Origin: Kordiimonas pumila
GTDB taxonomy: Bacteria; Pseudomonadota; Alphaproteobacteria; Sphingomonadales; Kordiimonadaceae
Assembly: GCF_015240255.1 (NCBI RefSeq)
Contig: NZ_CP061205.1
Span: forward strand, 992,001 to 1,056,000
Direction: 5' to 3'
Length of the DNA: 64,000 bases
Part shown: in pieces, positions 1-64,000 of the stretch
Layout of the letters: every line of letters starts with the position of its first letter
How positions within the stretch are numbered: position 1 is the first letter of the stretch
Made by a program: the position numbers and the translations under genes
Notes under the pieces: generated by a model
The model's database searches: none
Told to the model about the DNA's origin: nothing
The model's input: the letters and a program-made list of their open reading frames with translations, nothing else

Positions 1-184
1 TGCTACACGCACTATCAGAAACCGTCAGAAAAACATTGATTACGGGCAGGTTACCATCTCACTGGGAATCGCTTGTTATCGGGGGGGAGAAGATGTGGCA
101 GATCTTATAGATAGGGCGGATAAAGCGTTATACACAGCCAAGGATCAAGGTAGAAACCGGGCAGTGACAGAAGATAGTTGTTAA
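1..184 (+). CDS. Diguanylate cyclase (GGDEF) C-terminal fragment
   Basis: Reading from base 2, the open frame encodes the last 60 residues of a GGDEF domain: a VTISLGIA strand, then LIDRADKALYTAKDQGRNR, the usual end of diguanylate cyclases. The catalytic GGDEF loop lies to the left of the window, so activity cannot be judged. The family makes cyclic di-GMP from two GTP in the cytoplasm. The stop codon overlaps the stop of the convergent PAS_5 gene by a few bases. A c-di-GMP-degrading type HD-GYP protein occurs at 35.7 kb. Only the domain assignment is seen directly. Confidence 0.85.
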   Translation, partial: ATRTIRNRQKNIDYGQVTISLGIACYRGGEDVADLIDRADKALYTAKDQGRNRAVTEDSC

Positions 185-717
185 GCTGTATTTTTTTTAC
201 GAGCTTTAAGGTCGCTGCAAAGTAGGACTTTTTCTATCGCTGTTCCGTCTATACTATAGAGCGGCAGGTAAATTGTCCATGCATCCATAAATTCGTGCTC
301 GAGTGATATTCCTACGGTATGTGACAGTATAGGGGCCTGAGTTTCTATAACCTGTTCACACACGTGGCACAGTCTGTCGGCAGCTTCTTTATTGGCCATG
401 GCGCTCACATATTGACCGGTTAGTTCGCCGTAATAAGAAGCAATTGTTGTTCCAATAAGCCTGATAAAGAAATGTAGGCCATCTGATTCTTGCAGCAGAT
501 CTATAAGGACTACCTTATCAAGATAGGGTGTGAAGTCTTTTGGGTTAATATCTTTGCGGCGAGGTTTGTGGCTTGGTAACGTTTCTCTTAGGGTGCACCA
601 GTAGCGAAACATAAAGTCTACCATTTTGCTATGGCCGGATATTTTATCGCCGTATATCAGGACAAAGTCCGTGATAGTTATGTTCGCATTAACAAATGTT
701 TTAGGTTGTTTTGGCAA
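181..717 (-). CDS. PAS_5 (DUF1457-like) sensory domain protein
   Basis: A 178-residue soluble protein. After an N-terminal helix, residues about 50-165 show the alphaproteobacterial PAS_5 pattern: LPxxxDINPxDFTPYL, then VVLIDLL, FFIRLIGT and YYGELTGQY. No output domain is attached, so it is a stand-alone sensor or adaptor of unknown partner. A second protein of the same family lies at 3280-3876, on the other side of a membrane protein and a glycosyltransferase. It converges with the GGDEF fragment to its left, which may mean a link to c-di-GMP signalling, but that is inference. Confidence 0.75.
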   Translation of the reverse strand: MPKQPKTFVNANITITDFVLIYGDKISGHSKMVDFMFRYWCTLRETLPSHKPRRKDINPKDFTPYLDKVVLIDLLQESDGLHFFIRLIGTTIASYYGELTGQYVSAMANKEAADRLCHVCEQVIETQAPILSHTVGISLEHEFMDAWTIYLPLYSIDGTAIEKVLLCSDLKARKKNTA

Positions 718-783
718 GATTTTGTCTCGGTCAACTATATTATATTACAGCTTAACCGACTTCAGCACCATGCGGACATAATG

Positions 784-1737
784 CTAGGGCCTGCTCGGCG
801 TGGCTGTTGGTGTCAGTGACTTTCGCAGTGGCACACTTGTTATAATAAAGACACAAAGGTTAAGAATTTGTGCAAGAGCACCAGATGCCAGAAACATTCC
901 GGCAATAGCGGCCTCAGGGCCTTCAATATAATTGATCATGGCAATGCCAAGACCCATAAACAGCAGGTCTGTGTTTGGTAGAAAGGGGATTCGTGTTAAG
1001 ACCATCTGTGCTGTTAGCAATAGCAACCATGTCTGGAATGGCACCATCGGCAGGACCACAGCCCATTGGCTTGCCTGCAAAAGCATAACGGCAAGGAGCC
1101 TGAGAAGGTGAACGGTAAAAACCTTTTTTGCTGTTGCTGGGTCAACACCCAGAATACGGTTTTGGAAAAAGATAACCAGCGGCACCAGAAGTATGCCAAC
1201 TAGCACAACAATTTTAATATAAAAAACCAGTTCGGGGTCAGTGTTGGTAATTTTTTCAAGCTGGCCTGTTACAAAAAAACTTGCCAGCATTAAAAGGGTA
1301 AAGCTGTTTGAGGCAAGCGCAGATAAAATGTTGCTGTCTTTCACAGCAGATGCCGCTACCCGGCCTTTAAGGCCAAGATTTTTTTTACCCCACAGAGCGA
1401 GGAAAGCTTCGCCCATGTAACTAACCAGCGCCAGATTATAAACACGCATCCTCAGAAAAACGGCAAAATGCCGCTTCACACGTGGCCCCCATAATGTTTG
1501 GTAAACAAGCCATTCAGCAACAGGCTGGGCCGCATACATCATTAAAAACAGGATATAAAAAACGGGGCTATCAGGGAGTGATTTTTGAACATCCTGCCAA
1601 CCAATGTGGGCTAGTTTTTGTATCAAAACATATATAACCGCCATAACAACAAGGCCCTGAACAAGCTTCATTGCCATGTGTGTTAACCGCGATTGCAACA
1701 ATGTGTGAAGCCAGGGTATGTCTGGCACTTTTATCAT
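784..1737 (-). CDS. Polytopic membrane protein, flippase-like, unknown function
   Basis: A 317-residue protein with about seven or eight hydrophobic helices, starting at an ATG followed by a short amphipathic N-terminus. The overall look (tandem helices, conserved small polar patches such as SYMGEAFLALWGKK and LPNTDLLFMGLG) recalls the YbhN/LPG-synthase transmembrane family, but I cannot assign it with certainty. It sits about 70 bp downstream of a GT4-type glycosyltransferase on the same strand, so the two may act together in making or moving a surface lipid or glycan. Function is not established. Confidence 0.6.
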   Translation of the reverse strand: MIKVPDIPWLHTLLQSRLTHMAMKLVQGLVVMAVIYVLIQKLAHIGWQDVQKSLPDSPVFYILFLMMYAAQPVAEWLVYQTLWGPRVKRHFAVFLRMRVYNLALVSYMGEAFLALWGKKNLGLKGRVAASAVKDSNILSALASNSFTLLMLASFFVTGQLEKITNTDPELVFYIKIVVLVGILLVPLVIFFQNRILGVDPATAKKVFTVHLLRLLAVMLLQASQWAVVLPMVPFQTWLLLLTAQMVLTRIPFLPNTDLLFMGLGIAMINYIEGPEAAIAGMFLASGALAQILNLCVFIITSVPLRKSLTPTATPSRP

Positions 1738-1805
1738 TGGCTATAGTATCCCGTTACGGCGATTCAATGGCTCTTTATAGTCGTAGAGACTAGCTTCAAG
1801 TCAAG

Positions 1806-3122
1806 TTATTCAGCTGTATGGAGATCGCTCGCGTACCGCATCGTTAAAATGGGGTGGCCCTTGAGAGCTTCGCTTGCCAGCACATCACGGTATTGTTCTA
1901 AAAGGCCTGCGAGGATACTTTCCCAGCTAAACCCACGGCCTTTTTGCAAGCTGGCGGATGCCATTTCTGTTCTGAGGGCGGGATTGTTAATCAGTTCGGC
2001 AATGCGCAAGGCAAAGCCCGAAATGTCGCTCGGCTCAACTAGGTACCCATTTTTACCATGTTCAACCAGTGATCTACTGCCTGTTGCATCGGCACAGATA
2101 CACGGCAGACCAGAGGCCATAGCCTCAAGAGTTACGTTTCCAAAGGTTTCCGTAATGCTTGCATTGAAAAAAATGTCAGATGAAGCGTATGCTGTAGCGA
2201 GTTCATCACCGCGCAGATAGCCGGTAAAAACAGCATTTGGCAAGCGCTCCGAAAATCTTTGCCGCTCAGGCCCATCACCCACAATAAGTGCTTTATGAGC
2301 AATGCCCATAGCCGTTAGCTTGTCGAGCGTGTCAGCAAAAACGCCCAAGCCTTTTTCAAGGACAACCCGGCCCACAAAAGCAATTAGAATGTCATGGTCT
2401 TCAATCCCGTGTGCACGACGCCAAGCCTGATTGCGCTTGCTGGGGTTGAAAGTGTCAAGCTCTACGCCTCTGCTCCAGATACGGATGTCTGGTGCCATGT
2501 CCTGTGCTTTAAGGACCTGCACCATGCAGGAGGAAGGAGCATAGATGTGCGTGCACTTGTGATAAAAGCGGCGCATAAAAGCGGTCACATATTTTTCTAT
2601 CCACCCCAAGTGGTAATACCGGGGGTACGTATCAAACCGTGTATGGAATGAAGCTACGGCAGGCACGTTATTTTTTCTGGCCCATCTTAAGGCCGCACAA
2701 CCCAGTATGTCGGGTGCGGCAAGATGTATTAGATCAGGGGCAAATTCTTCCAGCATACGGCGATGTTTGCGCGGCAGGCCAAGCGCCATGCGATACTCGC
2801 TGCGACCAGGGATAGGCACTGAAGGCACAGATATAAGTGTGCCATTGTGCTTAAAGGCAGGCTCTTTCGCGGTGGGTGCAAAAACCAGTACTTCGATGTT
2901 TTGTTTTTCCAAGAAGCCAACCAGCTTGTTCAGCGCTCGTACAGGGCCATCCATTACATAATTATAATTGCCCGAGAACAAAGCAATGCGTTTCGGCTGG
3001 AAAGGATAAGTTTCAAATGGCATTGTTGGTTCCATGGTTTGCGCAGCATTAAGGGTAGCAGCTCTCTCTGTGTCGCTGCCCTCCGCAGGGGTATCATGCA
3101 AATTTGAAACTTTGATGGACAT
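1806..3122 (-). CDS. GT4-type (GT-B) glycosyltransferase
   Basis: A 438-residue protein. After an extra about 35-residue polar N-terminus, RIALFSGNYNYVMDG begins an N-terminal Rossmann lobe (residues about 45-230) of the SqdX/mannosyltransferase type, with PDLIHLAAPD and ASFHTRFDTYPRYY. The C-terminal donor-binding lobe has IAFVGRVVLEKG, FNASITETFGNVTLEAMASG and an E-x7-E pattern, typical of retaining GT4 enzymes that use nucleotide-sugars. A GGGG Shine-Dalgarno lies 6 bases before the ATG. The acceptor is unknown; a membrane lipid or surface glycan fits the neighbouring membrane protein. Confidence 0.85.
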   Translation of the reverse strand: MSIKVSNLHDTPAEGSDTERAATLNAAQTMEPTMPFETYPFQPKRIALFSGNYNYVMDGPVRALNKLVGFLEKQNIEVLVFAPTAKEPAFKHNGTLISVPSVPIPGRSEYRMALGLPRKHRRMLEEFAPDLIHLAAPDILGCAALRWARKNNVPAVASFHTRFDTYPRYYHLGWIEKYVTAFMRRFYHKCTHIYAPSSCMVQVLKAQDMAPDIRIWSRGVELDTFNPSKRNQAWRRAHGIEDHDILIAFVGRVVLEKGLGVFADTLDKLTAMGIAHKALIVGDGPERQRFSERLPNAVFTGYLRGDELATAYASSDIFFNASITETFGNVTLEAMASGLPCICADATGSRSLVEHGKNGYLVEPSDISGFALRIAELINNPALRTEMASASLQKGRGFSWESILAGLLEQYRDVLASEALKGHPILTMRYASDLHTAE

Positions 3123-3279
3123 AGTACCCCAAAATAAAGTGATGTTTCATGGCAGTCGCCTATGAATTGTATGAATCGCTCTTTAAGGTACTGATGTAAA
3201 AGAATGGCAAATCTATGTCAAAGCTGTCTTTAATAAAACTGCATTAGTTTTTTTGCGTTAGGTAGGTTCCTTGCATGCG

Positions 3280-3876
3280 CTACTGATTGCGGGGAACACC
3301 GTTTCCTAGGTCGATATATCCAATATGATTAACCGTGCGGTCTTTAAAGTTAAAACCTGCCTTAGAAAAAGGGTTAAAATATTGGTGGTCGCTAAAGTGA
3401 TAACCAATGAGGTAATAACAACAGTCCCCTTCTGGGTCAGCGAGGGGTAACACTAAAATATCCATTTCAATATAGCCACCTGTGGACGTTTTAAAGTTCT
3501 CACTAATATGAAAGCCGCAAGCATGATCGCTAATATTATGATAAACGGCGTTAATGCGCTCTTTTTGACCGTCTTTAATGATGTTTAGCAAGTTTTGCCC
3601 GCTAATAACATGACCCATAAGCTCGTCAATGCGTGTGCCGGATATGCGCACCATAATCTGGTCAGGGCCGGTTCGCTCAGCCAGTACTATATCAGGGAGT
3701 GCGCCCTTTAAGCCTTTCATAGATAAAGACTTTTTTTTCGGAATCGCTTGTGCTGCCTCAGTGTGCAGATGTTGCCATTGCTGCCACACAATTTGTAAAA
3801 TGCCACGCGGATTGAAATCGATTGCAGAAATGCTTTGATGCGGGTGGCCAACCTGAATACTTGCCTGAATACTCAA
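3280..3876 (-). CDS. PAS_5 (DUF1457-like) sensory domain protein
   Basis: A 198-residue soluble protein and second member of the PAS_5 family in the window. The domain spans residues about 25-175: LPDIVLAERTGPDQIMVRISGTRIDELMG then LLNII, later GGYIEMDILVLPLADPEG and CYYLIGYH. There is no enzymatic output domain and no transmembrane segment. Its upstream region to 4147 is AT-rich and shared with bfd, which is divergently transcribed. Ligand and partner are unknown. Confidence 0.75.
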   Translation of the reverse strand: MSIQASIQVGHPHQSISAIDFNPRGILQIVWQQWQHLHTEAAQAIPKKKSLSMKGLKGALPDIVLAERTGPDQIMVRISGTRIDELMGHVISGQNLLNIIKDGQKERINAVYHNISDHACGFHISENFKTSTGGYIEMDILVLPLADPEGDCCYYLIGYHFSDHQYFNPFSKAGFNFKDRTVNHIGYIDLGNGVPRNQ

Positions 3877-4081
3877 GACGATAGTTCCTATTCTGAATTT
3901 TAAGGCTTGATACTTGCCATCTCTGTCATCAGAAATGGAGTGTCAAATTAATGATCAATTTAATAGTCTGTTCTGTTGATAAGCTTTATGCCTGACTTGT
4001 CTGGGACGCTATTTAAACCTAATTCGTTAATAATTCCTGACCAAAACGTCAAGAAATGGTAAATTTTGAAGTTTTTTGGTG

Positions 4082-4116
4082 TTGACGTGATATTTTTATG
4101 TGATAATAATACTAAG
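4082..4116 (+). promoter_or_regulatory. Probable sigma70-type promoter of bfd
   Basis: TTGACG at 4082-4087 and TAATAA at 4104-4109 are separated by 16 bases, placing a start about 30 bases before the bfd ATG at 4148. The surrounding 3960-4110 stretch is strongly A/T rich. Iron control would be expected for bfd, but I could not identify a clear Fur, Irr or RirA box. Confidence 0.4.
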
Positions 4117-4147
4117 AACTAATCGCAACAACTATATGGTTTCGCCG

Positions 4148-4339
4148 ATGTATGTATGCTTGTGTAATGGTTATACAGATAGCCAGATAAAAAAAGTGGT
4201 CCATGAAGGCGGCGTTTCGACTGCGGAAGAAGCTTATATGGCGCTTGGGAGTGGTTTTTGCTGCGGTGCGTGTAAAGACTGCGCAAACGAAATTGTCGGT
4301 GCTGAATTACCTAAACGGACGTTAATGGCTGCCGAATAA
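4148..4339 (+). CDS. bfd: Bacterioferritin-associated ferredoxin
   Basis: A 63-residue [2Fe-2S] protein starting MYVCLCNGYTD. The C-x-C pair at residues 4 and 6 and the GSGFCCGACKDC segment near residue 36 supply the cluster ligands of the BFD-like fold. Bfd docks on bacterioferritin and passes electrons to reduce and release stored iron. The upstream in-frame extension is not family-like, so the ATG at 4148 is preferred although its Shine-Dalgarno is weak. The bacterioferritin gene lies convergently 37 bp downstream, which supports the pairing. Confidence 0.9.
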   Translation: MYVCLCNGYTDSQIKKVVHEGGVSTAEEAYMALGSGFCCGACKDCANEIVGAELPKRTLMAAE

Positions 4340-4376
4340 GGTTATGCAGCAGCCATAGCAATTTTAAGACCTGAGC

Positions 4377-4856
4377 TTAGTCTTCTGCGGCAGGGGTTTG
4401 GAGCTGTACATAGTTCTGAAGCCCCATTTTCCCGATAAGGCCAATTTGGGTTTCGAGCCAGTCTACGTGTTCTTCTTCTGATTCAAGAATGCTTTCAAAC
4501 AACTCTCTTGATACATAGTCACGGACTTCTTCACAGTGAGCAATCGCGTCTTTCAGATCGCTGTGTGCGGTCATTTCCATTTTCAGATCACATTGTAGAA
4601 TTTCTTCAACATTTTCACCGATCATCAATTTACCAAGGTCTTGCAAATTGGGTAGGCCCTCTAGGAAAAGGATACGCTCAATAAGTTCATCGGCGTGTTT
4701 CATCTCGTCGATAGATTCTTCGTATTCTTTGTCGGCCAGTTTTTTCATGCCCCAGTCTTTTAACATGCGGGAATGCAGAAAATACTGGTTTATGGCTGTT
4801 AGTTCATTCTTGAGAACTGTATTAAGGTGGGTGATAACCTTAGGGTCACCTTTCAT
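4377..4856 (-). CDS. bfr: Bacterioferritin
   Basis: A 159-residue four-helix ferritin, the full family length. The ferroxidase ligands are all present: E18, E51, H54, E94, E127 and H130. The haem ligand M52 is in place (SIDEMKHAD), so this is a haem-binding, ferroxidase-competent Bfr subunit. It would form a 24-mer that oxidises and stores iron in the cytoplasm. The gene converges on bfd, so the two are not co-transcribed; each has its own upstream control region. A GST-family gene starts divergently 80 bp upstream. Confidence 0.95.
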
Positions 4857-4936
4857 GGGTCTCTCCAGTTTTGCTTAGGTTGCACAAGCTTAACAAGTTG
4901 GAGCTGTATTGTCACTCGTTAGAAATGCTAATAGGT

Positions 4937-5596
4937 ATGAATTTAGAAATTCCAATTTTATATAGTTTTAGGCGCTGCCCCTATGCCATGCGCGCACGGA
5001 TGGCCATTTGGTCTAGTGGATATGTTGTGGAACTGCGAGAGGTTGTACTGAAGGATAAGCCGTCAGAGCTTGCTCTTGCATCAGCAAAAGCTACGGTGCC
5101 GGTTCTGGTACTGTCGGGCGGCACTGTGCTTGACGAAAGCCTTGATGTTATGGTCTGGGCGCTGGGCCAGAATGACCCTGCTGGTTGGCTCAGGGATGAG
5201 CCGGTTGTGGGCGCAGATATTAATGAGCTGATCAGAAACTGCGATACTGATTTCAAACAGAACCTAGATCGATATAAATACCCGACAAGATATGAAAATA
5301 CTGATGCCCTGTGGCACCGCGAACGCGCTGTTGGTTTTCTTGAACACCTTGAATCAAAGCTACAGCAAAACTTATATCTGTACGGTGATGTACCGTGCCT
5401 CGCTGATTATGCGGTTATGCCCTTTGTTCGACAATTTTCGGGTGTTGAAAAAGTGTGGTTTGAGGCTTTGCCGTTAAAGGCGTTGCACCGCTGGCTACAA
5501 GAGTTACAAAATAGTGCCCCCTTTTTGGCTGTGATGAAAAAATATCCCCAGTGGCACGCCGGAGATGTGCCAACGCTGTTTGGTACTAAAGACTGA
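4937..5596 (+). CDS. Glutathione S-transferase-like protein
   Basis: A 219-residue protein with an N-terminal thioredoxin-fold (ILYSFRRCPYAMRARMA) and a C-terminal all-helical domain, as in glutathione S-transferases. The RCPYAMRAR segment at residues about 13-21 is characteristic of a bacterial GST subgroup; the Cys is likely the active-site residue. LDESLDVMVWAL matches the glutathione gamma-glutamyl-binding region. The ATG at 4937 follows an AGG-like site; an ATG at 4925 is a possible alternative. It is followed 55 bp later by an OsmC gene, suggesting a thiol/oxidant defence pair. Confidence 0.8.
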   Translation: MNLEIPILYSFRRCPYAMRARMAIWSSGYVVELREVVLKDKPSELALASAKATVPVLVLSGGTVLDESLDVMVWALGQNDPAGWLRDEPVVGADINELIRNCDTDFKQNLDRYKYPTRYENTDALWHRERAVGFLEHLESKLQQNLYLYGDVPCLADYAVMPFVRQFSGVEKVWFEALPLKALHRWLQELQNSAPFLAVMKKYPQWHAGDVPTLFGTKD

Positions 5597-5651
5597 TTGA
5601 TGAAGACAAAATGCCAGTGTAAAAGGCGAAGATCTACAGAAAGAGGAAAGT

Positions 5652-6074
5652 ATGGCGAATAAAGCGCGAGTAAAATGGGCCGGTGACATGACCTTTGTGG
5701 GTGAATCGCCCTCCGGACATGCGGTTGTTATGGATGCCGGTATAGACAATGGTGGCCGTAATCATGGTATTCGCCCAATGGAAATGTTGCTTCTTGGCCT
5801 TGGGGGCTGCTCCAGTATCGACGTGTTAATGATTTTAAAAAAGGCGCGTCAGAATGTGGTGGATGCCTGGGTTGAGATCGATAGTGAACGTGCGGCTGAA
5901 GCACCCAAGTATTTTACCAAAATTCACATGCATTTTGTGATTAAGGGCACAGACATTGACCCGCGCCGGGTTGAACATGCCATTAAGCTGTCAAAAGAAA
6001 AATACTGTTCCGCATCAGTGCAACTTGGCGCCCTTGCTGAGATCACGACTGATTATGAAATTCAGGCAGCATAA
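5652..6074 (+). CDS. OsmC family peroxiredoxin-like protein
   Basis: A 140-residue OsmC/Ohr-fold protein of the YhfA subgroup. GIRPMEMLLLGLGGCSSIDV carries the first reactive Cys (about residue 53) and EKYCSASVQL the second (about 117), the two positions used for hydroperoxide reduction in the family. A strong AAAGAGGAAAG ribosome site precedes the ATG. It probably forms a dimer in the cytoplasm. It follows the GST-like gene on the same strand with no evident terminator between them, and the next gene is convergent. Confidence 0.88.
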   Translation: MANKARVKWAGDMTFVGESPSGHAVVMDAGIDNGGRNHGIRPMEMLLLGLGGCSSIDVLMILKKARQNVVDAWVEIDSERAAEAPKYFTKIHMHFVIKGTDIDPRRVEHAIKLSKEKYCSASVQLGALAEITTDYEIQAA

Positions 6075-6103
6075 CAGCCGCCTGATCTCTGCTATACTAT
6101 ATG

Positions 6104-7885
6104 TTAAAGAGGGCTGGTTGCATGGCGCAGCCAGCCTTTTGTGTTTTCGTCCACAATATCGACAAGCTTTTCATAAACGTCTGCATGGTAGGCATTTACC
6201 CATGTGCGCTCGCGGTCATCCAGCATCGATACGTCAATCAGGTTTTGGTCAATAGGCACAAATGTCAGAGTTTCAAACTCCAGCATTGTGCGTTCTTCAG
6301 TTTTTGCTGAGGCTTTAACCAGAACCAGATTTTCAATGCGTATGCCGTATTCACCTGATTTATAATAGCCTGGTTCATTTGACAGGATCATGCCTGCTTC
6401 CAGTGCGACCGGCGAACCCAGTTTTGCAATGCGCTGTGGCCCCTCGTGTACGGCAAGAAACGACCCAACGCCGTGCCCTGTGCCATGGTCATAATCAAGG
6501 CCAATGTCCCAAAGAGGTCTGCGGGCAAGGGAATCGAGGGCCATGCCTGCGGTACCTTTTGGAAAGCGTGTTGTCGCAATCGCGATATGGCCTTTTAAAA
6601 CCCGTGTAAACCGGTCACGCATTTCAGCGCTTGGCGTGCCCACCGCGACCGTGCGGGTAATGTCGGTTGTACCGTCTAGGTACTGCGCACCGCTATCAAC
6701 CAGATAAATGCTATTCATTTCTAGTTTGCGGTTTGTCGCGGCATTAACACGGTAATGGACAATGGCGCCGTTTGGCCCGGCGCCGGAAATCGTTTCAAAA
6801 CTGCGGTCTTTAATCAGCTCGCGCTTTTGCCTGTACTCCCACAGTTTATCGGCGGCGCTTAGTTCATCAACACTACCCGTGGGTGCCGCTTTTGATAACC
6901 AGCACAGAAACTCAGAAACAGCGGCCCCGTCTCTTATATGGGCATTTCGGGTGCCGTCTTGTTCCACGGCGTTTTTGATTGCTTTGGGCAGAATACAGGG
7001 GTCTTGGCCTTCAATAAGGAGGGCACCTGCGCTGCGTAGTGTTTCAAAGACTTTGGCATTATTGGTGCTTTTATCCACAAGAATCGTTTTGCGTGCCTGC
7101 CCCAAGGCCGCTAGATCCTTATAAAAGGCTTCCCTTGGCTCAATACGCACATGGTTACCAAGGTGTAGCCTTAGAGTGTTATCGACTTTGCGGGCATCGG
7201 TATAAAGAGTAGCGCTTTCATTTGCTTCAAGGATTGCAAAGGCATGGGGTACAGGGTTATTCAGCACATCCTTGCTGCGGATATTGAAGGCCCATGCAAT
7301 ACTATCAAGCATGGTAATAACGGCGGCATCGGCACCGCATTCTTGCAGGTCTTTAGCAATTATTGCACGCTTTTCTTCAGCAGCTTTACCAGCATAGTTT
7401 AACGGGTGTGGATAAATGGCAGCAAGCGAAGGTTCTGGCCTGCCTAGCCATGCGGCATCTATTGGGTTTTTTGGCACGGCAACCAGCGTGTGCCCTTTTT
7501 TTGCAAATGTTTTTTGGGCATTGTCTACCCAGCTAATGGTTGCGAGTTCTGGGTCATAGCCAATTTTGGCCCCTTGCGCGGCGTTATCCTGTAACCATTT
7601 GAGCATGGGATATTCTTCAAAATGGTGTCGTTCAAACAGGGTGCCATCTACTTCTGTTTTTACCTGTAGTGTGTAGCGGCCATCAACAAAAATAGCAGCT
7701 TTGTCCATCAGGATAGCAGCGTTGCCTGCAGACCCACCAAAGCCCGTTAGCCACTCTAGGCGCTGGGCATAGTCGCCGACATATTCGCTCATATGTTCGT
7801 CAGTTAGGGGAACGATAAATCCATCAAGAGAGAGCTTTGTGAGCTGTTCACGTAGGGCGGATATATGTTGTGGATTTGTGGTCAC
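6104..7885 (-). CDS. Xaa-Pro aminopeptidase (M24B)
   Basis: A 593-residue protein, matching the long three-domain aminopeptidase P type (two creatinase-like N-terminal domains plus a pita-bread catalytic domain). The dimetal ligands are visible: DSGAQYLDGTTDITRT near residues 395-410 (two Asp), HGTGHGVG near 472 (His), NEPGYY near 503 and RIENL near 518 (two Glu). It removes N-terminal residues that precede proline, in the cytoplasm. The start is a GTG preceded by GGGAG. It is divergent from a prolyl-oligopeptidase gene, forming part of a proline-peptide theme. Confidence 0.93.
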   Translation of the reverse strand: MTTNPQHISALREQLTKLSLDGFIVPLTDEHMSEYVGDYAQRLEWLTGFGGSAGNAAILMDKAAIFVDGRYTLQVKTEVDGTLFERHHFEEYPMLKWLQDNAAQGAKIGYDPELATISWVDNAQKTFAKKGHTLVAVPKNPIDAAWLGRPEPSLAAIYPHPLNYAGKAAEEKRAIIAKDLQECGADAAVITMLDSIAWAFNIRSKDVLNNPVPHAFAILEANESATLYTDARKVDNTLRLHLGNHVRIEPREAFYKDLAALGQARKTILVDKSTNNAKVFETLRSAGALLIEGQDPCILPKAIKNAVEQDGTRNAHIRDGAAVSEFLCWLSKAAPTGSVDELSAADKLWEYRQKRELIKDRSFETISGAGPNGAIVHYRVNAATNRKLEMNSIYLVDSGAQYLDGTTDITRTVAVGTPSAEMRDRFTRVLKGHIAIATTRFPKGTAGMALDSLARRPLWDIGLDYDHGTGHGVGSFLAVHEGPQRIAKLGSPVALEAGMILSNEPGYYKSGEYGIRIENLVLVKASAKTEERTMLEFETLTFVPIDQNLIDVSMLDDRERTWVNAYHADVYEKLVDIVDENTKGWLRHATSPL

Positions 7886-8029
7886 TGAAAACTCTCCCGG
7901 TTGTTAGCTATCTTACTTGGCAATAGTGGCCTATTTTATCAAGTATAAAACCAACTTAAAGAGAGGGCTTTACAGCGCGCCCATGGGGCTTTACCACTCT
8001 ATTCAATAAAATTGTTGGAAGTTTGACAC

Positions 8030-10108
8030 ATGTTAAAGTCCCCTGCTGATACTAGTTTTCCCCTAGCAGCACAAAAGCCATATAGCGCGACACATCATGG
8101 CCACACCCGCACAGACCCGTATAACTGGTTACGCGACCAAGGCTACCCAAATGTTGAGAATGAAGAGATACTGTCATACTTGAAGGCAGAAAATTTTTAT
8201 TTCGATACCGTAATGAAGCCCTATGAAACCTTGAAAGAAAACCTGTTTCGGGAAATTAAGGGCCGTATAAAAGAAGACGAACAGGGTGTGCCGTGGCAGG
8301 ACGGCTTATATGATTATCGCTGGGCCTATAAGAAGGGTGCGCAGTATCGTACGTGGTATTATCGGCCTCGCAGTGCAGATCCCTTTACAAACGACGGTTG
8401 GCAGCTTTTATTTGATGAGGTGCAGGAAGCGGAAGGGCACGAGTTCTTTAAACTTGGCGTGCTCGCCGTTAGCCCGAACGGCAAATATCTTGCCTTCAGT
8501 GTTGATACCAATGGTTCAGAGCGTTTCACTGTCTTCATTCGAGATTTGCAAACGGGCGAATTGATGCCCGGCAGTATTGAAGAAACATCTGGTGAAGTTG
8601 TTTGGAACAATAAAAGTACTGCGTTGGCGACAGTTAAGGTTTCAAAAGAATGGCGGCCTTATAAGGTTATACGCAAACGCCTAAAAGGTAGTTCGGAACA
8701 ACTTTTATTTGAAGAAAAAGACACAAGCTTTTTTGTGCATATTCATGCGACAACATCTCATAAGTACATGATTATACGGTCGGCAGACCATGTAACGGCA
8801 GAATCCCATATTATCCCGCTTGAGCGCCTTCGTGATATGCCGGTATGTTTATTCAAACGTAAAACGGGGCATGATTATTACGTAGATCATGGCGGTGGTA
8901 ATATTTATATCCGCTCGAATAAAGACCAGAAAAATTTCTGTATATACTGGGTCATGGAAGAGGAGCCTAATTCGCCTTGGCGCATGTTGCTTGAAGGCAG
9001 CGACACCAGATACATTCACGGCATGCAGGCGTTTGCCTCTTTTGTTGTGCTGGAAGACCGGATTGACGGGCAAGACCAGATTTCTATTCTCAAAGGTAAA
9101 AAATGTGCCCAGATCAAAATGCCGGAAGATGTTTTTGAAGTTGGCATAGGCCATAATGCAGAAGCGGATCAGCCTTTTGTTCGGCTCGTTTACAGTAGCC
9201 TTATAACGCCGCCAACTGTGTTTGATTATATGCTGGAAACCGAGGAGCTGGTCGTTCGTAAAGAACAGGAAATTCCGTCTGGTTACGATAAGGATAATTA
9301 TCGCTCTGAGCGCTTGATGATCGAAGCCCGCGATGGTGCCCGTATTCCTGTTAGCATAGTGTATCATAAAGAGTGGCAAAAAGATAAAGGCAACCCATTG
9401 CATCTATATGGTTATGGTGCCTACGGCCTTGGTATGAGCCCGTCTTTTTCTGCCGCTCGGTTATCACTTCTTGATCGTGGTTTTGCTTATGCTATCGCCC
9501 ACATCAGGGGCGGAGATGAAATGGGTTATGGTTGGTATGAAGCAGGCAAACTTAAGAAACGCACAAACACTTTTAATGATTTTGTAGATTGTGCCCGTGC
9601 GCTTACTCGTAAGGGGTATACAGAAAAAGGCGGCATCACCATTTCGGGTGGTAGTGCAGGCGGCGAACTGATGGGTGCAGTTTTAAATCAGGCGCCAGAC
9701 CTTTTTGCCGGTGCTGTTTTGCACGTGCCGTTTGTCGATGTGCTTAACACCATGCTGGATGACAGCCTGCCACTCACACCGATTGAATGGCCCGAGTGGG
9801 GTAACCCGCTTAAAAGTCGTAACGATTACGAAACGATTTTAGCCTACTGCCCATATAGTAATATAGAAGCAAAAGACTATCCGCCCATGATGGTAACTGG
9901 CGGGTTGAATGACCCCCGTGTTACTTACTGGGAGCCTGCAAAATGGACTGCAAAACTGCGGGCGACAAAAACAGATGATAACCTGCTTTTAATGAAGATA
10001 AATATGGGTGCGGGCCACGGCGGTAAATCGGGCCGATTCGAACGTTTTTATGAAATTGCAGAAGAATACTGCTTTTTGTTAATGTGTTTTGGCCGTACAG
10101 AAAAATAA
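8030..10108 (+). CDS. S9A prolyl oligopeptidase / oligopeptidase B-like
   Basis: A 692-residue cytoplasmic serine peptidase without a signal peptide. Residues about 1-410 form the beta-propeller lid (DPYNWLRDQ at the N-terminus is typical). The alpha/beta hydrolase domain holds the triad: Ser in ISGGSAGGELMG near residue 542, Asp in GGLNDPRV near 625 and His in GAGHGGKSG near 660. RGGDEMGYGWYEAG is a hallmark of the protease II branch. It cleaves short peptides after basic residues or proline. GGAAG-like site precedes the ATG. Confidence 0.93.
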   Translation: MLKSPADTSFPLAAQKPYSATHHGHTRTDPYNWLRDQGYPNVENEEILSYLKAENFYFDTVMKPYETLKENLFREIKGRIKEDEQGVPWQDGLYDYRWAYKKGAQYRTWYYRPRSADPFTNDGWQLLFDEVQEAEGHEFFKLGVLAVSPNGKYLAFSVDTNGSERFTVFIRDLQTGELMPGSIEETSGEVVWNNKSTALATVKVSKEWRPYKVIRKRLKGSSEQLLFEEKDTSFFVHIHATTSHKYMIIRSADHVTAESHIIPLERLRDMPVCLFKRKTGHDYYVDHGGGNIYIRSNKDQKNFCIYWVMEEEPNSPWRMLLEGSDTRYIHGMQAFASFVVLEDRIDGQDQISILKGKKCAQIKMPEDVFEVGIGHNAEADQPFVRLVYSSLITPPTVFDYMLETEELVVRKEQEIPSGYDKDNYRSERLMIEARDGARIPVSIVYHKEWQKDKGNPLHLYGYGAYGLGMSPSFSAARLSLLDRGFAYAIAHIRGGDEMGYGWYEAGKLKKRTNTFNDFVDCARALTRKGYTEKGGITISGGSAGGELMGAVLNQAPDLFAGAVLHVPFVDVLNTMLDDSLPLTPIEWPEWGNPLKSRNDYETILAYCPYSNIEAKDYPPMMVTGGLNDPRVTYWEPAKWTAKLRATKTDDNLLLMKINMGAGHGGKSGRFERFYEIAEEYCFLLMCFGRTEK

Positions 10109-10124
10109 CTTTAGCAGGCGCAGG

Positions 10125-10562
10125 TTACTCTGCGCTTGCGCGTAAATGCTCTAGTGTTGGCACCATGCCGCCTAAATCATAGCCAGCATCAGCGGCTTTT
10201 GCGACAATATCGCTAATGTTTCTGTCTGAACTTTTTGCCTCTGATAGGCCCCACAGTGTGCACGAGCGTGTGCCAGAGCGGCAAAAGGCTAGGGTTTTGC
10301 CGCTATCAGCCAAAGCTGTGGACGTATTTATTATGGCGTCCATTGTAAGCTGACCTGAGATGATGGGTATATGTAGCCAGCGCAAGCCTTTTGCCTCCGC
10401 ATAAGCTTGCAAGGTATCATTCGTGGGCTGCCCCGCTTCTTCGCCGTTTGGCCGGTTATTGATAATAAGGGTGAAACCTTCCTCTGCCGCCCTGTCGATG
10501 TCACTTTGTGTAATTTGAGGTGCAACAAAAAGGGTTTCTGTCACGGCGCGAAAGTCAGTCAT
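10125..10562 (-). CDS. DUF442/TIGR01244 family Cys-phosphatase-like protein
   Basis: A 145-residue protein starting MTDFRAVT, with a GGAG site 7 bases before the ATG. It has a tyrosine-phosphatase-like loop, FCRSGTRSCTLW (Cys near residue 92, C-x5-R), and the NNRPNGEE motif seen in the N-terminal domain of beta-lactamase-hydrolase-like (Blh) proteins linked to sulfide metabolism. Here only the phosphatase-like domain is present. It is the last gene of a run of four tightly spaced minus-strand genes headed by pseI. Substrate unknown. Confidence 0.8.
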   Translation of the reverse strand: MTDFRAVTETLFVAPQITQSDIDRAAEEGFTLIINNRPNGEEAGQPTNDTLQAYAEAKGLRWLHIPIISGQLTMDAIINTSTALADSGKTLAFCRSGTRSCTLWGLSEAKSSDRNISDIVAKAADAGYDLGGMVPTLEHLRASAE

Positions 10563-10594
10563 TATGGTCTCCGGTTCTGTCAGTTTGGGCGGCG

Positions 10595-11221
10595 CTATAG
10601 TGGCGCATTTGAATAATAATGCCAAGCAAGAAGCGCCATTGCACTGCGATGCGGGCGCCATTTGTCTCCTATAATCTGGAGCTGTTTTTCTGTTGGTCGT
10701 TCGGTGTGGTTTATAATGCGGCCAATACCGGCCCTGACGGCCAGATCGCCAACTGGCCATATATCAGGCCGCCCCAGTGAAAACATCAGATACATGTGGG
10801 CGCTCCAGACTCCAAGGCCTTTGACCGAGGTGATCGCCGCAATCACATTCTCATCCGGCATTGCGGCAAGTGCTTCAAGATCAAGTGTGCCGCCTGTTAC
10901 GTGCTCACAAAGTGACCTGAAGTAAGCAATTTTCTGCCGTGACAGGCCTGCGACTCTTAAAGCTTCATCACTGATAACCGCATAAGCATCTGGGCTGGCA
11001 TTTTCACCCGCAAGCGTTTGTACCCGCCCCCAAATTGTGGCTGCAGCCTTTACGGAAAGTTGCTGCCCGACAATAACTTTTAAGAGGGTTGTAAAGCCTT
11101 GAGGATTAGTGCGCTCGCTTGGGTACCCAACTGTATCAAGGGCGGTGGCTACATGCGTATCAGTGCTTGCAATAGAAAGCAGGCTCTCTTTGATGGCAGC
11201 AGTATTTAAGATGAAATTCAC
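10595..11221 (-). CDS. DNA-3-methyladenine glycosylase II (HhH-GPD)
   Basis: A 208-residue glycosylase of the AlkA type without the extra N-terminal domain. The helix-hairpin-helix is SVKGLGVWSAHM near residue 134, followed by the catalytic Asp in WPVGDLAV near 157. LLKVIVGQQLSVKAA is the usual helix before it. It removes alkylated purines in base-excision repair. It lacks the four-Cys cluster of MutY/Nth. The GTG start overlaps the stop of the ATP-grasp gene (GTGA), so translation is probably coupled, an odd partnership for a repair enzyme. Confidence 0.9.
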   Translation of the reverse strand: MNFILNTAAIKESLLSIASTDTHVATALDTVGYPSERTNPQGFTTLLKVIVGQQLSVKAAATIWGRVQTLAGENASPDAYAVISDEALRVAGLSRQKIAYFRSLCEHVTGGTLDLEALAAMPDENVIAAITSVKGLGVWSAHMYLMFSLGRPDIWPVGDLAVRAGIGRIINHTERPTEKQLQIIGDKWRPHRSAMALLAWHYYSNAPL

Positions 11222-12189
11222 GTATTGATGCCTGCCGCGCTATTCCCGGTATTGGTATATATATCCATACTATAGCGGTTAGATTGTAAGCCTATTGTGA
11301 TGGGTCGTTTTCGTGCAGCCTCTTCTGTTTCACCGCGCACCATTTCAACAAGCCGAACAGGAGATGCAAGCCCTCCCGCAATGCTGAGGTTGGAACAGCC
11401 GCCAAAACGCGGGTTTATTTCAATGAGGTGAATATCGCCAGCAGCGCCAACAAAGGCTTGCGCTAGATTGTGGCCTTTTAGTCCAAGCTTCTGGCAAATT
11501 TCAAGTGTCATGGCTTCAAGGCGTGGCATATCAACAATTTCAGAGCGCCAGCTTTCGCCGTTAACCAGCCTTTGCCGGTGCCGCACAACTGCTTGCAGCG
11601 GCATGCCGTCAAGATCGAGCAATATGTCACAGCTATATTCATTATCCGTGCATAGGGGCTGGCAAATATAATGGCTACGATCCAGTCCTAAGTGGTTCCA
11701 TGCCACCATATTGGGGACTTCGTAAGCTTCCTTGCCGTTTGCTGTGTTAATAGCCCTTACAAAAAGGGGAAAGTTATTTTCCATTTGGGGGTCAACAACA
11801 GGCAGAACGGGGTATCCCTCTGCCACGCAAAAGCTATGGAAAAGCCTTTTATCAAGACAGGTGTGCAATGCTTCACTATCAGGCAGGGGTAGGGCAGTAC
11901 CAAGTGCAGCTAGGTCAGCTTTTATATCTACAAGGGCTTCCAATTCTGCATCACGGGTTGGAATGATCAACCGAATTTTATGGGTTTTGCATATTTCCAG
12001 AAGGCGCTTTTTATAGGCGGGGTTATCGTCGCGGGGCAGGGCTTCAAACATGTCGACAAAGTGCGCAGCGCAGCATTTGGGGTCCATGTCTGTGCCCACA
12101 ATAAGGCCGCCGTATGGGCGTACAGCATCTTTGAAAGCTTGCACAAGCTGTACTTTTGCGGAAATACTGGTGATCAGAATGTTCATCAT
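11218..12189 (-). CDS. ATP-grasp ligase coupled to pseI
   Basis: A 323-residue ATP-grasp protein. The N-terminus (MNILITSISAKVQLVQAF) is a CarB-like preATP-grasp Rossmann unit. The centre carries ATP-binding strands and HLIEINPRFGGCSN near residue 256 supplies the Mg-binding Glu and Asn. Such enzymes join a carboxylate to an amine or thiol via an acyl phosphate. Its start overlaps the pseI stop (ATGATGA) and its end overlaps the glycosylase start, so it belongs to that operon. A role in decorating a nonulosonic acid or its acceptor is possible but unproved. Confidence 0.8.
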   Translation of the reverse strand: MMNILITSISAKVQLVQAFKDAVRPYGGLIVGTDMDPKCCAAHFVDMFEALPRDDNPAYKKRLLEICKTHKIRLIIPTRDAELEALVDIKADLAALGTALPLPDSEALHTCLDKRLFHSFCVAEGYPVLPVVDPQMENNFPLFVRAINTANGKEAYEVPNMVAWNHLGLDRSHYICQPLCTDNEYSCDILLDLDGMPLQAVVRHRQRLVNGESWRSEIVDMPRLEAMTLEICQKLGLKGHNLAQAFVGAAGDIHLIEINPRFGGCSNLSIAGGLASPVRLVEMVRGETEEAARKRPITIGLQSNRYSMDIYTNTGNSAAGINT

Positions 12190-13262
12190 TCTTTTGTACC
12201 CACCCTCTCAGCTTCCTCTATGAGATTCCAGCTTAGCGGGGTGCCAGCCTTTACGGTCTCGCGGATTTTTTGCCCCATTACATCCTTTAGGTAACGCGTG
12301 TGCAGGCCGCCAGCGGGCCGAACAGAACGAACCGCTGTTGCATCCAGAACATCGCCTTTTTTCAGGTTTCGGGTAATATAAAGGGACCGCCTGAAACGCA
12401 GGCTATCGCTTTCTGAAGCTACTGGGCCAATCTGTACCTTTCCAAGCGCGCTGTGTGCTTCGCGGCAGGCACGCACCATATCTGCAAATTCATGTGGTTC
12501 GAGCGAAAAGGCACGATCTACAGCATCAGACTGCCGGCTTAGACACAGGTGCTTTTCAATGATAACGGCACCGAGCGCAGTGGCCGCAACCGGTACGGCA
12601 ATGCCCATGCTGTGGTCCGATATACCGATAGGCAGATTATATTTTGCTCTGAGGGCAGGCAGTGTTTGTAAATTTGCTTCGTGGTGGGGTGTTGGATACC
12701 CACTAATACAATGCAACAAGGCTATAGTATCGGCGCCCGCTTCCTTTAGCGTGGCTATGGCTTCATCCACTTCTGCTTCTGTCGCCATGCCGGTTGAGAG
12801 AATAAGCGGCATGTTTGTTGCGGCAACTTTTTGCAAAAGCGGAATATCAACCAGTTCACAGGACGCAATTTTATAAGCCGGACACGAGAGGCTTTGCAGT
12901 AGGTCAACCGCAGTCGCATCAAACGGGGCGCTGAAAGCGGGTATCCCGATTTCGGCGGCTTTTGCAAATAGTGCCTGATGCCACGCAAAAGGGGTTTGTG
13001 CTTTTTTATAGAGGTTATAAAGCCGTTCGCCCTTCCAAAGGTTTTCATGCACGATAAAAGCTTCTGCGTCACTATCGAGCGTTATGGTATGGGCTTCATA
13101 GGTTTGAAATTTCACTGCATCTGCGCCGGCACTATGTGCCGCTTTGATCAGTTCAAACGCGGTTTCGAGGCTTCCCATATGATTGCCAGAAATTTCGGCA
13201 ATGATATAAGGCGGCTCAATAGCGTTTATAGTCCGGTTTGAAATGCTATAGCTTTCTGGCAT
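12186..13262 (-). CDS. pseI: Pseudaminic acid synthase
   Basis: A 358-residue NeuB-family synthase. IIAEISGNHMG near residue 20 and the YEAHTITLDSD and LWKGERLYNLY segments resemble PseI more than NeuB or LegI. The TIM barrel has KFQTYE, STGMAT, HCISGYPTP and GISDHSMG with the metal-binding His residues. A SAF/antifreeze-like domain closes the protein (about 295-350). It condenses a 2,4-diacetamido-trideoxy-altrose with phosphoenolpyruvate to make pseudaminic acid, used on flagellin or capsule. The other pse genes are not here except a PseG-like gene at 23.9 kb. Confidence 0.87.
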   Translation of the reverse strand: MPESYSISNRTINAIEPPYIIAEISGNHMGSLETAFELIKAAHSAGADAVKFQTYEAHTITLDSDAEAFIVHENLWKGERLYNLYKKAQTPFAWHQALFAKAAEIGIPAFSAPFDATAVDLLQSLSCPAYKIASCELVDIPLLQKVAATNMPLILSTGMATEAEVDEAIATLKEAGADTIALLHCISGYPTPHHEANLQTLPALRAKYNLPIGISDHSMGIAVPVAATALGAVIIEKHLCLSRQSDAVDRAFSLEPHEFADMVRACREAHSALGKVQIGPVASESDSLRFRRSLYITRNLKKGDVLDATAVRSVRPAGGLHTRYLKDVMGQKIRETVKAGTPLSWNLIEEAERVGTKE

Positions 13263-13366
13263 CGCGCATCTGTTTGATAATGGAACCTAGCCCTTAAAGT
13301 GTCAGACTTATCAGTTAGTTGCAAAGTGATTTTAATAAGACAGCCGTAAACGGCTTATTTTGCCAG

Positions 13367-15073
13367 TTAAAAATTACCAGCTACACCCCATGCTACCAGA
13401 ATAATAAAAAGCCCAAGAGCAGCAACACTCACAAGGCAAAGGTGTAGGGGCACAAGCAGTATTGAGAAAGGCCCTGTTGGCATTTTTTGTTTTCTGGCAA
13501 ACGACAGTGTGAAAAGGGGTAAGCTGAGGGTTAGGGCAATCCCCGCGTTTAAGAGAATACGCCACAAGGTTACAAGGGCGGGCATATCCCATAAAAATAC
13601 AACCTTGGGCCATAAATAATATTCGGCAGCTACCCCAAAAGTGATCAACAGTGTACCCAGTAGCCCGGTCAAGCCCATGCGGCGCCAGGCAGTATGGCGC
13701 TTTCTGAAAATATAAATACCTGAGGATAGAAGCAGCAGGAAGAATGGGACTACAAGGTCCAACACCAGCCTTTTGTCGCCAATGAGGCCGACAAAGCGGT
13801 ATAAGTGATCGTCCAGCATCATATAGCCACCTTGCTTGTAGGGACTGAAGCTAATGGTGTTGCCTTTGGCATCTACATAATAAAGCGGTGCGACTTTGCG
13901 AAAAACCCGCGGCGCAGGCACTTCTTCGGTGTTTTCTTTTGAAACTATTAGGGTCGTGCCATCTTTGCTATCTGCTAGCCTTATCGTGCCGTAGCGTATT
14001 TGATGCAGTCTCGTTTGTAACCACTCCGCTGGCGCTTCGGTAATGGTGTAAAGGCCATTGATCCGGGTTTTGCTTGTAAGTGCATTGGTGTCGGATGCCT
14101 CACTGGTGGGATTTGGTGCAAGCTTGCTATTGGCAAACTGAATAACATCTGCGCGAAAGCCTTCTGGATCAGTCCCAAAATAAGCAAAGCCGATATTTTC
14201 GGCTGGAAACACCATTATAGAGGTGTTGCCGTAAGGGGTGCGAAAAAGCTCAAACCAGTGTTGATGGCTGGTGGTGTGCAAACCAAGGCCAAGGGTACGG
14301 GATGGCCCCATAGGGTGCATGCGCCAGCTTAAAGTACCGGTTAGTTGTTGGTATAGTGTCGAGTCTAGAAAAGGTGCAGTGTTATATGGTGATCTATTAG
14401 TTGCTATTATGCGCGTAAGGCTTGCGAGCAATTGCTCCGTGCCTTTAAGGCCGCGCAAAAACAAAAGCGGGTTTTTAGCGTCAATTACTTTTAAAGATGT
14501 GATGGGCAGCCCTAGGGGTAACAAAAGTGTATCATCAATAATCTTTAGAATTGGTTTACCGGTTTTTTGCTCCAGCAAGCGAATAAGAATAGCCCAGCCC
14601 ACAGGATCATGGTGGGCCATCTTTCCGGCCGAGCGTACCTCGCTTGCATAAGATTTTAGGTTGGCTGCTGAATATATTACAGGAGGCACCGCAAAGCCTG
14701 CTGTCTCTGTCAGGAGGTGTCTCGGTGTTATGGCTACCTTGAAAGGCTGATCGTCAAGAAGTGTATTTGGCGTTTTTGCAACGGCTTCATCAAGGGTTAG
14801 GATACCATCTCCTGCAAGCCGCAGTGTAACAAGGGTTAAAAGCAGTTTTCCTACGCCGCCCATGGCATGATAGGTGTTATCCTTTATGCCCACTGTTTCT
14901 TGATCTGTTATATAAAAACCCTCATGGGATACAATTTTTTGCCTAAGGTCTGAGGGTAGCGTGAGGGCAAAATCCTCTGCAAACACTACTTCTGTGTGAA
15001 GCAGTATGAACGAGCTCCAGAGAGCGATGATTTTATATAAAAGCGCTTTTTGCATTATGGGGCAGTTAAACAC
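13367..15073 (-). CDS. Class C beta-lactamase-like protein, apparently catalytically dead
   Basis: A 568-residue membrane-attached protein: signal peptide or anchor at the N-terminus (a start at 15055, MQKALLYK, is equally possible), a serine-beta-lactamase-like fold to about residue 330, a small beta domain, then about four C-terminal transmembrane helices. The layout is that of the large periplasmic penicillin-binding-like esterases. However, the S-x-x-K motif reads GGVGK, the Y-x-N region reads HHDPVGWAIL, and no clear H-x-G box is found. It is therefore probably a pseudo-enzyme that binds rather than cleaves. Partner unknown. Confidence 0.75.
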   Translation of the reverse strand: MFNCPIMQKALLYKIIALWSSFILLHTEVVFAEDFALTLPSDLRQKIVSHEGFYITDQETVGIKDNTYHAMGGVGKLLLTLVTLRLAGDGILTLDEAVAKTPNTLLDDQPFKVAITPRHLLTETAGFAVPPVIYSAANLKSYASEVRSAGKMAHHDPVGWAILIRLLEQKTGKPILKIIDDTLLLPLGLPITSLKVIDAKNPLLFLRGLKGTEQLLASLTRIIATNRSPYNTAPFLDSTLYQQLTGTLSWRMHPMGPSRTLGLGLHTTSHQHWFELFRTPYGNTSIMVFPAENIGFAYFGTDPEGFRADVIQFANSKLAPNPTSEASDTNALTSKTRINGLYTITEAPAEWLQTRLHQIRYGTIRLADSKDGTTLIVSKENTEEVPAPRVFRKVAPLYYVDAKGNTISFSPYKQGGYMMLDDHLYRFVGLIGDKRLVLDLVVPFFLLLLSSGIYIFRKRHTAWRRMGLTGLLGTLLITFGVAAEYYLWPKVVFLWDMPALVTLWRILLNAGIALTLSLPLFTLSFARKQKMPTGPFSILLVPLHLCLVSVAALGLFIILVAWGVAGNF

Positions 15074-15113
15074 TAAAGCGCGTTACCCCGCAATCAAATG
15101 CAGCACTTCAATG

Positions 15114-15962
15114 TTAGAAATTATAGGCAATGCCAGCGCCTGCTACCATCTGTGCCTTTGAACCACGATCATTTGTAACGAGGGGGCTGTCCGCAGGGCT
15201 TCCTAGAATGCGGCCATAGGATAGCAGGCTGAGAACGCGAACTTTCTCAGAAAGGGTTAAAGAGCCAACAATGCTGGCGCTGACTTCAGAAAAACCTGAG
15301 TCTGCGTTGAAGGCTGCTAGGCCATATTCTGAGCTTGCTGATTGTTGCGGGGTAATACCAAATATGGTTTGCGCACTTTTGTCAGAAATCCATTTTGCTC
15401 TGCCGACCAGCATGGCAACAAAATTATCTTTCCTAAAAACACCGTGTCCGGCTGTAAGGCGTACACTGCTACCAATACCAGCACCAAGGCCGTGGCGGTA
15501 CTCAGCAGAAAGTAAAGCTGACTTTGTTTTCCAGTGCGCAAAGACACCAACCTCAAATGTATCGCTAATATCGCCAATACCTGCAAGGACCGGGTTGTTT
15601 GATTCGTCGCGGCCAAAACTGAGAGCAAGAAGGGGACCAGCTTCGAAGTTGCCATTTTCATAAGCTTTAAATGTCAAAAGGCTACCATTCAGGCGCCATG
15701 CATCCTTGTAGCGAATATCAATGAGAGGAACTATCCGGAAGCGGTAATTGTCTGAGCCTGTGTAATCAGGTGTAAAGCCGAAACCAACACCAAGGCGCGC
15801 ATTTATTTCATCTGGGGCTACATCGTCTGGCCAAATTAGGTCAAGACCGCTTTGAACAGCCTCTACTGCATTATTGAAAGCGTCTGTTACAAAGGTTTGG
15901 GCTGATGCTGGGGAAGCAAATGCCACTACCGAAAAAATGGAAAGGGAAATATATTTTATCAC
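15114..15962 (-). CDS. MipA/OmpV family outer membrane protein
   Basis: A 282-residue protein with a cleavable signal peptide ending near AFASPASA-Q, then alternating amphipathic beta-strands and a terminal aromatic residue (AGAGIAYNF), as expected for an outer-membrane barrel. RLGVGFGFTPDYTGSDNYRFRIVPLIDIRY is the family hallmark region. E. coli MipA is a scaffold for murein synthase and lytic transglycosylase; whether that holds here is unknown. The start is a GTG at 15962. It lies just upstream of the beta-lactamase-like gene on the same strand, which would suit a cell-wall role for both. Confidence 0.88.
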   Translation of the reverse strand: MIKYISLSIFSVVAFASPASAQTFVTDAFNNAVEAVQSGLDLIWPDDVAPDEINARLGVGFGFTPDYTGSDNYRFRIVPLIDIRYKDAWRLNGSLLTFKAYENGNFEAGPLLALSFGRDESNNPVLAGIGDISDTFEVGVFAHWKTKSALLSAEYRHGLGAGIGSSVRLTAGHGVFRKDNFVAMLVGRAKWISDKSAQTIFGITPQQSASSEYGLAAFNADSGFSEVSASIVGSLTLSEKVRVLSLLSYGRILGSPADSPLVTNDRGSKAQMVAGAGIAYNF

Positions 15963-16111
15963 GTTTCTGCCCTGTATGCCTGATGTATCTATAGCTGTAT
16001 AATACTATAGTTAGTGTCGGAATAATGGCAAAATGGTGCCTTTGATTTTATGAAAATACTATCCCTTTTTGAGGGTATTGTATAAATTTTCCATCAGTGT
16101 GGCATATTTTC

Positions 16112-17482
16112 CTAAAAGGAACGGCGCATCAAAATCCAGAAGCGGGCTATTTGCAGCGCAAACGCAACAATAACACCAATCAGCATACCCATGATAAGGC
16201 CTTTAAGCCCCATATCTGCTTTAAAAGCCAGTAAGTAGCTGAAGGGAAGCATAACAAGGATGAAAGAAAAGCTTTGTAAATATGTCGGCCACCAGGTTTC
16301 TTTAAGTCCGCGCAGGACAAGCGACGCTACCATCTGAGAGGCATCAAACACCATTCCAACGGCATAGATCAAAGCAATAGGCAGTAGAATTTCGATGATC
16401 CGGCTGTCTTTTGTGAAAATCGCTAATATTTCAGCATTTTGAAAATAGATAACGAGACCCAATATCCCAGCGAATACAAGATTTAGAAATATGCCTACAC
16501 AGCCTGCTAACAGGATGTCTGCTTTGTCGCGGCGTGAGAAGGCAATACCCACCCGCACAGTTGTCGCAAAACCGATACCAATGGATATCATTAGTGGCAG
16601 GCCTAGCATCTGCGATGCCACACCGTGGGCAGCAAGGGGAACTGTACCAAGCCAGCCCGCAAAAACAGCCAGAGCTGCAAAAGCAATAACCTCAGCAGCG
16701 AGTGATACGCCAGAAGCATAGCCAATTTGACGCTGGTCAGACCATTCGTTCCATGCTTGGCCGTGAGGGCTTCGGACTGCAAATTTTCGCAGGCTTGGTG
16801 CGTTCCAAACATAAATGAGGGCGGTAATCGCCATAACCCAGCGTACAGCTGTGGATGCCCACGCAGAACCCTCTGCGCCCATTTCCGGCATACCAAAATG
16901 CCCAAAAATAAGCATATAGTTCAGGGCTACATTTATGATATTTGCAAACAGCATTAAGTAAAAGCCTACTTCGGCGCGTTTTACGCCTTCCATAAACATA
17001 GTGCAGGTAATGAAGAGCATATGGCCCGGCATGCCAAGGGCCAGTATTTGCACCAAGTGGCCGCTGGTGGCCGCATTTTCAGGAGTTTGGCCCAGAAGAG
17101 TAAGCCAGTATTCTGCAGGCCATGCAACGCCAATAAGAATAAGACCTATAAGCGCTGAAAAAGGTACACTGCGTCGCCATACTTTGCCGGCTCCGATAAA
17201 GTCGTCTGTCCCATAAGCATTTGAGGTATAGACAATAATGCCAGACACAAGCCCAATCCCAACAACAAGCGAAAACATAATAACAGACTGGTTGGCAAGG
17301 TTTAGCCATGCCAAATGCTGGGTCGCATAATGCCCGACCATTGCGGTATCAACCATGCCGAGGCCCAAAATGCCAATACGCATAAGAACTGTGGGTGTCG
17401 CAAGGCGGAACAGCTCACTGAAATGGCGCTGCAGGCGTTCTTTAAGCCAAGCCCTGTCATGGTATATTTGCTGTGCTGTCAT
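16112..17482 (-). CDS. MATE family efflux transporter
   Basis: A 456-residue inner-membrane protein with twelve predicted helices in two six-helix halves. LGMVDTAMVGHY in the first helix pair and SVSLAAEVIAFAALAVFAGWLG-type helices in the second half are typical of NorM/DinF-like Na+ or H+ coupled drug exporters. Residues 1-24 are cytoplasmic and basic. Substrate cannot be told from sequence. It starts with an ATG and is divergent from the OPT transporter gene. Confidence 0.9.
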   Translation of the reverse strand: MTAQQIYHDRAWLKERLQRHFSELFRLATPTVLMRIGILGLGMVDTAMVGHYATQHLAWLNLANQSVIMFSLVVGIGLVSGIIVYTSNAYGTDDFIGAGKVWRRSVPFSALIGLILIGVAWPAEYWLTLLGQTPENAATSGHLVQILALGMPGHMLFITCTMFMEGVKRAEVGFYLMLFANIINVALNYMLIFGHFGMPEMGAEGSAWASTAVRWVMAITALIYVWNAPSLRKFAVRSPHGQAWNEWSDQRQIGYASGVSLAAEVIAFAALAVFAGWLGTVPLAAHGVASQMLGLPLMISIGIGFATTVRVGIAFSRRDKADILLAGCVGIFLNLVFAGILGLVIYFQNAEILAIFTKDSRIIEILLPIALIYAVGMVFDASQMVASLVLRGLKETWWPTYLQSFSFILVMLPFSYLLAFKADMGLKGLIMGMLIGVIVAFALQIARFWILMRRSF

Positions 17483-17644
17483 TGTCTAAGCCTTTATTCC
17501 TGACTGAAAGTTCAGTTTTTTGGTTCCTGCACTTGTATCAGGTATTTATTGGTGGAATAGTGCTAATCTTATTTGCTTGACCTTGCAATCAAACTGTCGA
17601 GGGTAGACGATAAAATATGGCATGTTATTTCGGGGGGAACACGG

Positions 17645-19393
17645 GTGTCTGATCAAACGGTAAAACAACAGGGCCCACTAACATATGGTCCGTATCCAGA
17701 ATTAACCCCACAGGCTGTGATTGTTGGTTACTTTTTGGGGGCAATTATTGCAGTTTCGATCGGCTATGCTTCTCTCAAGCTTGGCTTTTCTATTGAGGGT
17801 TCTGAACTGGCTGCAATACTTGGTTTTGGTATTTTGCGCGGTATTCTAAGGCGTCGATCTATCGTCGAAAATAATGTCACGCAAACAGTAGCAAGCGCTG
17901 TGAATGGTGCATCATCGGGCATGATGTTTTCGGTGCCTGCCATTTTTATCCTTGGATACGGCTATGAATTTAATCCGTATATTTTAACATTTGGGGCGAT
18001 TGCAGGGGCATTTCTTGGCATTGCCTTTATCATCCCCTTAAGAAAGCAAATGATCGACTTTGAGCGCCTTACCTACCCGGGTGGGGTGGCGGTGGCCTCT
18101 ATTTTAAAAGCGCCGGGTGCAGGTATTACAAAGGCGATCATGCTGGTTAGTGCCGCGCTGGTTTCTGGCATTGTGTACGGCTTCACTGACGGGATGGATT
18201 TTGATCTCTTTAGTTGGCTCAACAGCCTTGTTGGCCGTGAGATTTTACCAGAATATCTGAACGGCGTGTGGTTTATTTCCCTGATGACAGTGGGGGTAGG
18301 CTTTATTGCTGGGCGCGGCGGCGTGGCTTTCATTGTAGGTGGGTATGTTTGTTACTGGATTTTAGCCCCTTTGCTTGATGTAACAGGCCTTCTGCCGGTG
18401 GTGAACGGTGTGGAGGTGACAGACCCGAATAGCCTAAGGTTGATGCTATTCAGACCAACAGGTATTGGAATGCTCATTGGCGGTGCTGTTATTGGGGTGA
18501 TTTTTGCCTTTCCGCTCATTAAGTCTGCGATATCTTCCATGCAGTCTTCATCTAAGGTCGCAAGCGGTATTAGCCGCGATGAAATGCCCATTAAGCTTCT
18601 GTATATAGCTATTATTGGTGCCAGCATATTGCTTGCGGTTATGGCGATCACCTCTACCAAAGAGGTTGGTATTGTACGCGGCATTCTCATGGCTCTTTTT
18701 GGGACGGTCTGGATATGGATGGCGGGGATCATTCTGTCAGAAGCCATTGGCCGCACCAACTGGTCGCCGCTTTCCGGTATGACACTTATTGGGGTTACCA
18801 TTCTTATTATTGTGACGCAGAGTTTTGGCGGCATGGAAACTGGCCCAGCCATTATTGCCGCGATCACTGTGGGGGCTGCGGCGTGTGTTGCCATGAGCCA
18901 AGCGACCGACCTAATGCTTGATCTTAAAACCGGGTATCTGGTGGGGGCAACACCGCGCATGCAGCAAGCGGGGCAGTTTCTGGGCGCTTGGCTTGGGCCT
19001 ATCCTTATTATTGTGCTGATCTTTGTTTTACACCGGGTTTACGGCCTTGGATCTAACGAGTTACCTGCGCCGCAAGGGGAAGCGCTTGCGTCTATGGTAA
19101 AGGGTATTACAGGCGGCGAGGTACCCCACGAAAAATATATTGCTGGTGCGGCCCTTGGTGGCTTGCTCACGGCGCTGCAGGGTGGGCTTGGTATCACCGT
19201 AGGGCTTGGGTTTTACCTGCCGTTTAATGTGGTGCTAACCTATTCAATTGGTACATTGCTGCGGGAAATATCAGACCGCACTATGGGGAAAGCATGGTCC
19301 GATAATACCGGTATCCCTATTGCTGCAGGGCTTATTGTTGGAGAGGCCCTTGTCGGTGTTGGTATTGCCACCAGCATGATTTTAAACGCTTAA
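17645..19393 (+). CDS. OPT family oligopeptide transporter
   Basis: About 582 residues with 14-16 hydrophobic helices. YGPYPELTPQAVIVGYFLGAI and the AGQFLGAWLGPI region are typical of the prokaryotic OPT family, which imports peptides or metal-chelating peptides with protons. A GTG at 17645 with a GGGGGA ribosome site fits best; the frame stays open to a TTG at 17573, but that stretch does not look family-like. The gene heads a three-gene operon, 16 bp before an unknown membrane-linked protein and then a secreted dipeptidase-type amidohydrolase, which points to peptide use. Confidence 0.9.
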   Translation: MSDQTVKQQGPLTYGPYPELTPQAVIVGYFLGAIIAVSIGYASLKLGFSIEGSELAAILGFGILRGILRRRSIVENNVTQTVASAVNGASSGMMFSVPAIFILGYGYEFNPYILTFGAIAGAFLGIAFIIPLRKQMIDFERLTYPGGVAVASILKAPGAGITKAIMLVSAALVSGIVYGFTDGMDFDLFSWLNSLVGREILPEYLNGVWFISLMTVGVGFIAGRGGVAFIVGGYVCYWILAPLLDVTGLLPVVNGVEVTDPNSLRLMLFRPTGIGMLIGGAVIGVIFAFPLIKSAISSMQSSSKVASGISRDEMPIKLLYIAIIGASILLAVMAITSTKEVGIVRGILMALFGTVWIWMAGIILSEAIGRTNWSPLSGMTLIGVTILIIVTQSFGGMETGPAIIAAITVGAAACVAMSQATDLMLDLKTGYLVGATPRMQQAGQFLGAWLGPILIIVLIFVLHRVYGLGSNELPAPQGEALASMVKGITGGEVPHEKYIAGAALGGLLTALQGGLGITVGLGFYLPFNVVLTYSIGTLLREISDRTMGKAWSDNTGIPIAAGLIVGEALVGVGIATSMILNA

Positions 19394-19409
19394 AAGGAAG
19401 GAAAGAACA

Positions 19410-19943
19410 ATGCAATTTGCAGCTAAATTATTGACTATTCTTGCTTTTCTTGCGGGCGCATTTTTAACGTCTCTTGACCCGAAGCATGTAAACTGGGTTA
19501 CGTTTGTGCCGGTTATTCTCGCCGGGGTTCTAGGCGTTATTATCGCCAAAAGGCTGGCAAGTGCTGAGGCCCACAGTGATGATGTGTTAACGGCCAACCG
19601 TGCAGAGCTGACAAACAGCCTGAACCGAATTGTCACTAACCTTGAAGCCCTTGACGGCCAGAAAGACAAAGTACCAACCTACGAGATGCGGTTCGAAATT
19701 GACCGGCTTTTCCGTGATGACCTGATGCGCTTTGCTGATGCAAGGGAAAGCCTGAAACATATGTACGGCTTGCGGGCATATGCTGACATTATGTCGAGCT
19801 TTGCAGCAGGGGAACGTTACTTAAACCGGGTTTGGTCGGCTTCGACAGACGGATATATTGATGAAGTTTTGGCATATGTAGAAAAATCCCTTGTTCAGTT
19901 CAAGGATGCACGCGCGCAGTTGAGCATAGCAGCAAGCCACTAA
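19410..19943 (+). CDS. Unknown 177-residue membrane-anchored protein in OPT operon
   Basis: Two hydrophobic helices (residues 4-20 and 28-46) are followed by a soluble helical part with heptad-like spacing (ANRAELTNSLNRIVTNLEAL and later). I do not recognise a family. The GGAAGG ribosome site is strong. It lies 16 bp after the OPT transporter and 22 bp before the amidohydrolase, so it is almost certainly co-transcribed with them and may be an accessory subunit of the transporter or a tether for the hydrolase. Both ideas are inference. Confidence 0.6.
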   Translation: MQFAAKLLTILAFLAGAFLTSLDPKHVNWVTFVPVILAGVLGVIIAKRLASAEAHSDDVLTANRAELTNSLNRIVTNLEALDGQKDKVPTYEMRFEIDRLFRDDLMRFADARESLKHMYGLRAYADIMSSFAAGERYLNRVWSASTDGYIDEVLAYVEKSLVQFKDARAQLSIAASH

Positions 19944-19965
19944 AATAGAGAAAAAGGAACAGAAA

Positions 19966-21240
19966 ATGCGTAAGGTTTCCGGAGTTGTTATTGCAGCCAT
20001 TATGGCCGTTACTGGTGTAGCGCAGGCAGGCGATGTTTATATTACAGCTGGCGCATTGGTTGATGTAAAAGATGGTTCTATTCTTAAAGATCCGGCTGTG
20101 GTGGTGCGCGATAACCATATTGTTGCTGTAGGCAAGGCCGGTAGCTTTGAGGCGCCAGAAGGCGCTGAGCACGTTGATCTTGCCGGTATGACCCTGCTTC
20201 CTGGCGTCATGGACATGCATGTGCATTTATCTGGCGATGCTGAAACACCGTTTTTTGAATCTATGAGTTTTTCAGTGCCGCGCCAAACGGTGGTTGCTGT
20301 CAAAAATGCCAAACGCACGTTAATGGCAGGCTTTACAACAGTGCGTAATCTGGGCGCTGCTGGATACAGTGTTATAGGGGTGCGTGACGGCATTAACGCT
20401 GGCGATATTATTGGCCCGCGTATATTTGCGGCAGGGCATGCTGTTGGCATAACGGGGGGGCACTGCGACAATAATTTTGCTGCCCCAGAAAAACAGGATG
20501 TTAGCCCGGGTGTGGCAAACGGCCCTTGGGAAGTACGCGCCAAAATTCGGGAAAATATAAAATACGGTGCCAACGCGCTGAAAGTGTGTGCAACAGGCGG
20601 GGTGTTTTCCAAGGGTACCAAGGTTGGTATCCAGCAAATGACCGTTGAAGAACTGAAGGCAGCGGCGGATGAGGCGCATCAGCGCGGGCTGGTGATTGCA
20701 GCACATGCACACGGCACAGACGGCATTAAAGCGGCGATTGTAGCAGGCATTGATTCTGTGGAGCATGTTAGCTTTGTGGACGATGAAGCGGTTGAACTTG
20801 CCAAAAAGTTTGGCACTTTTTTCTCATCTGATATTTATAACACCGAATATACACTTGCTTACGGCGCCCAAAACGGCGTGCCAGAGGAAAATATCAATAA
20901 GGAACGTCAGGTATCGCAAATTCAGCGCGACAGTTTCACAAAGGCTGTTAAGGGCGGCGTGAAAATGGTGTTTGGGTCTGATGCAGGCATTTACCCGCAC
21001 GGCGATAATGCTAACCAGTTTTCTCGGATGGTGAAATTTGGCATGACACCACTACAGGCTATTCAGGCGGCAACTATTAATTCTGCAACGCTGCTTAAAA
21101 TGGAAGGCAGCCTTGGGCAGCTTAAAGAAGGTTTTCTTGCTGATATCATAGCGGTACCCGGTAAGCCACTTGATGACATTTCCGCACTGGAAAAGGTGGC
21201 TTTTGTTATGAAAGACGGGGTTGTTTACAAAAAACCATAG
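19966..21240 (+). CDS. Secreted amidohydrolase, Xaa-Pro/Xaa-Arg dipeptidase type
   Basis: A 424-residue exported enzyme with a signal peptide ending VAQAGDVY. The amidohydrolase barrel has all expected metal ligands: HVH in MDMHVHL near residue 85, the carboxylated Lys in NALKVCATGG near 205, His in AAHAHG near 246, His in VEHVSF near 266 and Asp in GSDAGI near 339. This subfamily contains characterised prolidase-like dipeptidases from Caulobacter and marine metagenomes. It is the last gene of the OPT operon, which fits periplasmic breakdown of peptides. A paralogue lies at 39929-41242. Confidence 0.88.
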   Translation: MRKVSGVVIAAIMAVTGVAQAGDVYITAGALVDVKDGSILKDPAVVVRDNHIVAVGKAGSFEAPEGAEHVDLAGMTLLPGVMDMHVHLSGDAETPFFESMSFSVPRQTVVAVKNAKRTLMAGFTTVRNLGAAGYSVIGVRDGINAGDIIGPRIFAAGHAVGITGGHCDNNFAAPEKQDVSPGVANGPWEVRAKIRENIKYGANALKVCATGGVFSKGTKVGIQQMTVEELKAAADEAHQRGLVIAAHAHGTDGIKAAIVAGIDSVEHVSFVDDEAVELAKKFGTFFSSDIYNTEYTLAYGAQNGVPEENINKERQVSQIQRDSFTKAVKGGVKMVFGSDAGIYPHGDNANQFSRMVKFGMTPLQAIQAATINSATLLKMEGSLGQLKEGFLADIIAVPGKPLDDISALEKVAFVMKDGVVYKKP

Positions 21241-21267
21241 ACATAGAAACTGGGCGGTTTTGTAAGG

Positions 21268-22800
21268 TTATTCTTGCTGTGCTGATTTGTATGTCCAGCG
21301 GCCATAATAATAAAGGCCAATGGCAGACAGGATACCAATAAAGGCCATGATATAGAACATGGTGCCAATATTGTAGTGTGCGTACAGTTCATTCATAAGG
21401 TCATTGGCGGGCATGCCTGTTTGGGTTACCAACCTTTCAAAAGCGTCACCCACCGGAATGGCATTTGCCGCTGTTACTGGGGTACCGGTCTGTATCATAT
21501 GGTCCCGTGCTACCTGATCAATTGCGGCATATTTACCGTAAAAATATTGCCCGGTGAAGCCTTCAATAAGGGCGCCGAGCGCAAACGGCAGGTTTGCAAA
21601 ACCCAGATACATGGCTTTTTTATCAGAGGGTGCGATGTTGGCCAGAAACTCAAGGCATTTGGGGCTGGATAACATCTCCCCGAGCGAGAAGATAACGACT
21701 CCTATCACCATAACCCATGCGGCATTAAAACCACCAATCATGATAAGGGCGGAAGCTGCGAGGAATGTACCAACGGCCATGGCGTTCGCGGCTTTCATTT
21801 TTGCACTGAAGCCCGCGACCAGAAAACAGAAAACCATGATGAGCATTGCGTTAATGTTGACGATACCTTCTGGCATAATTTTGGTGCCAGCATGGTCCAT
21901 AACAAAGAATGTACGTGCAAAGGCCCCAGGTGTTTCACTGCCCCAGATATCACGCACAATCGTGCTGGTATCGACCCAGTCTCTAAAATACAGCGGCCCC
22001 AGATCCCAGTATATCAGAAGCATGAACCAGAAACCTGTAAACAACAGCATATATATAAGCACAACAGGCCGAGTTAATTCGCGCCAGCTTTCTGTAATTA
22101 GGCTGTGTTTCTTTGTGCCCGAGGCCTTTCTCTCAGCGCGCAGAGCTAGGCGCTCTTCCTTGTCTGGTTCTTTGTAGGTCAGCAACAAAAGGAAATTCAG
22201 GGAAATGATGGCAGCACACGCGTAAAAAACATTATCCCATTCAGTTTGCCGCAGATAACCCGCCATCATAGGGCCAAGAAAGCCACCAATATTAACGGTC
22301 TGATAAAAAATACCCCATGCGACAGAACTGTTTTTCCGGTTTGTTGCTTTGGCAATGGTACCTTGAATGCCGGGTTTGAAGATACCAGTACCTAAAGCGA
22401 TAACAAGGGCACCGGCGAAAAAGCCCCAAAAACTTGCGAACCAAGCCATGAATAGATAACCGAGAATTTTAAAGACAGTTGATAGAAAGATGGTTTCTTT
22501 ATATCCAAGCCGGTCTGAGAGGCCGCCGGTAAACACCGGAATTATACCTTGTGCAAAATACCAGACACTTAAAATTGTGCCGATTTCAGCACCGACTAGC
22601 CCGAGGCCGCCGTCTTTCACTGAATCTGTGCCGTAAATACCAGCAAGTGACCTGACGCCGTAGAAAGCTAGACGCTCGACCATTTCCATGCCGCCGCATA
22701 TCCAGAAAACATACGAAAGGCTGGCAATAGCAGCGAAGGTGCCTAATTGTTCAACATCTTTGACGGAGGTGGTTTTGCTGTCACTGTCTGTTTGCTGCAT
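21268..22800 (-). CDS. POT/PTR family proton-dependent peptide transporter
   Basis: A 510-residue MFS protein with about 12-14 helices. GGMEMVERLAFYGVRSL carries the E-x-x-E-R-x-x-[FY]-Y motif of proton-coupled oligopeptide transporters, where the Glu/Arg set couples proton and peptide. An extended periplasmic loop lies between helices 7 and 8 (residues about 255-305). It converges with the OPT operon and adds a second peptide importer within 4 kb. Substrate range is probably di- and tripeptides. Confidence 0.88.
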   Translation of the reverse strand: MQQTDSDSKTTSVKDVEQLGTFAAIASLSYVFWICGGMEMVERLAFYGVRSLAGIYGTDSVKDGGLGLVGAEIGTILSVWYFAQGIIPVFTGGLSDRLGYKETIFLSTVFKILGYLFMAWFASFWGFFAGALVIALGTGIFKPGIQGTIAKATNRKNSSVAWGIFYQTVNIGGFLGPMMAGYLRQTEWDNVFYACAAIISLNFLLLLTYKEPDKEERLALRAERKASGTKKHSLITESWRELTRPVVLIYMLLFTGFWFMLLIYWDLGPLYFRDWVDTSTIVRDIWGSETPGAFARTFFVMDHAGTKIMPEGIVNINAMLIMVFCFLVAGFSAKMKAANAMAVGTFLAASALIMIGGFNAAWVMVIGVVIFSLGEMLSSPKCLEFLANIAPSDKKAMYLGFANLPFALGALIEGFTGQYFYGKYAAIDQVARDHMIQTGTPVTAANAIPVGDAFERLVTQTGMPANDLMNELYAHYNIGTMFYIMAFIGILSAIGLYYYGRWTYKSAQQE

Positions 22801-22870
22801 ACGGCCTGCTACTGTTTTAGGAGTGTAGGTCGCATCATGATATATTTATTATATATGTGCCAGCCGAAAT

Positions 22871-22894
22871 AAAAAAGGAGCGGCAAACCGCTCC
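22871..22894 (-). terminator. Rho-independent terminator of csp gene
   Basis: Perfect 7-bp stem GGAGCGG/CCGCTCC with a CAAA loop. On the minus strand it is followed by a run of six T, just downstream of the cold-shock gene stop at 22924. Confidence 0.85.
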
Positions 22895-22923
22895 TGTTAA
22901 TTGCTCAAATTGTTAACCCGTTA

Positions 22924-23130
22924 TTAGCGCAGCGCTAAATTGCCAGCGGACATACGGCCACGGCGGTCTTCCACCAGATCGTATGAAATTGGCTGATCAT
23001 CATTCAGGCTTGTAAGTCCGGCTGCTTCAACGGCAGAAATATGTACGAATATGTCATCGCCGCCCTGTTCAGGTTTGATAAAGCCGTAACCTTTTGTTGC
23101 ATTAAACCACTTTACTGTACCGTTTGCCAT
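22924..23130 (-). CDS. Cold-shock domain protein
   Basis: A 68-residue single cold-shock domain, the full family length. RNP1 is KGYGFI (residues 13-18) and RNP2 is DIFVHIS (26-32), the nucleic-acid binding strands; VKWFNATKGYG is the family start. It is an RNA chaperone in the cytoplasm. The 289 bp upstream to 23419 contain no gene and are AT-rich, so a long 5' leader of the cspA kind is possible, though I see no conserved cold-box. A strong terminator follows. Confidence 0.95.
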   Translation of the reverse strand: MANGTVKWFNATKGYGFIKPEQGGDDIFVHISAVEAAGLTSLNDDQPISYDLVEDRRGRMSAGNLALR

Positions 23131-23419
23131 TTGTTGGCTCCTTAAATTGCAGCGAGTCTTGAATGGTACCGGTCAGTTATGCACGCGTCGAAACCAAGTC
23201 AATTAGTCGCAGTCTGATAGTCTACCCATGCCGTCAAATTGTCTTAATCAGGCCAATTTACCATAATTACCTCGAATAAAGAGTCTAGTGAGAATGCGTT
23301 ACAATTGCGTGAGAATTCTGTAACTGTTGCAGGAAGGTCTCAGTTTTAGGGCTTGTTTAAGTGTATATTGCCAACTTTACCCCATCCTGTTACTCCCTTT
23401 TTAGAAACAAGGAGATAGC

Positions 23420-23683
23420 ATGCACACACTTGAGGTCACTGTTCTGAAAGACGAAAAGCCTTTTTTAAATGGTACGTTTGATGTGACAGAAGAAAATTAT
23501 ATACTGGTGGCAAATATGCTGGGTGAAATAGAAATGCGCCGGCCACAGGCAGCGTCTATCCTGTCGGGTTATATGCATGCCCGCGAAGTAGGGTCGGTTA
23601 CAGAAGATATGGGCAAGATTGCCCTTATGGCGACTGTTTTTATGCTTGAGCAGGGCGAAACGGCTATACAAATACCTCTTTAG
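23420..23683 (+). CDS. Unknown 87-residue protein
   Basis: A small soluble acidic protein starting MHTLEVTVLKDEKPF with an excellent AAGGAG ribosome site 6 bases before the ATG. N-terminal beta-strands are followed by a helical part (VANMLGEIEMRR, AASILSGYMHAREV). I do not recognise a family. It stands alone between the divergent csp gene and the PseG-like gene. The good ribosome site and coding character argue that it is real; nothing further can be said about role. Confidence 0.6.
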   Translation: MHTLEVTVLKDEKPFLNGTFDVTEENYILVANMLGEIEMRRPQAASILSGYMHAREVGSVTEDMGKIALMATVFMLEQGETAIQIPL

Positions 23684-23858
23684 GTCCTCCGTAATGCGTT
23701 ATTCAAGCGTTTCTTTTTTCGGTAAAGCCTTGTTACCACATATTAACTTTTGCCATTTACAAATGATAACCGTATAAGTTTAACAGTCTGGCATATAGTG
23801 TGCATGGCAGTTTGTGCTGAATGATTGGGTATTCAACAGAAATATATGGAGCGCCTTA

Positions 23859-24779
23859 GTGGCTCGTGCAACTGTCATTATTGAGTGTGGTCAGACGTCT
23901 GGTTTGGGGCGGGTAAGGCGCACACTAACACTTGCTGCAGCTCTAGAGGTGCAGGGCTTTGATATTACTGTTGTTTTATCAAGTATGGAAGGCAAGTCCC
24001 TTGTGGAAGCACTTGGTTTTGAGGCAAGGCTTGATATGCCTACGGACCTGAGTGACGATCTTGTCGTGATTGATACCTGCTCTCAGTCAGCTTTAGAAAT
24101 TAACAAAATTTGCTGTGCATCTCGCGTTAGCCTTGTGATTGATGACTTGGCGGAACGGCCTGTAGTCTGTGATTATCTTGTGAACCCAAACCTGTATGCT
24201 CATGGGCTGGATTACAGCGCCTACACAATCGGGCGTGCATTTTTAGGATCTGATTTCACGTTGGTGGACCAGCGGTTTTTCAGGGCAGCCAAATCAGAGC
24301 GTGACCGAAAAGGTATTGTTGTCAGCTTTGGTGGCACAGATAATGGCACATTGGCCCTGCCGGTTATAAAGGCACTGCTTGAGCGCACGGATATGCCGGT
24401 TTTCCTGCCTGTGCCTGACTATGTGGAGCCCATTTCAGCGCTAGATGCGCTCGTGCGTGCAGAATCTTCTGTGCATCTGATACGAGCAGCAGACATGCCT
24501 TCGCTGCTGGGGGCGTCCAAGGTGTTTTTGGGGGCTGCTGGTGCTACTGTGCTTGAGGCACTTGCTGCAGGCTGCCGTGTTTGCGCAACAGCAACCCAGC
24601 CCGACCAGCATAAGAATGTTGCGTATCTGCCGCGTGTTGGGGTGATGTCGAGTGAAGTATATGACCCGGAAATATTGGCTGATATGGCCGTAACTGCCCT
24701 GAAAGACACGGCGATTGCTGTGCCCTTAAATAGCTGTGCGGCCTACAATATTGCCACTACCATCAGTAGCCATATCTGA
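23859..24779 (+). CDS. PseG-like UDP-sugar hydrolase, catalytic His replaced
   Basis: About 306 residues from a GTG at 23859 with GGAG 7 bases upstream. The protein has the GT-B-like fold of PseG: GLGRVRRTLTLAAAL at the N-terminus, LVIDDLAERPVVCDYLVNPN in the middle, and VVSFGGTDNGT plus GAAGATVLEALAAG in the C-terminal lobe. PseG removes UDP from the altrose precursor before PseI. In characterised PseG the first motif is G-x-G-H with a catalytic His; here the His is Arg (GLGRVRR). It may be inactive, divergent or act on another substrate. pseI is 10 kb away. Confidence 0.72.
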   Translation: MARATVIIECGQTSGLGRVRRTLTLAAALEVQGFDITVVLSSMEGKSLVEALGFEARLDMPTDLSDDLVVIDTCSQSALEINKICCASRVSLVIDDLAERPVVCDYLVNPNLYAHGLDYSAYTIGRAFLGSDFTLVDQRFFRAAKSERDRKGIVVSFGGTDNGTLALPVIKALLERTDMPVFLPVPDYVEPISALDALVRAESSVHLIRAADMPSLLGASKVFLGAAGATVLEALAAGCRVCATATQPDQHKNVAYLPRVGVMSSEVYDPEILADMAVTALKDTAIAVPLNSCAAYNIATTISSHI

Positions 24780-24792
24780 CATCAGTACGACC

Positions 24793-25461
24793 TTAAAACG
24801 GCGCGGGTGCCTTGAAGGTTAAGCGTTCGCCGCTTACCGGATGAAACAGGCTTAGTTCTGCTGCATGTAAGTGCAGGCGGTCAGCCGCTTTTTCATCGCC
24901 GTAAATACTATCGCCCATGATCGGGTGGCCAAGCTCTAGGGCATGGACACGTAGCTGGTGTGACCTGCCCGTTATAGGGTAAAAAACGACCCGTGTGGCA
25001 TTCGCGCTTTCTTCTCGTTCAGCCACTTCCCAGTGGGTAATAGCCTCGCGGCCCAGTTCAAAATCCACCTTTTGACGGGGTCTGTTGGGCCAGTCTATTT
25101 TAAGGGGTAGGTTCACTGTGCCTTTATCACCGCTAATAAGGCCGCTGAGCCGGGCGATATAGGTTTTAGATGTTTCGCGTTTTTCAAATTGTTTGCTGAT
25201 ATGGCGGTGGCTTTCCATATTCAGGGCCATTACAATAACGCCAGATGTGTCACGGTCTAGCCGGTGTACAACAGTGGCAGAAGGATATTGTTCCCTTGCC
25301 CGCCGTATAAGGCAGTCTTTGTGGTGTTCTGGTCGGCCCTCAACAGACAAAAGCCCGCTAGGCTTGTTGAGAACCAGTATATCCTCGTCAACATACAGGA
25401 CCTCAAGATAGGGATCCATAGGCGGGTCATAATGGGGTGGCTCAACAAATTTATCTGACAT
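24793..25461 (-). CDS. RluA family pseudouridine synthase
   Basis: A 222-residue enzyme with the RluA catalytic motif VVHRLDRDTSGVIVMAL near residue 65 (Asp nucleophile), the ILVLNKPSGLLSVEGR start and the closing GRSHQLRVHALELGHPIMGD. There is no S4 domain, consistent with the short RluA/TruC group that modifies tRNA and 23S rRNA uridines. It converges on the PseG-like gene with 13 bp between stops. Exact target cannot be told. Confidence 0.92.
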   Translation of the reverse strand: MSDKFVEPPHYDPPMDPYLEVLYVDEDILVLNKPSGLLSVEGRPEHHKDCLIRRAREQYPSATVVHRLDRDTSGVIVMALNMESHRHISKQFEKRETSKTYIARLSGLISGDKGTVNLPLKIDWPNRPRQKVDFELGREAITHWEVAEREESANATRVVFYPITGRSHQLRVHALELGHPIMGDSIYGDEKAADRLHLHAAELSLFHPVSGERLTFKAPAPF

Positions 25462-25485
25462 AACGGGTAAACACTACACAGTTTA

Positions 25486-25515
25486 GTTAAAAGAAAGGCC
25501 GCACTATAGCGGCCT
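25486..25515 (-). terminator. Terminator of the penicillin acylase-type gene
   Basis: Stem AGGCCGC/GCGGCCT with a 6-base loop; the minus strand continues as TTTCTTTT. It lies 35 bp past the stop of the S45 hydrolase gene. Confidence 0.75.
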
Positions 25516-25549
25516 GTCTGGTGTTTGCATAAGCTTTTTATAGGAAAGC

Positions 25550-27979
25550 TCACTCTGGTTTTAACAGGATTTTCTCTTGCGTTGATGCTTCAATTTTTTC
25601 CCGGCTGTAATAGGCAGGGAAATAGTCGCCATTTAACCAGCCTTCGTAGAGGTTATCATAAAAGGGGCTATCCGGGTTTCCTGATTGTCCGGGTGTATTT
25701 GTGCCAACGGTTTTATCCCAGTCGCTGGTGTCAGCAATGATCCGCAGGCTTGGCCCGGCGATATGATAGGGCGATCCAACACTGAGGTTAACAGTACTAC
25801 TGCTGCCGCCTTTAGGGTCACCACCAACATCAAATTTATCGGCTAGTTCAGGAACAATCTTGCTGAGCGGGTGCATTATTTTGCTGTAATGCTGTTTTTC
25901 ATTACCGTACTGCCACTGTGTTGTATCTGGCCCCAATTTCTCTGTGAGGGTGTTTACGGCGCTTTTTAGACTGCTTGTCAACAGCGTGTCTCTAGCCGCT
26001 TCAGCTTTACCGCTGAACAGGCCGTCCGGTGCGGTTTCAGGGGCTGTTGCCCATTTGACCACCTGTGTAAGCGGCAGGCTGGTTAAATAGGGGTAAGCTT
26101 CCTCAGGAACAAGGCTGTTACGCATAGCGGTACGCAGGGCATTTTCAAATGCAGCATAGATGTTTGCCGCAACAGAGTTTGCCGACATTCTATAATCCCA
26201 TGCCAGAAGCATTTGGCGGGCTTCTTCTGCTTTTGGGTCATTAAGCTGGATAGATTTAAACAGGGGTACAAGAATACGTGCCGGGATAGCAAGTTCATCA
26301 AACTGAATGGTCTTGGAATCCTCAATTGTCATATCGTTTCTGCTTGCTAGCAGTTCGCCAATGCGGTCAAAGCGGAATGGGTCTGCGCCAAGTGGGCTAT
26401 AAATATTGGGGTAGCCTTCAGGCACATTCACTTGGTTTGCTGTTTGGAAATACCCATTTTCAGGGTTTAACATATGCGGCATGGACTTGATGGGCGCAAA
26501 GCCGGCCCATTCATAGCGGCCATCACCGGTTACAGGTAAAAGCCCATTCCAACCAACCCGAAGCGGTGCAATGCCAACTGTTTGCCAGCCAATATTACCT
26601 TCTTTGTCCGCCCAGATCATATTTTCGCCCGGTAAGCCGCTATAGGAGCAGGCTTCCCGGAATGCCTGCCAGCTATCTGCCTGATCCATCCTGAGGCTTG
26701 CGAGATAGGGCGCGGTGCCAGTTTCCAGCCAAGCGGCGCGAAGGGCAAAGGCTTTATGGCCTTCTGTTTTTTCCATTAATACAGGGCCGTGTCTTGTATA
26801 CTTTAGGGTAACGGTAACTGGGGCTGCCCCGCGCACAGGAATTGTTTCACTGACAGTTTCCATGGCTTCCCATTTGCCTTCATAGCGGTATTCATTCGGG
26901 TTTTCAGGGTTTGTTTCGTAAACGTACAGGTCTTCTTGGTCGATCCGGAAGATGGTAAGCCCCCATGCGCCGTATTCATTATGCCCAATGGATATACCGG
27001 GCAGAACTGGCTCGCCGCCACCGATCACATTCCAACCGGGGGCGACAAGGTGCGCCCAGTAGCGGAGCGACGGCATAGTGATAGACCGGTGTGGGTCATT
27101 TGCCATTATGGGAAAGCCGCTTTTGGTTTTTGAGCCTGCAATAAGCCAGTTGTTACTGCCGATTGTGTTCATCTCTTCCATCACATTCGGCGGGCTTTGG
27201 TTGTGGTTATTCAGGCTTGCGAAATTTACAGCGCTGCTATCTGTGATGTTATTAGCCGCCAGATCGTCTTTATCAAATGCGGGCGGCGTACGCGATGCTG
27301 TATAAAGGTCCATCAGGTTATTGCGAATATCAGACAGGTCTACGCCGTCGAATGCCTTGAGATATGCTTTTTCTGTAAAAGGGAATAGGGCTTCGGTAGC
27401 GTCTGGACCGGTCATGTCAACAAGGGCAGATAGCATTACCTCCTGCGAGGCACCGCCGGTTAGCGCATTATGGCGCGATATAACCACTTCGGGTGTCCAG
27501 TAACCGGGGGTGATGCCAAGAAGCTGAAATTCAACAGGCAGCAAGTCAGGGTTTTTGCGGGTTTCTTCAATGTAGGCATTCACACCGCGAACAAACGATG
27601 TGATAATTTCTTTTCCGTCTTTATGGTAATGCTGCATTTCGGCATCCATATCACCCCTGAATTTTAGGAGCCGGGCGCCAATATCATGCTGGAGAGCTTT
27701 TTCGCCCTGAATTTCGGCCATTAGGCCCAAAGCACGCCTGCGCCATATTTCAAACTGGAACAGCCTGTCGCGTGCAGCACTATACCCTTGGGCAAAAAAC
27801 AGATCGGCTTGATTTTGTGCATAAATGTGCGAAATACCCCATTTGTCCTTGAGGATTTCAACAGGGGCTACAAGGCCTGCTGTTTCCAGGTGCTGTGTTG
27901 TTTCAGCTAAAGCAGGGCTCCCAACCATGCAAAAAGCCGCCATTGCCCTAATAAGATGTTTCCGTAAACGCAATTCCAT
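25550..27979 (-). CDS. Penicillin acylase family (S45) Ntn hydrolase
   Basis: About 809 residues from an ATG at 27979 (GGGGGA site), with a signal peptide ending PALA-E. It is made as one chain that would cut itself at the Gly-Ser of TIGSNNWLIAG near residue 275, freeing the catalytic Ser of the beta chain. FFAQGYSAARDRLFQFEIWRR in the alpha chain and GENMIWADKEGNIGWQ in the beta chain are family hallmarks. It acts in the periplasm on amides such as N-acyl peptides or acyl-homoserine lactones; penicillin need not be the substrate. A terminator follows. Confidence 0.92.
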   Translation of the reverse strand: MELRLRKHLIRAMAAFCMVGSPALAETTQHLETAGLVAPVEILKDKWGISHIYAQNQADLFFAQGYSAARDRLFQFEIWRRRALGLMAEIQGEKALQHDIGARLLKFRGDMDAEMQHYHKDGKEIITSFVRGVNAYIEETRKNPDLLPVEFQLLGITPGYWTPEVVISRHNALTGGASQEVMLSALVDMTGPDATEALFPFTEKAYLKAFDGVDLSDIRNNLMDLYTASRTPPAFDKDDLAANNITDSSAVNFASLNNHNQSPPNVMEEMNTIGSNNWLIAGSKTKSGFPIMANDPHRSITMPSLRYWAHLVAPGWNVIGGGEPVLPGISIGHNEYGAWGLTIFRIDQEDLYVYETNPENPNEYRYEGKWEAMETVSETIPVRGAAPVTVTLKYTRHGPVLMEKTEGHKAFALRAAWLETGTAPYLASLRMDQADSWQAFREACSYSGLPGENMIWADKEGNIGWQTVGIAPLRVGWNGLLPVTGDGRYEWAGFAPIKSMPHMLNPENGYFQTANQVNVPEGYPNIYSPLGADPFRFDRIGELLASRNDMTIEDSKTIQFDELAIPARILVPLFKSIQLNDPKAEEARQMLLAWDYRMSANSVAANIYAAFENALRTAMRNSLVPEEAYPYLTSLPLTQVVKWATAPETAPDGLFSGKAEAARDTLLTSSLKSAVNTLTEKLGPDTTQWQYGNEKQHYSKIMHPLSKIVPELADKFDVGGDPKGGSSSTVNLSVGSPYHIAGPSLRIIADTSDWDKTVGTNTPGQSGNPDSPFYDNLYEGWLNGDYFPAYYSREKIEASTQEKILLKPE

Positions 27980-28073
27980 TCCAATTCCCCCGACTGATAT
28001 AGTAAGCACAAGCATACTAGTTTCTATAAACTTCGCTTACAATTGCCATATATGCAACAGGTGGTGCCCAACA

Positions 28074-28097
28074 GTTTGGTAAGGTTTTTTACCAAAC
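28074..28097. promoter_or_regulatory. Inverted repeat upstream of S45 hydrolase gene
   Basis: GTTTGGTA and TACCAAAC form a perfect 8-bp inverted repeat with an 8-base T-rich spacer, about 95 bp upstream of the S45 start. It may be an operator. It lacks a following T-run in the direction of the TonB receptor gene, so it is less likely to be a terminator. Confidence 0.35.
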
Positions 28098-28120
28098 CGG
28101 TTTGCTGGTGTGATGGCCAT

Positions 28121-28148
28121 AAAAAACGGCCCGACAAAAGCCGGGCCG
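28121..28148 (-). terminator. Terminator of the TonB receptor gene
   Basis: Stem CGGCCCG/CGGGCCG around an ACAAAAGC loop. On the minus strand six T follow. It lies 27 bp past the receptor stop codon. Confidence 0.85.
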
Positions 28149-28174
28149 TAGGTATCGTTTTATTGAAGGCTTTT

Positions 28175-30457
28175 TTAGAAGCTATAGCCTAAGTTAATGC
28201 CGATTGTGCGCGGTGTGAGCGCAATAAGTGTACCCGCGCCGCCGTTATTGGTGATGCCCTTACTGTTCATCAGATTACGGGCAAACAGGGACACCTTCCA
28301 GTCAGCGGCCTCCAGGCCGAGGCGTGCATTAATCATGCTATAATCACCAAAAGTGGCATAGTAGAGGTATGTTGGCCTAAAGCCATTGGCAGATTCGCCT
28401 GTATACGAATAATCAAGCCTGGCAATCGCATTAAGGGTGTCTGTGACAGGCGTGATATATTCTGCAGAAAGAGATGCCGTATATTCTGGTACATACGGTA
28501 TTTTATCGCCTTTCAAGCCAGTGCTGGATACCACCAGAACATTCTCGTTAGACTGGTCTTCTGTCAGGTAAGCGTCGAGGTAGGCAAATGTCGCTGTAAA
28601 TGTCAGGCCGCTTGTTGGGCGCAGCATGGCGTCAAATTCTATCCCTTCAACACGGGCAGAGCCTGCGTTGGTGAGATACCGGAATACGTTATCGGGGGTG
28701 GATCCGGTAATTTGCATGTTTTTCCAGTCTGTGCGGAACAGGCTGGTATTGAAAATCAGCTTATTATCGAACCACGATGTTTTTAGACCGATTTCATAGT
28801 TCCACAGGCTATCTGCATCATATATTTCAAGGTTTGTTGGCAAATTAGGGGTGTTGTTCACACCGCCGGGACGAAAGCCTTCAGCGATAGTTGCATACAC
28901 CATAATGTCGTCATTGATTTTATAGTCAGCGCCGTATTTGGTTACCCAGCCAGAGGCATCAGCATCTACTGAACTATAGTCACCTGGTGCCTGAAATGTA
29001 GGTGCACTCGGGATTAAAACTTCACCTGAAATTGTCTTTTTATAATTATAGCGCCGTATGCCTGCTGTTAGGGTTAGGTCTTCTATAACTTCATAGCTTG
29101 CTTCTGCAAACAGAGCGGTTTGCTTCACATCATTTTGAATGTAGCGAAGACCAGTTACATCAATGGGTGTAATCAGCTCACCTGTTTCAGCGTCAGCTGT
29201 TACAACATAGCTGTCGATGTGGTCGTCGCGTTTTTCATAGTATCCACCAACGGTCCACTGAAAGGGGCCACTGTCATTGGACGATAGCCTTATTTCCTGC
29301 GTGAACACTTCGTTATCAAGTACGGCATAGAAAAACCCGGGTGTGCGAGTTTCGGCATAAGCTGTGTATTCATCAATCTGATCTGCCGTACAGCTGTCAG
29401 GGGATGTTAGGCCAAAATAGATGCGGCACGGTGTTGTTGGAAACGAAATGGATGTGTTAACTGTAGCTGTTGCATCTACTGTTCTGTTGGTTTTTGATTT
29501 TTGCCACCCCGTTGAGGATGTCAGCGTAGCAAAGCCCAGATCCCAGTCCAGAACGCCGCTGATCATTTTGAAGTTTTCTTCGTATGACAAAAGCACAGGG
29601 TCGTTACTGTTATAAAAGCCTAAGGTCTCATCAAAATAGGCTGAGCCATCCAGCGTTGATTTCTGGAAAACACCGGTCAAGGTAAAATTTACCGTGTCTG
29701 ATGGTTTGAAACCCAGTATTAACCTGCCGCCTTGCTGCTCGGAATCGTTCACGTTATCGCGCCCAAGCGTGACATTATCGACATAGCCATCTGTGTCCTG
29801 TGTGCTGAGAACCAGACGGGCTGCAAACTTTTCGTTGAAGGGTACATTCACCATGCCCTTCACAGCATACCCAAAACCGCCGCCTTTGGTGTCTGTCATT
29901 TGGCCGAGCACTTCGCCTTCATACTCTTCGAAGTTTGGCTTGTTAAACAGAATACGAATAGCACCGCCCATGGAACTGGCGCCGTATAGGGTGCCTTGTG
30001 GGCCGCGCAGCACTTCAACCCGTTCGATATCAAAAAGATTCAGGTCGCCGGTACGACCACCGGGGTCAGAGCTGGTGCCGTTTGAGCCGATAATAGGAGT
30101 TTCATCATAATATAGGCCAAGTGTTGCTTCGCCTTGGCTTCTAATGCCGCGTACAGAAAGTCTGCCTCGGCCGCCGCCGGTTTCGCCTTCTTGCACGACA
30201 AGACCGGGTACAAAACGGAAGACATCATCCAGACCTGTTGCACCCATGCTTCTCAGTGTTTCACTGGAAATAGCACTAATGGCTGCTGGTGTTTCCTGTA
30301 ATGAAGTGGAGCGCTTGAGAGCGGTTACGATAATTTCGTCAAAAATTTCATCACTATCTGCTGCTGTCTGCGCAGTCGCCGTTTGAGCGGTAAATGCTCC
30401 AAGGCATAGGCTAATTGCTGTAGCGCAGGCTGTATGTTTGCCGGTTAATCTATACAC
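28175..30457 (-). CDS. TonB-dependent outer membrane receptor
   Basis: A 760-residue receptor with a signal peptide (cut near TAQTAAADSDE), a TonB-box-like DEIIVTA at about residue 40, a plug domain (LQETPAAISAIS; GLDDVFRFVPGLVV; VEVLRGPQGTLYGASSMGGAIR) and a 22-strand barrel ending INLGYSF. The group is common in alphaproteobacteria and takes up siderophores, haem or complex organic molecules. AGGGAGAAG precedes the ATG. A putative Fe(III)-binding protein gene lies next upstream, but the peptidase neighbours mean an iron substrate is not certain. Confidence 0.93.
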   Translation of the reverse strand: MYRLTGKHTACATAISLCLGAFTAQTATAQTAADSDEIFDEIIVTALKRSTSLQETPAAISAISSETLRSMGATGLDDVFRFVPGLVVQEGETGGGRGRLSVRGIRSQGEATLGLYYDETPIIGSNGTSSDPGGRTGDLNLFDIERVEVLRGPQGTLYGASSMGGAIRILFNKPNFEEYEGEVLGQMTDTKGGGFGYAVKGMVNVPFNEKFAARLVLSTQDTDGYVDNVTLGRDNVNDSEQQGGRLILGFKPSDTVNFTLTGVFQKSTLDGSAYFDETLGFYNSNDPVLLSYEENFKMISGVLDWDLGFATLTSSTGWQKSKTNRTVDATATVNTSISFPTTPCRIYFGLTSPDSCTADQIDEYTAYAETRTPGFFYAVLDNEVFTQEIRLSSNDSGPFQWTVGGYYEKRDDHIDSYVVTADAETGELITPIDVTGLRYIQNDVKQTALFAEASYEVIEDLTLTAGIRRYNYKKTISGEVLIPSAPTFQAPGDYSSVDADASGWVTKYGADYKINDDIMVYATIAEGFRPGGVNNTPNLPTNLEIYDADSLWNYEIGLKTSWFDNKLIFNTSLFRTDWKNMQITGSTPDNVFRYLTNAGSARVEGIEFDAMLRPTSGLTFTATFAYLDAYLTEDQSNENVLVVSSTGLKGDKIPYVPEYTASLSAEYITPVTDTLNAIARLDYSYTGESANGFRPTYLYYATFGDYSMINARLGLEAADWKVSLFARNLMNSKGITNNGGAGTLIALTPRTIGINLGYSF

Positions 30458-30644
30458 ATTTCTTCTCCCTTACCTTTTTTGTCAAAGGCATTGTGTACCT
30501 GCCTTGAGGACTTGCTTAGGCATGTTATGGATGCCCTTTTGATAGGGTGGCTCAAAATACACCAGCAGGCTTTTCCATTGGGATAGGGCAATTTACAATT
30601 TGGTTAAACATATTTTATAGAGGTATTTGTAAAGAAAGAGCGGG

Positions 30645-30675
30645 CATAAAAAAAGTGCCGGAAAATCCGGCACTT
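30645..30675 (-). terminator. Terminator of the Fe-binding protein gene
   Basis: Nine-bp perfect stem AAGTGCCGG/CCGGCACTT with a 5-base loop, followed on the minus strand by a T-run. It lies 30 bp past the stop of the gene at 30705. Confidence 0.85.
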
Positions 30676-30704
30676 ATAAGTTTGGGGATTATGGATGTGG
30701 TTCT

Positions 30705-31718
30705 TTATTCCCAGCCTGTCTCGGAATAAATTTTATCAGCTATCTGAATTTTCCCGCGCAATTTATTCAGGTTTAGGTCGCTAATTTTGGGGCGGCCCAT
30801 ATCTTTCAATCGCTGTGGCCATTCAACACCCGGTACGACAGGGTATTTAAAAACATTCTCAGCCATCAGTTCCTGGCCTTTGTCAGACAAGATAAAGTCT
30901 ACAAATTTAAGGGCGGCCTCGCGGTTTTCTGTTGTTTTGGAAACGGCGACTGCGGTTACGTTAGCTGCTGTGCCGCGTGTTGCCTGCTCTGGCCAAATAA
31001 CACTTACTTTTGATGTAAGTTCTGGCATTTGCTCAGTGTAACTATCGGGAATGTTATATTTGCTGGTGCGTTTGCCCTCGCGCATATAGTGATAATAATA
31101 GTTATCCAAAAGCGCGACATCACATTCGCCGTTTGCGATATGGCTGATATTATCCATATCGTTATCGTAAACCCGCTTGGTTTCGGCATTTTCACGAACA
31201 GCTTTTGCCCACGCACGGGCTTTCTCTTCACCGTCTTCTACAATCAGGGTTGCAAGAAAAGACCGGTTTGATTTGTAGCTACCTTCGAGAAGGCATATAC
31301 GGCCCTTGAGAGCAGGGTCCATCAGCCCGTAAACAGAGGTAAGCTTATCCGCGCTTATTTTGTCGGCATTGTAGGCAATGCCGCGTAGTCGAACAACAAC
31401 ACCATACCAAAGGCCTTTTTCATCACGCCACTGCACGGGCACACGGGCGTCACGTTCTGGCGATTGAATGTTGGAAAACTGCTCGTTTTCAACACGTTCT
31501 AGCGTCGAAAAATCAGGCACAAACATCACGTCTGTGTCGAACGCATCATCTGAATTTGTAACCGTTACTTTTATGCCGGTGTCGTGGGTAAACGCCTGCA
31601 CAACCGGATAAAGAAATTCTTTGCCGTGGTACCAGTTCACTGTGATGGCGTCGCCCGCACTTGCTGGTTGCAAGCCTGCTATAAAAAAGCTTGCCAGTAG
31701 TATTTTAGAAAACTTCAT
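30705..31718 (-). CDS. Periplasmic Fe(III)-binding ABC substrate-binding protein, orphan
   Basis: A 337-residue FbpA/FutA-like protein: signal peptide ending QPASA-G, then VNWYHGKEFLYPVVQAFTHDTGIKV at the N-lobe, and NYYYHYM near residue 210 with the paired Tyr that bind ferric iron in this family. The usual FbpB permease and FbpC ATPase genes are not adjacent, so it must work with a transporter encoded elsewhere. It is transcribed toward the TonB receptor gene but separated from it by a terminator. Low-level regulation sites were not identified. Confidence 0.88.
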   Translation of the reverse strand: MKFSKILLASFFIAGLQPASAGDAITVNWYHGKEFLYPVVQAFTHDTGIKVTVTNSDDAFDTDVMFVPDFSTLERVENEQFSNIQSPERDARVPVQWRDEKGLWYGVVVRLRGIAYNADKISADKLTSVYGLMDPALKGRICLLEGSYKSNRSFLATLIVEDGEEKARAWAKAVRENAETKRVYDNDMDNISHIANGECDVALLDNYYYHYMREGKRTSKYNIPDSYTEQMPELTSKVSVIWPEQATRGTAANVTAVAVSKTTENREAALKFVDFILSDKGQELMAENVFKYPVVPGVEWPQRLKDMGRPKISDLNLNKLRGKIQIADKIYSETGWE

Positions 31719-31938
31719 AACCTATCTCCCTTTTCATACTGAATAGACGGGCAACACCTCGAAAAACCGTATGTATGACAGTTATGTCGTATTTCTTTCA
31801 TCTAACTGCCAAGCCTTCGCAAAGAACTCTCCCTATTACCCCGCCTAGATTGCCTCGGTTTTGCAGATTAGGTGAATTGACAAACCGGGGAATAATCAAT
31901 ACTCGGCATAGTATGCGAAATTGTTTATAAGGGCAGCT

Positions 31939-32925
31939 ATGGAACAGATTATTTTCATTGCAGATAGAATGCTTGGGGCTGCTAAACGGCTGACAGAGGC
32001 GCCGTACCTTTTATCTACGCTTGCTTTTGTACTTGCAGCATGGGCATACGAGATAAAGAAAGGTACAGCCACCTTTAATTTTGTAAAATATTGCTTCCCG
32101 AAACAGGTTTTTCTACATCCCTCTGCCCGGTTTGATTATAAATATTTCCTGTTTGATCGGGTCTTTATTACCGGGATGCATGCTTTGGGGCTGGTTCTTC
32201 TGGGACTTGCGGTCAATAAAGCTGTGCCATTTTATGAAGGCATTAGCGACAATAATTTCCTGATTACGATTTTTTATACAGCAGTTTTGGCGATAGCCTA
32301 TGATTTTGGTAAGTTTATCGCCCATTACCTAGAGCATTTTGTGCCGTTTTTGTGGCAATTTCACCGGCTGCACCATTCGGCGGGGGTGCTAACGCCGATC
32401 ACAAATTACCGCGCCCACCCGGTTGATCGTATTATGGCAGCCCTGTGCACGCTGGCGATGCGTTTTGTAGTAACAGGCGTGTTTTTACTTATATTCCCGG
32501 GGGAGCTGACTGTAGTGGAAATTCTGGGCTCGAACGCGTTGCAACTTTTTATAAACATGCTTGGCAGCAGTCTTGGTCATTCCCACGTCTGGATATCATA
32601 CGGCCGGGTTTTAAATCATATTTTTATCAGCCCGGCACAGCACCAAATTCATCATTCCAGCGAAGAACGCCACCTTGATAAAAACATGGGCCTTAAGCTT
32701 GCGGTATGGGACTGGATGTTTGGTACCCTTTATGTGCCAAAAGAGCGCGAGCAGTTTAAGTTGGGCTTAAAGGGCGAAAATTGGGAAGTGCCAACGTCTG
32801 TTTTTGATGCCTATGTTGGCCCGTTCAAGCGCCTGAAAGACCCTGTTAATAGGGCACTTACCCGCCGCGGCGCAGAAGAAAAATCTGCGCCAGCAGATAC
32901 TGAAACGGAACGGGAAGCCGCTTAA
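31939..32925 (+). CDS. Fatty acid hydroxylase / sterol desaturase family membrane enzyme
   Basis: About 328 residues from an ATG at 31939 (AAGGG site). Four or so transmembrane helices and the three His boxes of the di-iron membrane oxygenases are present: HYLEH near residue 132, HRLHHS near 143 and HQIHHS near 235. It would use O2 to hydroxylate or desaturate a lipid or carotenoid in the inner membrane. A charged tail of about 25 residues follows the domain. The next gene is convergent with 2 bp between stops. Confidence 0.88.
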   Translation: MEQIIFIADRMLGAAKRLTEAPYLLSTLAFVLAAWAYEIKKGTATFNFVKYCFPKQVFLHPSARFDYKYFLFDRVFITGMHALGLVLLGLAVNKAVPFYEGISDNNFLITIFYTAVLAIAYDFGKFIAHYLEHFVPFLWQFHRLHHSAGVLTPITNYRAHPVDRIMAALCTLAMRFVVTGVFLLIFPGELTVVEILGSNALQLFINMLGSSLGHSHVWISYGRVLNHIFISPAQHQIHHSSEERHLDKNMGLKLAVWDWMFGTLYVPKEREQFKLGLKGENWEVPTSVFDAYVGPFKRLKDPVNRALTRRGAEEKSAPADTETEREAA

Positions 32926-32927
32926 GG

Positions 32928-34187
32928 TTATACCACCCCATTAAGCGGTGTCCCGGCTTTCAGGTGTTCTTTAAAATGATCATTTAAAACGGCACCTAGG
33001 GCACTTGCGCCAAGAGGTGTGCCACTTAACCGCTGGAGCATGGCAAAACCCGGGTTCCAGTTACCTTCGATCATCATGATGCCCGTTTCTGTAATTGCCA
33101 CATCCCAGCCTATATGCACAAACTCGCTAAAGCCGGCTTCATGGGCATGGAGGCAAAATGCCTGAACCTGTTTCCATTCGGGGATGCAGGTACCTTTAAT
33201 GGGGGCCTTTGTATAGGGGTGGTGTGTGGCTACATCATCCTTCAAACTACCTACCCTATTGTTATAGACACCAGCGCCGAGCAGGCCGGTTTCAGGGTCT
33301 ATGGGGGCCGCAATATTACCGCCGTTAAAGTTGTCGGTTATATTCTCCGGGCTACCGGACATGCGCAAAACTGCGTCTGTTATCTGGTATGTACCGTCTG
33401 TTGTTCTAGCTGTTACTACCCGCACTGTTGCAAGGCCGCCGGGAGACAGTATTTTAAGAGCTTCACAGTTAGTAAGCAAAGGTTGAATAAGATAGGGCCT
33501 ATTTGTGCCAAGCTGTGTTAGCTCTTCCCTGAAAGCCGCTTCATTATATTCGGTACCATCTTTTTTATTTTTGTAGAGCTCGTTACTATATTCAAAGCAG
33601 TGCGTGTTTTGGCCGCTAATGCCCTCACGGGGTTTAATGAATAAACTGGATTTTGGTAATGTTTCGGGCAAGGGGCTGTGGTCTAGCACAAAAGAAATGC
33701 TGGCTGCAGCAATACCCGCTTCGCTGCATACGCTTGTAAAGCGTTCCTTGTTCTTGAGTTTTTGAATGTCCTGCCCAGACCCACTGTTCAGGAGTAGGTG
33801 CATGCCTTTGGTTTCATACTTACGGGTATAAAGGGCGGGGCTGTAGTCGCCGCTTTCCAGATCGTAATAATAATATTCAGAAGGCAAAATACCGTATAAA
33901 ACCGCATTTTTAAGGTGGGTGAGATAGTCACACCAGAATTGGCGCTTTATAAGGCCTATGAGGCCTGCAGCTTTTTGGCGCCGCCAATGAAGCGCCCATA
34001 TAAAAATTGCAAGTGGCATGAAAGCGAGAAGCGGGAGCCGCACCAAAAACAGAAAGAAAAGGAAAATGGCTGATTTTTGTTGCACTAACAGGGCATAATA
34101 GGCGGGTGAATGGTTCACGAGCGCCGGGTTCGGGCGTATTAAATGCCAGAAAATATTCAAGGGGATGGGCCGCAGGCATTTTGTCAT
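32928..34187 (-). CDS. Sugar-transfer-associated ATP-grasp protein
   Basis: About 419 residues from an ATG at 34187 with a GGGA site; one N-terminal hydrophobic segment (residues about 38-62). The ATP-grasp domain (about 130-410) has FIKPREGISGQN, LATVRVVTA, NFNGGNIAAPIDPETG and HIGWDVAITETGIMMIEGN, which matches the ATPgrasp_ST type found in polysaccharide loci. Such proteins probably attach an amino acid or similar group to a glycan. It stands apart from other glycan genes here. Substrate unknown. Confidence 0.8.
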   Translation of the reverse strand: MTKCLRPIPLNIFWHLIRPNPALVNHSPAYYALLVQQKSAIFLFFLFLVRLPLLAFMPLAIFIWALHWRRQKAAGLIGLIKRQFWCDYLTHLKNAVLYGILPSEYYYYDLESGDYSPALYTRKYETKGMHLLLNSGSGQDIQKLKNKERFTSVCSEAGIAAASISFVLDHSPLPETLPKSSLFIKPREGISGQNTHCFEYSNELYKNKKDGTEYNEAAFREELTQLGTNRPYLIQPLLTNCEALKILSPGGLATVRVVTARTTDGTYQITDAVLRMSGSPENITDNFNGGNIAAPIDPETGLLGAGVYNNRVGSLKDDVATHHPYTKAPIKGTCIPEWKQVQAFCLHAHEAGFSEFVHIGWDVAITETGIMMIEGNWNPGFAMLQRLSGTPLGASALGAVLNDHFKEHLKAGTPLNGVV

Positions 34188-34346
34188 GATATTCCCTTTT
34201 TTAGTCACTCAGGAAGGCTATAGCGAAAACAGGAATAATGTCTAGAACTGTTCTGGCGTGGTGCCGGAAACCATAAAGGCAATGCTCTTGTCTAGCGCCG
34301 TTGAACTCGCTAGGGTGCGCCGATATGAAGCCTTAGAGAAAATGTG

Positions 34347-35573
34347 ATGCCCCAAGAGACAACTGAAATGCTTGATGTTGCCATTATAGGGGCTGGCCCT
34401 GCGGGCCTTATGGCGGCAGAAGTGCTGGCAGAAAAAGGCCTAAAGGCTGTTGTTTTTGATGCGATGCCAACACCGGCACGCAAACTTTTAATGGCAGGAA
34501 AATCAGGCCTCAATATTACATACATTGAAGCGCTCAACACCTTTGTTACCCGGTACGGGGAACGCGCGGAAAGTATCAGGCCTGCACTTGAAGCCTTTAC
34601 ACCAGATCAGGTGCGTACATGGGCTGACGGACTGGGAGCTGAAACCTTTACAGGGTCATCGCGGCGTGTTTTTCCGCGTGTGATGAAGGCTTCCCCTTTG
34701 CTGCGGGCATGGCTTGCGCGGCTTTCTGGTGCAGGGGTTATACTTAGGCCCCGCCACCGCTGGACAGGGTGGGGTGAAGCCGGAACGTTATTATTTACAG
34801 CCCCTGAGGGGTTGGTCGCGGTAAAAGCAAAAGCGGTTATACTGGCGCTGGGTGGTACAAGCTGGCCGCGCTTAGGGGCTGACGGTAGCTGGCAAAAATA
34901 CCTGACTGAAAAAGGGGTGGAGATAGCCCCGTTTCGCCCTGCCAATTGCGGCTTTAATTGCCACTGGAGCCCTTATTTCATAGAGAAATTTGCTGGCACA
35001 CCAGTTAAAAACATTATTCTCTCTGTAGGTGAGCAACGGGTGCAGGGTGATTTTGTCATTAGTAAATACGGCATAGAGGGAAGTGCTGTCTACGGCCTTG
35101 CGGCACTTATCCGTGATCGATTGTCGGAAGGCCAAAACTCAGACCTGCAACTGGATTTGGTGCCAGGTAGAACGATTGAGCGTTTAAAGGCAGATCTGGC
35201 CAAACCAAAAGGCAAAAAATCTTTTGCAACGCATCTGAAGCGCGTAACGGGCTTGGCAGGGGTTAAAGCCGGTTTAGTGCGCGAGTGTGTGGGGGCAGAC
35301 GATATAGCAGACCCAAACCGCTTGGCTATGGCCATTAAATCTATATCTCTACCGGTTATAAGCCCGCGTCCAGTGGCAGAGGCCATTAGCGTGGCTGGGG
35401 GTGTTTCGTTCAGTGCGGTAGACAGCAACCTGATGCTTAAAAGTGTGCCGGGTATATTCTGTGCCGGTGAAATGCTGGACTGGGAAGCCCCAACGGGTGG
35501 CTATCTGATTACGGCCTGCCTTGCACAAGGTAAACAGGCCGCTGAAGGCGCGATAAACTGGTTACAAAGATAA
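34347..35573 (+). CDS. HI0933-like FAD-dependent oxidoreductase
   Basis: About 408 residues. The FAD-binding Rossmann motif IIGAGPAGLMAAEVLAEKG opens the protein, followed by ARKLLMAGKSGLNIT, a signature of the BaiN/HI0933 flavoproteins, and a closing GEMLDWEAPTGGYLITACLAQG. The subgroup with RRVFPRVMKASPLLRAWL corresponds to the TIGR03862-like branch. Reaction is not well defined; some relatives reduce bile acids or tRNA-linked substrates. ATG at 34347 follows a GTG. Confidence 0.85.
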   Translation: MPQETTEMLDVAIIGAGPAGLMAAEVLAEKGLKAVVFDAMPTPARKLLMAGKSGLNITYIEALNTFVTRYGERAESIRPALEAFTPDQVRTWADGLGAETFTGSSRRVFPRVMKASPLLRAWLARLSGAGVILRPRHRWTGWGEAGTLLFTAPEGLVAVKAKAVILALGGTSWPRLGADGSWQKYLTEKGVEIAPFRPANCGFNCHWSPYFIEKFAGTPVKNIILSVGEQRVQGDFVISKYGIEGSAVYGLAALIRDRLSEGQNSDLQLDLVPGRTIERLKADLAKPKGKKSFATHLKRVTGLAGVKAGLVRECVGADDIADPNRLAMAIKSISLPVISPRPVAEAISVAGGVSFSAVDSNLMLKSVPGIFCAGEMLDWEAPTGGYLITACLAQGKQAAEGAINWLQR

Positions 35574-35594
35574 CTATCGTGAACCCTGTCTACA

Positions 35595-35628
35595 TAGGCG
35601 CCTAGATGTGGTTAGGCGTCTATTTACC
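35595..35628 (+). terminator. Possible terminator after the flavoprotein gene
   Basis: TAGGCGCCTA (itself a perfect palindrome) and TAGGCGTCTA can pair across an 8-base spacer with one mismatch, followed by TTTACC. It could also be an operator for the HD-GYP gene downstream. Confidence 0.4.
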
Positions 35629-35693
35629 TTTAAATAACTATTTGCCACATATCATGAAATGGACACGTAAACCTAACCTTGGGGGGTTGAAGA

Positions 35694-36284
35694 ATGTCGG
35701 TTGTTGTAACCGAAGATATATTCGTGGATTTTGCGCTGGATATGATTGGCTTGAATGATCCTTTTACCAAGGAGCATTGCCGTGAAACTGCTGAATTAGC
35801 GAGTAATATTGCATCAGCGTTGAGTGTACCAAAAAATATAGCCAAATCTATTAGGGTGGCGGCTTTCCTGCATGATGTTGGAAAACAGGCTATTCCGAAA
35901 GAAATCTTGTCAAAACCGGGCAAGTTATCGGATGAAGAATATAATCTGGTGAAAACACATGTGATTCAGGGTTTAACACTGATGCAAAATGTAAAGCTGG
36001 ACCGGGAAGCGGCCAAATTTATATCTGAGCATCACGAAAGGCTTGATGGATCGGGCTATCCTTTAGGGCTGTCACAACCCTACCTTTCTATGGGAGGTCA
36101 GATAGTGGGGGTGGCTGATGTTATTTCTGCGCTCACTAGCAAACGAACATACCGGAAGCCCATGAAGCTTGAAGGTGTTATTGCAATTCTATATGATATG
36201 AAAGGTACGCATTTTTCCGAAGAAATTGTTACTGCTGCCATTCAGGTTATGTATGATCATGGGCATCAATTATTTGATGACTAG
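35694..36284 (+). CDS. HD-GYP-type cyclic di-GMP phosphodiesterase
   Basis: A 196-residue single-domain protein. FLHDVGKQAIPKEIL (HD pair near residue 62), HVIQG, and HHERLDGSGYP (near 119, the GYP signature) are all intact, with VGVADVISALTSKR after. This is a complete metal-dependent HD-GYP core that hydrolyses cyclic di-GMP, here without receiver or PAS domain. A GGGGGG stretch lies before the ATG. No partner gene adjoins, but GGDEF and PAS_5 genes lie at the left edge. Confidence 0.9.
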   Translation: MSVVVTEDIFVDFALDMIGLNDPFTKEHCRETAELASNIASALSVPKNIAKSIRVAAFLHDVGKQAIPKEILSKPGKLSDEEYNLVKTHVIQGLTLMQNVKLDREAAKFISEHHERLDGSGYPLGLSQPYLSMGGQIVGVADVISALTSKRTYRKPMKLEGVIAILYDMKGTHFSEEIVTAAIQVMYDHGHQLFDD

Positions 36285-36323
36285 TGCCTTTAAACAGGTA
36301 AGATATTTGCAATATAACGGGGT

Positions 36324-36536
36324 TTAAAACTGCGACCCGCTTTTCCAGACGCCAGAACTTTTACAGCGCGAGCAAATACGTTCGCCAGACCAATCACTGT
36401 GAAAGGTAACTTTGCACCGTAGGCATAAACGCTCTTTAGGAATGTTCCATATTAGCTGTTTATCAGCGCCGGGCTTACGGCTTATGTTAATATGCCCAGA
36501 GTGCATATCCGTTATTTTTTTATCCGGTCTATTCAT
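36324..36536 (-). CDS. Small zinc-ribbon-like protein
   Basis: A 70-residue protein from an ATG at 36536 (GGAG 6 bases upstream). Two C-x-x-C pairs, CLRC and CSRC, are spaced 15 residues apart, as in zinc ribbons, within a basic C-terminal half. The N-terminal part is polar and probably disordered. No family recognised. It lies 75 bp after the repeat-protein gene on the same strand. Confidence 0.6.
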   Translation of the reverse strand: MNRPDKKITDMHSGHINISRKPGADKQLIWNIPKERLCLRCKVTFHSDWSGERICSRCKSSGVWKSGSQF

Positions 36537-36610
36537 GGAAGGCTCCAGCCTGTAGGGCCTCATGGGCCGTAAAATAAAAGGTGAAATCAGGGTTTAGGGG
36601 GATGAGTAGA

Positions 36611-37504
36611 TTACCCTGGTTTTTCACACCTGTTTTGCTGCCGCTCATAGGGTTTATTACAGGTCCAGTTATTACCAGTATAATCAAGGTGGGCATTTTC
36701 GGGGATATCAACTGCAACACAACCATTGTTATCGTCGCGGTAGCCTCTATTACATTTCCAGCCCTGACCATAAGATGCTTCGACAAAATAGGCATTTTTA
36801 GGGACGTGGATAGGTTCACAAGCTTCACCGTTCATTTTAAAACCGCGCTCGCAGGCCCACCCGAGATCAGACGATGTGGGTGACAGGTAGCCATTTTCCG
36901 GTACTTTAACAGCGATACAGCTATTTGCCGTTGCTTTAAATCCACGATTACACGCCCAGCCGGTTCCATATGTTGTATCTGTCAGGTAGCCATTTGCCGG
37001 AGTCTTGATGGCAATACAGTCGTCATCTGTAATATTATAACCACGGTTACATTCCCAACCAGAGCCGTAAGATGATTCCGTGAGGTGGCCATTGGCGGGC
37101 ACAAGAATTTTCGAGCATATGGTGTCAGCAATACGAAAACCTCTGCCACATTCCCAACCGGTGCCATAACTTGTCTCTGTCAGGTACCCGTTTTCTGGTA
37201 CGGCAATGGCAAAACAGTTATCACCAACACTACGATACCCATGATTGCAATCCCAGGCTTTGCCGTAGCTATTGTTGGTCGCGTATGCGTTTGCAGGGAT
37301 AATGACAGCTATACAGGTGTTGTCATCGTCGCTTTTTTGAAAGTTTTCGTCACACTCCCAACCGTTGCCGTAGCGTTTTACATGCGCATTTTGCGGTATA
37401 TCGTTTGCAGCTTTTTCAGCTACAGCAGCAAAGATAGGTGCGCTTAAAAATCCGCATATAAAGAGGGATGCTATGATAGTGCGCAGCAGGGGTAGTTTAG
37501 TCAT
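36611..37504 (-). CDS. Secreted Cys-rich repeat protein (eight ~33-residue repeats)
   Basis: A 297-residue exported protein with a signal peptide (about 27 residues). The mature part is eight tandem units of about 28-33 residues with the consensus [VI]P-x-N-[GA]-[YH]-L-x-x-x-S-Y-G-x-G-W-x-C-x-[RK]-G-[FY] followed 6-8 residues later by a second Cys. Each unit thus has one W and two Cys, probably one disulphide per unit. The last unit is shorter and ends EKPG. I do not know a named family. AAGGA precedes the ATG. A surface or matrix role is inference. Confidence 0.75.
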   Translation of the reverse strand: MTKLPLLRTIIASLFICGFLSAPIFAAVAEKAANDIPQNAHVKRYGNGWECDENFQKSDDDNTCIAVIIPANAYATNNSYGKAWDCNHGYRSVGDNCFAIAVPENGYLTETSYGTGWECGRGFRIADTICSKILVPANGHLTESSYGSGWECNRGYNITDDDCIAIKTPANGYLTDTTYGTGWACNRGFKATANSCIAVKVPENGYLSPTSSDLGWACERGFKMNGEACEPIHVPKNAYFVEASYGQGWKCNRGYRDDNNGCVAVDIPENAHLDYTGNNWTCNKPYERQQNRCEKPG

Positions 37505-37652
37505 GATCTTTCCTTATTAGAAGGAGAAGATGCAAGTCTTGCTTGCTAATCAATAGCATCATCTCTTTAGGGGCGGCGTGTTGAGCACCGCTCTTGTTTG
37601 TTCGCTGGATCAGGAGAAGGGCTTATCCCCTCTAAAGAAACACGCTTATGAC

Positions 37653-37769
37653 TTATTTTTTAGGCGTGTCTTTAGTAGCCGTAGTTTCTGCAGTTTTTGC
37701 AGGTGCAACAGCAGGCTTCTGTGCGGGAGTAGAAGTTTTAGCAGGTTTTGAAAGGTCTTTGAAGGACAT
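37653..37769 (-). CDS. 38-residue Ala/Pro/Lys/Thr-rich small protein
   Basis: An ATG-started frame of 38 residues, beginning MSFKDLSKPAKTSTPAQ and ending KDTPKK. It is very rich in Ala, Pro, Lys and Thr and should be unstructured. An AAAGAGA-like site precedes the start. Small proteins that begin MSFKDLS are, as I recall, widespread in alphaproteobacteria with no known role. It lies in an otherwise gene-free 475-bp gap between the repeat protein and the chemotaxis receptor, upstream of the former. Confidence 0.6.
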   Translation of the reverse strand: MSFKDLSKPAKTSTPAQKPAVAPAKTAETTATKDTPKK

Positions 37770-37980
37770 GGAATGTCTCTTTCATGGGTGCAGCAATCAT
37801 TTGCCGCTGAAGTGTAACCGCAATAGATTACGTTATTCTATATGGTAGAGGATAATAAAATTACAAGATACAGCATCCCATTAAACGTATATTTTCTGCA
37901 AACCATTAGTCAATTTTGGGCATGTAGTGCACTTGTCATATCTCAAGAGCTTTAATAGTGAAATAATATGTGATCAATGC

Positions 37981-39762
37981 TTATTGCCGTAGGCGTTTCA
38001 GGAACTGTTCTACTTGCATGCTGAGTTCATCTGACTGTGACATTAAGGCTGAAGATGCTGTTAAAACCTGATTGGCAGCGCTGCCCACTTCGGTCGATTT
38101 TGTATTCACTACATTCACACTTTCACTGATTGACTGGGTGCCACCTGAAGCCATCGAAACATTTCTGCTAATTTCCTGTGTTGCTGCGGCTTGTTCTTCC
38201 ACAGCCGACGCAATAGAGGTGGAAATCTGGCTGATATTGGCAATCACATCCTTAATACCGTTTACCGATCCTACGGCGGTTTTGGTCTGATCCTGAATGG
38301 CGGTGATCTGTTCTGTAATGCCTTCGGTAGCCTTTGCGGTTTGGGATGCAAGATTTTTTACTTCGCTTGCAACGACAGCAAACCCGCGTCCGGCTTCACC
38401 GGCGCGTGCGGCTTCAATGGTGGCATTAAGGGCAAGCAGGTTGGTTTGGGCGGCAATGTCGGTAATTAGCTTAATCACTTCACCAATTTTAAGGGCTGCA
38501 TCAGATAATGCCCCTACCTGTTTGTTGGTTTCCTCGGCAGTTGTTACAGCTCCACTTGAGATAGCGGCTGCATGGCTTACTTGTTGGCTAATTTCGCTAA
38601 CAGAAGCAGACATTTCCTCGGTCGCGCCAGCAACTGCTTGCACATTTGTATTTGCTTGTGTGGTAGCCTCGCGCGCGGTTTCTGTTTCGCGTTTTGTATC
38701 TTCCGCTACTTCTGTAAGGTTTTCTGCAGATCCATTGAGCTGCTTTGCAGCTGCTGCTACGCTACTGATAATACCGCGAACACTGGCTTCAAAGTCATTG
38801 GCGAGCGCCAGGCGGTCTTCGGCTTTTTTGCGTTCGGCTTCTTGTTGCTCATACAGTGTGCGTTCGTTTGCTTCCCGTTCTTGTGCAGCACTTTCTAAAC
38901 GGTGTGTCTCTTCCTGTTCAGTGCGCTCGCGTCTTTCTTGTTCGGCTTGTGTCTGAAGTTTTTCGTTTTCTTCTGCATTGTTTTTAAAAACCTGTAATGC
39001 TCTGGCCATACGGCCAATTTCCACCAACCGTGTGTTTACTGCGGCGATATTTCTATCGCCCTCAGACAGCTTTAGCATAGAAGAAACTATGTCACCCAGT
39101 GGGGCTGTAATGCCTCTTGTAAAAAGAAAGAATATAATCGTGATACCAATTATGGCCGTAAAAACAATCACCAAAACCGTTGAGTTTGTAGCATCAAGGG
39201 CTTGTTTGCTATCTTGTAGCGATTTTTTCAGTTCTAATCGGACTTTAGTGACGGCAATATCAAGCGTAGCCTGCAAGGCTTCACCACTTTCATCAATGTC
39301 GGTATCAAATTGCTCAAAAACAGATGGTGGCGCTTTGTCTTTAAAGGCTTGATAAAGATCTATTGCAACGGTCTGGTTTAGATTTTCAATAGCTTTATCA
39401 ATAATGTCAAGCTCTTGGTGGAGTAGGTTAAATAGAATGCTTTTTCGAACAGCCACTGCATTTTCACGAAGGGTATTGATGGATGCAACAGCAACAGCTT
39501 GCCGCTCCGGGCTTACCTCACCTTCCGCATTATCAATAAGGCTATCCATTGCGGTTAGCAGCAATTCAAGTGCTGCAGTTTGCATGCCAATAATATTTTC
39601 ATTCTGCACGTTAATGGCAGCTTCATGGTCTAGCTTATGGCTAATCTGAGTGTTTTCACTATAGGTAAACCAGCCTAGAAAGCCAAAAACAACAACAATA
39701 AGCCCACCCATCAATGCCAAGCGCCCAGAGATAGAAGAAATTATTTTTCCCGCAAAAGTCAT
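37981..39762 (-). CDS. Methyl-accepting chemotaxis protein
   Basis: About 593 residues from an ATG at 39762 (AGGGG site; a GTG lies 6 bases earlier). A first transmembrane helix (about 12-32), a periplasmic helical sensor of about 150 residues, a second helix (about 195-215), a HAMP domain and a long coiled-coil signalling domain with the hairpin tip [31 protein letters not shown]... The glutamate/alanine-rich linker (about 265-320) is unusually long. Ligand unknown; it reports to CheA/CheW for motility, none of which is nearby. Confidence 0.93.
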
Positions 39763-39928
39763 GGTCACCCCTATTCAAAGAAAAGTGATTCTATATGTCA
39801 TTGATTCATACAGATATTATCTTAAAGACTATTTAATGAAGGCAGGTGCGGGATAAATTACTATAGTAAAGGGGATGCCTGGCAGGGGAGCCCCGCCAGA
39901 CAATGGCTTTTTAGGCTTTTACCTAATT

Positions 39929-41242
39929 TTAGTTCTGCTTGTAAATCACGCCAGATTTCATAACAAAATCAACATCAAGCAGTTCATGAAGGTCAGCAAG
40001 TGGGCTGCCGTCCATTGCAATAATGTCAGCATATTTACCTGCCTCAAGCGTGCCCAGTTTGTCTGACATACTAATGAGGTCAGCCGTGTTTACGGTTGCA
40101 GATTTCAACACTTCCATAGCAGGCATGCCCGCTTTTTCCATAAGGATAGCCTCTTTTGCATTATCACCGTGATGCGAGACACCACTATCAGTGCCGTAAG
40201 CTATTTTCACGCCTGCCTTGTAGGCATTACTGAAGTTTTTCATCAGATCAGCGCCAACCCGTATGGCTTTTTCCTTAATGGCGGTGGGCATGAAATCACT
40301 GCCTTCTGCCATTTTCACAACTGTATCCCCTGCAAGCAGAGTAGGCACAAGGTATGCCCCCGTTTTTTTGAAAAGCTTCACGGATTCAGCGTCGGCATAG
40401 GACCCATGTTCAATGCTGTCAACACCTGCTTTAAGTGCCGCATTAATACCCACTGCATCATGGGCGTGTGCGGCCACTTTACGGCCTAAACTGTGGGCTG
40501 TGTCCATAACTTCTTTTAGTTCGTCGTCGGTCATTTGCTGGCCTGTGCCTGTATTAGTGTCAGAAAGCACACCGCCAGTCGCCGTTATTTTAATAACATC
40601 TGCGCCGTATTTTACAGCAGTGCGCACAGCATGGCGGCAATCATCCGCACCGTCGCAGATAGTTTTCGGTGTGTATTTTTCCAGCAGGTCATGACGCATA
40701 CCGTCGACATCGCCGTGCCCGCCCGTTGCCGCAACAGCACTGCCTGCGGCTATAATGCGGGGTGCTGCGACCCAGCCTTTTGCAGCGGCATCACGCAGTG
40801 CAAAAATATGGGTTGGTTCGCTGCCCAAATCGCGCACTGTTGTAAAACCCGCGTCAAGAGTGCGTTTTGCAAACAGCACGCTGTGCATGCCGTTGTCGGC
40901 ATCTGAAAATCTTAGCTTTTCGCTATCATTTTTTGGACCAAGTTCGCCTTGGAGGTGTACATGCATGTCCATCATGCCCGGCATAACAAAGCTGTTTTTA
41001 AGGTCTACTAGCTTTGCACCCTCGCCGAATTCAGCACTATCGGCAAAGCCGTCTCGTACCTCACTGATGATGCCGTCTTTAATAACGACAGTTTTGTTTT
41101 TCTCTGACGCCTTACCCGGCACCGCTAGCAGTTCCCCTGCATAGATAACTGTAACATCAGTTGCAGTAACAAGGCTGGAAATCCCGCCTGCCAGTGCTAT
41201 TGCTGCTACTGCTTTTTGTATCAGTCCTGTTTGATATGCCAT
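39929..41242 (-). CDS. Secreted amidohydrolase, second dipeptidase-type copy
   Basis: A 437-residue paralogue of the protein at 19966-21240, with a signal peptide and all metal ligands: HVH in MDMHVHL near residue 93, Lys in VIKITATGG near 217, AAHAHDAVG near 258, IEHGSY near 280 and GTDSGV near 353. It differs in a longer N-terminus and in substrate-loop residues, so substrate choice probably differs. GGGAGAAAT precedes the ATG. It stands next to a P1 peptidase gene on the same strand, 100 bp downstream of that gene's stop. Confidence 0.88.
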   Translation of the reverse strand: MAYQTGLIQKAVAAIALAGGISSLVTATDVTVIYAGELLAVPGKASEKNKTVVIKDGIISEVRDGFADSAEFGEGAKLVDLKNSFVMPGMMDMHVHLQGELGPKNDSEKLRFSDADNGMHSVLFAKRTLDAGFTTVRDLGSEPTHIFALRDAAAKGWVAAPRIIAAGSAVAATGGHGDVDGMRHDLLEKYTPKTICDGADDCRHAVRTAVKYGADVIKITATGGVLSDTNTGTGQQMTDDELKEVMDTAHSLGRKVAAHAHDAVGINAALKAGVDSIEHGSYADAESVKLFKKTGAYLVPTLLAGDTVVKMAEGSDFMPTAIKEKAIRVGADLMKNFSNAYKAGVKIAYGTDSGVSHHGDNAKEAILMEKAGMPAMEVLKSATVNTADLISMSDKLGTLEAGKYADIIAMDGSPLADLHELLDVDFVMKSGVIYKQN

Positions 41243-41342
41243 TTATTTCTCCCACGCTGAATGTTGGCGGTGGAAATATTGCATAGTCTATAAAGCAATA
41301 ATACACCCTTAAACTTAAGTTACATGGTTTTGGGCGGCTATA

Positions 41343-42527
41343 TTATTTGTTTAGGCGGTTATACTGGCGCATAATATCCTGAAGTGCCTTATGGGAAATT
41401 GCTTTTGCAGTATGGCCCATATTGCCCGTCATGTCGCGCCCCGCAACAAGGGCATTGATGATTGCTTCTTCGGTGGCTTCTACCACGGCCAGAAAGAGCG
41501 GGTCCATCTCGTCATTTGTAATCATGGTAATCGCTGTTTTGGGGCCGCTCTGTAAGGCGTTTTGGTTGGCAGTAGAGAAAGCAACAAAAATATCACCGCT
41601 GCCGTTGCCTGCATAACTGCCATTGCGGGCGAGACCAAGGGCCGCACGCCGGGACAGCCGTTTTAACTGATGTGGCAGCAAGGGTGCATTGGTCGCAACG
41701 ACAATAATAATGGAGCCGGTTTCTGTGAAACGGGTGTTATTTTCACTATAGGCTTTATCTTCCTGCAAATGTTTGCCAACAGGCACACCCGCGACCCTTA
41801 GCGTATCACGTGTGCCATAATTAGCCTGTACCAGTACGCCGACACTATAGGGGCCGTCGTTCATTTCTATAATGCGTGATGATGTACCGGTTCCACATTT
41901 AAACTGGTGGCAAATCATACCTGTGCCGCCGCCCACGTTGCCTTCGCCTACCGGCCCGCTGGCAGCGCCGTTCAGGGCTTCGGTCACATGCTCGGCTTTT
42001 ACATGGAAGCCATTAATGTCGTTCAGCCACCCATCCCATGTTTCTGCTACAACTGGCAGCGACCACCAGTAGCCACTGGCGTCGGCGGCACCCGCTGCTA
42101 CCCGCCATGCAATGCTCGCGTCGCGCACTGTGCCAACACTGTGCGTATTGGTAATAAGGATGGGTCCCTCCAGCATGCCAGACTCTTCAAGCCATGCTGT
42201 ACCGGTCATTTCGCCGTTACCATTCAGGGAAAAATAGCCACCAAACACAGGCTTATCATGGGTTTCTGTGCCGCGCGGTAAAATAGCTGTTACACCAGTA
42301 CGTACGGCTTTGCCGTCTGGCAAATCCGCTATAATGGTAGTTTCACCAACTGTAACGCCTGGCACATCTGTGATGGCATTAAAGTGCCCAGGTGTGCCAT
42401 CAAACGGTATGCCTAGGCCTCTGGCTCTTACAGGTTTGTCATCGGCTAAAGCTGTTGGAAAAAAGGTGTTAAAACAGTAACCAGTCACCAGTAGCATTAC
42501 TATTTTCGCATTAAGTATCATACGCAT
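41343..42527 (-). CDS. P1/DmpA family (S58) aminopeptidase
   Basis: About 394 residues from an ATG at 42527 with a GGGGAGG site; signal peptide at the N-terminus. GTPGHFNAITDVPGVTVGETTI is the DmpA/BapA N-terminal hallmark and NGSGDIFVAFST near residue 310 is the self-cleavage site, with the Ser becoming the N-terminal nucleophile of the small chain. The family releases N-terminal D- or beta-amino acids. It lies beside an amidohydrolase, again a peptide-breakdown context, and presumably works in the periplasm. Confidence 0.9.
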   Translation of the reverse strand: MRMILNAKIVMLLVTGYCFNTFFPTALADDKPVRARGLGIPFDGTPGHFNAITDVPGVTVGETTIIADLPDGKAVRTGVTAILPRGTETHDKPVFGGYFSLNGNGEMTGTAWLEESGMLEGPILITNTHSVGTVRDASIAWRVAAGAADASGYWWSLPVVAETWDGWLNDINGFHVKAEHVTEALNGAASGPVGEGNVGGGTGMICHQFKCGTGTSSRIIEMNDGPYSVGVLVQANYGTRDTLRVAGVPVGKHLQEDKAYSENNTRFTETGSIIIVVATNAPLLPHQLKRLSRRAALGLARNGSYAGNGSGDIFVAFSTANQNALQSGPKTAITMITNDEMDPLFLAVVEATEEAIINALVAGRDMTGNMGHTAKAISHKALQDIMRQYNRLNK

Positions 42528-42697
42528 AGAAAAACCTCCCCGTAGCAATTACTCATCAAAGGCCATTTTTATTCCAGACTATATAGTATAGCCTATATTA
42601 CAAATGCTATTTACTGTTAACGCTATCGCTCAATACTCAGAAATGTCTGTATAGTAGCGTTATCTTTTGGGGCCATGCAGGGTAATGAACTGAATTT

Positions 42698-43879
42698 ATG
42701 AGCACTCATGCTGTCACGATTTATTTTTTCTCGAATGCTGGGGAGCATGGCTATGCTTACGCGCAGGCGCTAGGTAGTATTGCCCAGCGCGTTGGTTTTG
42801 GTTTTGTCCATTGCTGCGAAGGTGAGCCAACAACAATAGCCATGGATCAAATCAGGCAATGCCCAGAAAGCTCTATTGCGCTTACCATTAACGACAGTAT
42901 GCGGCGGCACAGTGTGTTGGGCGTGCCGCTCAACCAGTTGCTGAAAAAGGATAAAATTCCGCACATCTGTTTTGTGATTGATCACCCTTTGTATGTTTTC
43001 AGACCGTGGATGAATGACGGTCATACGTGTTTTTTATTCACCAGCCCTGAAAGCGAAGCATTTTATAAAAAATATTACCAAGGCGCATCTGCCTGCAAAA
43101 CAGACTTTATCTGGAATGTTGGGTTGCACTACGGCACAAGCCTGTCTGAGCAAGCCCTGTCTGGTGTAGCGAAAAGAGAGCATCAGCTCTTTGTGCCCAT
43201 TAATTTTGACTGGCAGGGTTCAACGCTTGACAGTTATCTTTCTGATAGCGCCGAATGTGCAGCGGACATACGACCTGATGTTGAAGCCTGTGTCGAAAAA
43301 TTTGTAACAGATCAGGACTGTACCCCCAGCGATATTGCAGCTTTCATGGCCAAAAGGGGCCATGACCCGGCACGTGAGCATTTTGCAAAAATGATAAAAC
43401 TTGCCGATAAAGGCATTGAGCTGCAACGCCGAAACCTGCTGCTGACAGAGCTGGTCAGGTTTCCGGTAACGCTTTCCGGGCGCGGTATTCCGCCTCAGAT
43501 AATAGAAACATCAAAGGCGTGCTACATCCCCCATCATACAATGATGGACAGTTATTATATGTACCGGCAGTGCAGTGCGATTATGAATACCAGCACATCA
43601 GGTACCCCTATACATGACCGGGTTTCAAATGCCATGGCGGCAGGCTGTTTGCTGGTGACACAAAACAGTACTGCCTTAAAAAGCATTTTCCCTGAAGCCA
43701 GCTATGTAGGCTATGACTATAACCCAGCGTCAGTGGGGGCTGCTTTGGAAACGCTCTTCTCTGGTTGCAATATAGAGGGCACGGCGTATCAGGGGTGGCA
43801 GGCAATCAACACACCAGAAGTCTTTGCTATTTTATATGGTGGGCTAAAGCGGCTGGCTGATGCCTGCCTCTCTGGGTAA
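42698..43879 (+). CDS. CgeB-like GT-B glycosyltransferase-type protein
   Basis: A 393-residue soluble protein, first gene of a nine-gene operon. The N-terminal lobe is divergent (HICFVIDHPLYVFRPWMN), while the C-terminal lobe has the pattern TSTSGTPIHDRVSNAMAAGC-LLVTQNS followed by VGYDYNPA, resembling the CgeB/Glyco_trans_1_2 group that recognises a nucleotide-sugar. Donor and acceptor unknown. Close relatives are found in flagellin-glycosylation loci, which would fit with pseudaminic acid genes elsewhere, but that is inference. The next gene starts 9 bp after its stop. Confidence 0.65.
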   Translation: MSTHAVTIYFFSNAGEHGYAYAQALGSIAQRVGFGFVHCCEGEPTTIAMDQIRQCPESSIALTINDSMRRHSVLGVPLNQLLKKDKIPHICFVIDHPLYVFRPWMNDGHTCFLFTSPESEAFYKKYYQGASACKTDFIWNVGLHYGTSLSEQALSGVAKREHQLFVPINFDWQGSTLDSYLSDSAECAADIRPDVEACVEKFVTDQDCTPSDIAAFMAKRGHDPAREHFAKMIKLADKGIELQRRNLLLTELVRFPVTLSGRGIPPQIIETSKACYIPHHTMMDSYYMYRQCSAIMNTSTSGTPIHDRVSNAMAAGCLLVTQNSTALKSIFPEASYVGYDYNPASVGAALETLFSGCNIEGTAYQGWQAINTPEVFAILYGGLKRLADACLSG

Positions 43880-43888
43880 GAGGATAGT

Positions 43889-45100
43889 ATGAAATTAAGC
43901 CATAGTGAAAAGAAAGCGGAACTGGGAAGGCATTTGTCTGCCGCCTCCATGCTTTTATTCCCAGATCAAAGGTTGGCGGTTTTTTTCTCGCCCAAGGCGG
44001 CGGCGAGCAGTATTTTGAACTGGTACCACCGTATTCACGGTCTTGAACAATATGCGAAAGACGCCCGCACCAAGTTTGGCGCAGGCAAGTACGAACTGAT
44101 GCTGGCGCACCAAAGTTCGGCTACATATGGTGCAGTGCTTGAGGATTTACGCGAATCTATACTGCGCGGTGAAAGCGGCGACTGGACAACAGTAAAAATA
44201 GTGAGAGACCCATACGACCGTGCGGTTAGTGCCTTTTTGATGGTGCTGTATCTGCGCAATCACACGCTTAGTTTCCGCGATTTTCTAAGTTTGCCGAAGG
44301 CACACTTTACCCGGTTTGGTGATGGGCACTGCAGGCAGCAGTTTAGTGAACTTGAACGCCTCGGGGTTTTAAAATTTAACCAGATTCTGAAAATAGAAAC
44401 AGGTATAGACAATATTCTTGGCGGGCTGGAAAAACAGTTTAATCTTGCTTCAGGCTTACAAAGCCAAAGCTTGCACGCAAACAAAGCCCGCTACGAACCG
44501 GTGGGTGGTATGACCGGTCCTGTATCTGAGCTGCCCATAGCTTCAGAAGGCCTAAAACTTGGTAAGCCGGTACCACCCCGACAGGCGTTTCTCGACGCAC
44601 ACACAAAGCAGGCGATTTATCATCATTACCGCGAAGACTTTGAGGCCTATGGTTACCCACACGGCCTAGGGGCAGGGGATACTGGTTTTTCTGTTTCTGA
44701 GATTACACCGACCGCACGCAATTTTATGCGGGATGAGCTAACAGGTGGATTATATAGCCTTGTAAAGGCCTTGGGGCCTGACCAGCGGATTGTTTTTATG
44801 GGTGCGGGCAGTACCTTTATGGAATTTTTGTTCGATAAAGAATTTGAAAACCAGCAGATTGTAGCCGTGCTTGATAATGCCCCTGCAACACGGGAGCGGT
44901 GGCAGTATATACTCGGCTATAACCTGAATATACCAGTGCTTGCGCCTGAGGATGTGACCACGCTGGATTTTGACAAGCTTGTTATAACATCAAGAGATAT
45001 ACCAGTGGTTGAGGCTCAAATGAAAGCCTTGGGGGTTGATGAAAATAAATTTGTCAGCGTAAAGTTGTTGCCAGAATTTCATCCTTTGAACATGGGGTAA
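43889..45100 (+). CDS. Sulfotransferase fused to Rossmann-like sugar domain
   Basis: A 403-residue two-domain protein. Residues about 20-255 form a Sulfotransfer_2-like domain: FFSPKAAASSILNWYH (5'-phosphosulfate loop) and KIVRDPYDRAVSAF (3'-phosphate site) are the PAPS-binding motifs. Residues about 290-400 are separate: FMGAGSTFMEFLF, IVAVLDNAP, GYNLNIPVLAPEDV and DKLVITSRD, a Rossmann-like unit of the kind found at the C-terminus of sugar methyltransferases. It probably sulfates a sugar product of the same operon in the cytoplasm. The next gene is 3 bp downstream. Confidence 0.75.
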   Translation: MKLSHSEKKAELGRHLSAASMLLFPDQRLAVFFSPKAAASSILNWYHRIHGLEQYAKDARTKFGAGKYELMLAHQSSATYGAVLEDLRESILRGESGDWTTVKIVRDPYDRAVSAFLMVLYLRNHTLSFRDFLSLPKAHFTRFGDGHCRQQFSELERLGVLKFNQILKIETGIDNILGGLEKQFNLASGLQSQSLHANKARYEPVGGMTGPVSELPIASEGLKLGKPVPPRQAFLDAHTKQAIYHHYREDFEAYGYPHGLGAGDTGFSVSEITPTARNFMRDELTGGLYSLVKALGPDQRIVFMGAGSTFMEFLFDKEFENQQIVAVLDNAPATRERWQYILGYNLNIPVLAPEDVTTLDFDKLVITSRDIPVVEAQMKALGVDENKFVSVKLLPEFHPLNMG

Positions 45101-45103
45101 TGT

Positions 45104-45676
45104 ATGGGTATGAAGTTTGAAAAGCTGGGTGGTACCGATGTATGTGTGATTAGCCGTAACAGCTTTTCTGATGCACGGGGCAGTTTTACCCGGGTTTATT
45201 GTGAAGCCGAGTTTGCAGAGGCTGGCTTGCCTACGCATTTTCCCCATATTAATTTTTCTGACAATGTGGCGCCGTTTACCTTAAGGGGAATGCATTTTCA
45301 GTATCCGCCGCACGAAGAAGGTAAAATGATCTTCTGCGTTGCCGGGCGGATATTTGATGTAGCCGTGGATGTGCGCCCCGAAAGCAGCACCTATAAACAG
45401 TGGGTAGGGCTAGAGCTGGATGCAGACAATAAGCAAAGCCTTTATGTGCCTGCGGGTTTTGCGCACGGTTTTTTAACGCTGGAACCGCACACAAGGGTTA
45501 TATATATGGCAACAGAACCCTATAAGGGTGGGGCAGAAGGCGGGCTGCGCTATGACGACCCCGCAATTGCCATTAAATGGCCTGCCCAACCCGTAACGGT
45601 TTCAGATAAAGATCTGGTTTGGCCGTGTTTTGATGCGGCTGCACACCACGCCGCAAAATGGGGGAAACAAAAGTGA
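45104..45676 (+). CDS. rfbC: dTDP-4-dehydrorhamnose 3,5-epimerase-like (RfbC/RmlC)
   Basis: A 190-residue cupin. RGMHFQ near residue 63 has the catalytic His, with DVAVDVRPES, YVPAGFAHGFLTLE and EGGLRYDDPAIAIKWP as the other family hallmarks. Family members epimerise NDP-4-keto-6-deoxy sugars at C3 and/or C5; with a CDP-glucose pyrophosphorylase next door the natural substrate here is more likely a CDP-sugar than dTDP-rhamnose. No rmlA, B or D is nearby. Its stop overlaps the GTG start of the following gene. Confidence 0.87.
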   Translation: MGMKFEKLGGTDVCVISRNSFSDARGSFTRVYCEAEFAEAGLPTHFPHINFSDNVAPFTLRGMHFQYPPHEEGKMIFCVAGRIFDVAVDVRPESSTYKQWVGLELDADNKQSLYVPAGFAHGFLTLEPHTRVIYMATEPYKGGAEGGLRYDDPAIAIKWPAQPVTVSDKDLVWPCFDAAAHHAAKWGKQK

Positions 45677-46446
45677 AAACAGTTTTGCTGGCAGGGGGAT
45701 ACGGCACACGATTTGCCGAGATGACCGAAGCGGTACCAAAGCCAATGGTGCCCATTGGGGGCAAACCTATTTTGTGGCACATTATGAAGCATTATACCAC
45801 GTTCGGGCACCGTGATTTTATCATCTGTCTTGGATATAAGGCAGATGTGATCCGTAATTATATGATGGGCTTGCTGCATAATATGTCGGATTTTACGGTT
45901 GATCTGGGTACAGGGGAAATCCAGTACCATAACAGGGCTGGGGAAAACTGGCGCCTGACCCTTATTGATACAGGCATTGATACCGGCACCGGGGGCAGGC
46001 TTAGAAAAATTCAGCATTTGGTTGAGGGCGAAACTTTTTGCATGACATACGGGGACGGTGTTTCCAATGTGGATATAGCAGCCTTGAAAGCGCACCATGC
46101 GGCACAGGGAAAACTGGCGACAGTGACAGCTATTGTACCACCATCCCGCTATGGCTGCCTTGATATGGACGGCGATGATGTTGTGTCTTTTAGTGAAAAG
46201 CCAGATGCCGCCCGTTCATTTGCGCGCATTAACGGTGGTTTTTTTGTGCTTGATGCCGGTGTGATCGATTATATTCATGCAGATTCAGACATGTGGGAGG
46301 ATCAGCCCATGCAGGATTTGGTAGCAGCCAAACAGATGTCTGCCTTCAAGCACGACGGGTACTGGCAGTGTATGGACAATCTACGGGATCATAAAAATCT
46401 TGAGGCTCTGTGGGTAACAGGAAAGGCGCCGTGGAAAACATGGTAA
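45673..46446 (+). CDS. rfbF: Glucose-1-phosphate cytidylyltransferase
   Basis: About 257 residues from a GTG at 45673, preceded by GGGGGA and overlapping the rfbC stop (GTGA); a start at 45658 is possible but not family-like. VKTVLLAGGYGTRF is the nucleotide-binding start, KPMVPIGGKPILWH the substrate loop, and YGDGVSNVD the metal-binding Asp. It makes CDP-glucose from glucose-1-phosphate and CTP, first step of CDP-dideoxy and CDP-branched sugars. The expected 4,6-dehydratase RfbG does not follow. Confidence 0.92.
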   Translation: MKTVLLAGGYGTRFAEMTEAVPKPMVPIGGKPILWHIMKHYTTFGHRDFIICLGYKADVIRNYMMGLLHNMSDFTVDLGTGEIQYHNRAGENWRLTLIDTGIDTGTGGRLRKIQHLVEGETFCMTYGDGVSNVDIAALKAHHAAQGKLATVTAIVPPSRYGCLDMDGDDVVSFSEKPDAARSFARINGGFFVLDAGVIDYIHADSDMWEDQPMQDLVAAKQMSAFKHDGYWQCMDNLRDHKNLEALWVTGKAPWKTW

Positions 46447-46491
46447 GGCTGTGTGTAAAAGCTGTTTTGTTTTAACCTGTAGGATACTGTT

Positions 46492-47538
46492 TTGAAAATT
46501 CTGATTACTGGTAATATGGGGTATGTGGGGTCGGTTTTAATACCGCATCTGGCACAGGCTATTGGCCCTGCCGCAGAACTTACCGGGGTTGATAACGGGT
46601 ATTTTATGGGGGACCTAACATCATATGGCCCCCCACCAGAGGTATGCCTGCACACTCAAATCTTTGCTGATGTTCGTAACATTACAGCTAGTGAACTTGA
46701 GGGGTTTGATGCTGTGGTGCATTTGGCGGCTGTCTCAAATGACCCCATCGGGGCAGAGTTTGAAGCGGCGACATACGCTATTAACCAAACGGCAACAATA
46801 GAGCTGGCACAAGCTGCAAAAGCCGCAGGTGTTAAGACCTTTGTTTTTGCGTCAAGTTGCAGCGTTTATGGTGCAGGGCCTGATGCGCTGGTCGCTGAGG
46901 ACGGTGTTTTGGCACCGCAAACGGCCTACGCTATTTCAAAGGTGGAGGCAGAAGCCCAGCTGTGCCTTTTAGCGGGGGATAGCTTTCGTGTTACATGCCT
47001 GAGGTTTGCAACGGCATGTGGTTTTTCACCCCGATTAAGGCTTGATCTGGTTGTGAATGACTTTACGGCCTCGGCGCTTAGCACAGGCAGTATTTTACTG
47101 AAAAGCAAAGGCAATGCATGGCGACCGTTTATTGCGGTTTCAGATATGGCACGGGCCATAGAATGGGGCCTTATCCGCGAAGGGGCTGTATGCGAGGTTG
47201 TTAATGTCGGGCACGATAGCCTTACATGCAAGATAAGTGATCTGGCGGCGACAGTATCACAGCATATTGGCAATGTAGCTGTTAAAGTTGATGAGGCTGC
47301 CCAGGATGATAAACGGTCATATAGGGTTGATTTTTCAAAATTTCAGGCACTTGCCCCCGACCACCAACCGTTGAAAACATTCCCTGAGATTATTGAAGAA
47401 CTGGTTGCAGGCTTGCGTGCCTTTAGTTTCGCGGATGCGCACTTCAGGGCTGGTAACCTCATTCGGCTCAACCGGCTTTCTGGTTACCGGGAGAAAGGCC
47501 AAATGACCCGTGACCTACGGTGGGGGCCCTATGGTTGA
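46492..47538 (+). CDS. Extended SDR epimerase/reductase (operon gene 5)
   Basis: A 348-residue extended SDR starting at TTG 46492 with AGGA 8 bases upstream. NAD(P)-binding ITGNMGYVGS is at residue 4-14 and YAISKVEAE (YxxxK) near 145. The strand that in 4,6-dehydratases ends S-[TS]-D-E-V-Y-G reads ASSCSVYGAG, lacking the Asp-Glu pair, so a dehydratase role is unlikely. It is probably an epimerase or 4-ketoreductase acting on the CDP-sugar. Its last bases overlap the following SDR gene. Confidence 0.82.
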   Translation: MKILITGNMGYVGSVLIPHLAQAIGPAAELTGVDNGYFMGDLTSYGPPPEVCLHTQIFADVRNITASELEGFDAVVHLAAVSNDPIGAEFEAATYAINQTATIELAQAAKAAGVKTFVFASSCSVYGAGPDALVAEDGVLAPQTAYAISKVEAEAQLCLLAGDSFRVTCLRFATACGFSPRLRLDLVVNDFTASALSTGSILLKSKGNAWRPFIAVSDMARAIEWGLIREGAVCEVVNVGHDSLTCKISDLAATVSQHIGNVAVKVDEAAQDDKRSYRVDFSKFQALAPDHQPLKTFPEIIEELVAGLRAFSFADAHFRAGNLIRLNRLSGYREKGQMTRDLRWGPYG

Positions 47539-48457
47539 TGGCCGCAACCATCTGCAAGCAGGTGTTTTAGGTGCCTCAGGGCTTATCGGGCAGGGCATAT
47601 ACCGTGTTCTAGCTAAAGCGGGAGGTGCGGTTTCAATCGGGCGCACAGCAGCAATGCAGCGCCAGTGTGATATAGACGAGCCTTTGCAAGCCGGTACATT
47701 CAGCAGCCTTGATACGCTGGTGTATGCGGCAGGGCTGCGCGATGAAGACATGTTGACAGGCGGTGAAAATGCTGCCCGGAAAGCCGCCGATACAGCATTG
47801 CGCCGGGCTGAGCATGTTTTTGAGTGCGCGCTGCAAGCGGGCTGTAAAAAACTGGTTTATATTTCTTCTGCTCATGTCTACGGGGCATTGCAAGGCACAA
47901 TAACCGAGGATACAGCGCTTGCGCCCCAGTCCCTTTATGCTGAAACACATACAGCAGTAGAGATGCTTGCCGCAAGCAAGGCAGTAGAGGCGGGTGGTCG
48001 GTGCCTTATCCTGAGGCCCAATGCTGTTTACGGCATGACATTTGACCCTGCCCGTTTTGCAAGGTGGAATTTAATTCCCTTTAGCTTTCCTCTCGCTGCT
48101 ATCAGGCATAGCCAGTTAGAAGTGCGGGCACCACACGCGGGCAGAAATTTTGTTTCCAGCATGGATATAGGGGTATACGTTAAAGCCTGGCTTGAGAATA
48201 AAACGGCGCCGCAGGTGCAATTTTTAAACCCGCTTGGGGCAGATACTTTAACAATTGGCGCGTTTGCCGCTAAATGCGCTAAAGTTGCAGAGCAACTGAC
48301 CGGCACGAAAGTTGCGTTAAAGTATGGTAATAGTGCAGCGCCCGCTTTTTTATATGCCAGCAAGTATGAAAAAGTGACGTTGACTGAAACGATAGATGAC
48401 TTCTTGCCGGTCTATGCAAGATTTTGCCTTGAGGCTGATGTGCCGCCCAAGTGCTGA
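47531..48457 (+). CDS. Extended SDR epimerase/reductase (operon gene 6)
   Basis: About 308 residues from ATG 47531, which overlaps the stop of the previous gene (ATGGTTGA). AGVLGASGLIGQG is the nucleotide-binding motif, YISSAHVYGAL the beta-strand before the active site and SLYAETHTAVEM the YxxxH-like position where the usual Lys is replaced by His, so activity should be checked. The C-terminal substrate lobe is short. It belongs to the same operon. Role on the sugar path unknown. Confidence 0.72.
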   Translation: MVDGRNHLQAGVLGASGLIGQGIYRVLAKAGGAVSIGRTAAMQRQCDIDEPLQAGTFSSLDTLVYAAGLRDEDMLTGGENAARKAADTALRRAEHVFECALQAGCKKLVYISSAHVYGALQGTITEDTALAPQSLYAETHTAVEMLAASKAVEAGGRCLILRPNAVYGMTFDPARFARWNLIPFSFPLAAIRHSQLEVRAPHAGRNFVSSMDIGVYVKAWLENKTAPQVQFLNPLGADTLTIGAFAAKCAKVAEQLTGTKVALKYGNSAAPAFLYASKYEKVTLTETIDDFLPVYARFCLEADVPPKC

Positions 48458-48478
48458 ACATGAAATGCGAGAAACCCT

Positions 48479-49528
48479 ATGCAACTGCGTAATTTTGATT
48501 TTTCCCGGAAGATTTTTTACCACCCAGACCGGGTGGCAGAATTAAAGCAGGGTGGGCGACCATTTCCGGTAACGGTGGAAATTGATCTGACAAACAGGTG
48601 CAATCATAATTGCAGCTTCTGTTTTTATGCCGAGCATATCAACACAGACCAAAGCACCCTTAAGGTCGATGTGATTAAAAATGCGTTGGTGGAACTAAAA
48701 GAAATGGGCGCACGCGGTGTTAGTTTTACTGGTGGCGGCGAGCCTATGGTGCACCCTCATTTCACTGATATTCTGGCCCATGCGGCGGCGACTGGGCTGG
48801 ACTGCGGCCTTATTACAAACGGATCGGCTATTACAAAAAAGAATGTAGAGGTTTTAGCGCGCGATCTGGCGTGGATCAGGGTTTCTGCAGCGGGCGGCAC
48901 ACCTGAAAGTTATGCAAAGGTGCAAGGTAAAGATCACTTTGACCGGGTGGTGGCAAATATTGCACTGTTAAAAGCGGAAAAAGACAGAATAGGCAGCGCT
49001 ATTAACATTGGTGTGCGCATGCTTGTGACCCCGGAGAATCTTTTTTCCGTACCAAATCTCGCAAAAATTTTGGCTGAAATGGATGTTGATTATCTGCAAG
49101 TTGCTCCAGACCAGTTCACGGAAGATGACGGGGCGTTCTGGAACGACCCCGCGACACAGGCAGTGTTTACCGAGGCGAATAGCTATTTTAGCATGTCGCA
49201 CACCCGCCTCTTGACCTCTGGTTATGTCTGGTATCAGGACCAGTTGGAAAAGCCGCAGGCGTGTTATGCCCATTATTTCCAAATAGCAGTGCTGGCTGAA
49301 GGGCATATTACATTTTGCAAAAATGCTCGCGGCGCTGAAAAATTCTACATCGGTAATATCAACGAAAACTCGGTTCAGGAAATCTGGAATTCTGTTACCA
49401 ACGAAGAACTGGAAGCATGGGTCAAGCCGTCGAACTGCGGCCTTTACTGTAAGCATATTCAAATGAATTTGGCGCTTGAGGATGTGGTGCATCCTGATCC
49501 GGATATGTCACCAAACTTTGTAGGATAG
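48479..49528 (+). CDS. Radical SAM enzyme with SPASM-type C-terminus
   Basis: A 349-residue protein. The [4Fe-4S]-SAM cluster ligands are Cys 41, 45 and 48 (NRCNHNCSFCFY), followed by the GGE-like motif FTGGGEPMVHP. Further Cys in CYAHY, ITFCKN and the C-terminal CGLYCKH fit a SPASM or twitch auxiliary cluster, and YIGNINENSVQEIWNS is the SPASM hallmark. It has no B12-binding domain. In this sugar operon it could perform a radical dehydration, epimerisation or deamination of a nucleotide-sugar, or act on a peptide; the sequence does not decide. Confidence 0.85.
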   Translation: MQLRNFDFSRKIFYHPDRVAELKQGGRPFPVTVEIDLTNRCNHNCSFCFYAEHINTDQSTLKVDVIKNALVELKEMGARGVSFTGGGEPMVHPHFTDILAHAAATGLDCGLITNGSAITKKNVEVLARDLAWIRVSAAGGTPESYAKVQGKDHFDRVVANIALLKAEKDRIGSAINIGVRMLVTPENLFSVPNLAKILAEMDVDYLQVAPDQFTEDDGAFWNDPATQAVFTEANSYFSMSHTRLLTSGYVWYQDQLEKPQACYAHYFQIAVLAEGHITFCKNARGAEKFYIGNINENSVQEIWNSVTNEELEAWVKPSNCGLYCKHIQMNLALEDVVHPDPDMSPNFVG

Positions 49529-49533
49529 CTTGT

Positions 49534-50316
49534 ATGCATGAAAGGGTTGTTGTTGGGGCAAGGGGGTTGGTTGGCAGTGCCTTTTGCCGCTATTTTGAAA
49601 GCCATAAACTTTCCTACACAGCGGTGCAGCGTGAAGAGGCACAGTCCCACGGCATAGAGAAATGCGGGCTTCTAGTTTTAGCGTGCGGGAATGCCAATAA
49701 AGGCAAGGCAAACGCAGACCCAGCATGGGACTTTACCCAGTCGGTTGAGGCGGTGGCATCTTATGTGCACATGCTCAAGCCAGAGCGCACAATCCTGATT
49801 TCAACGGTGGATGTTTATCCTGACCCATCTTCCGTTCAGCAAACGGCAGAGGCATATCCGCTTAATCCCCTTGCGTGTCAGCCTTATGGTTTTCATAAAT
49901 GGTTGGCAGAACAGTATGTGCAAAAATTTTCTGGAAAGCATCTGGTGTTGCGGCTACCGGCACTTGTTGGGCCGGGCCTGACAAAAAACCCGGTTTTTGA
50001 TTATTTTGCTCTGGGCAAACCCCTGTTTGTTTCACCGCTATCGCGCCTTAATGTGGTGCATGTGGATGATGTGGCAAGGCATGCTATGCATTTGGTGGCA
50101 GAGGGGGTTGAAGGTGAAACGTTTAACCTTGCGGCCAGTGCCGCCATTACTGTTGGTGATTTCCCCGTCCTCTTTGGCGGCGAGAGCCAGTATGTAGAAG
50201 GGGCTGACAAAAATATACAAACGTACGATATTAATATCCAAAAGGTTTTACAGTTTGTTACTTTATGTTCAAGTGAAAACGCGGTCAAAAGATACCAGAG
50301 TATTTTGCAGAAATAA
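49534..50316 (+). CDS. SDR epimerase/reductase (operon gene 8)
   Basis: A 260-residue short member of the extended SDR class, starting 5 bp after the radical SAM stop. VVVGARGLVGSAF is the nucleotide-binding loop, ISTVDVYPDPSS the active-site strand and YGFHKWLAEQ the YxxxK. The C-terminal lobe has NVVHVDDVARHAMH, typical of NDP-sugar epimerases or reductases. The size resembles 4-ketoreductases such as RmlD. It may perform the final reduction of the unusual sugar. Confidence 0.8.
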   Translation: MHERVVVGARGLVGSAFCRYFESHKLSYTAVQREEAQSHGIEKCGLLVLACGNANKGKANADPAWDFTQSVEAVASYVHMLKPERTILISTVDVYPDPSSVQQTAEAYPLNPLACQPYGFHKWLAEQYVQKFSGKHLVLRLPALVGPGLTKNPVFDYFALGKPLFVSPLSRLNVVHVDDVARHAMHLVAEGVEGETFNLAASAAITVGDFPVLFGGESQYVEGADKNIQTYDINIQKVLQFVTLCSSENAVKRYQSILQK

Positions 50317-50356
50317 GCCCCGTACGGTAGCCTGTTTTTGAGAAACCGGAGATACA

Positions 50357-51406
50357 ATGAACAGAATAAAAAACGATGTATCAGATGCGATAAACCGTGC
50401 CCTGCGTGATTTTGAAAACCAGTTATCGCGCGCATACCGGTTTGGTACATCGGTCTCTGATACAAACCTGCGGGATACGCTGGCAAACATTCTAAGGCGC
50501 TCAATCACACATCAGGTTATCTCACAGTGGGATGCGGGCTATCATGTGGGTGAAGATGGCGCTTATGCCAAAGGCATTGTAGAAATTGGCAAGCTTTTAT
50601 CCGCCCAGCAGATTAAGGATATTACCCAGAATCTGGCAGATAAGCCGGTCTATAATACACCGACTATCGGCGATAGTGACGGGGTTGAACGGTTTGTAGG
50701 CGGTACGGCAGAAAGTGAACGCCTTGGCGGGTATCGTCTTGATGATATTTTGGCAGCGCCGCATTTGCTGGAGCTTGCTAATAACCCTGTTGTTATATCG
50801 GGTGTCCAGAAGCTGTTTAGAAACTGCCCACCGGTTCTTACCCTTATGTCATTGTGGTGGGCTTTTCCGGTTGTTGACAAACCGGTGTTATATTTGGGCC
50901 AAAACTTCCACCGGGATGCTGACGGCTTTCATAATGCAGCTCTGTTTACATACCTCACCGATGTGGATGATGAAGCAGGCCCGCACCAATATATAGAAGG
51001 TAGTGCAAGCAGGGATGCTTTGGCTGAAACTCTTGTTGGCAGATTGCCCATAGTGGTTGAGGATGGCCGTCATAAGGGCAGTGTGATTGAAGCAGTTGAT
51101 TTTTTCTTTCAGGACCACGGTGATGACCTGAATGCTGTATATGAAAACTACCTCGCGGATCATATCAAGACTGTAAAATTAAGCGCAGGCCATGGATTTA
51201 TAACCGATACTTTTGGGCTTCACAGAGGTGCCGCACCCACCAAAACACCGCGGCTTATTTTTACAGCCCGGTACGGTACTCTTGATAATGTGAATGCCGA
51301 CCACCGTAAGTCACAGTATTTTGAGCCGTGGCCCTGGAAAAAAATCGCACACAGGCTGCCTGAAAACTTTAAAACACGATATGTCAATAGGTTGCTGGTT
51401 GAGTGA
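50357..51406 (+). CDS. Fe(II)/2-oxoglutarate dioxygenase, phytanoyl-CoA hydroxylase-like
   Basis: A 349-residue oxygenase, last gene of the operon. The facial triad appears as H-x-D in FHRDADGFHN near residue 183 and a distal His in TDTFGLHRG near 288, followed by PRLIFTARYG with the Arg that binds 2-oxoglutarate. AGPHQYIEGS is the usual loop between them. Related enzymes hydroxylate small molecules, sugars or antibiotic precursors. No signal peptide. A hairpin follows about 10 bp after its stop. Confidence 0.82.
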   Translation: MNRIKNDVSDAINRALRDFENQLSRAYRFGTSVSDTNLRDTLANILRRSITHQVISQWDAGYHVGEDGAYAKGIVEIGKLLSAQQIKDITQNLADKPVYNTPTIGDSDGVERFVGGTAESERLGGYRLDDILAAPHLLELANNPVVISGVQKLFRNCPPVLTLMSLWWAFPVVDKPVLYLGQNFHRDADGFHNAALFTYLTDVDDEAGPHQYIEGSASRDALAETLVGRLPIVVEDGRHKGSVIEAVDFFFQDHGDDLNAVYENYLADHIKTVKLSAGHGFITDTFGLHRGAAPTKTPRLIFTARYGTLDNVNADHRKSQYFEPWPWKKIAHRLPENFKTRYVNRLLVE

Positions 51407-51415
51407 AAACATGCA

Positions 51416-51442
51416 GCACACTTAGTGTGCGTGTGCGCTTTT
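51416..51442 (+). terminator. Hairpin at the end of the sugar operon
   Basis: GCACAC and GTGTGC pair across a TTA loop, followed by GTGTGCGCTTTT. The T-run is short and displaced, so termination strength is uncertain. Confidence 0.5.
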
Positions 51443-51454
51443 ATGTGTACTGGA

Positions 51455-52210
51455 CTAATCTAGCATTGTTTTGATAGCCTGCTCTGTATTGGCCTGTAGT
51501 GCACGGTGAATGTCATCCCGAAGTCCGGCGTCAAGTGCTGCTTGCATGTTGACATTAAAGGCCTTCAAAGCCCGCGTGCAGGCAGAAGATTTCGAAAACG
51601 TAAAATACAGCGGAAACTTAGGCATATTAGGCTGTTCAACTACTTTTAAGGCGAGTCCACCGAGATCAACCGTGGGCTTGTTCCAGAATAACAGGTTGCC
51701 TACTATAATTGCCTCTACTTCATCGTCGCGGAGCATTCGCAGCGCTCTTCTTTCAGGTATGATAACTGTTGTATAATCCTCTTTCACCGCATCAAGTATT
51801 GTATGGCTAAACTGCACCATAATATCAGATACGGCAACCAGCTGGGGTGGTTTTTCCAACTCGGCTTTTACAGCAATGCTGGCACCAATATTTAAAATTG
51901 GAATAGAGGGCACCATTTCTGTTGGAATAAAGATCAGTGTCGTCATGACGATATCTATTTGACCCTGTTTGTGCAGTGCAGCGATACGTTTTTCAGGCAA
52001 TAGTGGGATAAGTTTCGGTCGAATACCGGCCTTTTCAAAAATATCCAGCATTTGCGGGTTTAATTCACCCGTGTTTGAAACAAAAACATCGCCTGCGAGC
52101 TGCGACCACATGGACGGTGAGACTGTGCATGTCACATAATCAGCATCGACGGCGGATACAGGTGTGGATAAAGCAAAAGCTCCAATTATTAATGCAAAGA
52201 GGCGTATCAT
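51455..52210 (-). CDS. Family 3-like periplasmic solute-binding protein
   Basis: About 251 residues from ATG 52210 (AGGAAATAC upstream), with a signal peptide ending TPVSA-V. The two-lobe PBP type 2 fold is suggested by the order of segments: GELNPQMLDIFEKAGI, PEKRIAALHKQGQIDIVMTT, ILNIGASIAVKAELEK and ERRALRMLRDDEVEAIIVGN. No permease or ATPase adjoins, so it may be a stand-alone sensor-type PBP. It is the last chromosomal gene before the tRNA remnant and integrated element. Confidence 0.75.
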   Translation of the reverse strand: MIRLFALIIGAFALSTPVSAVDADYVTCTVSPSMWSQLAGDVFVSNTGELNPQMLDIFEKAGIRPKLIPLLPEKRIAALHKQGQIDIVMTTLIFIPTEMVPSIPILNIGASIAVKAELEKPPQLVAVSDIMVQFSHTILDAVKEDYTTVIIPERRALRMLRDDEVEAIIVGNLLFWNKPTVDLGGLALKVVEQPNMPKFPLYFTFSKSSACTRALKAFNVNMQAALDAGLRDDIHRALQANTEQAIKTMLD

Positions 52211-52393
52211 GTATTTCCTGCCAGAAAACATTCTTACAATACTTATAATTATAAAAACTTAACGAAGTCTAAGTTTGTGGGTGTCAACCACTGGTTACAT
52301 GCAGAAGCAGCATTCTGAACGCTAGACTGAAAAAGCTCGAAAAACGACAGCAACTTGCAGGTTTTATCAAACTATAAAGCTGGTTTTGAAAAG

Positions 52394-52443
52394 TGGTGCC
52401 CGGGGGCGGATTTGAACCACCGACACGCGGATTTTCAATCCGA
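52394..52443 (-). other. attL: 3' fragment of tRNA-Phe(GAA)
   Basis: On the minus strand this reads as the 3' half of tRNA-Phe: anticodon loop TTGAAAA (anticodon GAA) flanked by TCCG stems, variable loop GTGTC, T-arm GGTGG-TTCAAAT-CCGCC, acceptor CCCGGGC-A-CCA with CCA encoded. The 5' half (acceptor 5' strand and D-arm) is absent to the right, where unrelated AT-rich sequence begins. This is the product expected when an element inserts into the 3' part of a tRNA gene, leaving a fragment at one end and a restored tRNA at the other. The integrase gene starts 150 bp away. Confidence 0.85.
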
Positions 52444-52477
52444 ATGTAAAGATATGGATTGAAACTACTTGAAATCC

Positions 52478-52524
52478 CCTGATGATATATAATATGTTGT
52501 AAATAATAGATATTATATATCAGG
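52478..52524. promoter_or_regulatory. AT-rich imperfect inverted repeat upstream of int
   Basis: CCTGATGATATATAATAT and ATATTATATATCAGG form an inverted repeat (one arm has a 3-base insertion) around GTTGTAAATAATAG. It may be an integrase/excisionase arm site or an operator over the int promoter. Confidence 0.45.
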
Positions 52525-52531
52525 GTATTTC

Positions 52532-52580
52532 AGGAGGCACCATGCACTTTCGATAAATAAGACCCTAATAAGACCCTAAT
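52532..52580 (+). promoter_or_regulatory. AGGAGG-led 4-codon frame and tandem 11-bp repeat before int
   Basis: A perfect AGGAGG at 52532-52537 precedes a four-codon frame (Met-His-Phe-Arg-stop) at 52542-52556. Then AAGACCCTAAT occurs twice in perfect tandem (52559-52569, 52570-52580), ending 12 bases before the int ATG. The int ATG itself has no ribosome site. The repeats could bind integrase, and the mini-frame could feed ribosomes to int; both are inference. Confidence 0.4.
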
Positions 52581-52592
52581 TTGGATATTGAT

Positions 52593-53888
52593 ATGCCAGA
52601 CTTACCAACGCATCACACTCAGATAAACGCCATAAAACCACCCAGTGACGGGCAGGTGGATTATTATGGCAAGGGAAGGGATTCAGGATTAATATTGCGA
52701 GTTTCGCATGTCGGTAGAAAAACTTGGTTTGTGCGCTACTGGGTCAACCGCAAAGGTATAAAGACAAGAGCTAAGAAAACTATTGGTCAGTTCCCGGGCT
52801 TGGATTTAAAAGAAGCTAGGAGTGAGAAGGCCCGGCTCTTTGTTCGGATTGAGAAGGGTGAAGACCCTGCATTAGATGATAAAGAACAGGCTAGGAAAAC
52901 TTCAATCAAAACAGTTGAGGAACTATGCGACAAGTTTTTCGAGTTGAGAGAAGTTGAGCTATTCAAAGGAAGACTACGCCGCAACGTCAATGACGAGAAA
53001 AGCATGGCTAAATGCTACATCATACCTGTAATTGGCTCATACGCTCCTCATGCAGTTACTAGTGATGATATTGATGAGTTACTAGCAAAGGCTCAGAAGC
53101 GCTGCTCAGCGAACCGAGCCAACCGTATATTGGCTCTGTTGCGTGTTTTGTTTAAGTTTGCTCTATCTGCAAAGGGCCATAAATGTGTTGATGAGAACCC
53201 TGCGATCAACATCCCTGCGCCAGGCCAAGAACGAGCGAAGGTAATCGATCCGCCCAAGACAAGCGAGATCAAAGAACTTTGGGACCGGATAGAGAATGGT
53301 GTTCACCCAGATAAGGGCAATCCAATATTGATATCACCTCAAATCCAACTGGTATTGAAGTTGTTGCTACTCACAGGTCAACGCTCTGCTGAAGTATCAC
53401 AGGCACCTATCGATGAATTTGATATGGCTGATAGAGTTTGGATCATTTCAGGCTCTCGTACCAAGAATGGTAAACCGCATAAAATACCTCTCTCAGATTC
53501 CGCCTACGAACTGGTAAAACAAGCAATGGAATTAGCCAAGCAGGATGCACCGAATTCTCCATACCTATTCCCAGGCTGGACAGGCAGGAACGGCCTCAGG
53601 CGGGGAACTATACCAATAGGTAAGACAGCGCCTCACCATGCCCTAAAACGGGTAACAGCAGGTAGTAAGCTCGATAGGTTTACCGTGCATGATTTCAGAA
53701 AGATATGTGCCACTCAGATGGCAGAGCTAGGGGTTCTTATGGAGATTGTATCTGAGATACTGAACCATTCAATTAATACAGTGACAGCCAGGCATTATGC
53801 AAAACCAAGTTATTTACCTCAGATGAGGGAAGCACTTGAATTATGGTCAGATCATTTAATGAAGATTGTGCAGGGAAAAAATGAATAA
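52593..53888 (+). CDS. int: Tyrosine recombinase integrase
   Basis: About 431 residues from ATG 52593 (a TTG 12 bases earlier is possible). The N-terminal DUF4102-like domain (about 10-95; LILRVSHVGRKTWFVRYW) and a core-binding domain (about 105-200) precede the catalytic domain: Arg in TGQRSAEV near 264, H-x-x-R as HDFRK near 366, then LNHS and the Tyr nucleophile in ARHYAK near 401. Complete and apparently active P4-type integrase. It acts on the adjacent tRNA-Phe site. Its last 8 bases overlap the start of the next gene. Confidence 0.93.
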   Translation: MPDLPTHHTQINAIKPPSDGQVDYYGKGRDSGLILRVSHVGRKTWFVRYWVNRKGIKTRAKKTIGQFPGLDLKEARSEKARLFVRIEKGEDPALDDKEQARKTSIKTVEELCDKFFELREVELFKGRLRRNVNDEKSMAKCYIIPVIGSYAPHAVTSDDIDELLAKAQKRCSANRANRILALLRVLFKFALSAKGHKCVDENPAINIPAPGQERAKVIDPPKTSEIKELWDRIENGVHPDKGNPILISPQIQLVLKLLLLTGQRSAEVSQAPIDEFDMADRVWIISGSRTKNGKPHKIPLSDSAYELVKQAMELAKQDAPNSPYLFPGWTGRNGLRRGTIPIGKTAPHHALKRVTAGSKLDRFTVHDFRKICATQMAELGVLMEIVSEILNHSINTVTARHYAKPSYLPQMREALELWSDHLMKIVQGKNE

Positions 53889-54621
53889 GAAACCCATTCC
53901 ATATGGTTACTGCCTCTTACACGACGCACCTGAGTATTTAGCAGGGTCTGAGTCCGTGGAGCAAGATATGGCAGTAGTATCCATTAAAGAGGCACTGAGG
54001 TTAGGCAAGATAGAAGCAAAGCTTTATTTAGATGACCCTAACGGTAACTTGGGTACAACTATAATATATGATCTAGCGCGAAATTTCATAGTCTCTCCGG
54101 ACCTAGATTTAGCGTTCACGGGTTCTAAAGGTTGGTCTCTATGGAATAAGTCTGAGAAGAATCAAACAAATGGCATCAGCAATTTGTCTGAGATTTTGGT
54201 GGACGAAAAAGCAACCAACTTATTTGGCTCTAAGCAAAGGATTTATGCGCGCATCAATGGTCGAGTTATTATTCACCAAGTGACGTTAGATGACTTTCAA
54301 ATGATCTGTACTGGGACTAACAACAAAGATGCAGGCGCAAATATACCTCTCAGAGCTCGGTCCGGCGGTCCGGGACGTCCAACAACAAGACATCTAGTGC
54401 TCCCTCATTTCAGAGAGAGGGTTGAAAATAACCGATGTGAAAAGGGTGTAGGGAAAGAAGCTGAGTATCTTTCAGGCTGGCTGCAACAAGAATATCCACA
54501 TGAGCACCAGCTCGGCAGTAATAGCATCGAGAATTGGATTCGAGATGTTTTCAAAAAAGCCCGGGCTGGCAAGGTTCCAGAACACATGTGGGAAAACATG
54601 TTAAAGCCAAAATCCCATTAA
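53881..54621 (+). CDS. Unknown protein coupled to the integrase
   Basis: A 246-residue soluble protein from ATG 53881, overlapping the integrase stop (ATGAATAA), with AGGGA in the end of int. N-terminal part includes YGYCLLHDAPEYL, central FTGSKGWSLWN, and a basic patch ARSGGPGRPTTRHLVLPHF near residue 160 followed by a helical C-terminus (SNSIENWIRDVFKKARAGKVP) that looks like a DNA-binding helix set. I recognise no family. Tight coupling with int suggests a role in element maintenance or excision. A good terminator follows. Confidence 0.65.
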   Translation: MNKKPIPYGYCLLHDAPEYLAGSESVEQDMAVVSIKEALRLGKIEAKLYLDDPNGNLGTTIIYDLARNFIVSPDLDLAFTGSKGWSLWNKSEKNQTNGISNLSEILVDEKATNLFGSKQRIYARINGRVIIHQVTLDDFQMICTGTNNKDAGANIPLRARSGGPGRPTTRHLVLPHFRERVENNRCEKGVGKEAEYLSGWLQQEYPHEHQLGSNSIENWIRDVFKKARAGKVPEHMWENMLKPKSH

Positions 54622-54646
54622 ATTACCCATTTAATTGAATAAAAGG

Positions 54647-54670
54647 GCCCACTTTTTAGTGGGCTTTTTT
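54647..54670 (+). terminator. Terminator after int operon
   Basis: Stem GCCCAC/GTGGGC with loop TTTTTA followed by six T. It lies 25 bp past the stop of the integrase-coupled gene. Confidence 0.9.
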
Positions 54671-54723
54671 CATCTTACATCCTTGGTGTGCAAATGACTG
54701 CACGACAAACCAAAGGAATTAAA

Positions 54724-54972
54724 ATGCATAATAGTAAGAGCTCTATTCAGCAGAATGAGCAAAGTATCCAAACCATGTCACCTATACCTGACCGGGTCAT
54801 CCGAGAGAAGGAACGGCGCTATCTCACAGGCGTATCAAATACTACCTGGTGGCGTCTTGAGAAAGCGGGACTAGCCCCCAAGGGCTTTAAGCTTGGAGCA
54901 GCTGCAAAAGGGTGGACACTCAACTCCATCGAAGAGTGGATCAAATCACGTAAGGAGGGCCAACCATGGTAG
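54724..54972 (+). CDS. AlpA-like excisionase/regulator
   Basis: An 82-residue protein from ATG 54724 (AAAGGAA 7 bases upstream; an ATG at 54694 is an alternative). Residues about 20-80 hold a winged helix-turn-helix: YLTGVSNTTWWRLEKAGLAPKGFKLG then GWTLNSIEEWIKSRK, the AlpA/MerR-like excisionase pattern of P4-like elements. It should bind DNA near att or the replication promoter. Its stop overlaps the ATG of the next gene by 7 bases, so they are coupled. Confidence 0.82.
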   Translation: MHNSKSSIQQNEQSIQTMSPIPDRVIREKERRYLTGVSNTTWWRLEKAGLAPKGFKLGAAAKGWTLNSIEEWIKSRKEGQPW

Positions 54973-55184
54973 CTCCTTATCGTGATAGGCACTCAGATGC
55001 CTATAAGGAAAGCCTGATCGCTAGATTAGCCAGTAAGCCCGGTTTAAGGGGGGCTATTGATGCGAACTGTGTGGAATGTATCTACGATCCTCGCGATAGC
55101 GGGACTTGGAGAAAACAGTGTGAGGATTGCTCTTGCCTGAGCTGTCCGTTGCATCCAGTTAGACCTACAACCATTAACAAATAA
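54966..55184 (+). CDS. Cys-rich 72-residue protein
   Basis: Short basic protein that begins VAPYRDRHSDAYKESLIARL after the initiator Met. The C-terminal half has six Cys in CVEC, and KQCEDCSCLSC, suitable for zinc binding. GGAGGGCC precedes the ATG, which overlaps the stop of the AlpA-like gene. Similar small Cys-rich proteins are common in alphaproteobacterial satellites without known role. A hairpin-type terminator follows. Confidence 0.65.
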   Translation: MVAPYRDRHSDAYKESLIARLASKPGLRGAIDANCVECIYDPRDSGTWRKQCEDCSCLSCPLHPVRPTTINK

Positions 55185-55187
55185 AAA

Positions 55188-55217
55188 GCCCGCTCAAGTA
55201 ATCAGAGCAGGCCTTTT
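55188..55217 (+). terminator. Terminator after the AlpA operon
   Basis: GCCCGCTC pairs with GAGCAGGC (one mismatch) around a 9-base loop, followed by CTTTTC. Confidence 0.65.
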
Positions 55218-55292
55218 CGTTCGTTTGATCGTGGATGATGATACCCTGTCTCTGTTTATTTGCAACGGCTTTCTTAATAGAAAGTTTGTATT

Positions 55293-56417
55293 ATGACAGA
55301 TAACAGTACCCCTAGTCTTGTTGAAGATTTATTACCTGCAACAGGCACAATTGATATTGAAGCTTTGCTGGATAACATTGAAGGCTTTATACTTAGTCAC
55401 TCTATATTACCTCCTGGGGCAAGTGCCGCGCTCACACTTTGGTGTCTCGCCTCCTACAATATTAACAATTTTCGAATTTTCCCGAAACTGGTAATTTGCA
55501 GCCCCCAAAGGCGATGCGGTAAATCGACGGTATTGGATTTAATTGAAGCTTTTTCTAGTAAAGCACTAGTGACTTCAAATATGACACCGGCAACTATTTT
55601 TCGTATTATTGAAAGTGATCAGCCTACATTGATCATTGATGAGGCCGACACATTTGTTGCTGGTGGCAGTAAGGAAATGATTGGCATAATTAACAGCGGG
55701 CACGCAAGGTCTCGGGCATATGCAAATAGGTGTGCAGCTGAGACCCACCAAGTCCAAAGGTTTAGCACTTGGGCACCTATGGCGTTGGCTTCCATTGGTG
55801 AACTTTCCTCGACCATAATGGACAGAGCAGTGGTCATTACGTTGAAGCGGAAAACTGCAAGAGAAACTGTTTTAAGGTTAGTTCCAGATCTACCCCAAAA
55901 ATCTATTCTAGATCGAAGAAAGCTACTCAAGTGGAGTTTAGATAATGAAGCTCAAATATCTAACAATCTAATTGAACCGCCCAACATAGGAAATGACAGA
56001 GCTGTCGATAACTGGTTGCCTCTGTTCACTATAGCCAATCAGGTTAGCGCTGTGTGGCTGGATAAGTGTGAGGCTGCGTATCAGGCACTCACTGAAAGTG
56101 AGTTGCAGGCAAGTCTGGAAGACCAACTGCTTATAGATATAAGGTTGATATTCGTGGAAAAGGCAGTGACCCGTATTTCATCGCAAGAACTTGTCTTTGA
56201 GCTTCTAGCAGATATCGATAGCCGGTGGCACTTAGCTAACAATGGAAGAGCTATGAAAGCACCTGTCGTGGCTCGAATATTACGACCATTCAGGGTCAAG
56301 TCCAGAAACCTACGTTTTGGAAATGGTACCCAAGCTAAAGGTTATGAGCTTAGTGATTTTAAGGATACGTTTGATCGCTACCTAGAACCTTTGGTACCCC
56401 CTTTGAAATTGCCGTAG
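55293..56417 (+). CDS. DUF3631 ATPase (replication helicase-like), no primase domain
   Basis: A 374-residue protein. Walker A is CSPQRRCGKST near residue 70-80 and Walker B LIIDEADTF near 113-121, with DUF3631-type sequence after (RVVITLKRK-like strand, LPLFTIANQVS). The C-terminal part (about 285-370) resembles a winged-helix finishing in TQAKGYELSDFKDTFDRYL. In many elements this unit is joined to a Toprim/primase domain or encoded next to one; neither is seen here. It probably drives element replication. The ATG follows AGAAAG. Confidence 0.85.
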   Translation: MTDNSTPSLVEDLLPATGTIDIEALLDNIEGFILSHSILPPGASAALTLWCLASYNINNFRIFPKLVICSPQRRCGKSTVLDLIEAFSSKALVTSNMTPATIFRIIESDQPTLIIDEADTFVAGGSKEMIGIINSGHARSRAYANRCAAETHQVQRFSTWAPMALASIGELSSTIMDRAVVITLKRKTARETVLRLVPDLPQKSILDRRKLLKWSLDNEAQISNNLIEPPNIGNDRAVDNWLPLFTIANQVSAVWLDKCEAAYQALTESELQASLEDQLLIDIRLIFVEKAVTRISSQELVFELLADIDSRWHLANNGRAMKAPVVARILRPFRVKSRNLRFGNGTQAKGYELSDFKDTFDRYLEPLVPPLKLP

Positions 56418-57124
56418 CATCGTCCCACCCAATGCTAATGATCAAAAAACGGCGCTGCGTAGAGGTTGCGCAGCGTTGTCACTCCTCGCATTCTTGGTAA
56501 ACGGGACGGTGGGACGGTAAAATGAGAGTAGGGCTATGGCTAGGACGAATAGCTCTCAATTATCCATCTAACCAAAAACCTATACCCACCCGACTCTTTA
56601 ACACTTGCTGATTATAGAAGTCCGGAGAAGTTCTAATACATGTGTCAGACTTCTATTGGTTCCATGACAGCCTTGGCTTTGGCACAGTCCGATTTTGATG
56701 AATCTGGAGATTTATTCGTAGAAGTCTCTCCAGGGCCATAACTATATCCTAAATCTCTGAAACCCCCACTTTTCAACCATATGCAGCCGATATGTTATTT
56801 CGAACCTGAAACGGGTTGCCAGGCCCACTCCAACCCATAAGGCTAATTGCAAAACCAGGGACGGTTCTCAGCGTCGCGCAGCGTAAGCTGAAACCTCAAT
56901 GCCAGGTTTTGTGATTAGCCGTACTGAAAAATAGCCTTTAAATAATAATTATGTGCACGCTCGCGGCTCTCGCACTCACTTCACAAGGCTCCTTGCATGC
57001 GCTGCGCGCATCCGGGCCTTGTTCGTGGCACACCGCCGCTCCGCTACGTCTTCCTCGCTAATATCCCTCCCCGAAAAATGGGGTATTACCAAGTAACCTG
57101 TGAGCTTGGGGCAGCACAAGGTAT
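56418..57124. other. 707-bp non-coding stretch with several inverted repeats
   Basis: No convincing gene. It holds (i) a hairpin CGCTGCG/CGCAGCG at 56453-56475; (ii) TAGAAGTC/GACTTCTA at 56615-56655; (iii) a long stem at 56841-56920; (iv) a GC-rich patch at 56955-57065. The position just after the replication ATPase gene suits an origin, an oriT or a structured RNA, but no iteron array or nic-site consensus was recognised. Confidence 0.55.
56841..56920. repeat. 80-bp extended stem-loop
   Basis: GGCTAATTGCAAAACC (56841-56856) pairs with GGTTTTGTGATTAGCC (56905-56920) with two mismatches. Inside, GGTT-CAGC and GCTG-AACC segments continue the stem, with a GCGTCGCGCAGCG tip. The extended symmetry indicates a folded RNA or a DNA hairpin. 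Confidence 0.6.
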
Positions 57125-57391
57125 TTAATCCTCGCCCTTGGACATAAAATAGGTAATCAAAATTGCTATAACAGAGGTATGGGGCAATGCAGCTACAAGG
57201 CAATATATCGCGAAACACGCTCCGAAAATGAAAATTTGATTAACGAGAATCACAATAACCCAAGTGATCATGAATGCTTTGAAGTTTTCCCGAACGGCCA
57301 TGATAATGTCGTAGATCATCACCCTACGGGCTATTTTCTTATGTCTTTTCTTAATCATCTTTTGCCACTTATCGTTATCTACAACGCTCAT
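57125..57391 (-). CDS. Small two-helix membrane protein
   Basis: An 88-residue protein with a strongly basic N-terminal region (WQKMIKKRHKKIARR) and two hydrophobic helices (about 38-55 and 58-80), so both ends are probably cytoplasmic. No family recognised. Its ATG overlaps the stop of the upstream gene (ATGA), which supports that it is expressed. Small basic two-helix proteins are sometimes toxins or effector pores in defence islands; nothing here proves that. Confidence 0.55.
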   Translation of the reverse strand: MSVVDNDKWQKMIKKRHKKIARRVMIYDIIMAVRENFKAFMITWVIVILVNQIFIFGACFAIYCLVAALPHTSVIAILITYFMSKGED

Positions 57392-57705
57392 AACATGCCT
57401 TTCCTGATCTCTTGATCAATGAGCGCCCTGACTTTTTCAGCCTTAGTTTCATTGTGTTCGGGGACTAGTCCTTTTTCTAGGTCTGCTTTAACAATGTCGG
57501 CGGCAGTGGCTCCCTCTTTGGAAATGCTGTGTTGTGGGAAGCGTTCTATCCATCGTAGATGTGCCATTATATCAACTTCCGATGACCTTGTAGAAGCCCA
57601 GAACAGAGCTCGTTCCATATTATGATTGTCGCCACCGGTGGCGAAGTCCATTGATGCGATTGTATTCTTTATGGTCTTTGTGAGTATCCAGTCACCTAAT
57701 CCCAT
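57388..57705 (-). CDS. Unknown 105-residue protein
   Basis: Starts at ATG 57705 (MGLGDWILTKT) with AAGGA 6 bases upstream. It is helical and acidic at the end (KAEKVRALIDQEIRKGML). It contains no recognised motif. It is translationally coupled to the membrane protein downstream and lies 10 bp after the small reading frame at 57716. The pair is typical of accessory genes in mobile elements. Confidence 0.55.
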   Translation of the reverse strand: MGLGDWILTKTIKNTIASMDFATGGDNHNMERALFWASTRSSEVDIMAHLRWIERFPQHSISKEGATAADIVKADLEKGLVPEHNETKAEKVRALIDQEIRKGML

Positions 57706-57715
57706 GTCTTTTCCT

Positions 57716-57899
57716 TCAATTCTCTTTTTGCCAGTGTCTAACTGCAATGGCATTCTCATATGTAACTTCGTAAACGCCCGGTTTCATCACAAACTCTTGA
57801 TTTAGAAGCTCAGCCTTGAATAGGTGAGGTTGGGCGGTCGCTAACTTTGGTTCCATAGGGGTTGATGGGGAACACGACTATTAACCAAACAGCTATCAT
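57716..57899 (-). pseudogene. Small secreted-type gene, apparently frameshifted
   Basis: From ATG 57899 (GGAG 8 bases upstream) a 29-codon frame begins MIAVWLIVVFPINPYGTK like a signal sequence and stops at 57810. In the +1 frame, coding-like sequence continues to a stop at 57716 (LFKAELLNQEFVMKPGVYE, ending RHWQKEN). Joined near 57855 they would give one protein of about 60 residues. Either a frameshift mutation, a sequencing error or two overlapping frames could explain this. Confidence 0.4.
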
Positions 57900-57900
57900 T

Positions 57901-58138
57901 TTAGCCACTCCATGAATCTATTTTATTTGAATCGTTAGCTTCTTTTCGAGCCCTAGATTCTCTTTCCGCCAAGTAACCTCACTAGAATCACTGCGGGCCA
58001 AACAAAAACTGATAGGAACAAAGTTAGTGTACTCATTCCATTGCTCTTCTTAATGTTTGCACTCGAGTAGCTAAACACCGTTGATCGTTGTCTCCAGTAG
58101 AAAGCTAGTCCCACGCCGATTAATAGATACACGCTCAT
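57901..58138 (-). pseudogene. Small membrane protein, possible C-terminal frameshift
   Basis: ATG 58138 (GGAG 7 bases upstream) opens MSVYLLIGVGLAFYW, then a second helix TLFLSVFVWPAVILVRLL, stopping at 57953 after GGKRI. From about 57972 the +1 frame continues as LAERESRARKEANDSNKI and stops at 57901, one base before the next ATG (57899). The charged tail and perfect junction with the next gene suggest that this longer form was the original protein. As read, the product is 61 residues. Confidence 0.45.
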
Positions 58139-58152
58139 CACTAACTCCAATA

Positions 58153-58438
58153 TTAGTTTTCCCGATTTATGTTATCAGTCAAAAATAGCCGTCCAAACAC
58201 CGTCTCATGCTGAGCTTTTTTTTGATAGTAACGCCCTAGCTCATTTCTGTTCATAACTATTCTGTAACCGGTAACTGCACCGTTTTTGTCTAGACAATGT
58301 ATCGTGTTTGCGGTTCTAGCGCGTACTGTTACAGCTTGAATCTCCAGCCATGTAATATAAAAAGGGCTGTGCAGCGCCAGCACATGCAACAAGTGAGCTT
58401 GTAAGGAACAGAGCAATTAGTTTTGTTTCAATTTTCAT
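58153..58438 (-). pseudogene. Small lipoprotein gene, apparently frameshifted
   Basis: ATG 58438 has AGGA 7 bases upstream and opens MKIETKLIALFLTSSLVACAG, an excellent lipoprotein signal with lipobox LVAC, but stops after 40 codons at 58316. The -1/+2 frame across and beyond this point stays open to 58153 and reads like a protein (CLDKNGAVTGYRIVMNR ... GRLFLTDNINREN). A single frameshift near 58320-58345 would make a lipoprotein of about 95 residues. The next gene follows its stop by 15 bp. Confidence 0.45.
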
Positions 58439-58516
58439 GTGCATCCTACTTCAATGTTTCGTAGTGCTGTCAGAACATAAAGGGGCAATATAGCGATTTA
58501 TCAATTAGTTCCTGAT

Positions 58517-58552
58517 TTGGGTACATGGTAACACGTACCTATTATCGGTACA
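58517..58552 (+). promoter_or_regulatory. XRE promoter with operator, leaderless start
   Basis: TTGGGT (58517-58522) and TATTAT (58540-58545) are 17 bases apart. GGTAC/GTACC at 58520-58539 is an inverted repeat that fills the spacer, and GGTAC recurs at 58547-58551, right before the ATG at 58553. The predicted RNA start is at or one base before the ATG and no ribosome site exists, so the mRNA is probably leaderless and autorepressed. Confidence 0.6.
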
Positions 58553-58801
58553 ATGATCAAATCACTGAACTCAAATGAACATAGAATTTTAATTGATTGG
58601 CTTAAAAAAGGACGCGCCAGTCAAGGAATGACTATGCGCGAGTTAGCGACAAAAATGAAAACTCCCCATTCATTTATAGGCAAGGTAGAGCAGGGTGAGC
58701 GGCGCTTAGATGTGGTCGAATATATTCGCTATTGTAAAGCCTTAGGGGTTTCGCCTGTAGAAGGTTTAGAACTGTTAATAGCGAGCGTGTCTAAGGGTTA
58801 G
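58553..58801 (+). CDS. XRE-family repressor
   Basis: An 82-residue helix-turn-helix protein: GRASQGMTMRELATKMKTPHSFIGKVEQGERRLDVVEYIRYCKALG is the complete five-helix HTH_XRE domain, residues about 18-66 (shown in part: SFIGKVEQGERRLDV). There is no other domain. It is convergent with the AIPR gene (40 bp between stops) and divergent from the small-gene operon on its left. It likely represses its own promoter through GGTAC repeats and may control the element's cargo. Confidence 0.88.
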   Translation: MIKSLNSNEHRILIDWLKKGRASQGMTMRELATKMKTPHSFIGKVEQGERRLDVVEYIRYCKALGVSPVEGLELLIASVSKG

Positions 58802-58841
58802 AGTTAGGTAACAGTATTTTTCCGTCAAGCGAAACTAGTCA

Positions 58842-60905
58842 TTAAATTTCGAAAGCTTCAGCTTTAATTTTCTGTATAATATCAGTTAGTATAATACATT
58901 GTTTTTCTGAAGGAACTTTTTTTGGTAGTTGTGCGGCAATACTCAGTACTCCAATTTCCTTAGGGGAAAGGAGTTTTTTCTGCTCTCCAAATATTCGAAT
59001 TTCTTGCCATTTTTCAGCGGAAATCTCAAAAACACGCTTTTGGGCATCTATCCCGTTATCAATCCTTTGGTCTTTTCTGGCTTGTTTTTTCTCAGTTTTT
59101 ACTTCATCGATTGAAATAAGGCCTTCGATAAATTCAACAGACAACTTCTTTTCGACTGCGTTAATATTATTCTTCATGCCTTCCCAACATCCATCTTTCT
59201 TAGCCCACTCTGATATGTGAGATATCCCTTGCGGCATATGGAGTAGTTGTTCATTCACAAATTCCGAAACTACCTCAAGCGCTTCAATAAAGGACTGTGG
59301 TAAGGTTTGCTTTTTCCATATTTCAATGAAGTCGATGGCTTTGTCTTTGGTTCGGCAATATTCAGCTATCACAGCTAGGGTATAGGCAACTATATTTGCT
59401 CTAAATCCACCATTATACCAAGGTTGAGCAGAGACTAATTTCTCAGTAGTGCGAAAACAAATAGCGCGAGCCATCGCTCGTTTAAAATAAAACTCGCTGT
59501 ACTGATCTGCTGACTTTTTCCAAGTAACCCCTGTTCTATGGGCGTAGCGAGCAAAGTTCTTCTGAGCACCCAAGTTGACCCACTTAGGGGCATCGTCCCA
59601 GATATTTTCAAATTTGGCGAGGTCGGTTTTTGTGAACATTTGCGGCTTAGGATGTTCTATTCTAAATCTTTTCTTTTCCGCATCTGTCATTTTTGACATT
59701 GCATCTGCGTACTGCCCTCTTGCTCTCTCATAAAACCATCTAGTTTCACGTTGAGCTCCTTGCTGAGCAGGGGCCCAGATGCGACGTGAAAACTCTTCCA
59801 TTCGGATATGGAAAGGATGGTTTGAGAAAAAGTCGGCTGCATTCACTCGGTTTTGTGTATTTGCATACTCAGATATTCGAGGAACGATCTCTTCGCTTTG
59901 CATACCTTGTATAACTGAGAGTTTCATCTGCACAAATATGTTGCTCAGGGAGGCTTTATCTTTTTTCCTAGTATGAAACAGAGAAGCTGTTGTCTGCCCT
60001 CCATTCACAATTTGTAAATCCTTTAAATTGGTAATTTCCAAACCATTTTCGGTCACTCGACTTTCCACAGATTGAGCGGTCGCTGTGATGCCGTTATTGT
60101 ATGCGAAGAACATATCAGGTTCCCCCATGATTGTTGTTCGTATGCCTTTATTAACTTTTCCTCTGGCTTGTAAAAAGCAGCGCACATTTTGCTCAAGCAA
60201 TCGTGCACCGTATTTTTCATAAAGATCAGCAAGGATATTACCGGGTATAACAATAAGATAGGACTCTAGGGCATCAGTTCTCAAGTGAGCGGGTAAGCTT
60301 GATAAGCCTTGATCAAACATTTCTATAAAGTCTATATCCAAGGCTTCTTTATGCCCCTTGGAACTATCTTGCCTGTGTAGTCTAGAGATATCCCATATGT
60401 GATATGAAGCTGGAATCCCGGACAATTCGTCATCATCCAAAGCCTGTAACCGAGAACTAAGTGTTCTTTCAGACAAAATAAATAGATTTACGCGTCGGAT
60501 CAGGTTTTTTCTGTCATGAATTTGACGAGATAAACCATATTCGGGTGCAGTTTCTTCTAAATCTTGAAACAGCTTTTTGTCTCGGCTTGCACTAAAAAAT
60601 TTTGAAAGCCTTTTGAACGCTGCTTTAACCTCAGTTTCTGTTAAGGATGTCAACTCGGCACGGCAATCAAAATCAGCAATGAATAAGTCAAGGACCCCAT
60701 CGTCATTGAACCAGTAACCATCAACCCGCATACCTCTCTGGGCTCTATACGGGCAGAATTCGAAGCCTTCTGTGGCCCCAGTTTCCATTAATTCATTAGT
60801 AACCGAAGCCATGAATTCTGCCAGTTGATAATTCTCATTGGCCTCAGCCCCAGCAAGCATATCCTGCCTGAAATCATGAAAATACTCTTCAACTGTTTGG
60901 TTCAT
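58842..60905 (-). CDS. AIPR family defence protein
   Basis: About 687 residues from ATG 60905 (GGGGG site; a TTG at 60917 is an alternative). The AIPR domain is clear: FAYNNGITATAQ near residue 272, LQIVNGGQTTASLFH near 300, and ISEYANTQNRVNAADFFSNH near 345. The first 180 residues and last 250 are helical extensions. The family is associated with abortive phage infection and restriction loci, biochemical role unknown. Its start overlaps the end of the PD-(D/E)XK gene by 17 bp. Third gene of the Z1 operon. Confidence 0.9.
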   Translation of the reverse strand: MNQTVEEYFHDFRQDMLAGAEANENYQLAEFMASVTNELMETGATEGFEFCPYRAQRGMRVDGYWFNDDGVLDLFIADFDCRAELTSLTETEVKAAFKRLSKFFSASRDKKLFQDLEETAPEYGLSRQIHDRKNLIRRVNLFILSERTLSSRLQALDDDELSGIPASYHIWDISRLHRQDSSKGHKEALDIDFIEMFDQGLSSLPAHLRTDALESYLIVIPGNILADLYEKYGARLLEQNVRCFLQARGKVNKGIRTTIMGEPDMFFAYNNGITATAQSVESRVTENGLEITNLKDLQIVNGGQTTASLFHTRKKDKASLSNIFVQMKLSVIQGMQSEEIVPRISEYANTQNRVNAADFFSNHPFHIRMEEFSRRIWAPAQQGAQRETRWFYERARGQYADAMSKMTDAEKKRFRIEHPKPQMFTKTDLAKFENIWDDAPKWVNLGAQKNFARYAHRTGVTWKKSADQYSEFYFKRAMARAICFRTTEKLVSAQPWYNGGFRANIVAYTLAVIAEYCRTKDKAIDFIEIWKKQTLPQSFIEALEVVSEFVNEQLLHMPQGISHISEWAKKDGCWEGMKNNINAVEKKLSVEFIEGLISIDEVKTEKKQARKDQRIDNGIDAQKRVFEISAEKWQEIRIFGEQKKLLSPKEIGVLSIAAQLPKKVPSEKQCIILTDIIQKIKAEAFEI

Positions 60906-61872
60906 TATTGCCCCCAAGGTCGATTGTATTATCGGTTAAAAATCGCTCTATACGGTGCAACTCCAGTTCATATCTGACCTTCATAACTCCCACAGGAAGT
61001 TTAGACCTGACTATTTTGGGAAACTCGCTATTCACTGTGTATGTGTTTTCATCCGCAACAAGGAATTTAGGAGTGTCATATTCATCAACTGGGACGTAAC
61101 CGAACAAAGCCAGTTTGTTTGTGAAAGCCTCCAGTGCATCTGGTGATTTTATGAGAGTTTCAATCTTTCTGACTTTATCATTTAATGAAAGTGCCGAAGG
61201 AACTTCCTCAGCAGTAGCTAATCTGAAAATCTTCAAATAAACATTATCAACCAAGCCTTCTAATTGATCTTCAGATGAAATACGAACAGTACCTCTCTCT
61301 TTTCCTGAAAGGGATTTAACTTCGATAGCTGTATTACCCATAACAAAGTCTTGGTGAAGTCCTTGTGGGCCTTCCCAGGATTCAACAGCTTCATCTTCGC
61401 AGACGCCATAATTTTCAACCAGTCCACCAAGGAAATGGAGTTCGGCAAACAAGCCTCTTATTTCTTCCGGCGAAAGCTTGCGAGCTTTCTTTCCTGCGAG
61501 AAAGGCTTTCCATCTATTTAAATGTTCGATCGAATTAGCCAAAGCAACAGAAGAGTCAGATATCCTGCAAATTGAATTTATTAATGAAAGACAGAGTGAC
61601 TCAAAGATATCCTTATCTATTAGTCTTTGGAGAGAAAGCACAAATCTTTGAGCTTTTCCATATTGCCTTAAATCAACAGTGATACCGTGAACGGACGCTT
61701 TTTTCTTGTTAAAAAAAGCGGAATGATCACCTTCAAGCTCTATTATAAATAGGCAGTGGCCATGATGATTTTTGCCGATATAAACAGGAAGTTTACACTG
61801 TTGAGGAACTTTTCTAACGGTATAGTCATCATTCGGACATGTAATTTCATGCCAATTCAGAGTATCAGTCAT
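60889..61872 (-). CDS. PD-(D/E)XK nuclease family protein (DUF4420)
   Basis: About 327 residues from ATG 61872, preceded by a strong GAGGAGG 6 bases upstream; an extended frame to 61902 is less likely. Central residues show the nuclease core: HQDFVMGNTAIEVKSLSG near 175-192, where Asp, Glu and Lys give D-x(n)-E-x-K, with LSPEEIRGLFAELHFLGGLVENYG as the helix before it. DUF4420 proteins occur with Z1 and AIPR proteins. It probably cuts DNA in a restriction-like reaction. Overlaps both neighbours. Confidence 0.88.
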   Translation of the reverse strand: MTDTLNWHEITCPNDDYTVRKVPQQCKLPVYIGKNHHGHCLFIIELEGDHSAFFNKKKASVHGITVDLRQYGKAQRFVLSLQRLIDKDIFESLCLSLINSICRISDSSVALANSIEHLNRWKAFLAGKKARKLSPEEIRGLFAELHFLGGLVENYGVCEDEAVESWEGPQGLHQDFVMGNTAIEVKSLSGKERGTVRISSEDQLEGLVDNVYLKIFRLATAEEVPSALSLNDKVRKIETLIKSPDALEAFTNKLALFGYVPVDEYDTPKFLVADENTYTVNSEFPKIVRSKLPVGVMKVRYELELHRIERFLTDNTIDLGGNNEPNS

Positions 61873-64000
61873 CATAATCCTCCTCATCGTCAGGATCATC
61901 AAAATCAGTGCCTATCATATTGTTGATATATACTTGATTGGCAACAACATCGACTGAAACGGTGTAATCGCCGTCAGGAAAGCTAATGCCAAATGCAGGA
62001 ATATCTGTCCCGTCGCCTTCCTTAGCACCAACCCTTACTACATGAAGCATCAGCAAAGGTTTTCCACGTACTGCTCTATAATGAAAATCTGATACATTTT
62101 TGTCAGGGTCTTCTTCTCGGGCTAATAATTCGGCTGCACCTTTCTGACCCTGAGACAAACCTAGTTTTTCATCTCCTCTACTAGCGAGCCTGCCTTTGGC
62201 CAACTTCCAGAAGCCATCTTCCAGTTTAGCCGTATTACGTTCCTGAGGCCCCAATGAAAGAGGTTGAGCTGGATTGGCATTACTTTTTTTCGATATAAGC
62301 AAAACATCAGAATGAAGGTACTTGCTGCTAATTTTCCTTAAAAACTCCAGCGCTCCAATCTTGAGTTCCTGCTGATCGGAATAAACTTTGTATCTGGAAA
62401 TGAAGTTTTCAATACGGTGTGTTGGTACATCGGGAATGAGCCACCCTTTTTCAGTCGGAACTAATTTATCAGCTCCTTCATCAAAACCATTTTCAATAGA
62501 ACTTTCGAAAAGGCTGTTATTATGTGCAATAACTCCTGAGGAAGATGAAAGAAGATGGCTCTCCACAATTCTGCCGCTGAAATTATGCTCAACGGTTACT
62601 CTTTGGCCTGTCCGCATCTTATTTGCAGCCGTAATTAAAAGGCGGTCAGGGTGCTTTTGAACATATAAACCAAACTGTTCAGGACTTAACCTATCTCTAC
62701 GCATTTGTTTTATCTGTGAACGGAGTTCTTCTGACGCTTCTGCAATATGTGCATACCAGTTTATGGAATCCTCATTCAGATATACTCTGCACAAATCATC
62801 GTAGCCAAGCCTGTAACCAAACCACCTGCCCATCTGCATGAGGGTGTCGTACATCCTCGTATTTCTGTACATATAACTAACACACAACCCTTCTATTGTT
62901 AGGCCGCGTGAAAGGCTTAGTCCACCGATGGCTATGGCCGTAAGGCCGCCCCCATCCTTTTCATATCGTGAATAGTCCAGTGAATCCTGCGACTTGCTGT
63001 TAGCGACCAGAACTTTCATATTATCAAAAGCACTATAGAGATTGTCTTTTATGGCCTGCCAACTAACCCCACATCCGACATATTGAGTATCATATGCCTG
63101 CCTTAATTCCCTCATGTAAGTATTTACAGAAGAAATGTGTTCTGGCATTTTATAATTAGCCCTTACTGCGTCCTCAACGGCCTGAATATGCTGACTTACA
63201 AAATCTCTCACTACCTCCTGAACGGCAACAAATCTGGACACATTGATCATCATAGAGCAATGTTTATTCTGCTGTCCTCGAGTATTTCGGATTGTCTTGG
63301 CTATGATGAATTGATTGATTGCTTCATATAAGGATGGAGGTAAATCAAATATCTCATGGTCTTTTTTATGAGTTAGTCGGATATATTCTTCTGCATCATT
63401 GATGACTTCCAAAATTTTTCCACTGCTTTCATCATCAATAAAAACTTTGTCCGGTCCGAAATATGTATTTGGTGCATCAAGACAGTAGATAAAGTCTTTT
63501 GGAAAAAGCTCATTGTATATTTCGGGATTAATAAAAACATTTGCAAATGGTGTTGCCGTATATCCTACATAGCAGGACTTCTCAAAAAGGCCCAGAATGT
63601 CCCTGATCATCGTATTTGTTTTGGTAGGATCAAGTTCTTCTTTATTTGTATTGATTGACGCATTATCGGCTTCATCATCAATCATCAGCATCGGTACATC
63701 AGCTATCCGACCATCACCAGATGCATTCAAGTCTTTTAACCAATTATGCAAAGCCCGCAGTGTGTGAACATTCTTTTTAATGACAAGAATAAATGGTTTA
63801 CTAAAGTCCGTAAGCTTCGTCCCAAATTGATTGGCGATGCTCTTATCAAAATCTTTATAAATATTGGTTACGGTGACGGGAGTGGGATAACTACTGCCCA
63901 TCAAAACCCCAACACCTTTGGAGGAACGGTTCTCTGGATCGCTTGAGCGGCCAACAAATCCACTGTCTATCCGCTCCTGTGTCTGTTTTCTTAAGTTGTT
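61865..64000 (-). CDS. Z1-domain helicase-like protein, 5' end beyond window
   Basis: The frame is open through the right edge, so at least 711 C-terminal residues are present and the true start is outside. Helicase-type motifs: PMLMIDDEADNAS (motif II, DEAD), CYVGYTATPFANV (motif III-like), then the Z1 domain with GGLSLSRGLTIEGLCVSY and DTLMQMGRWFGYRLGYDDL (motifs V and VI). The family is an SF2-like ATPase used in restriction/defence loci. The C-terminus is acidic (DFDDPDDEEDYDD). Its stop overlaps the nuclease gene start by 8 bp. Confidence 0.9.
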   Translation of the reverse strand, partial: NNLRKQTQERIDSGFVGRSSDPENRSSKGVGVLMGSSYPTPVTVTNIYKDFDKSIANQFGTKLTDFSKPFILVIKKNVHTLRALHNWLKDLNASGDGRIADVPMLMIDDEADNASINTNKEELDPTKTNTMIRDILGLFEKSCYVGYTATPFANVFINPEIYNELFPKDFIYCLDAPNTYFGPDKVFIDDESSGKILEVINDAEEYIRLTHKKDHEIFDLPPSLYEAINQFIIAKTIRNTRGQQNKHCSMMINVSRFVAVQEVVRDFVSQHIQAVEDAVRANYKMPEHISSVNTYMRELRQAYDTQYVGCGVSWQAIKDNLYSAFDNMKVLVANSKSQDSLDYSRYEKDGGGLTAIAIGGLSLSRGLTIEGLCVSYMYRNTRMYDTLMQMGRWFGYRLGYDDLCRVYLNEDSINWYAHIAEASEELRSQIKQMRRDRLSPEQFGLYVQKHPDRLLITAANKMRTGQRVTVEHNFSGRIVESHLLSSSSGVIAHNNSLFESSIENGFDEGADKLVPTEKGWLIPDVPTHRIENFISRYKVYSDQQELKIGALEFLRKISSKYLHSDVLLISKKSNANPAQPLSLGPQERNTAKLEDGFWKLAKGRLASRGDEKLGLSQGQKGAAELLAREEDPDKNVSDFHYRAVRGKPLLMLHVVRVGAKEGDGTDIPAFGISFPDGDYTVSVDVVANQVYINNMIGTDFDDPDDEEDYDD

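Follow-up and report, generated by a model that had tools for sequence, protein, structure and literature searches.

What product might be made by nine adjoining genes in which enzymes of CDP-sugar metabolism stand beside a radical SAM enzyme, a sulfotransferase and a 2-oxoglutarate (2OG)-type oxygenase? The question is raised by a locus of Kordiimonas pumila (GCF_015240255.1, a genome of one contig listed as 100% complete) in a window of 64,000 nt, positions 992,001–1,056,000 of the forward strand of NZ_CP061205.1; positions below are counted from the first letter of this window. The nine ORFs, g1 to g9, all lie on the plus strand at 42698–51406 and are separated, in order, by 9, 3, −19, 45, −29, 21, 5 and 40 bp. 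This computed range of −29 to +45 bp confirms the earlier note's statement that nine same-strand genes overlap or have gaps of at most 45 bp, and the spacing suggests that g1–g9 form a single transcription unit. The 149-bp gap upstream of g1 contains no listed sigma-70-like site, and such sites are not in excess in the region (14, compared with a mean of 16.1 and sd of 4.9 in shuffled sequences). A palindrome at 51416–51430, with no strand assigned, lies between the end of the operon and a convergent gene (51455–52231) and is a candidate terminator; it scored as terminator-like on the minus strand, and such sites are no commoner than in shuffled sequences. No RNA family reached its gathering score across 42000–52600.

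An integrative element starts at 52581, and the possibility that the operon is part of it was rejected on third-position GC. The mean for the nine operon genes (0.475) fits that of 22 genes selected on the left side (0.466, sd 0.024) and not that of six on the right (0.380). Its left flank gene is present in five of 18 other genomes of the genus; two same-genus regions carrying this gene also have an amidohydrolase homologue (38%), and the right flank gene is absent from both.

The probable starting compound is indicated by g4 (45658–46446, plus strand), which scores 343.5 bits against TIGR02623 (curated cut-off 300.25) and is a member of the RfbF glucose-1-phosphate cytidylyltransferase family. 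This supports the earlier proposal that RfbF commits the operon to CDP-glucose. The preceding gene, g3 (45104–45676, plus strand), belongs to the RfbC/RmlC-type 3,5-epimerases of 4-keto sugar nucleotides (TIGR01221, 164.9 bits, curated cut-off 155.75). That RfbC edits the CDP-sugar, as had also been proposed, gains support from the presence in the operon of both RfbC and one SDR of a type found in CDP-sugar clusters, g5. The classical CDP-6-deoxyhexose pathway pairs RfbF with the CDP-glucose 4,6-dehydratase RfbG, and no RfbG above the cut-off is encoded in the complete host genome, in which the best match reaches 96.2 bits against 278.45; among 14 control genomes, one has an RfbG above the cut-off. 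The RfbG-dependent route was rejected on this observation.

All three SDRs of the operon (g5, g6 and g8) pass PF01370. The closest PDB sequence match of g5 (46492–47538, plus strand) is 6vo6, with an E-value of 8e-24, and the two proteins have a RLDLxVNDF stretch in common. We take 6vo6 to be Cj1427, an alpha-ketoglutarate-driven C4-dehydrogenase; a literature search on the entry code returned no confirmation of this identity. A stretch like R-x-D-[LI]-V-x-N is present in 6vo6, absent from the next three PDB matches and kept in 21 of 22 g5-type proteins from other loci, while SSCSxYG is kept in 20 of the 22; both are absent from an RfbG control, which reads TTDKVY where g5 has SSCSVYG. The g5 protein thus lacks the dehydratase T-T-D stretch and shares R-x-D-[LI]-[VL]-x-N with 6vo6, and these stretches may serve as markers of its function. 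Together with the neighbours of g5 in relatives, the PDB match and motifs suggest a C4-dehydrogenase of the Cj1427 type acting on CDP-glucose. An L-2-hydroxyglutarate oxidase adjoining some relatives is indirectly suggestive of g5 re-oxidising its bound NADH with alpha-ketoglutarate.

The surroundings of g5 relatives were compared at 22 g5-type loci besides the window, made up of 10 of 17 other places in the genome sample, 11 of 67 plasmid records and one viral contig. The counts rest on tblastn, because gene tiling gave spurious ORFs in high-GC loci, and alignments of more than 90 residues only were used in the 22-locus comparison. The plasmid loci extend 5 to 9 kb to either side, and absences apply to those stretches; the contig of L076 is short, at 5954 bases, L171 and L172 share one contig, L173 and L174 are apparent duplicates, and L074 and L075 are nearly identical and from one genus. 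Within this sample rfbF is present at 17 of the 22 loci, rfbC at 14, a C-methyltransferase gene at 11 and an lhgO-like gene at seven, the last tally being biased in that four plasmids, all of one genus, were picked since their rows named lhgO. A clear RfbG is encoded at none of the 22, the best candidate (57.5 against 278.45) being at L082, an outlier that lacks R-x-D-[LI]-V-x-N, has an RfbF match of just 25% and is a doubtful g5-type member. The gene order rfbF–lhgO–g5-type–rfbC is found on four Deinococcus plasmids, and all four LhgO proteins pass NF008726 (576–588, cut-off 299); the LhgO-like gene of the host lies away from the operon and scores 227 against the same model. On the viral contig, rfbF, a g5-type gene (52%), rfbC and a further SDR gene are consecutive, the fourth encoding a closer match to g5 than to g6.

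Conservation of the full nine-gene set in relatives is not borne out by this comparison: by the earlier note's criterion of co-occurring homologues, just RfbF, g5 and RfbC co-localise. Relatives of g1, g2, g6, g7, g8 and g9 at E ≤ 1e-8 adjoin g5 at none of the 22 loci, and the weaker g6 matches there correspond to different SDRs, in most cases g5. With no g6 relative beside g5 at these loci, a four-gene conserved core was rejected and the claim restricted to RfbF–g5–RfbC. Among 289 genomes of the class (own included), no other genome clusters g5-, radical SAM- and 2OG-type matches, at E limits that differed between the searches.

The g6 protein (47510–48457, plus strand) is an SDR with His in place of the catalytic Lys, and the resulting Tyr-x-x-x-His is present in all three sequences available, g6 and two relatives. 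Both relatives directly follow rfbC, a position consistent with a C4-reductase, and one locus reads rfbF–rfbG–rfbC–g6; this best-placed relative is found in the company of RfbG, not g5. The short SDR g8 (49534–50316, plus strand; PF01370, 60.6 bits) has YxxxK and is a candidate second reductase or partner of g7. A PDB sequence search at E ≤ 0.01 returned nothing for g8, and its single plasmid relative is weak (31% over 60%). A correspondence between g8 and the short SDR of locus L100 was rejected, as BLASTP finds nothing.

The g7 protein (48479–49528, plus strand) is a radical SAM enzyme with a SPASM/twitch region, scoring 78.2 bits against PF04055 (cut-off 29.5) and 34.4 against PF13186 (cut-off 21.5). 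In an alignment of 13 sequences C41, C45 and C48 of the CX3CX2C motif are invariant, as are C262 and C280, and C320 and C324 are nearly so; the four C-terminal cysteines would be available to a predicted auxiliary cluster. DesII and BlsE are radical SAM enzymes acting on sugar nucleotides and nucleosides, and SkfB and SuiB are peptide maturases. DesII and BlsE head the list of PDB sequence matches and resemble the fold of the g7 model (pTM 0.79), but g7 falls far under both NCBIfam cut-offs (DesII, TIGR04426, 57.3 against 450; BlsE, 52.4 against 400), and membership of the DesII family is not supported. Fold comparison gave Z-scores of 24.6 for SkfB (rmsd 2.9, 280 aligned), 24.2 for DesII (3.5, 298), 24.0 for SuiB (3.7, 289) and 22.9 for BlsE (3.5, 278), and VIA-align of the g7 model favoured no single radical SAM family, with SkfB, DesII and SuiB tied. 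The closest relatives, at 38–39% identity, are encoded near an RfbC in a pair of genomes from the same genus. Relatives at E ≤ 1e-20 occur in none of 18 same-genus genomes, and matches at E ≤ 1e-35 in 398 genomes of the phylum (own included) are at most 32% identical.

The remaining genes would account for transfer, sulfation and oxygenation. The 393-residue product of g1 (42698–43879, plus strand) is weakly indicated as a probable glycosyltransferase, its score against Glyco_trans_1_2 (PF13524) of 20.9 bits lying below the gathering value of 25; the plasmid collection contains no relative with E ≤ 1e-8. The g2 protein (43889–45100, plus strand; 403 aa) consists of an N-terminal sulfotransferase domain (PF03567, 28.7 bits, cut-off 22, residues 24–121 only) and a C-terminal part, and an APS kinase (229.7 bits) is encoded in the genome and could supply PAPS; a PDB search with g2 gave no sequence match up to E 0.1, and no plasmid relative reached E ≤ 1e-8. 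The g9 protein (50357–51406, plus strand) itself matches no Pfam or NCBIfam model, but seven of the 10 rows of its alignment, which include g9 and L044, a row in the wrong frame, match PhyH (PF05721). Residues H185, D187, H289 and R299 of g9 are invariant or nearly so in this alignment, giving an HxD...H arrangement with an Arg that we assume to be the metal triad and the 2OG-binding residue, respectively. This is consistent with a divergent PhyH-like 2OG/Fe(II) oxygenase. The predicted structure of g9 is unusable (mean pLDDT 34.6), and no relatives were found in viral contigs. Judged from these sequences, the sugar of the operon may be both sulfated and hydroxylated.

Among known systems, the Campylobacter jejuni GDP-heptose route employs a C4-dehydrogenase (Cj1427, with L-2-hydroxyglutarate as by-product), a C3/C5-epimerase (Cj1430) and a C4-reductase (Cj1428), and retains the C6-OH (PMC10680097). 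The order proposed for the operon, namely C4 oxidation without dehydration, epimerisation next to the ketone and C4 reduction, would be the same, but RfbF points to CDP-glucose rather than GDP-heptose, g6 has YxxxH, and the operon has further genes for a sulfotransferase, a radical SAM enzyme and a 2OG-type oxygenase. The C. jejuni HS:41 route to CDP-D-fucofuranose and CDP-6-deoxy-L-altrofuranose likewise has RfbF, a 3,5-epimerase and a C4-reductase acting on a CDP-sugar, but uses a 4,6-dehydratase, together with a mutase (PMC12369002), whereas the operon's host has no RfbG above the cut-off. The four Deinococcus plasmids bring together RfbF, a g5-type SDR and RfbC, but differ in having their own LhgO and a protein annotated as Gfo/Idh/MocA or SAF-domain, and no radical SAM, sulfotransferase or 2OG relatives in the stretches examined. 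No paper containing both rfbF and lhgO was found in a literature search. The view that a radical SAM gene is foreign to CDP-sugar paths has a counter-example in a Brachyspira hyodysenteriae plasmid with a block rfbF–radical SAM–rfbC-family–methyltransferase (PMC4267127). Two radical SAM proteins compared from that plasmid are 23% and 17% identical to g7 over partial length, and the single SDR compared is not g5-type. In the open-licence literature searched, no glycan pathway with a radical reaction on a CDP-sugar was found described.

Three other explanations bear on the same observations. A classical 6-deoxy CDP-sugar might be formed if a host gene outside the operon provided the 4,6-dehydratase, given that rfbF, rfbG and rfbC lie side by side in other clusters and that, at E ≤ 1e-5, the RfbG model has 10 matches among further host SDRs. 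All 10 are under the cut-off in a complete genome, however (the best at 96 against 278 bits), and RfbG is encoded inside the cluster at L137 and L202 and is not clear at any g5-type locus examined, which makes the classical route very improbable. Alternatively, g5 could be an ordinary GalE-type C4-epimerase yielding CDP-galactose, with a galactose-derived residue being decorated and RfbC, g6 and g8 forming a second branch or relics. GalE is the best NCBIfam model of g5 and several 4-epimerases are among its PDB matches, the second of which (1e-22) nearly equals 6vo6; yet the GalE score of 66.3 bits is far below the cut-off of 262.3, rfbC, whose known substrates bear a 4-keto group, accompanies g5 at 14 of the 22 loci, and an L-2-hydroxyglutarate oxidase adjoining g5-type genes would be hard to explain if the cluster served an epimerase. 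We regard this explanation as distinctly improbable.

It is also conceivable that one operon serves two functions, g3–g6 making a CDP-sugar for g1 while g2 and g7–g9 modify a peptide, lipid or small metabolite. The failure to find g2, g7, g8 or g9 beside g5 at the 22 loci would fit such a division, as would the equally good fit of the peptide-acting SkfB and SuiB, relative to DesII, to the g7 model. On the other hand, g6–g7 and g7–g8 are joined by gaps of 21 and 5 bp, those g7 relatives whose surroundings were inspected sit among glycan genes and, as a weak point, no precursor-peptide gene was noticed among ORFs of at least 90 aa. A split of function is considered unlikely.

The preferred reading, with a probability of roughly 0.57, is that the nine genes direct the synthesis and attachment of an unusual hexose by way of CDP-sugars that retain the oxygen at C6. 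The core very probably represents, with CDP in place of GDP, the GDP-heptose route of C4-dehydrogenase (acting without dehydration), C3/C5-epimerase and C4-reductase. Gene order, the families of g3, g4 and g7, the lack of an above-cut-off RfbG in the genome and the recurrence of RfbF–g5–RfbC are observations; every reaction of the pathway is inferred, including all tailoring by g7, g8, g9, g2 and g1. The substrate CDP-glucose, proposed because RfbF is encoded in the operon, would be formed by g4 and oxidised at C4 by g5 through tightly bound NAD to CDP-4-keto-glucose, the NADH being re-oxidised by alpha-ketoglutarate with release of L-2-hydroxyglutarate. The g3 RfbC would then invert C5 and/or C3 beside the ketone, and reduction at C4 by g6 (or g8) would give a CDP-hexose with its C6-OH; by stereochemical counting this is most likely an L-sugar of the altro, manno, talo or ido configuration. 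The CDP-sugar, or the sugar after transfer, may be remodelled by g7, g8 and g9, sulfated with PAPS by g2 and transferred to an acceptor by g1. As relatives of the tailoring genes do not accompany the core at the 22 loci, the comparative support for this last stage comes from the two same-genus genomes in which a radical SAM gene lies close to that of RfbC.

A joint reading that goes further is considered rather unlikely. It holds that this is a new CDP-hexose pathway free of a 6-deoxy intermediate (RfbF, alpha-ketoglutarate-driven C4-dehydrogenase, RfbC and SDR reductase), of which the first three genes are common to bacteria and to one or more large viruses, presumably phages, and that here it is extended by a radical SAM enzyme rebuilding the CDP-hexose itself, at the C6-OH or at an adjacent carbon, with oxygenation and sulfation to follow. 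If true, the product of the extended pathway would belong to a class of sugars so far unseen in glycans. If the preferred reading is right, RfbF–g5–RfbC sets now annotated as O-antigen or rhamnose genes would yield CDP-hexoses with a hydroxyl at C6, an adjoining L-2-hydroxyglutarate oxidase, where present, would serve to remove the by-product, and g7 would be a candidate enzyme for a radical reaction on a CDP-sugar during glycan synthesis.

Nine open reading frames (g1 to g9), all on the + strand, occupy positions 42698-51406 of the window, with intergenic distances from g1 to g9 of 9, 3, -19, 45, -29, 21, 5 and 40 bp. On the 5' side a 149-bp gap precedes a divergent gene, and on the 3' side a 48-bp gap containing a palindrome (51416-51430) is followed by a convergent gene. 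The g2 (sulfotransferase), g3 (RfbC) and g4 (RfbF) products and the radical SAM part of g7 (radical SAM/SPASM) score above curated cut-offs; g1 is a weak match to glycosyltransferases, g5 and g6 are SDRs, g8 is a short SDR and g9 is an oxygenase-like protein. No Pfam or NCBIfam match was obtained for g9 itself; PhyH is matched by seven of the ten rows of its alignment (one of the ten being in the wrong frame), and the HRD motif, the distal His and the Arg are invariant or nearly so. The description in the earlier note of a co-directional, closely spaced nine-gene operon with RfbF, RfbC, SDR, radical SAM, sulfotransferase and oxygenase genes is borne out. Directly 3' of the operon, third-position GC is lower (0.380 versus 0.466) over a stretch that opens with a tyrosine integrase and a DUF3631 gene (52581-56417) and that from 52581 onwards is probably an integrative element. 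At the window edge, three - strand genes (58842-63904) were matched by PADLOC to the Mza anti-phage components MzaE, MzaD and MzaC. A second, separate sugar-related pair, a SAF-domain NeuB-family synthase gene adjoining a PylC-like ATP-grasp gene (11218-13262, - strand), lies 30 kb from the operon.

Judged from sequence and gene order, the core chemistry would run from RfbF through g5 and RfbC to an SDR reductase, acting on a CDP-sugar that keeps its C6 oxygen; we give this a probability of roughly 0.57, marked down for the failure of g6 to recur alongside g5. 4-Keto sugar nucleotides are the known RfbC substrates, and in the classical pathway their source is RfbG, the CDP-glucose 4,6-dehydratase. 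Across the whole host genome (a single 4.04-Mb contig, listed as 100% complete), nothing exceeded the cut-off of the RfbG model (best 96.2 bits versus 278.45). Moreover, SSCSVYG of g5 aligns against TTDKVY of the RfbG-annotated protein of comparison locus L137. Because of this null result and this replacement, CDP-4-keto-6-deoxyglucose is predicted to be made neither by g5 nor, as far as the RfbG model can tell, by any other gene.

In the PDB, g5 has its best sequence match in 6vo6 (E 8e-24), and the two have in common an RLDLxVNDF stretch that the next three PDB matches lack. We take 6vo6 to be Cj1427, although a literature search on the entry code gave no confirmation. As described in passages of PMC10680097 and PMC7949155, Cj1427 oxidises C4 of GDP-heptose, its bound NADH being re-oxidised by alpha-ketoglutarate with release of L-2-hydroxyglutarate; a C3/C5-epimerase and then a C4-reductase follow, giving a product with the C6 hydroxyl retained. 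In the same manner, g5 would oxidise C4 of CDP-glucose while converting alpha-ketoglutarate to L-2-hydroxyglutarate. Among the relatives of g5 at the 22 loci examined, R-x-D-[LI]-V-x-N is present in 21 proteins and SSCSxYG in 20.

Of these 22 loci, all outside the window, 10 come from the class sample (289 genomes, with 17 other places found), 11 from plasmids (67 records) and one from a viral contig. By tblastn (E<=1e-8), rfbF was present at 17 (with an additional 25% match at L082), rfbC at 14, a C-methyltransferase at 11 and a Gfo/Idh-type protein at six, and relatives of g1, g2, g6, g7, g8 and g9 at none. Neither tblastn nor the RfbG model revealed a clear RfbG at any of the 22, the best candidate being an SDR of L082 (22% identity to RfbG; 57.5 versus 278.45 on the model), and L137, the sole RfbG locus run through the identical tblastn method, contained no g5. 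An LhgO-like protein (LhgO, L-2-hydroxyglutarate oxidase) was detected by the same search at seven of the 22, a frequency biased because four Deinococcus plasmids (L114, L117, L138 and L139, among the best 40 of 67 records) were picked for rows naming lhgO; the arrangement there is plain, namely rfbF-lhgO-SDR-rfbC with a Gfo/Idh or SAF gene downstream. On the model for L-2-hydroxyglutarate oxidase, all four of these LhgO proteins score 576 to 588 bits, above its cut-off of 299. An oxidase for the exact by-product of Cj1427, encoded between rfbF and the SDR gene, is the strongest indirect support for the C4-oxidation step assigned to g5. LhgO-like proteins below the cut-off are encoded at L074 (195 versus 299), in the order g5-type, rfbC, SDR-like, LhgO-like, and in the host genome away from the operon (227 versus 299). 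A literature search found no paper combining rfbF and lhgO.

On L171, a 168.7-kb IMG/VR contig (IMGVR_UViG_3300028783_000001; stretch 7209-12306), rfbF, a g5-type SDR (52%), rfbC and a YxxxH SDR are consecutive. The fourth protein (33% identical to g5, 30% to g6 over 210 residues) is at most a candidate g6 orthologue; even so, the RfbF-g5-RfbC-SDR set has the look of a unit complete in itself. Behind these four genes lie a ParB-like gene and another whose product matches phrog_842, a beta-glucosyl-HMC-alpha-glucosyltransferase. Upstream are DNA methyltransferase-like genes, and the DNA is possibly decorated with a CDP-derived sugar.

The final core step, C4 reduction of the epimerised CDP-sugar, would fall to g6. 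A g6 match at E<=1e-25 was found in one other genome only of the 289 (its own included), where it sits directly after RfbC. The sole plasmid relative at E<=1e-12 (36.9%) ends the order rfbF-rfbG-rfbC-g6, the same enzyme set as the HS:41 route, whose fourth enzyme is a C4-reductase according to a passage of PMC12369002. Tyr-x-x-x-His replaces Tyr-x-x-x-Lys in g6 and both relatives, and is therefore a kept feature rather than decay. Set against g6 as the predicted C4-reductase are the lack of any g6 relative beside g5 in the 22 loci and the presence of g8, which has YxxxK and could serve instead.

The 18 same-genus genomes contain no match to the radical SAM protein g7 and one of 40 more distant relatives does (E<=1e-20), as do 13 other genomes of the 289 (E<=1e-25). 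The closest class relative (about 39% identical), in a small incomplete genome, is surrounded by RfbC, SDRs and glycosyltransferases, a setting that recurs in one of five relatives searched; further relatives are located among glycan genes. Long g7 relatives (26-29% identity) occur in 11 of 27 viral-contig loci (L173-L183, two being apparent duplicates), and at L175, the only one with its surroundings read, glycosyltransferase-like and sugar-nucleotide genes flank it. In class-sample lists that use differing E limits, one other genome, G116, combines g5 and g7 types, on different contigs. Two combine g5 and g9 types: in G108 about 100 kb separates them, and in G267 they are on different contigs. 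The g7 and g9 types meet in one, G329, again on different contigs. As these types rarely share other class genomes and never cluster in them, the nine-gene set is not conserved; of the co-occurrence that the earlier note set as its test, what held is the association of rfbF and rfbC with g5. At two plasmid loci, of which one carries g5 and the other rfbG, sulfotransferases are annotated near rfbF-rfbC, and g2 resembles them only marginally; an APS kinase, for PAPS, is encoded in the host genome.

The nearest folds to the predicted g7 structure (pTM 0.79) are tied: SkfB (Z 24.6, rmsd 2.9, 280 aligned), DesII (Z 24.2, rmsd 3.5, 298 aligned) and SuiB (Z 24.0, rmsd 3.7, 289 aligned), with BlsE behind (Z 22.9, rmsd 3.5, 278 aligned). 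This comparison does not decide the substrate, and a sugar and a peptide would both fit. On a Brachyspira hyodysenteriae plasmid (L201, 10001-13686), the order rfbF - radical SAM - rfbC-family - methyltransferase places a radical SAM gene in the position held by rfbG on a Desulfolutivibrio plasmid (L202, 8001-11677; rfbF - rfbG - rfbC-family - methyltransferase). Neither of the two Brachyspira radical SAM proteins compared closely resembles g7, and the arrangement suggests that radical enzymes may have entered CDP-sugar paths more than once.

Overall, the operon is, on its predicted functions, a known kind of nucleotide-sugar pathway whose finishing enzymes form an unusual group, a combination that was observed nowhere else in this study, and the Deinococcus clusters constitute a compact target for biochemistry.
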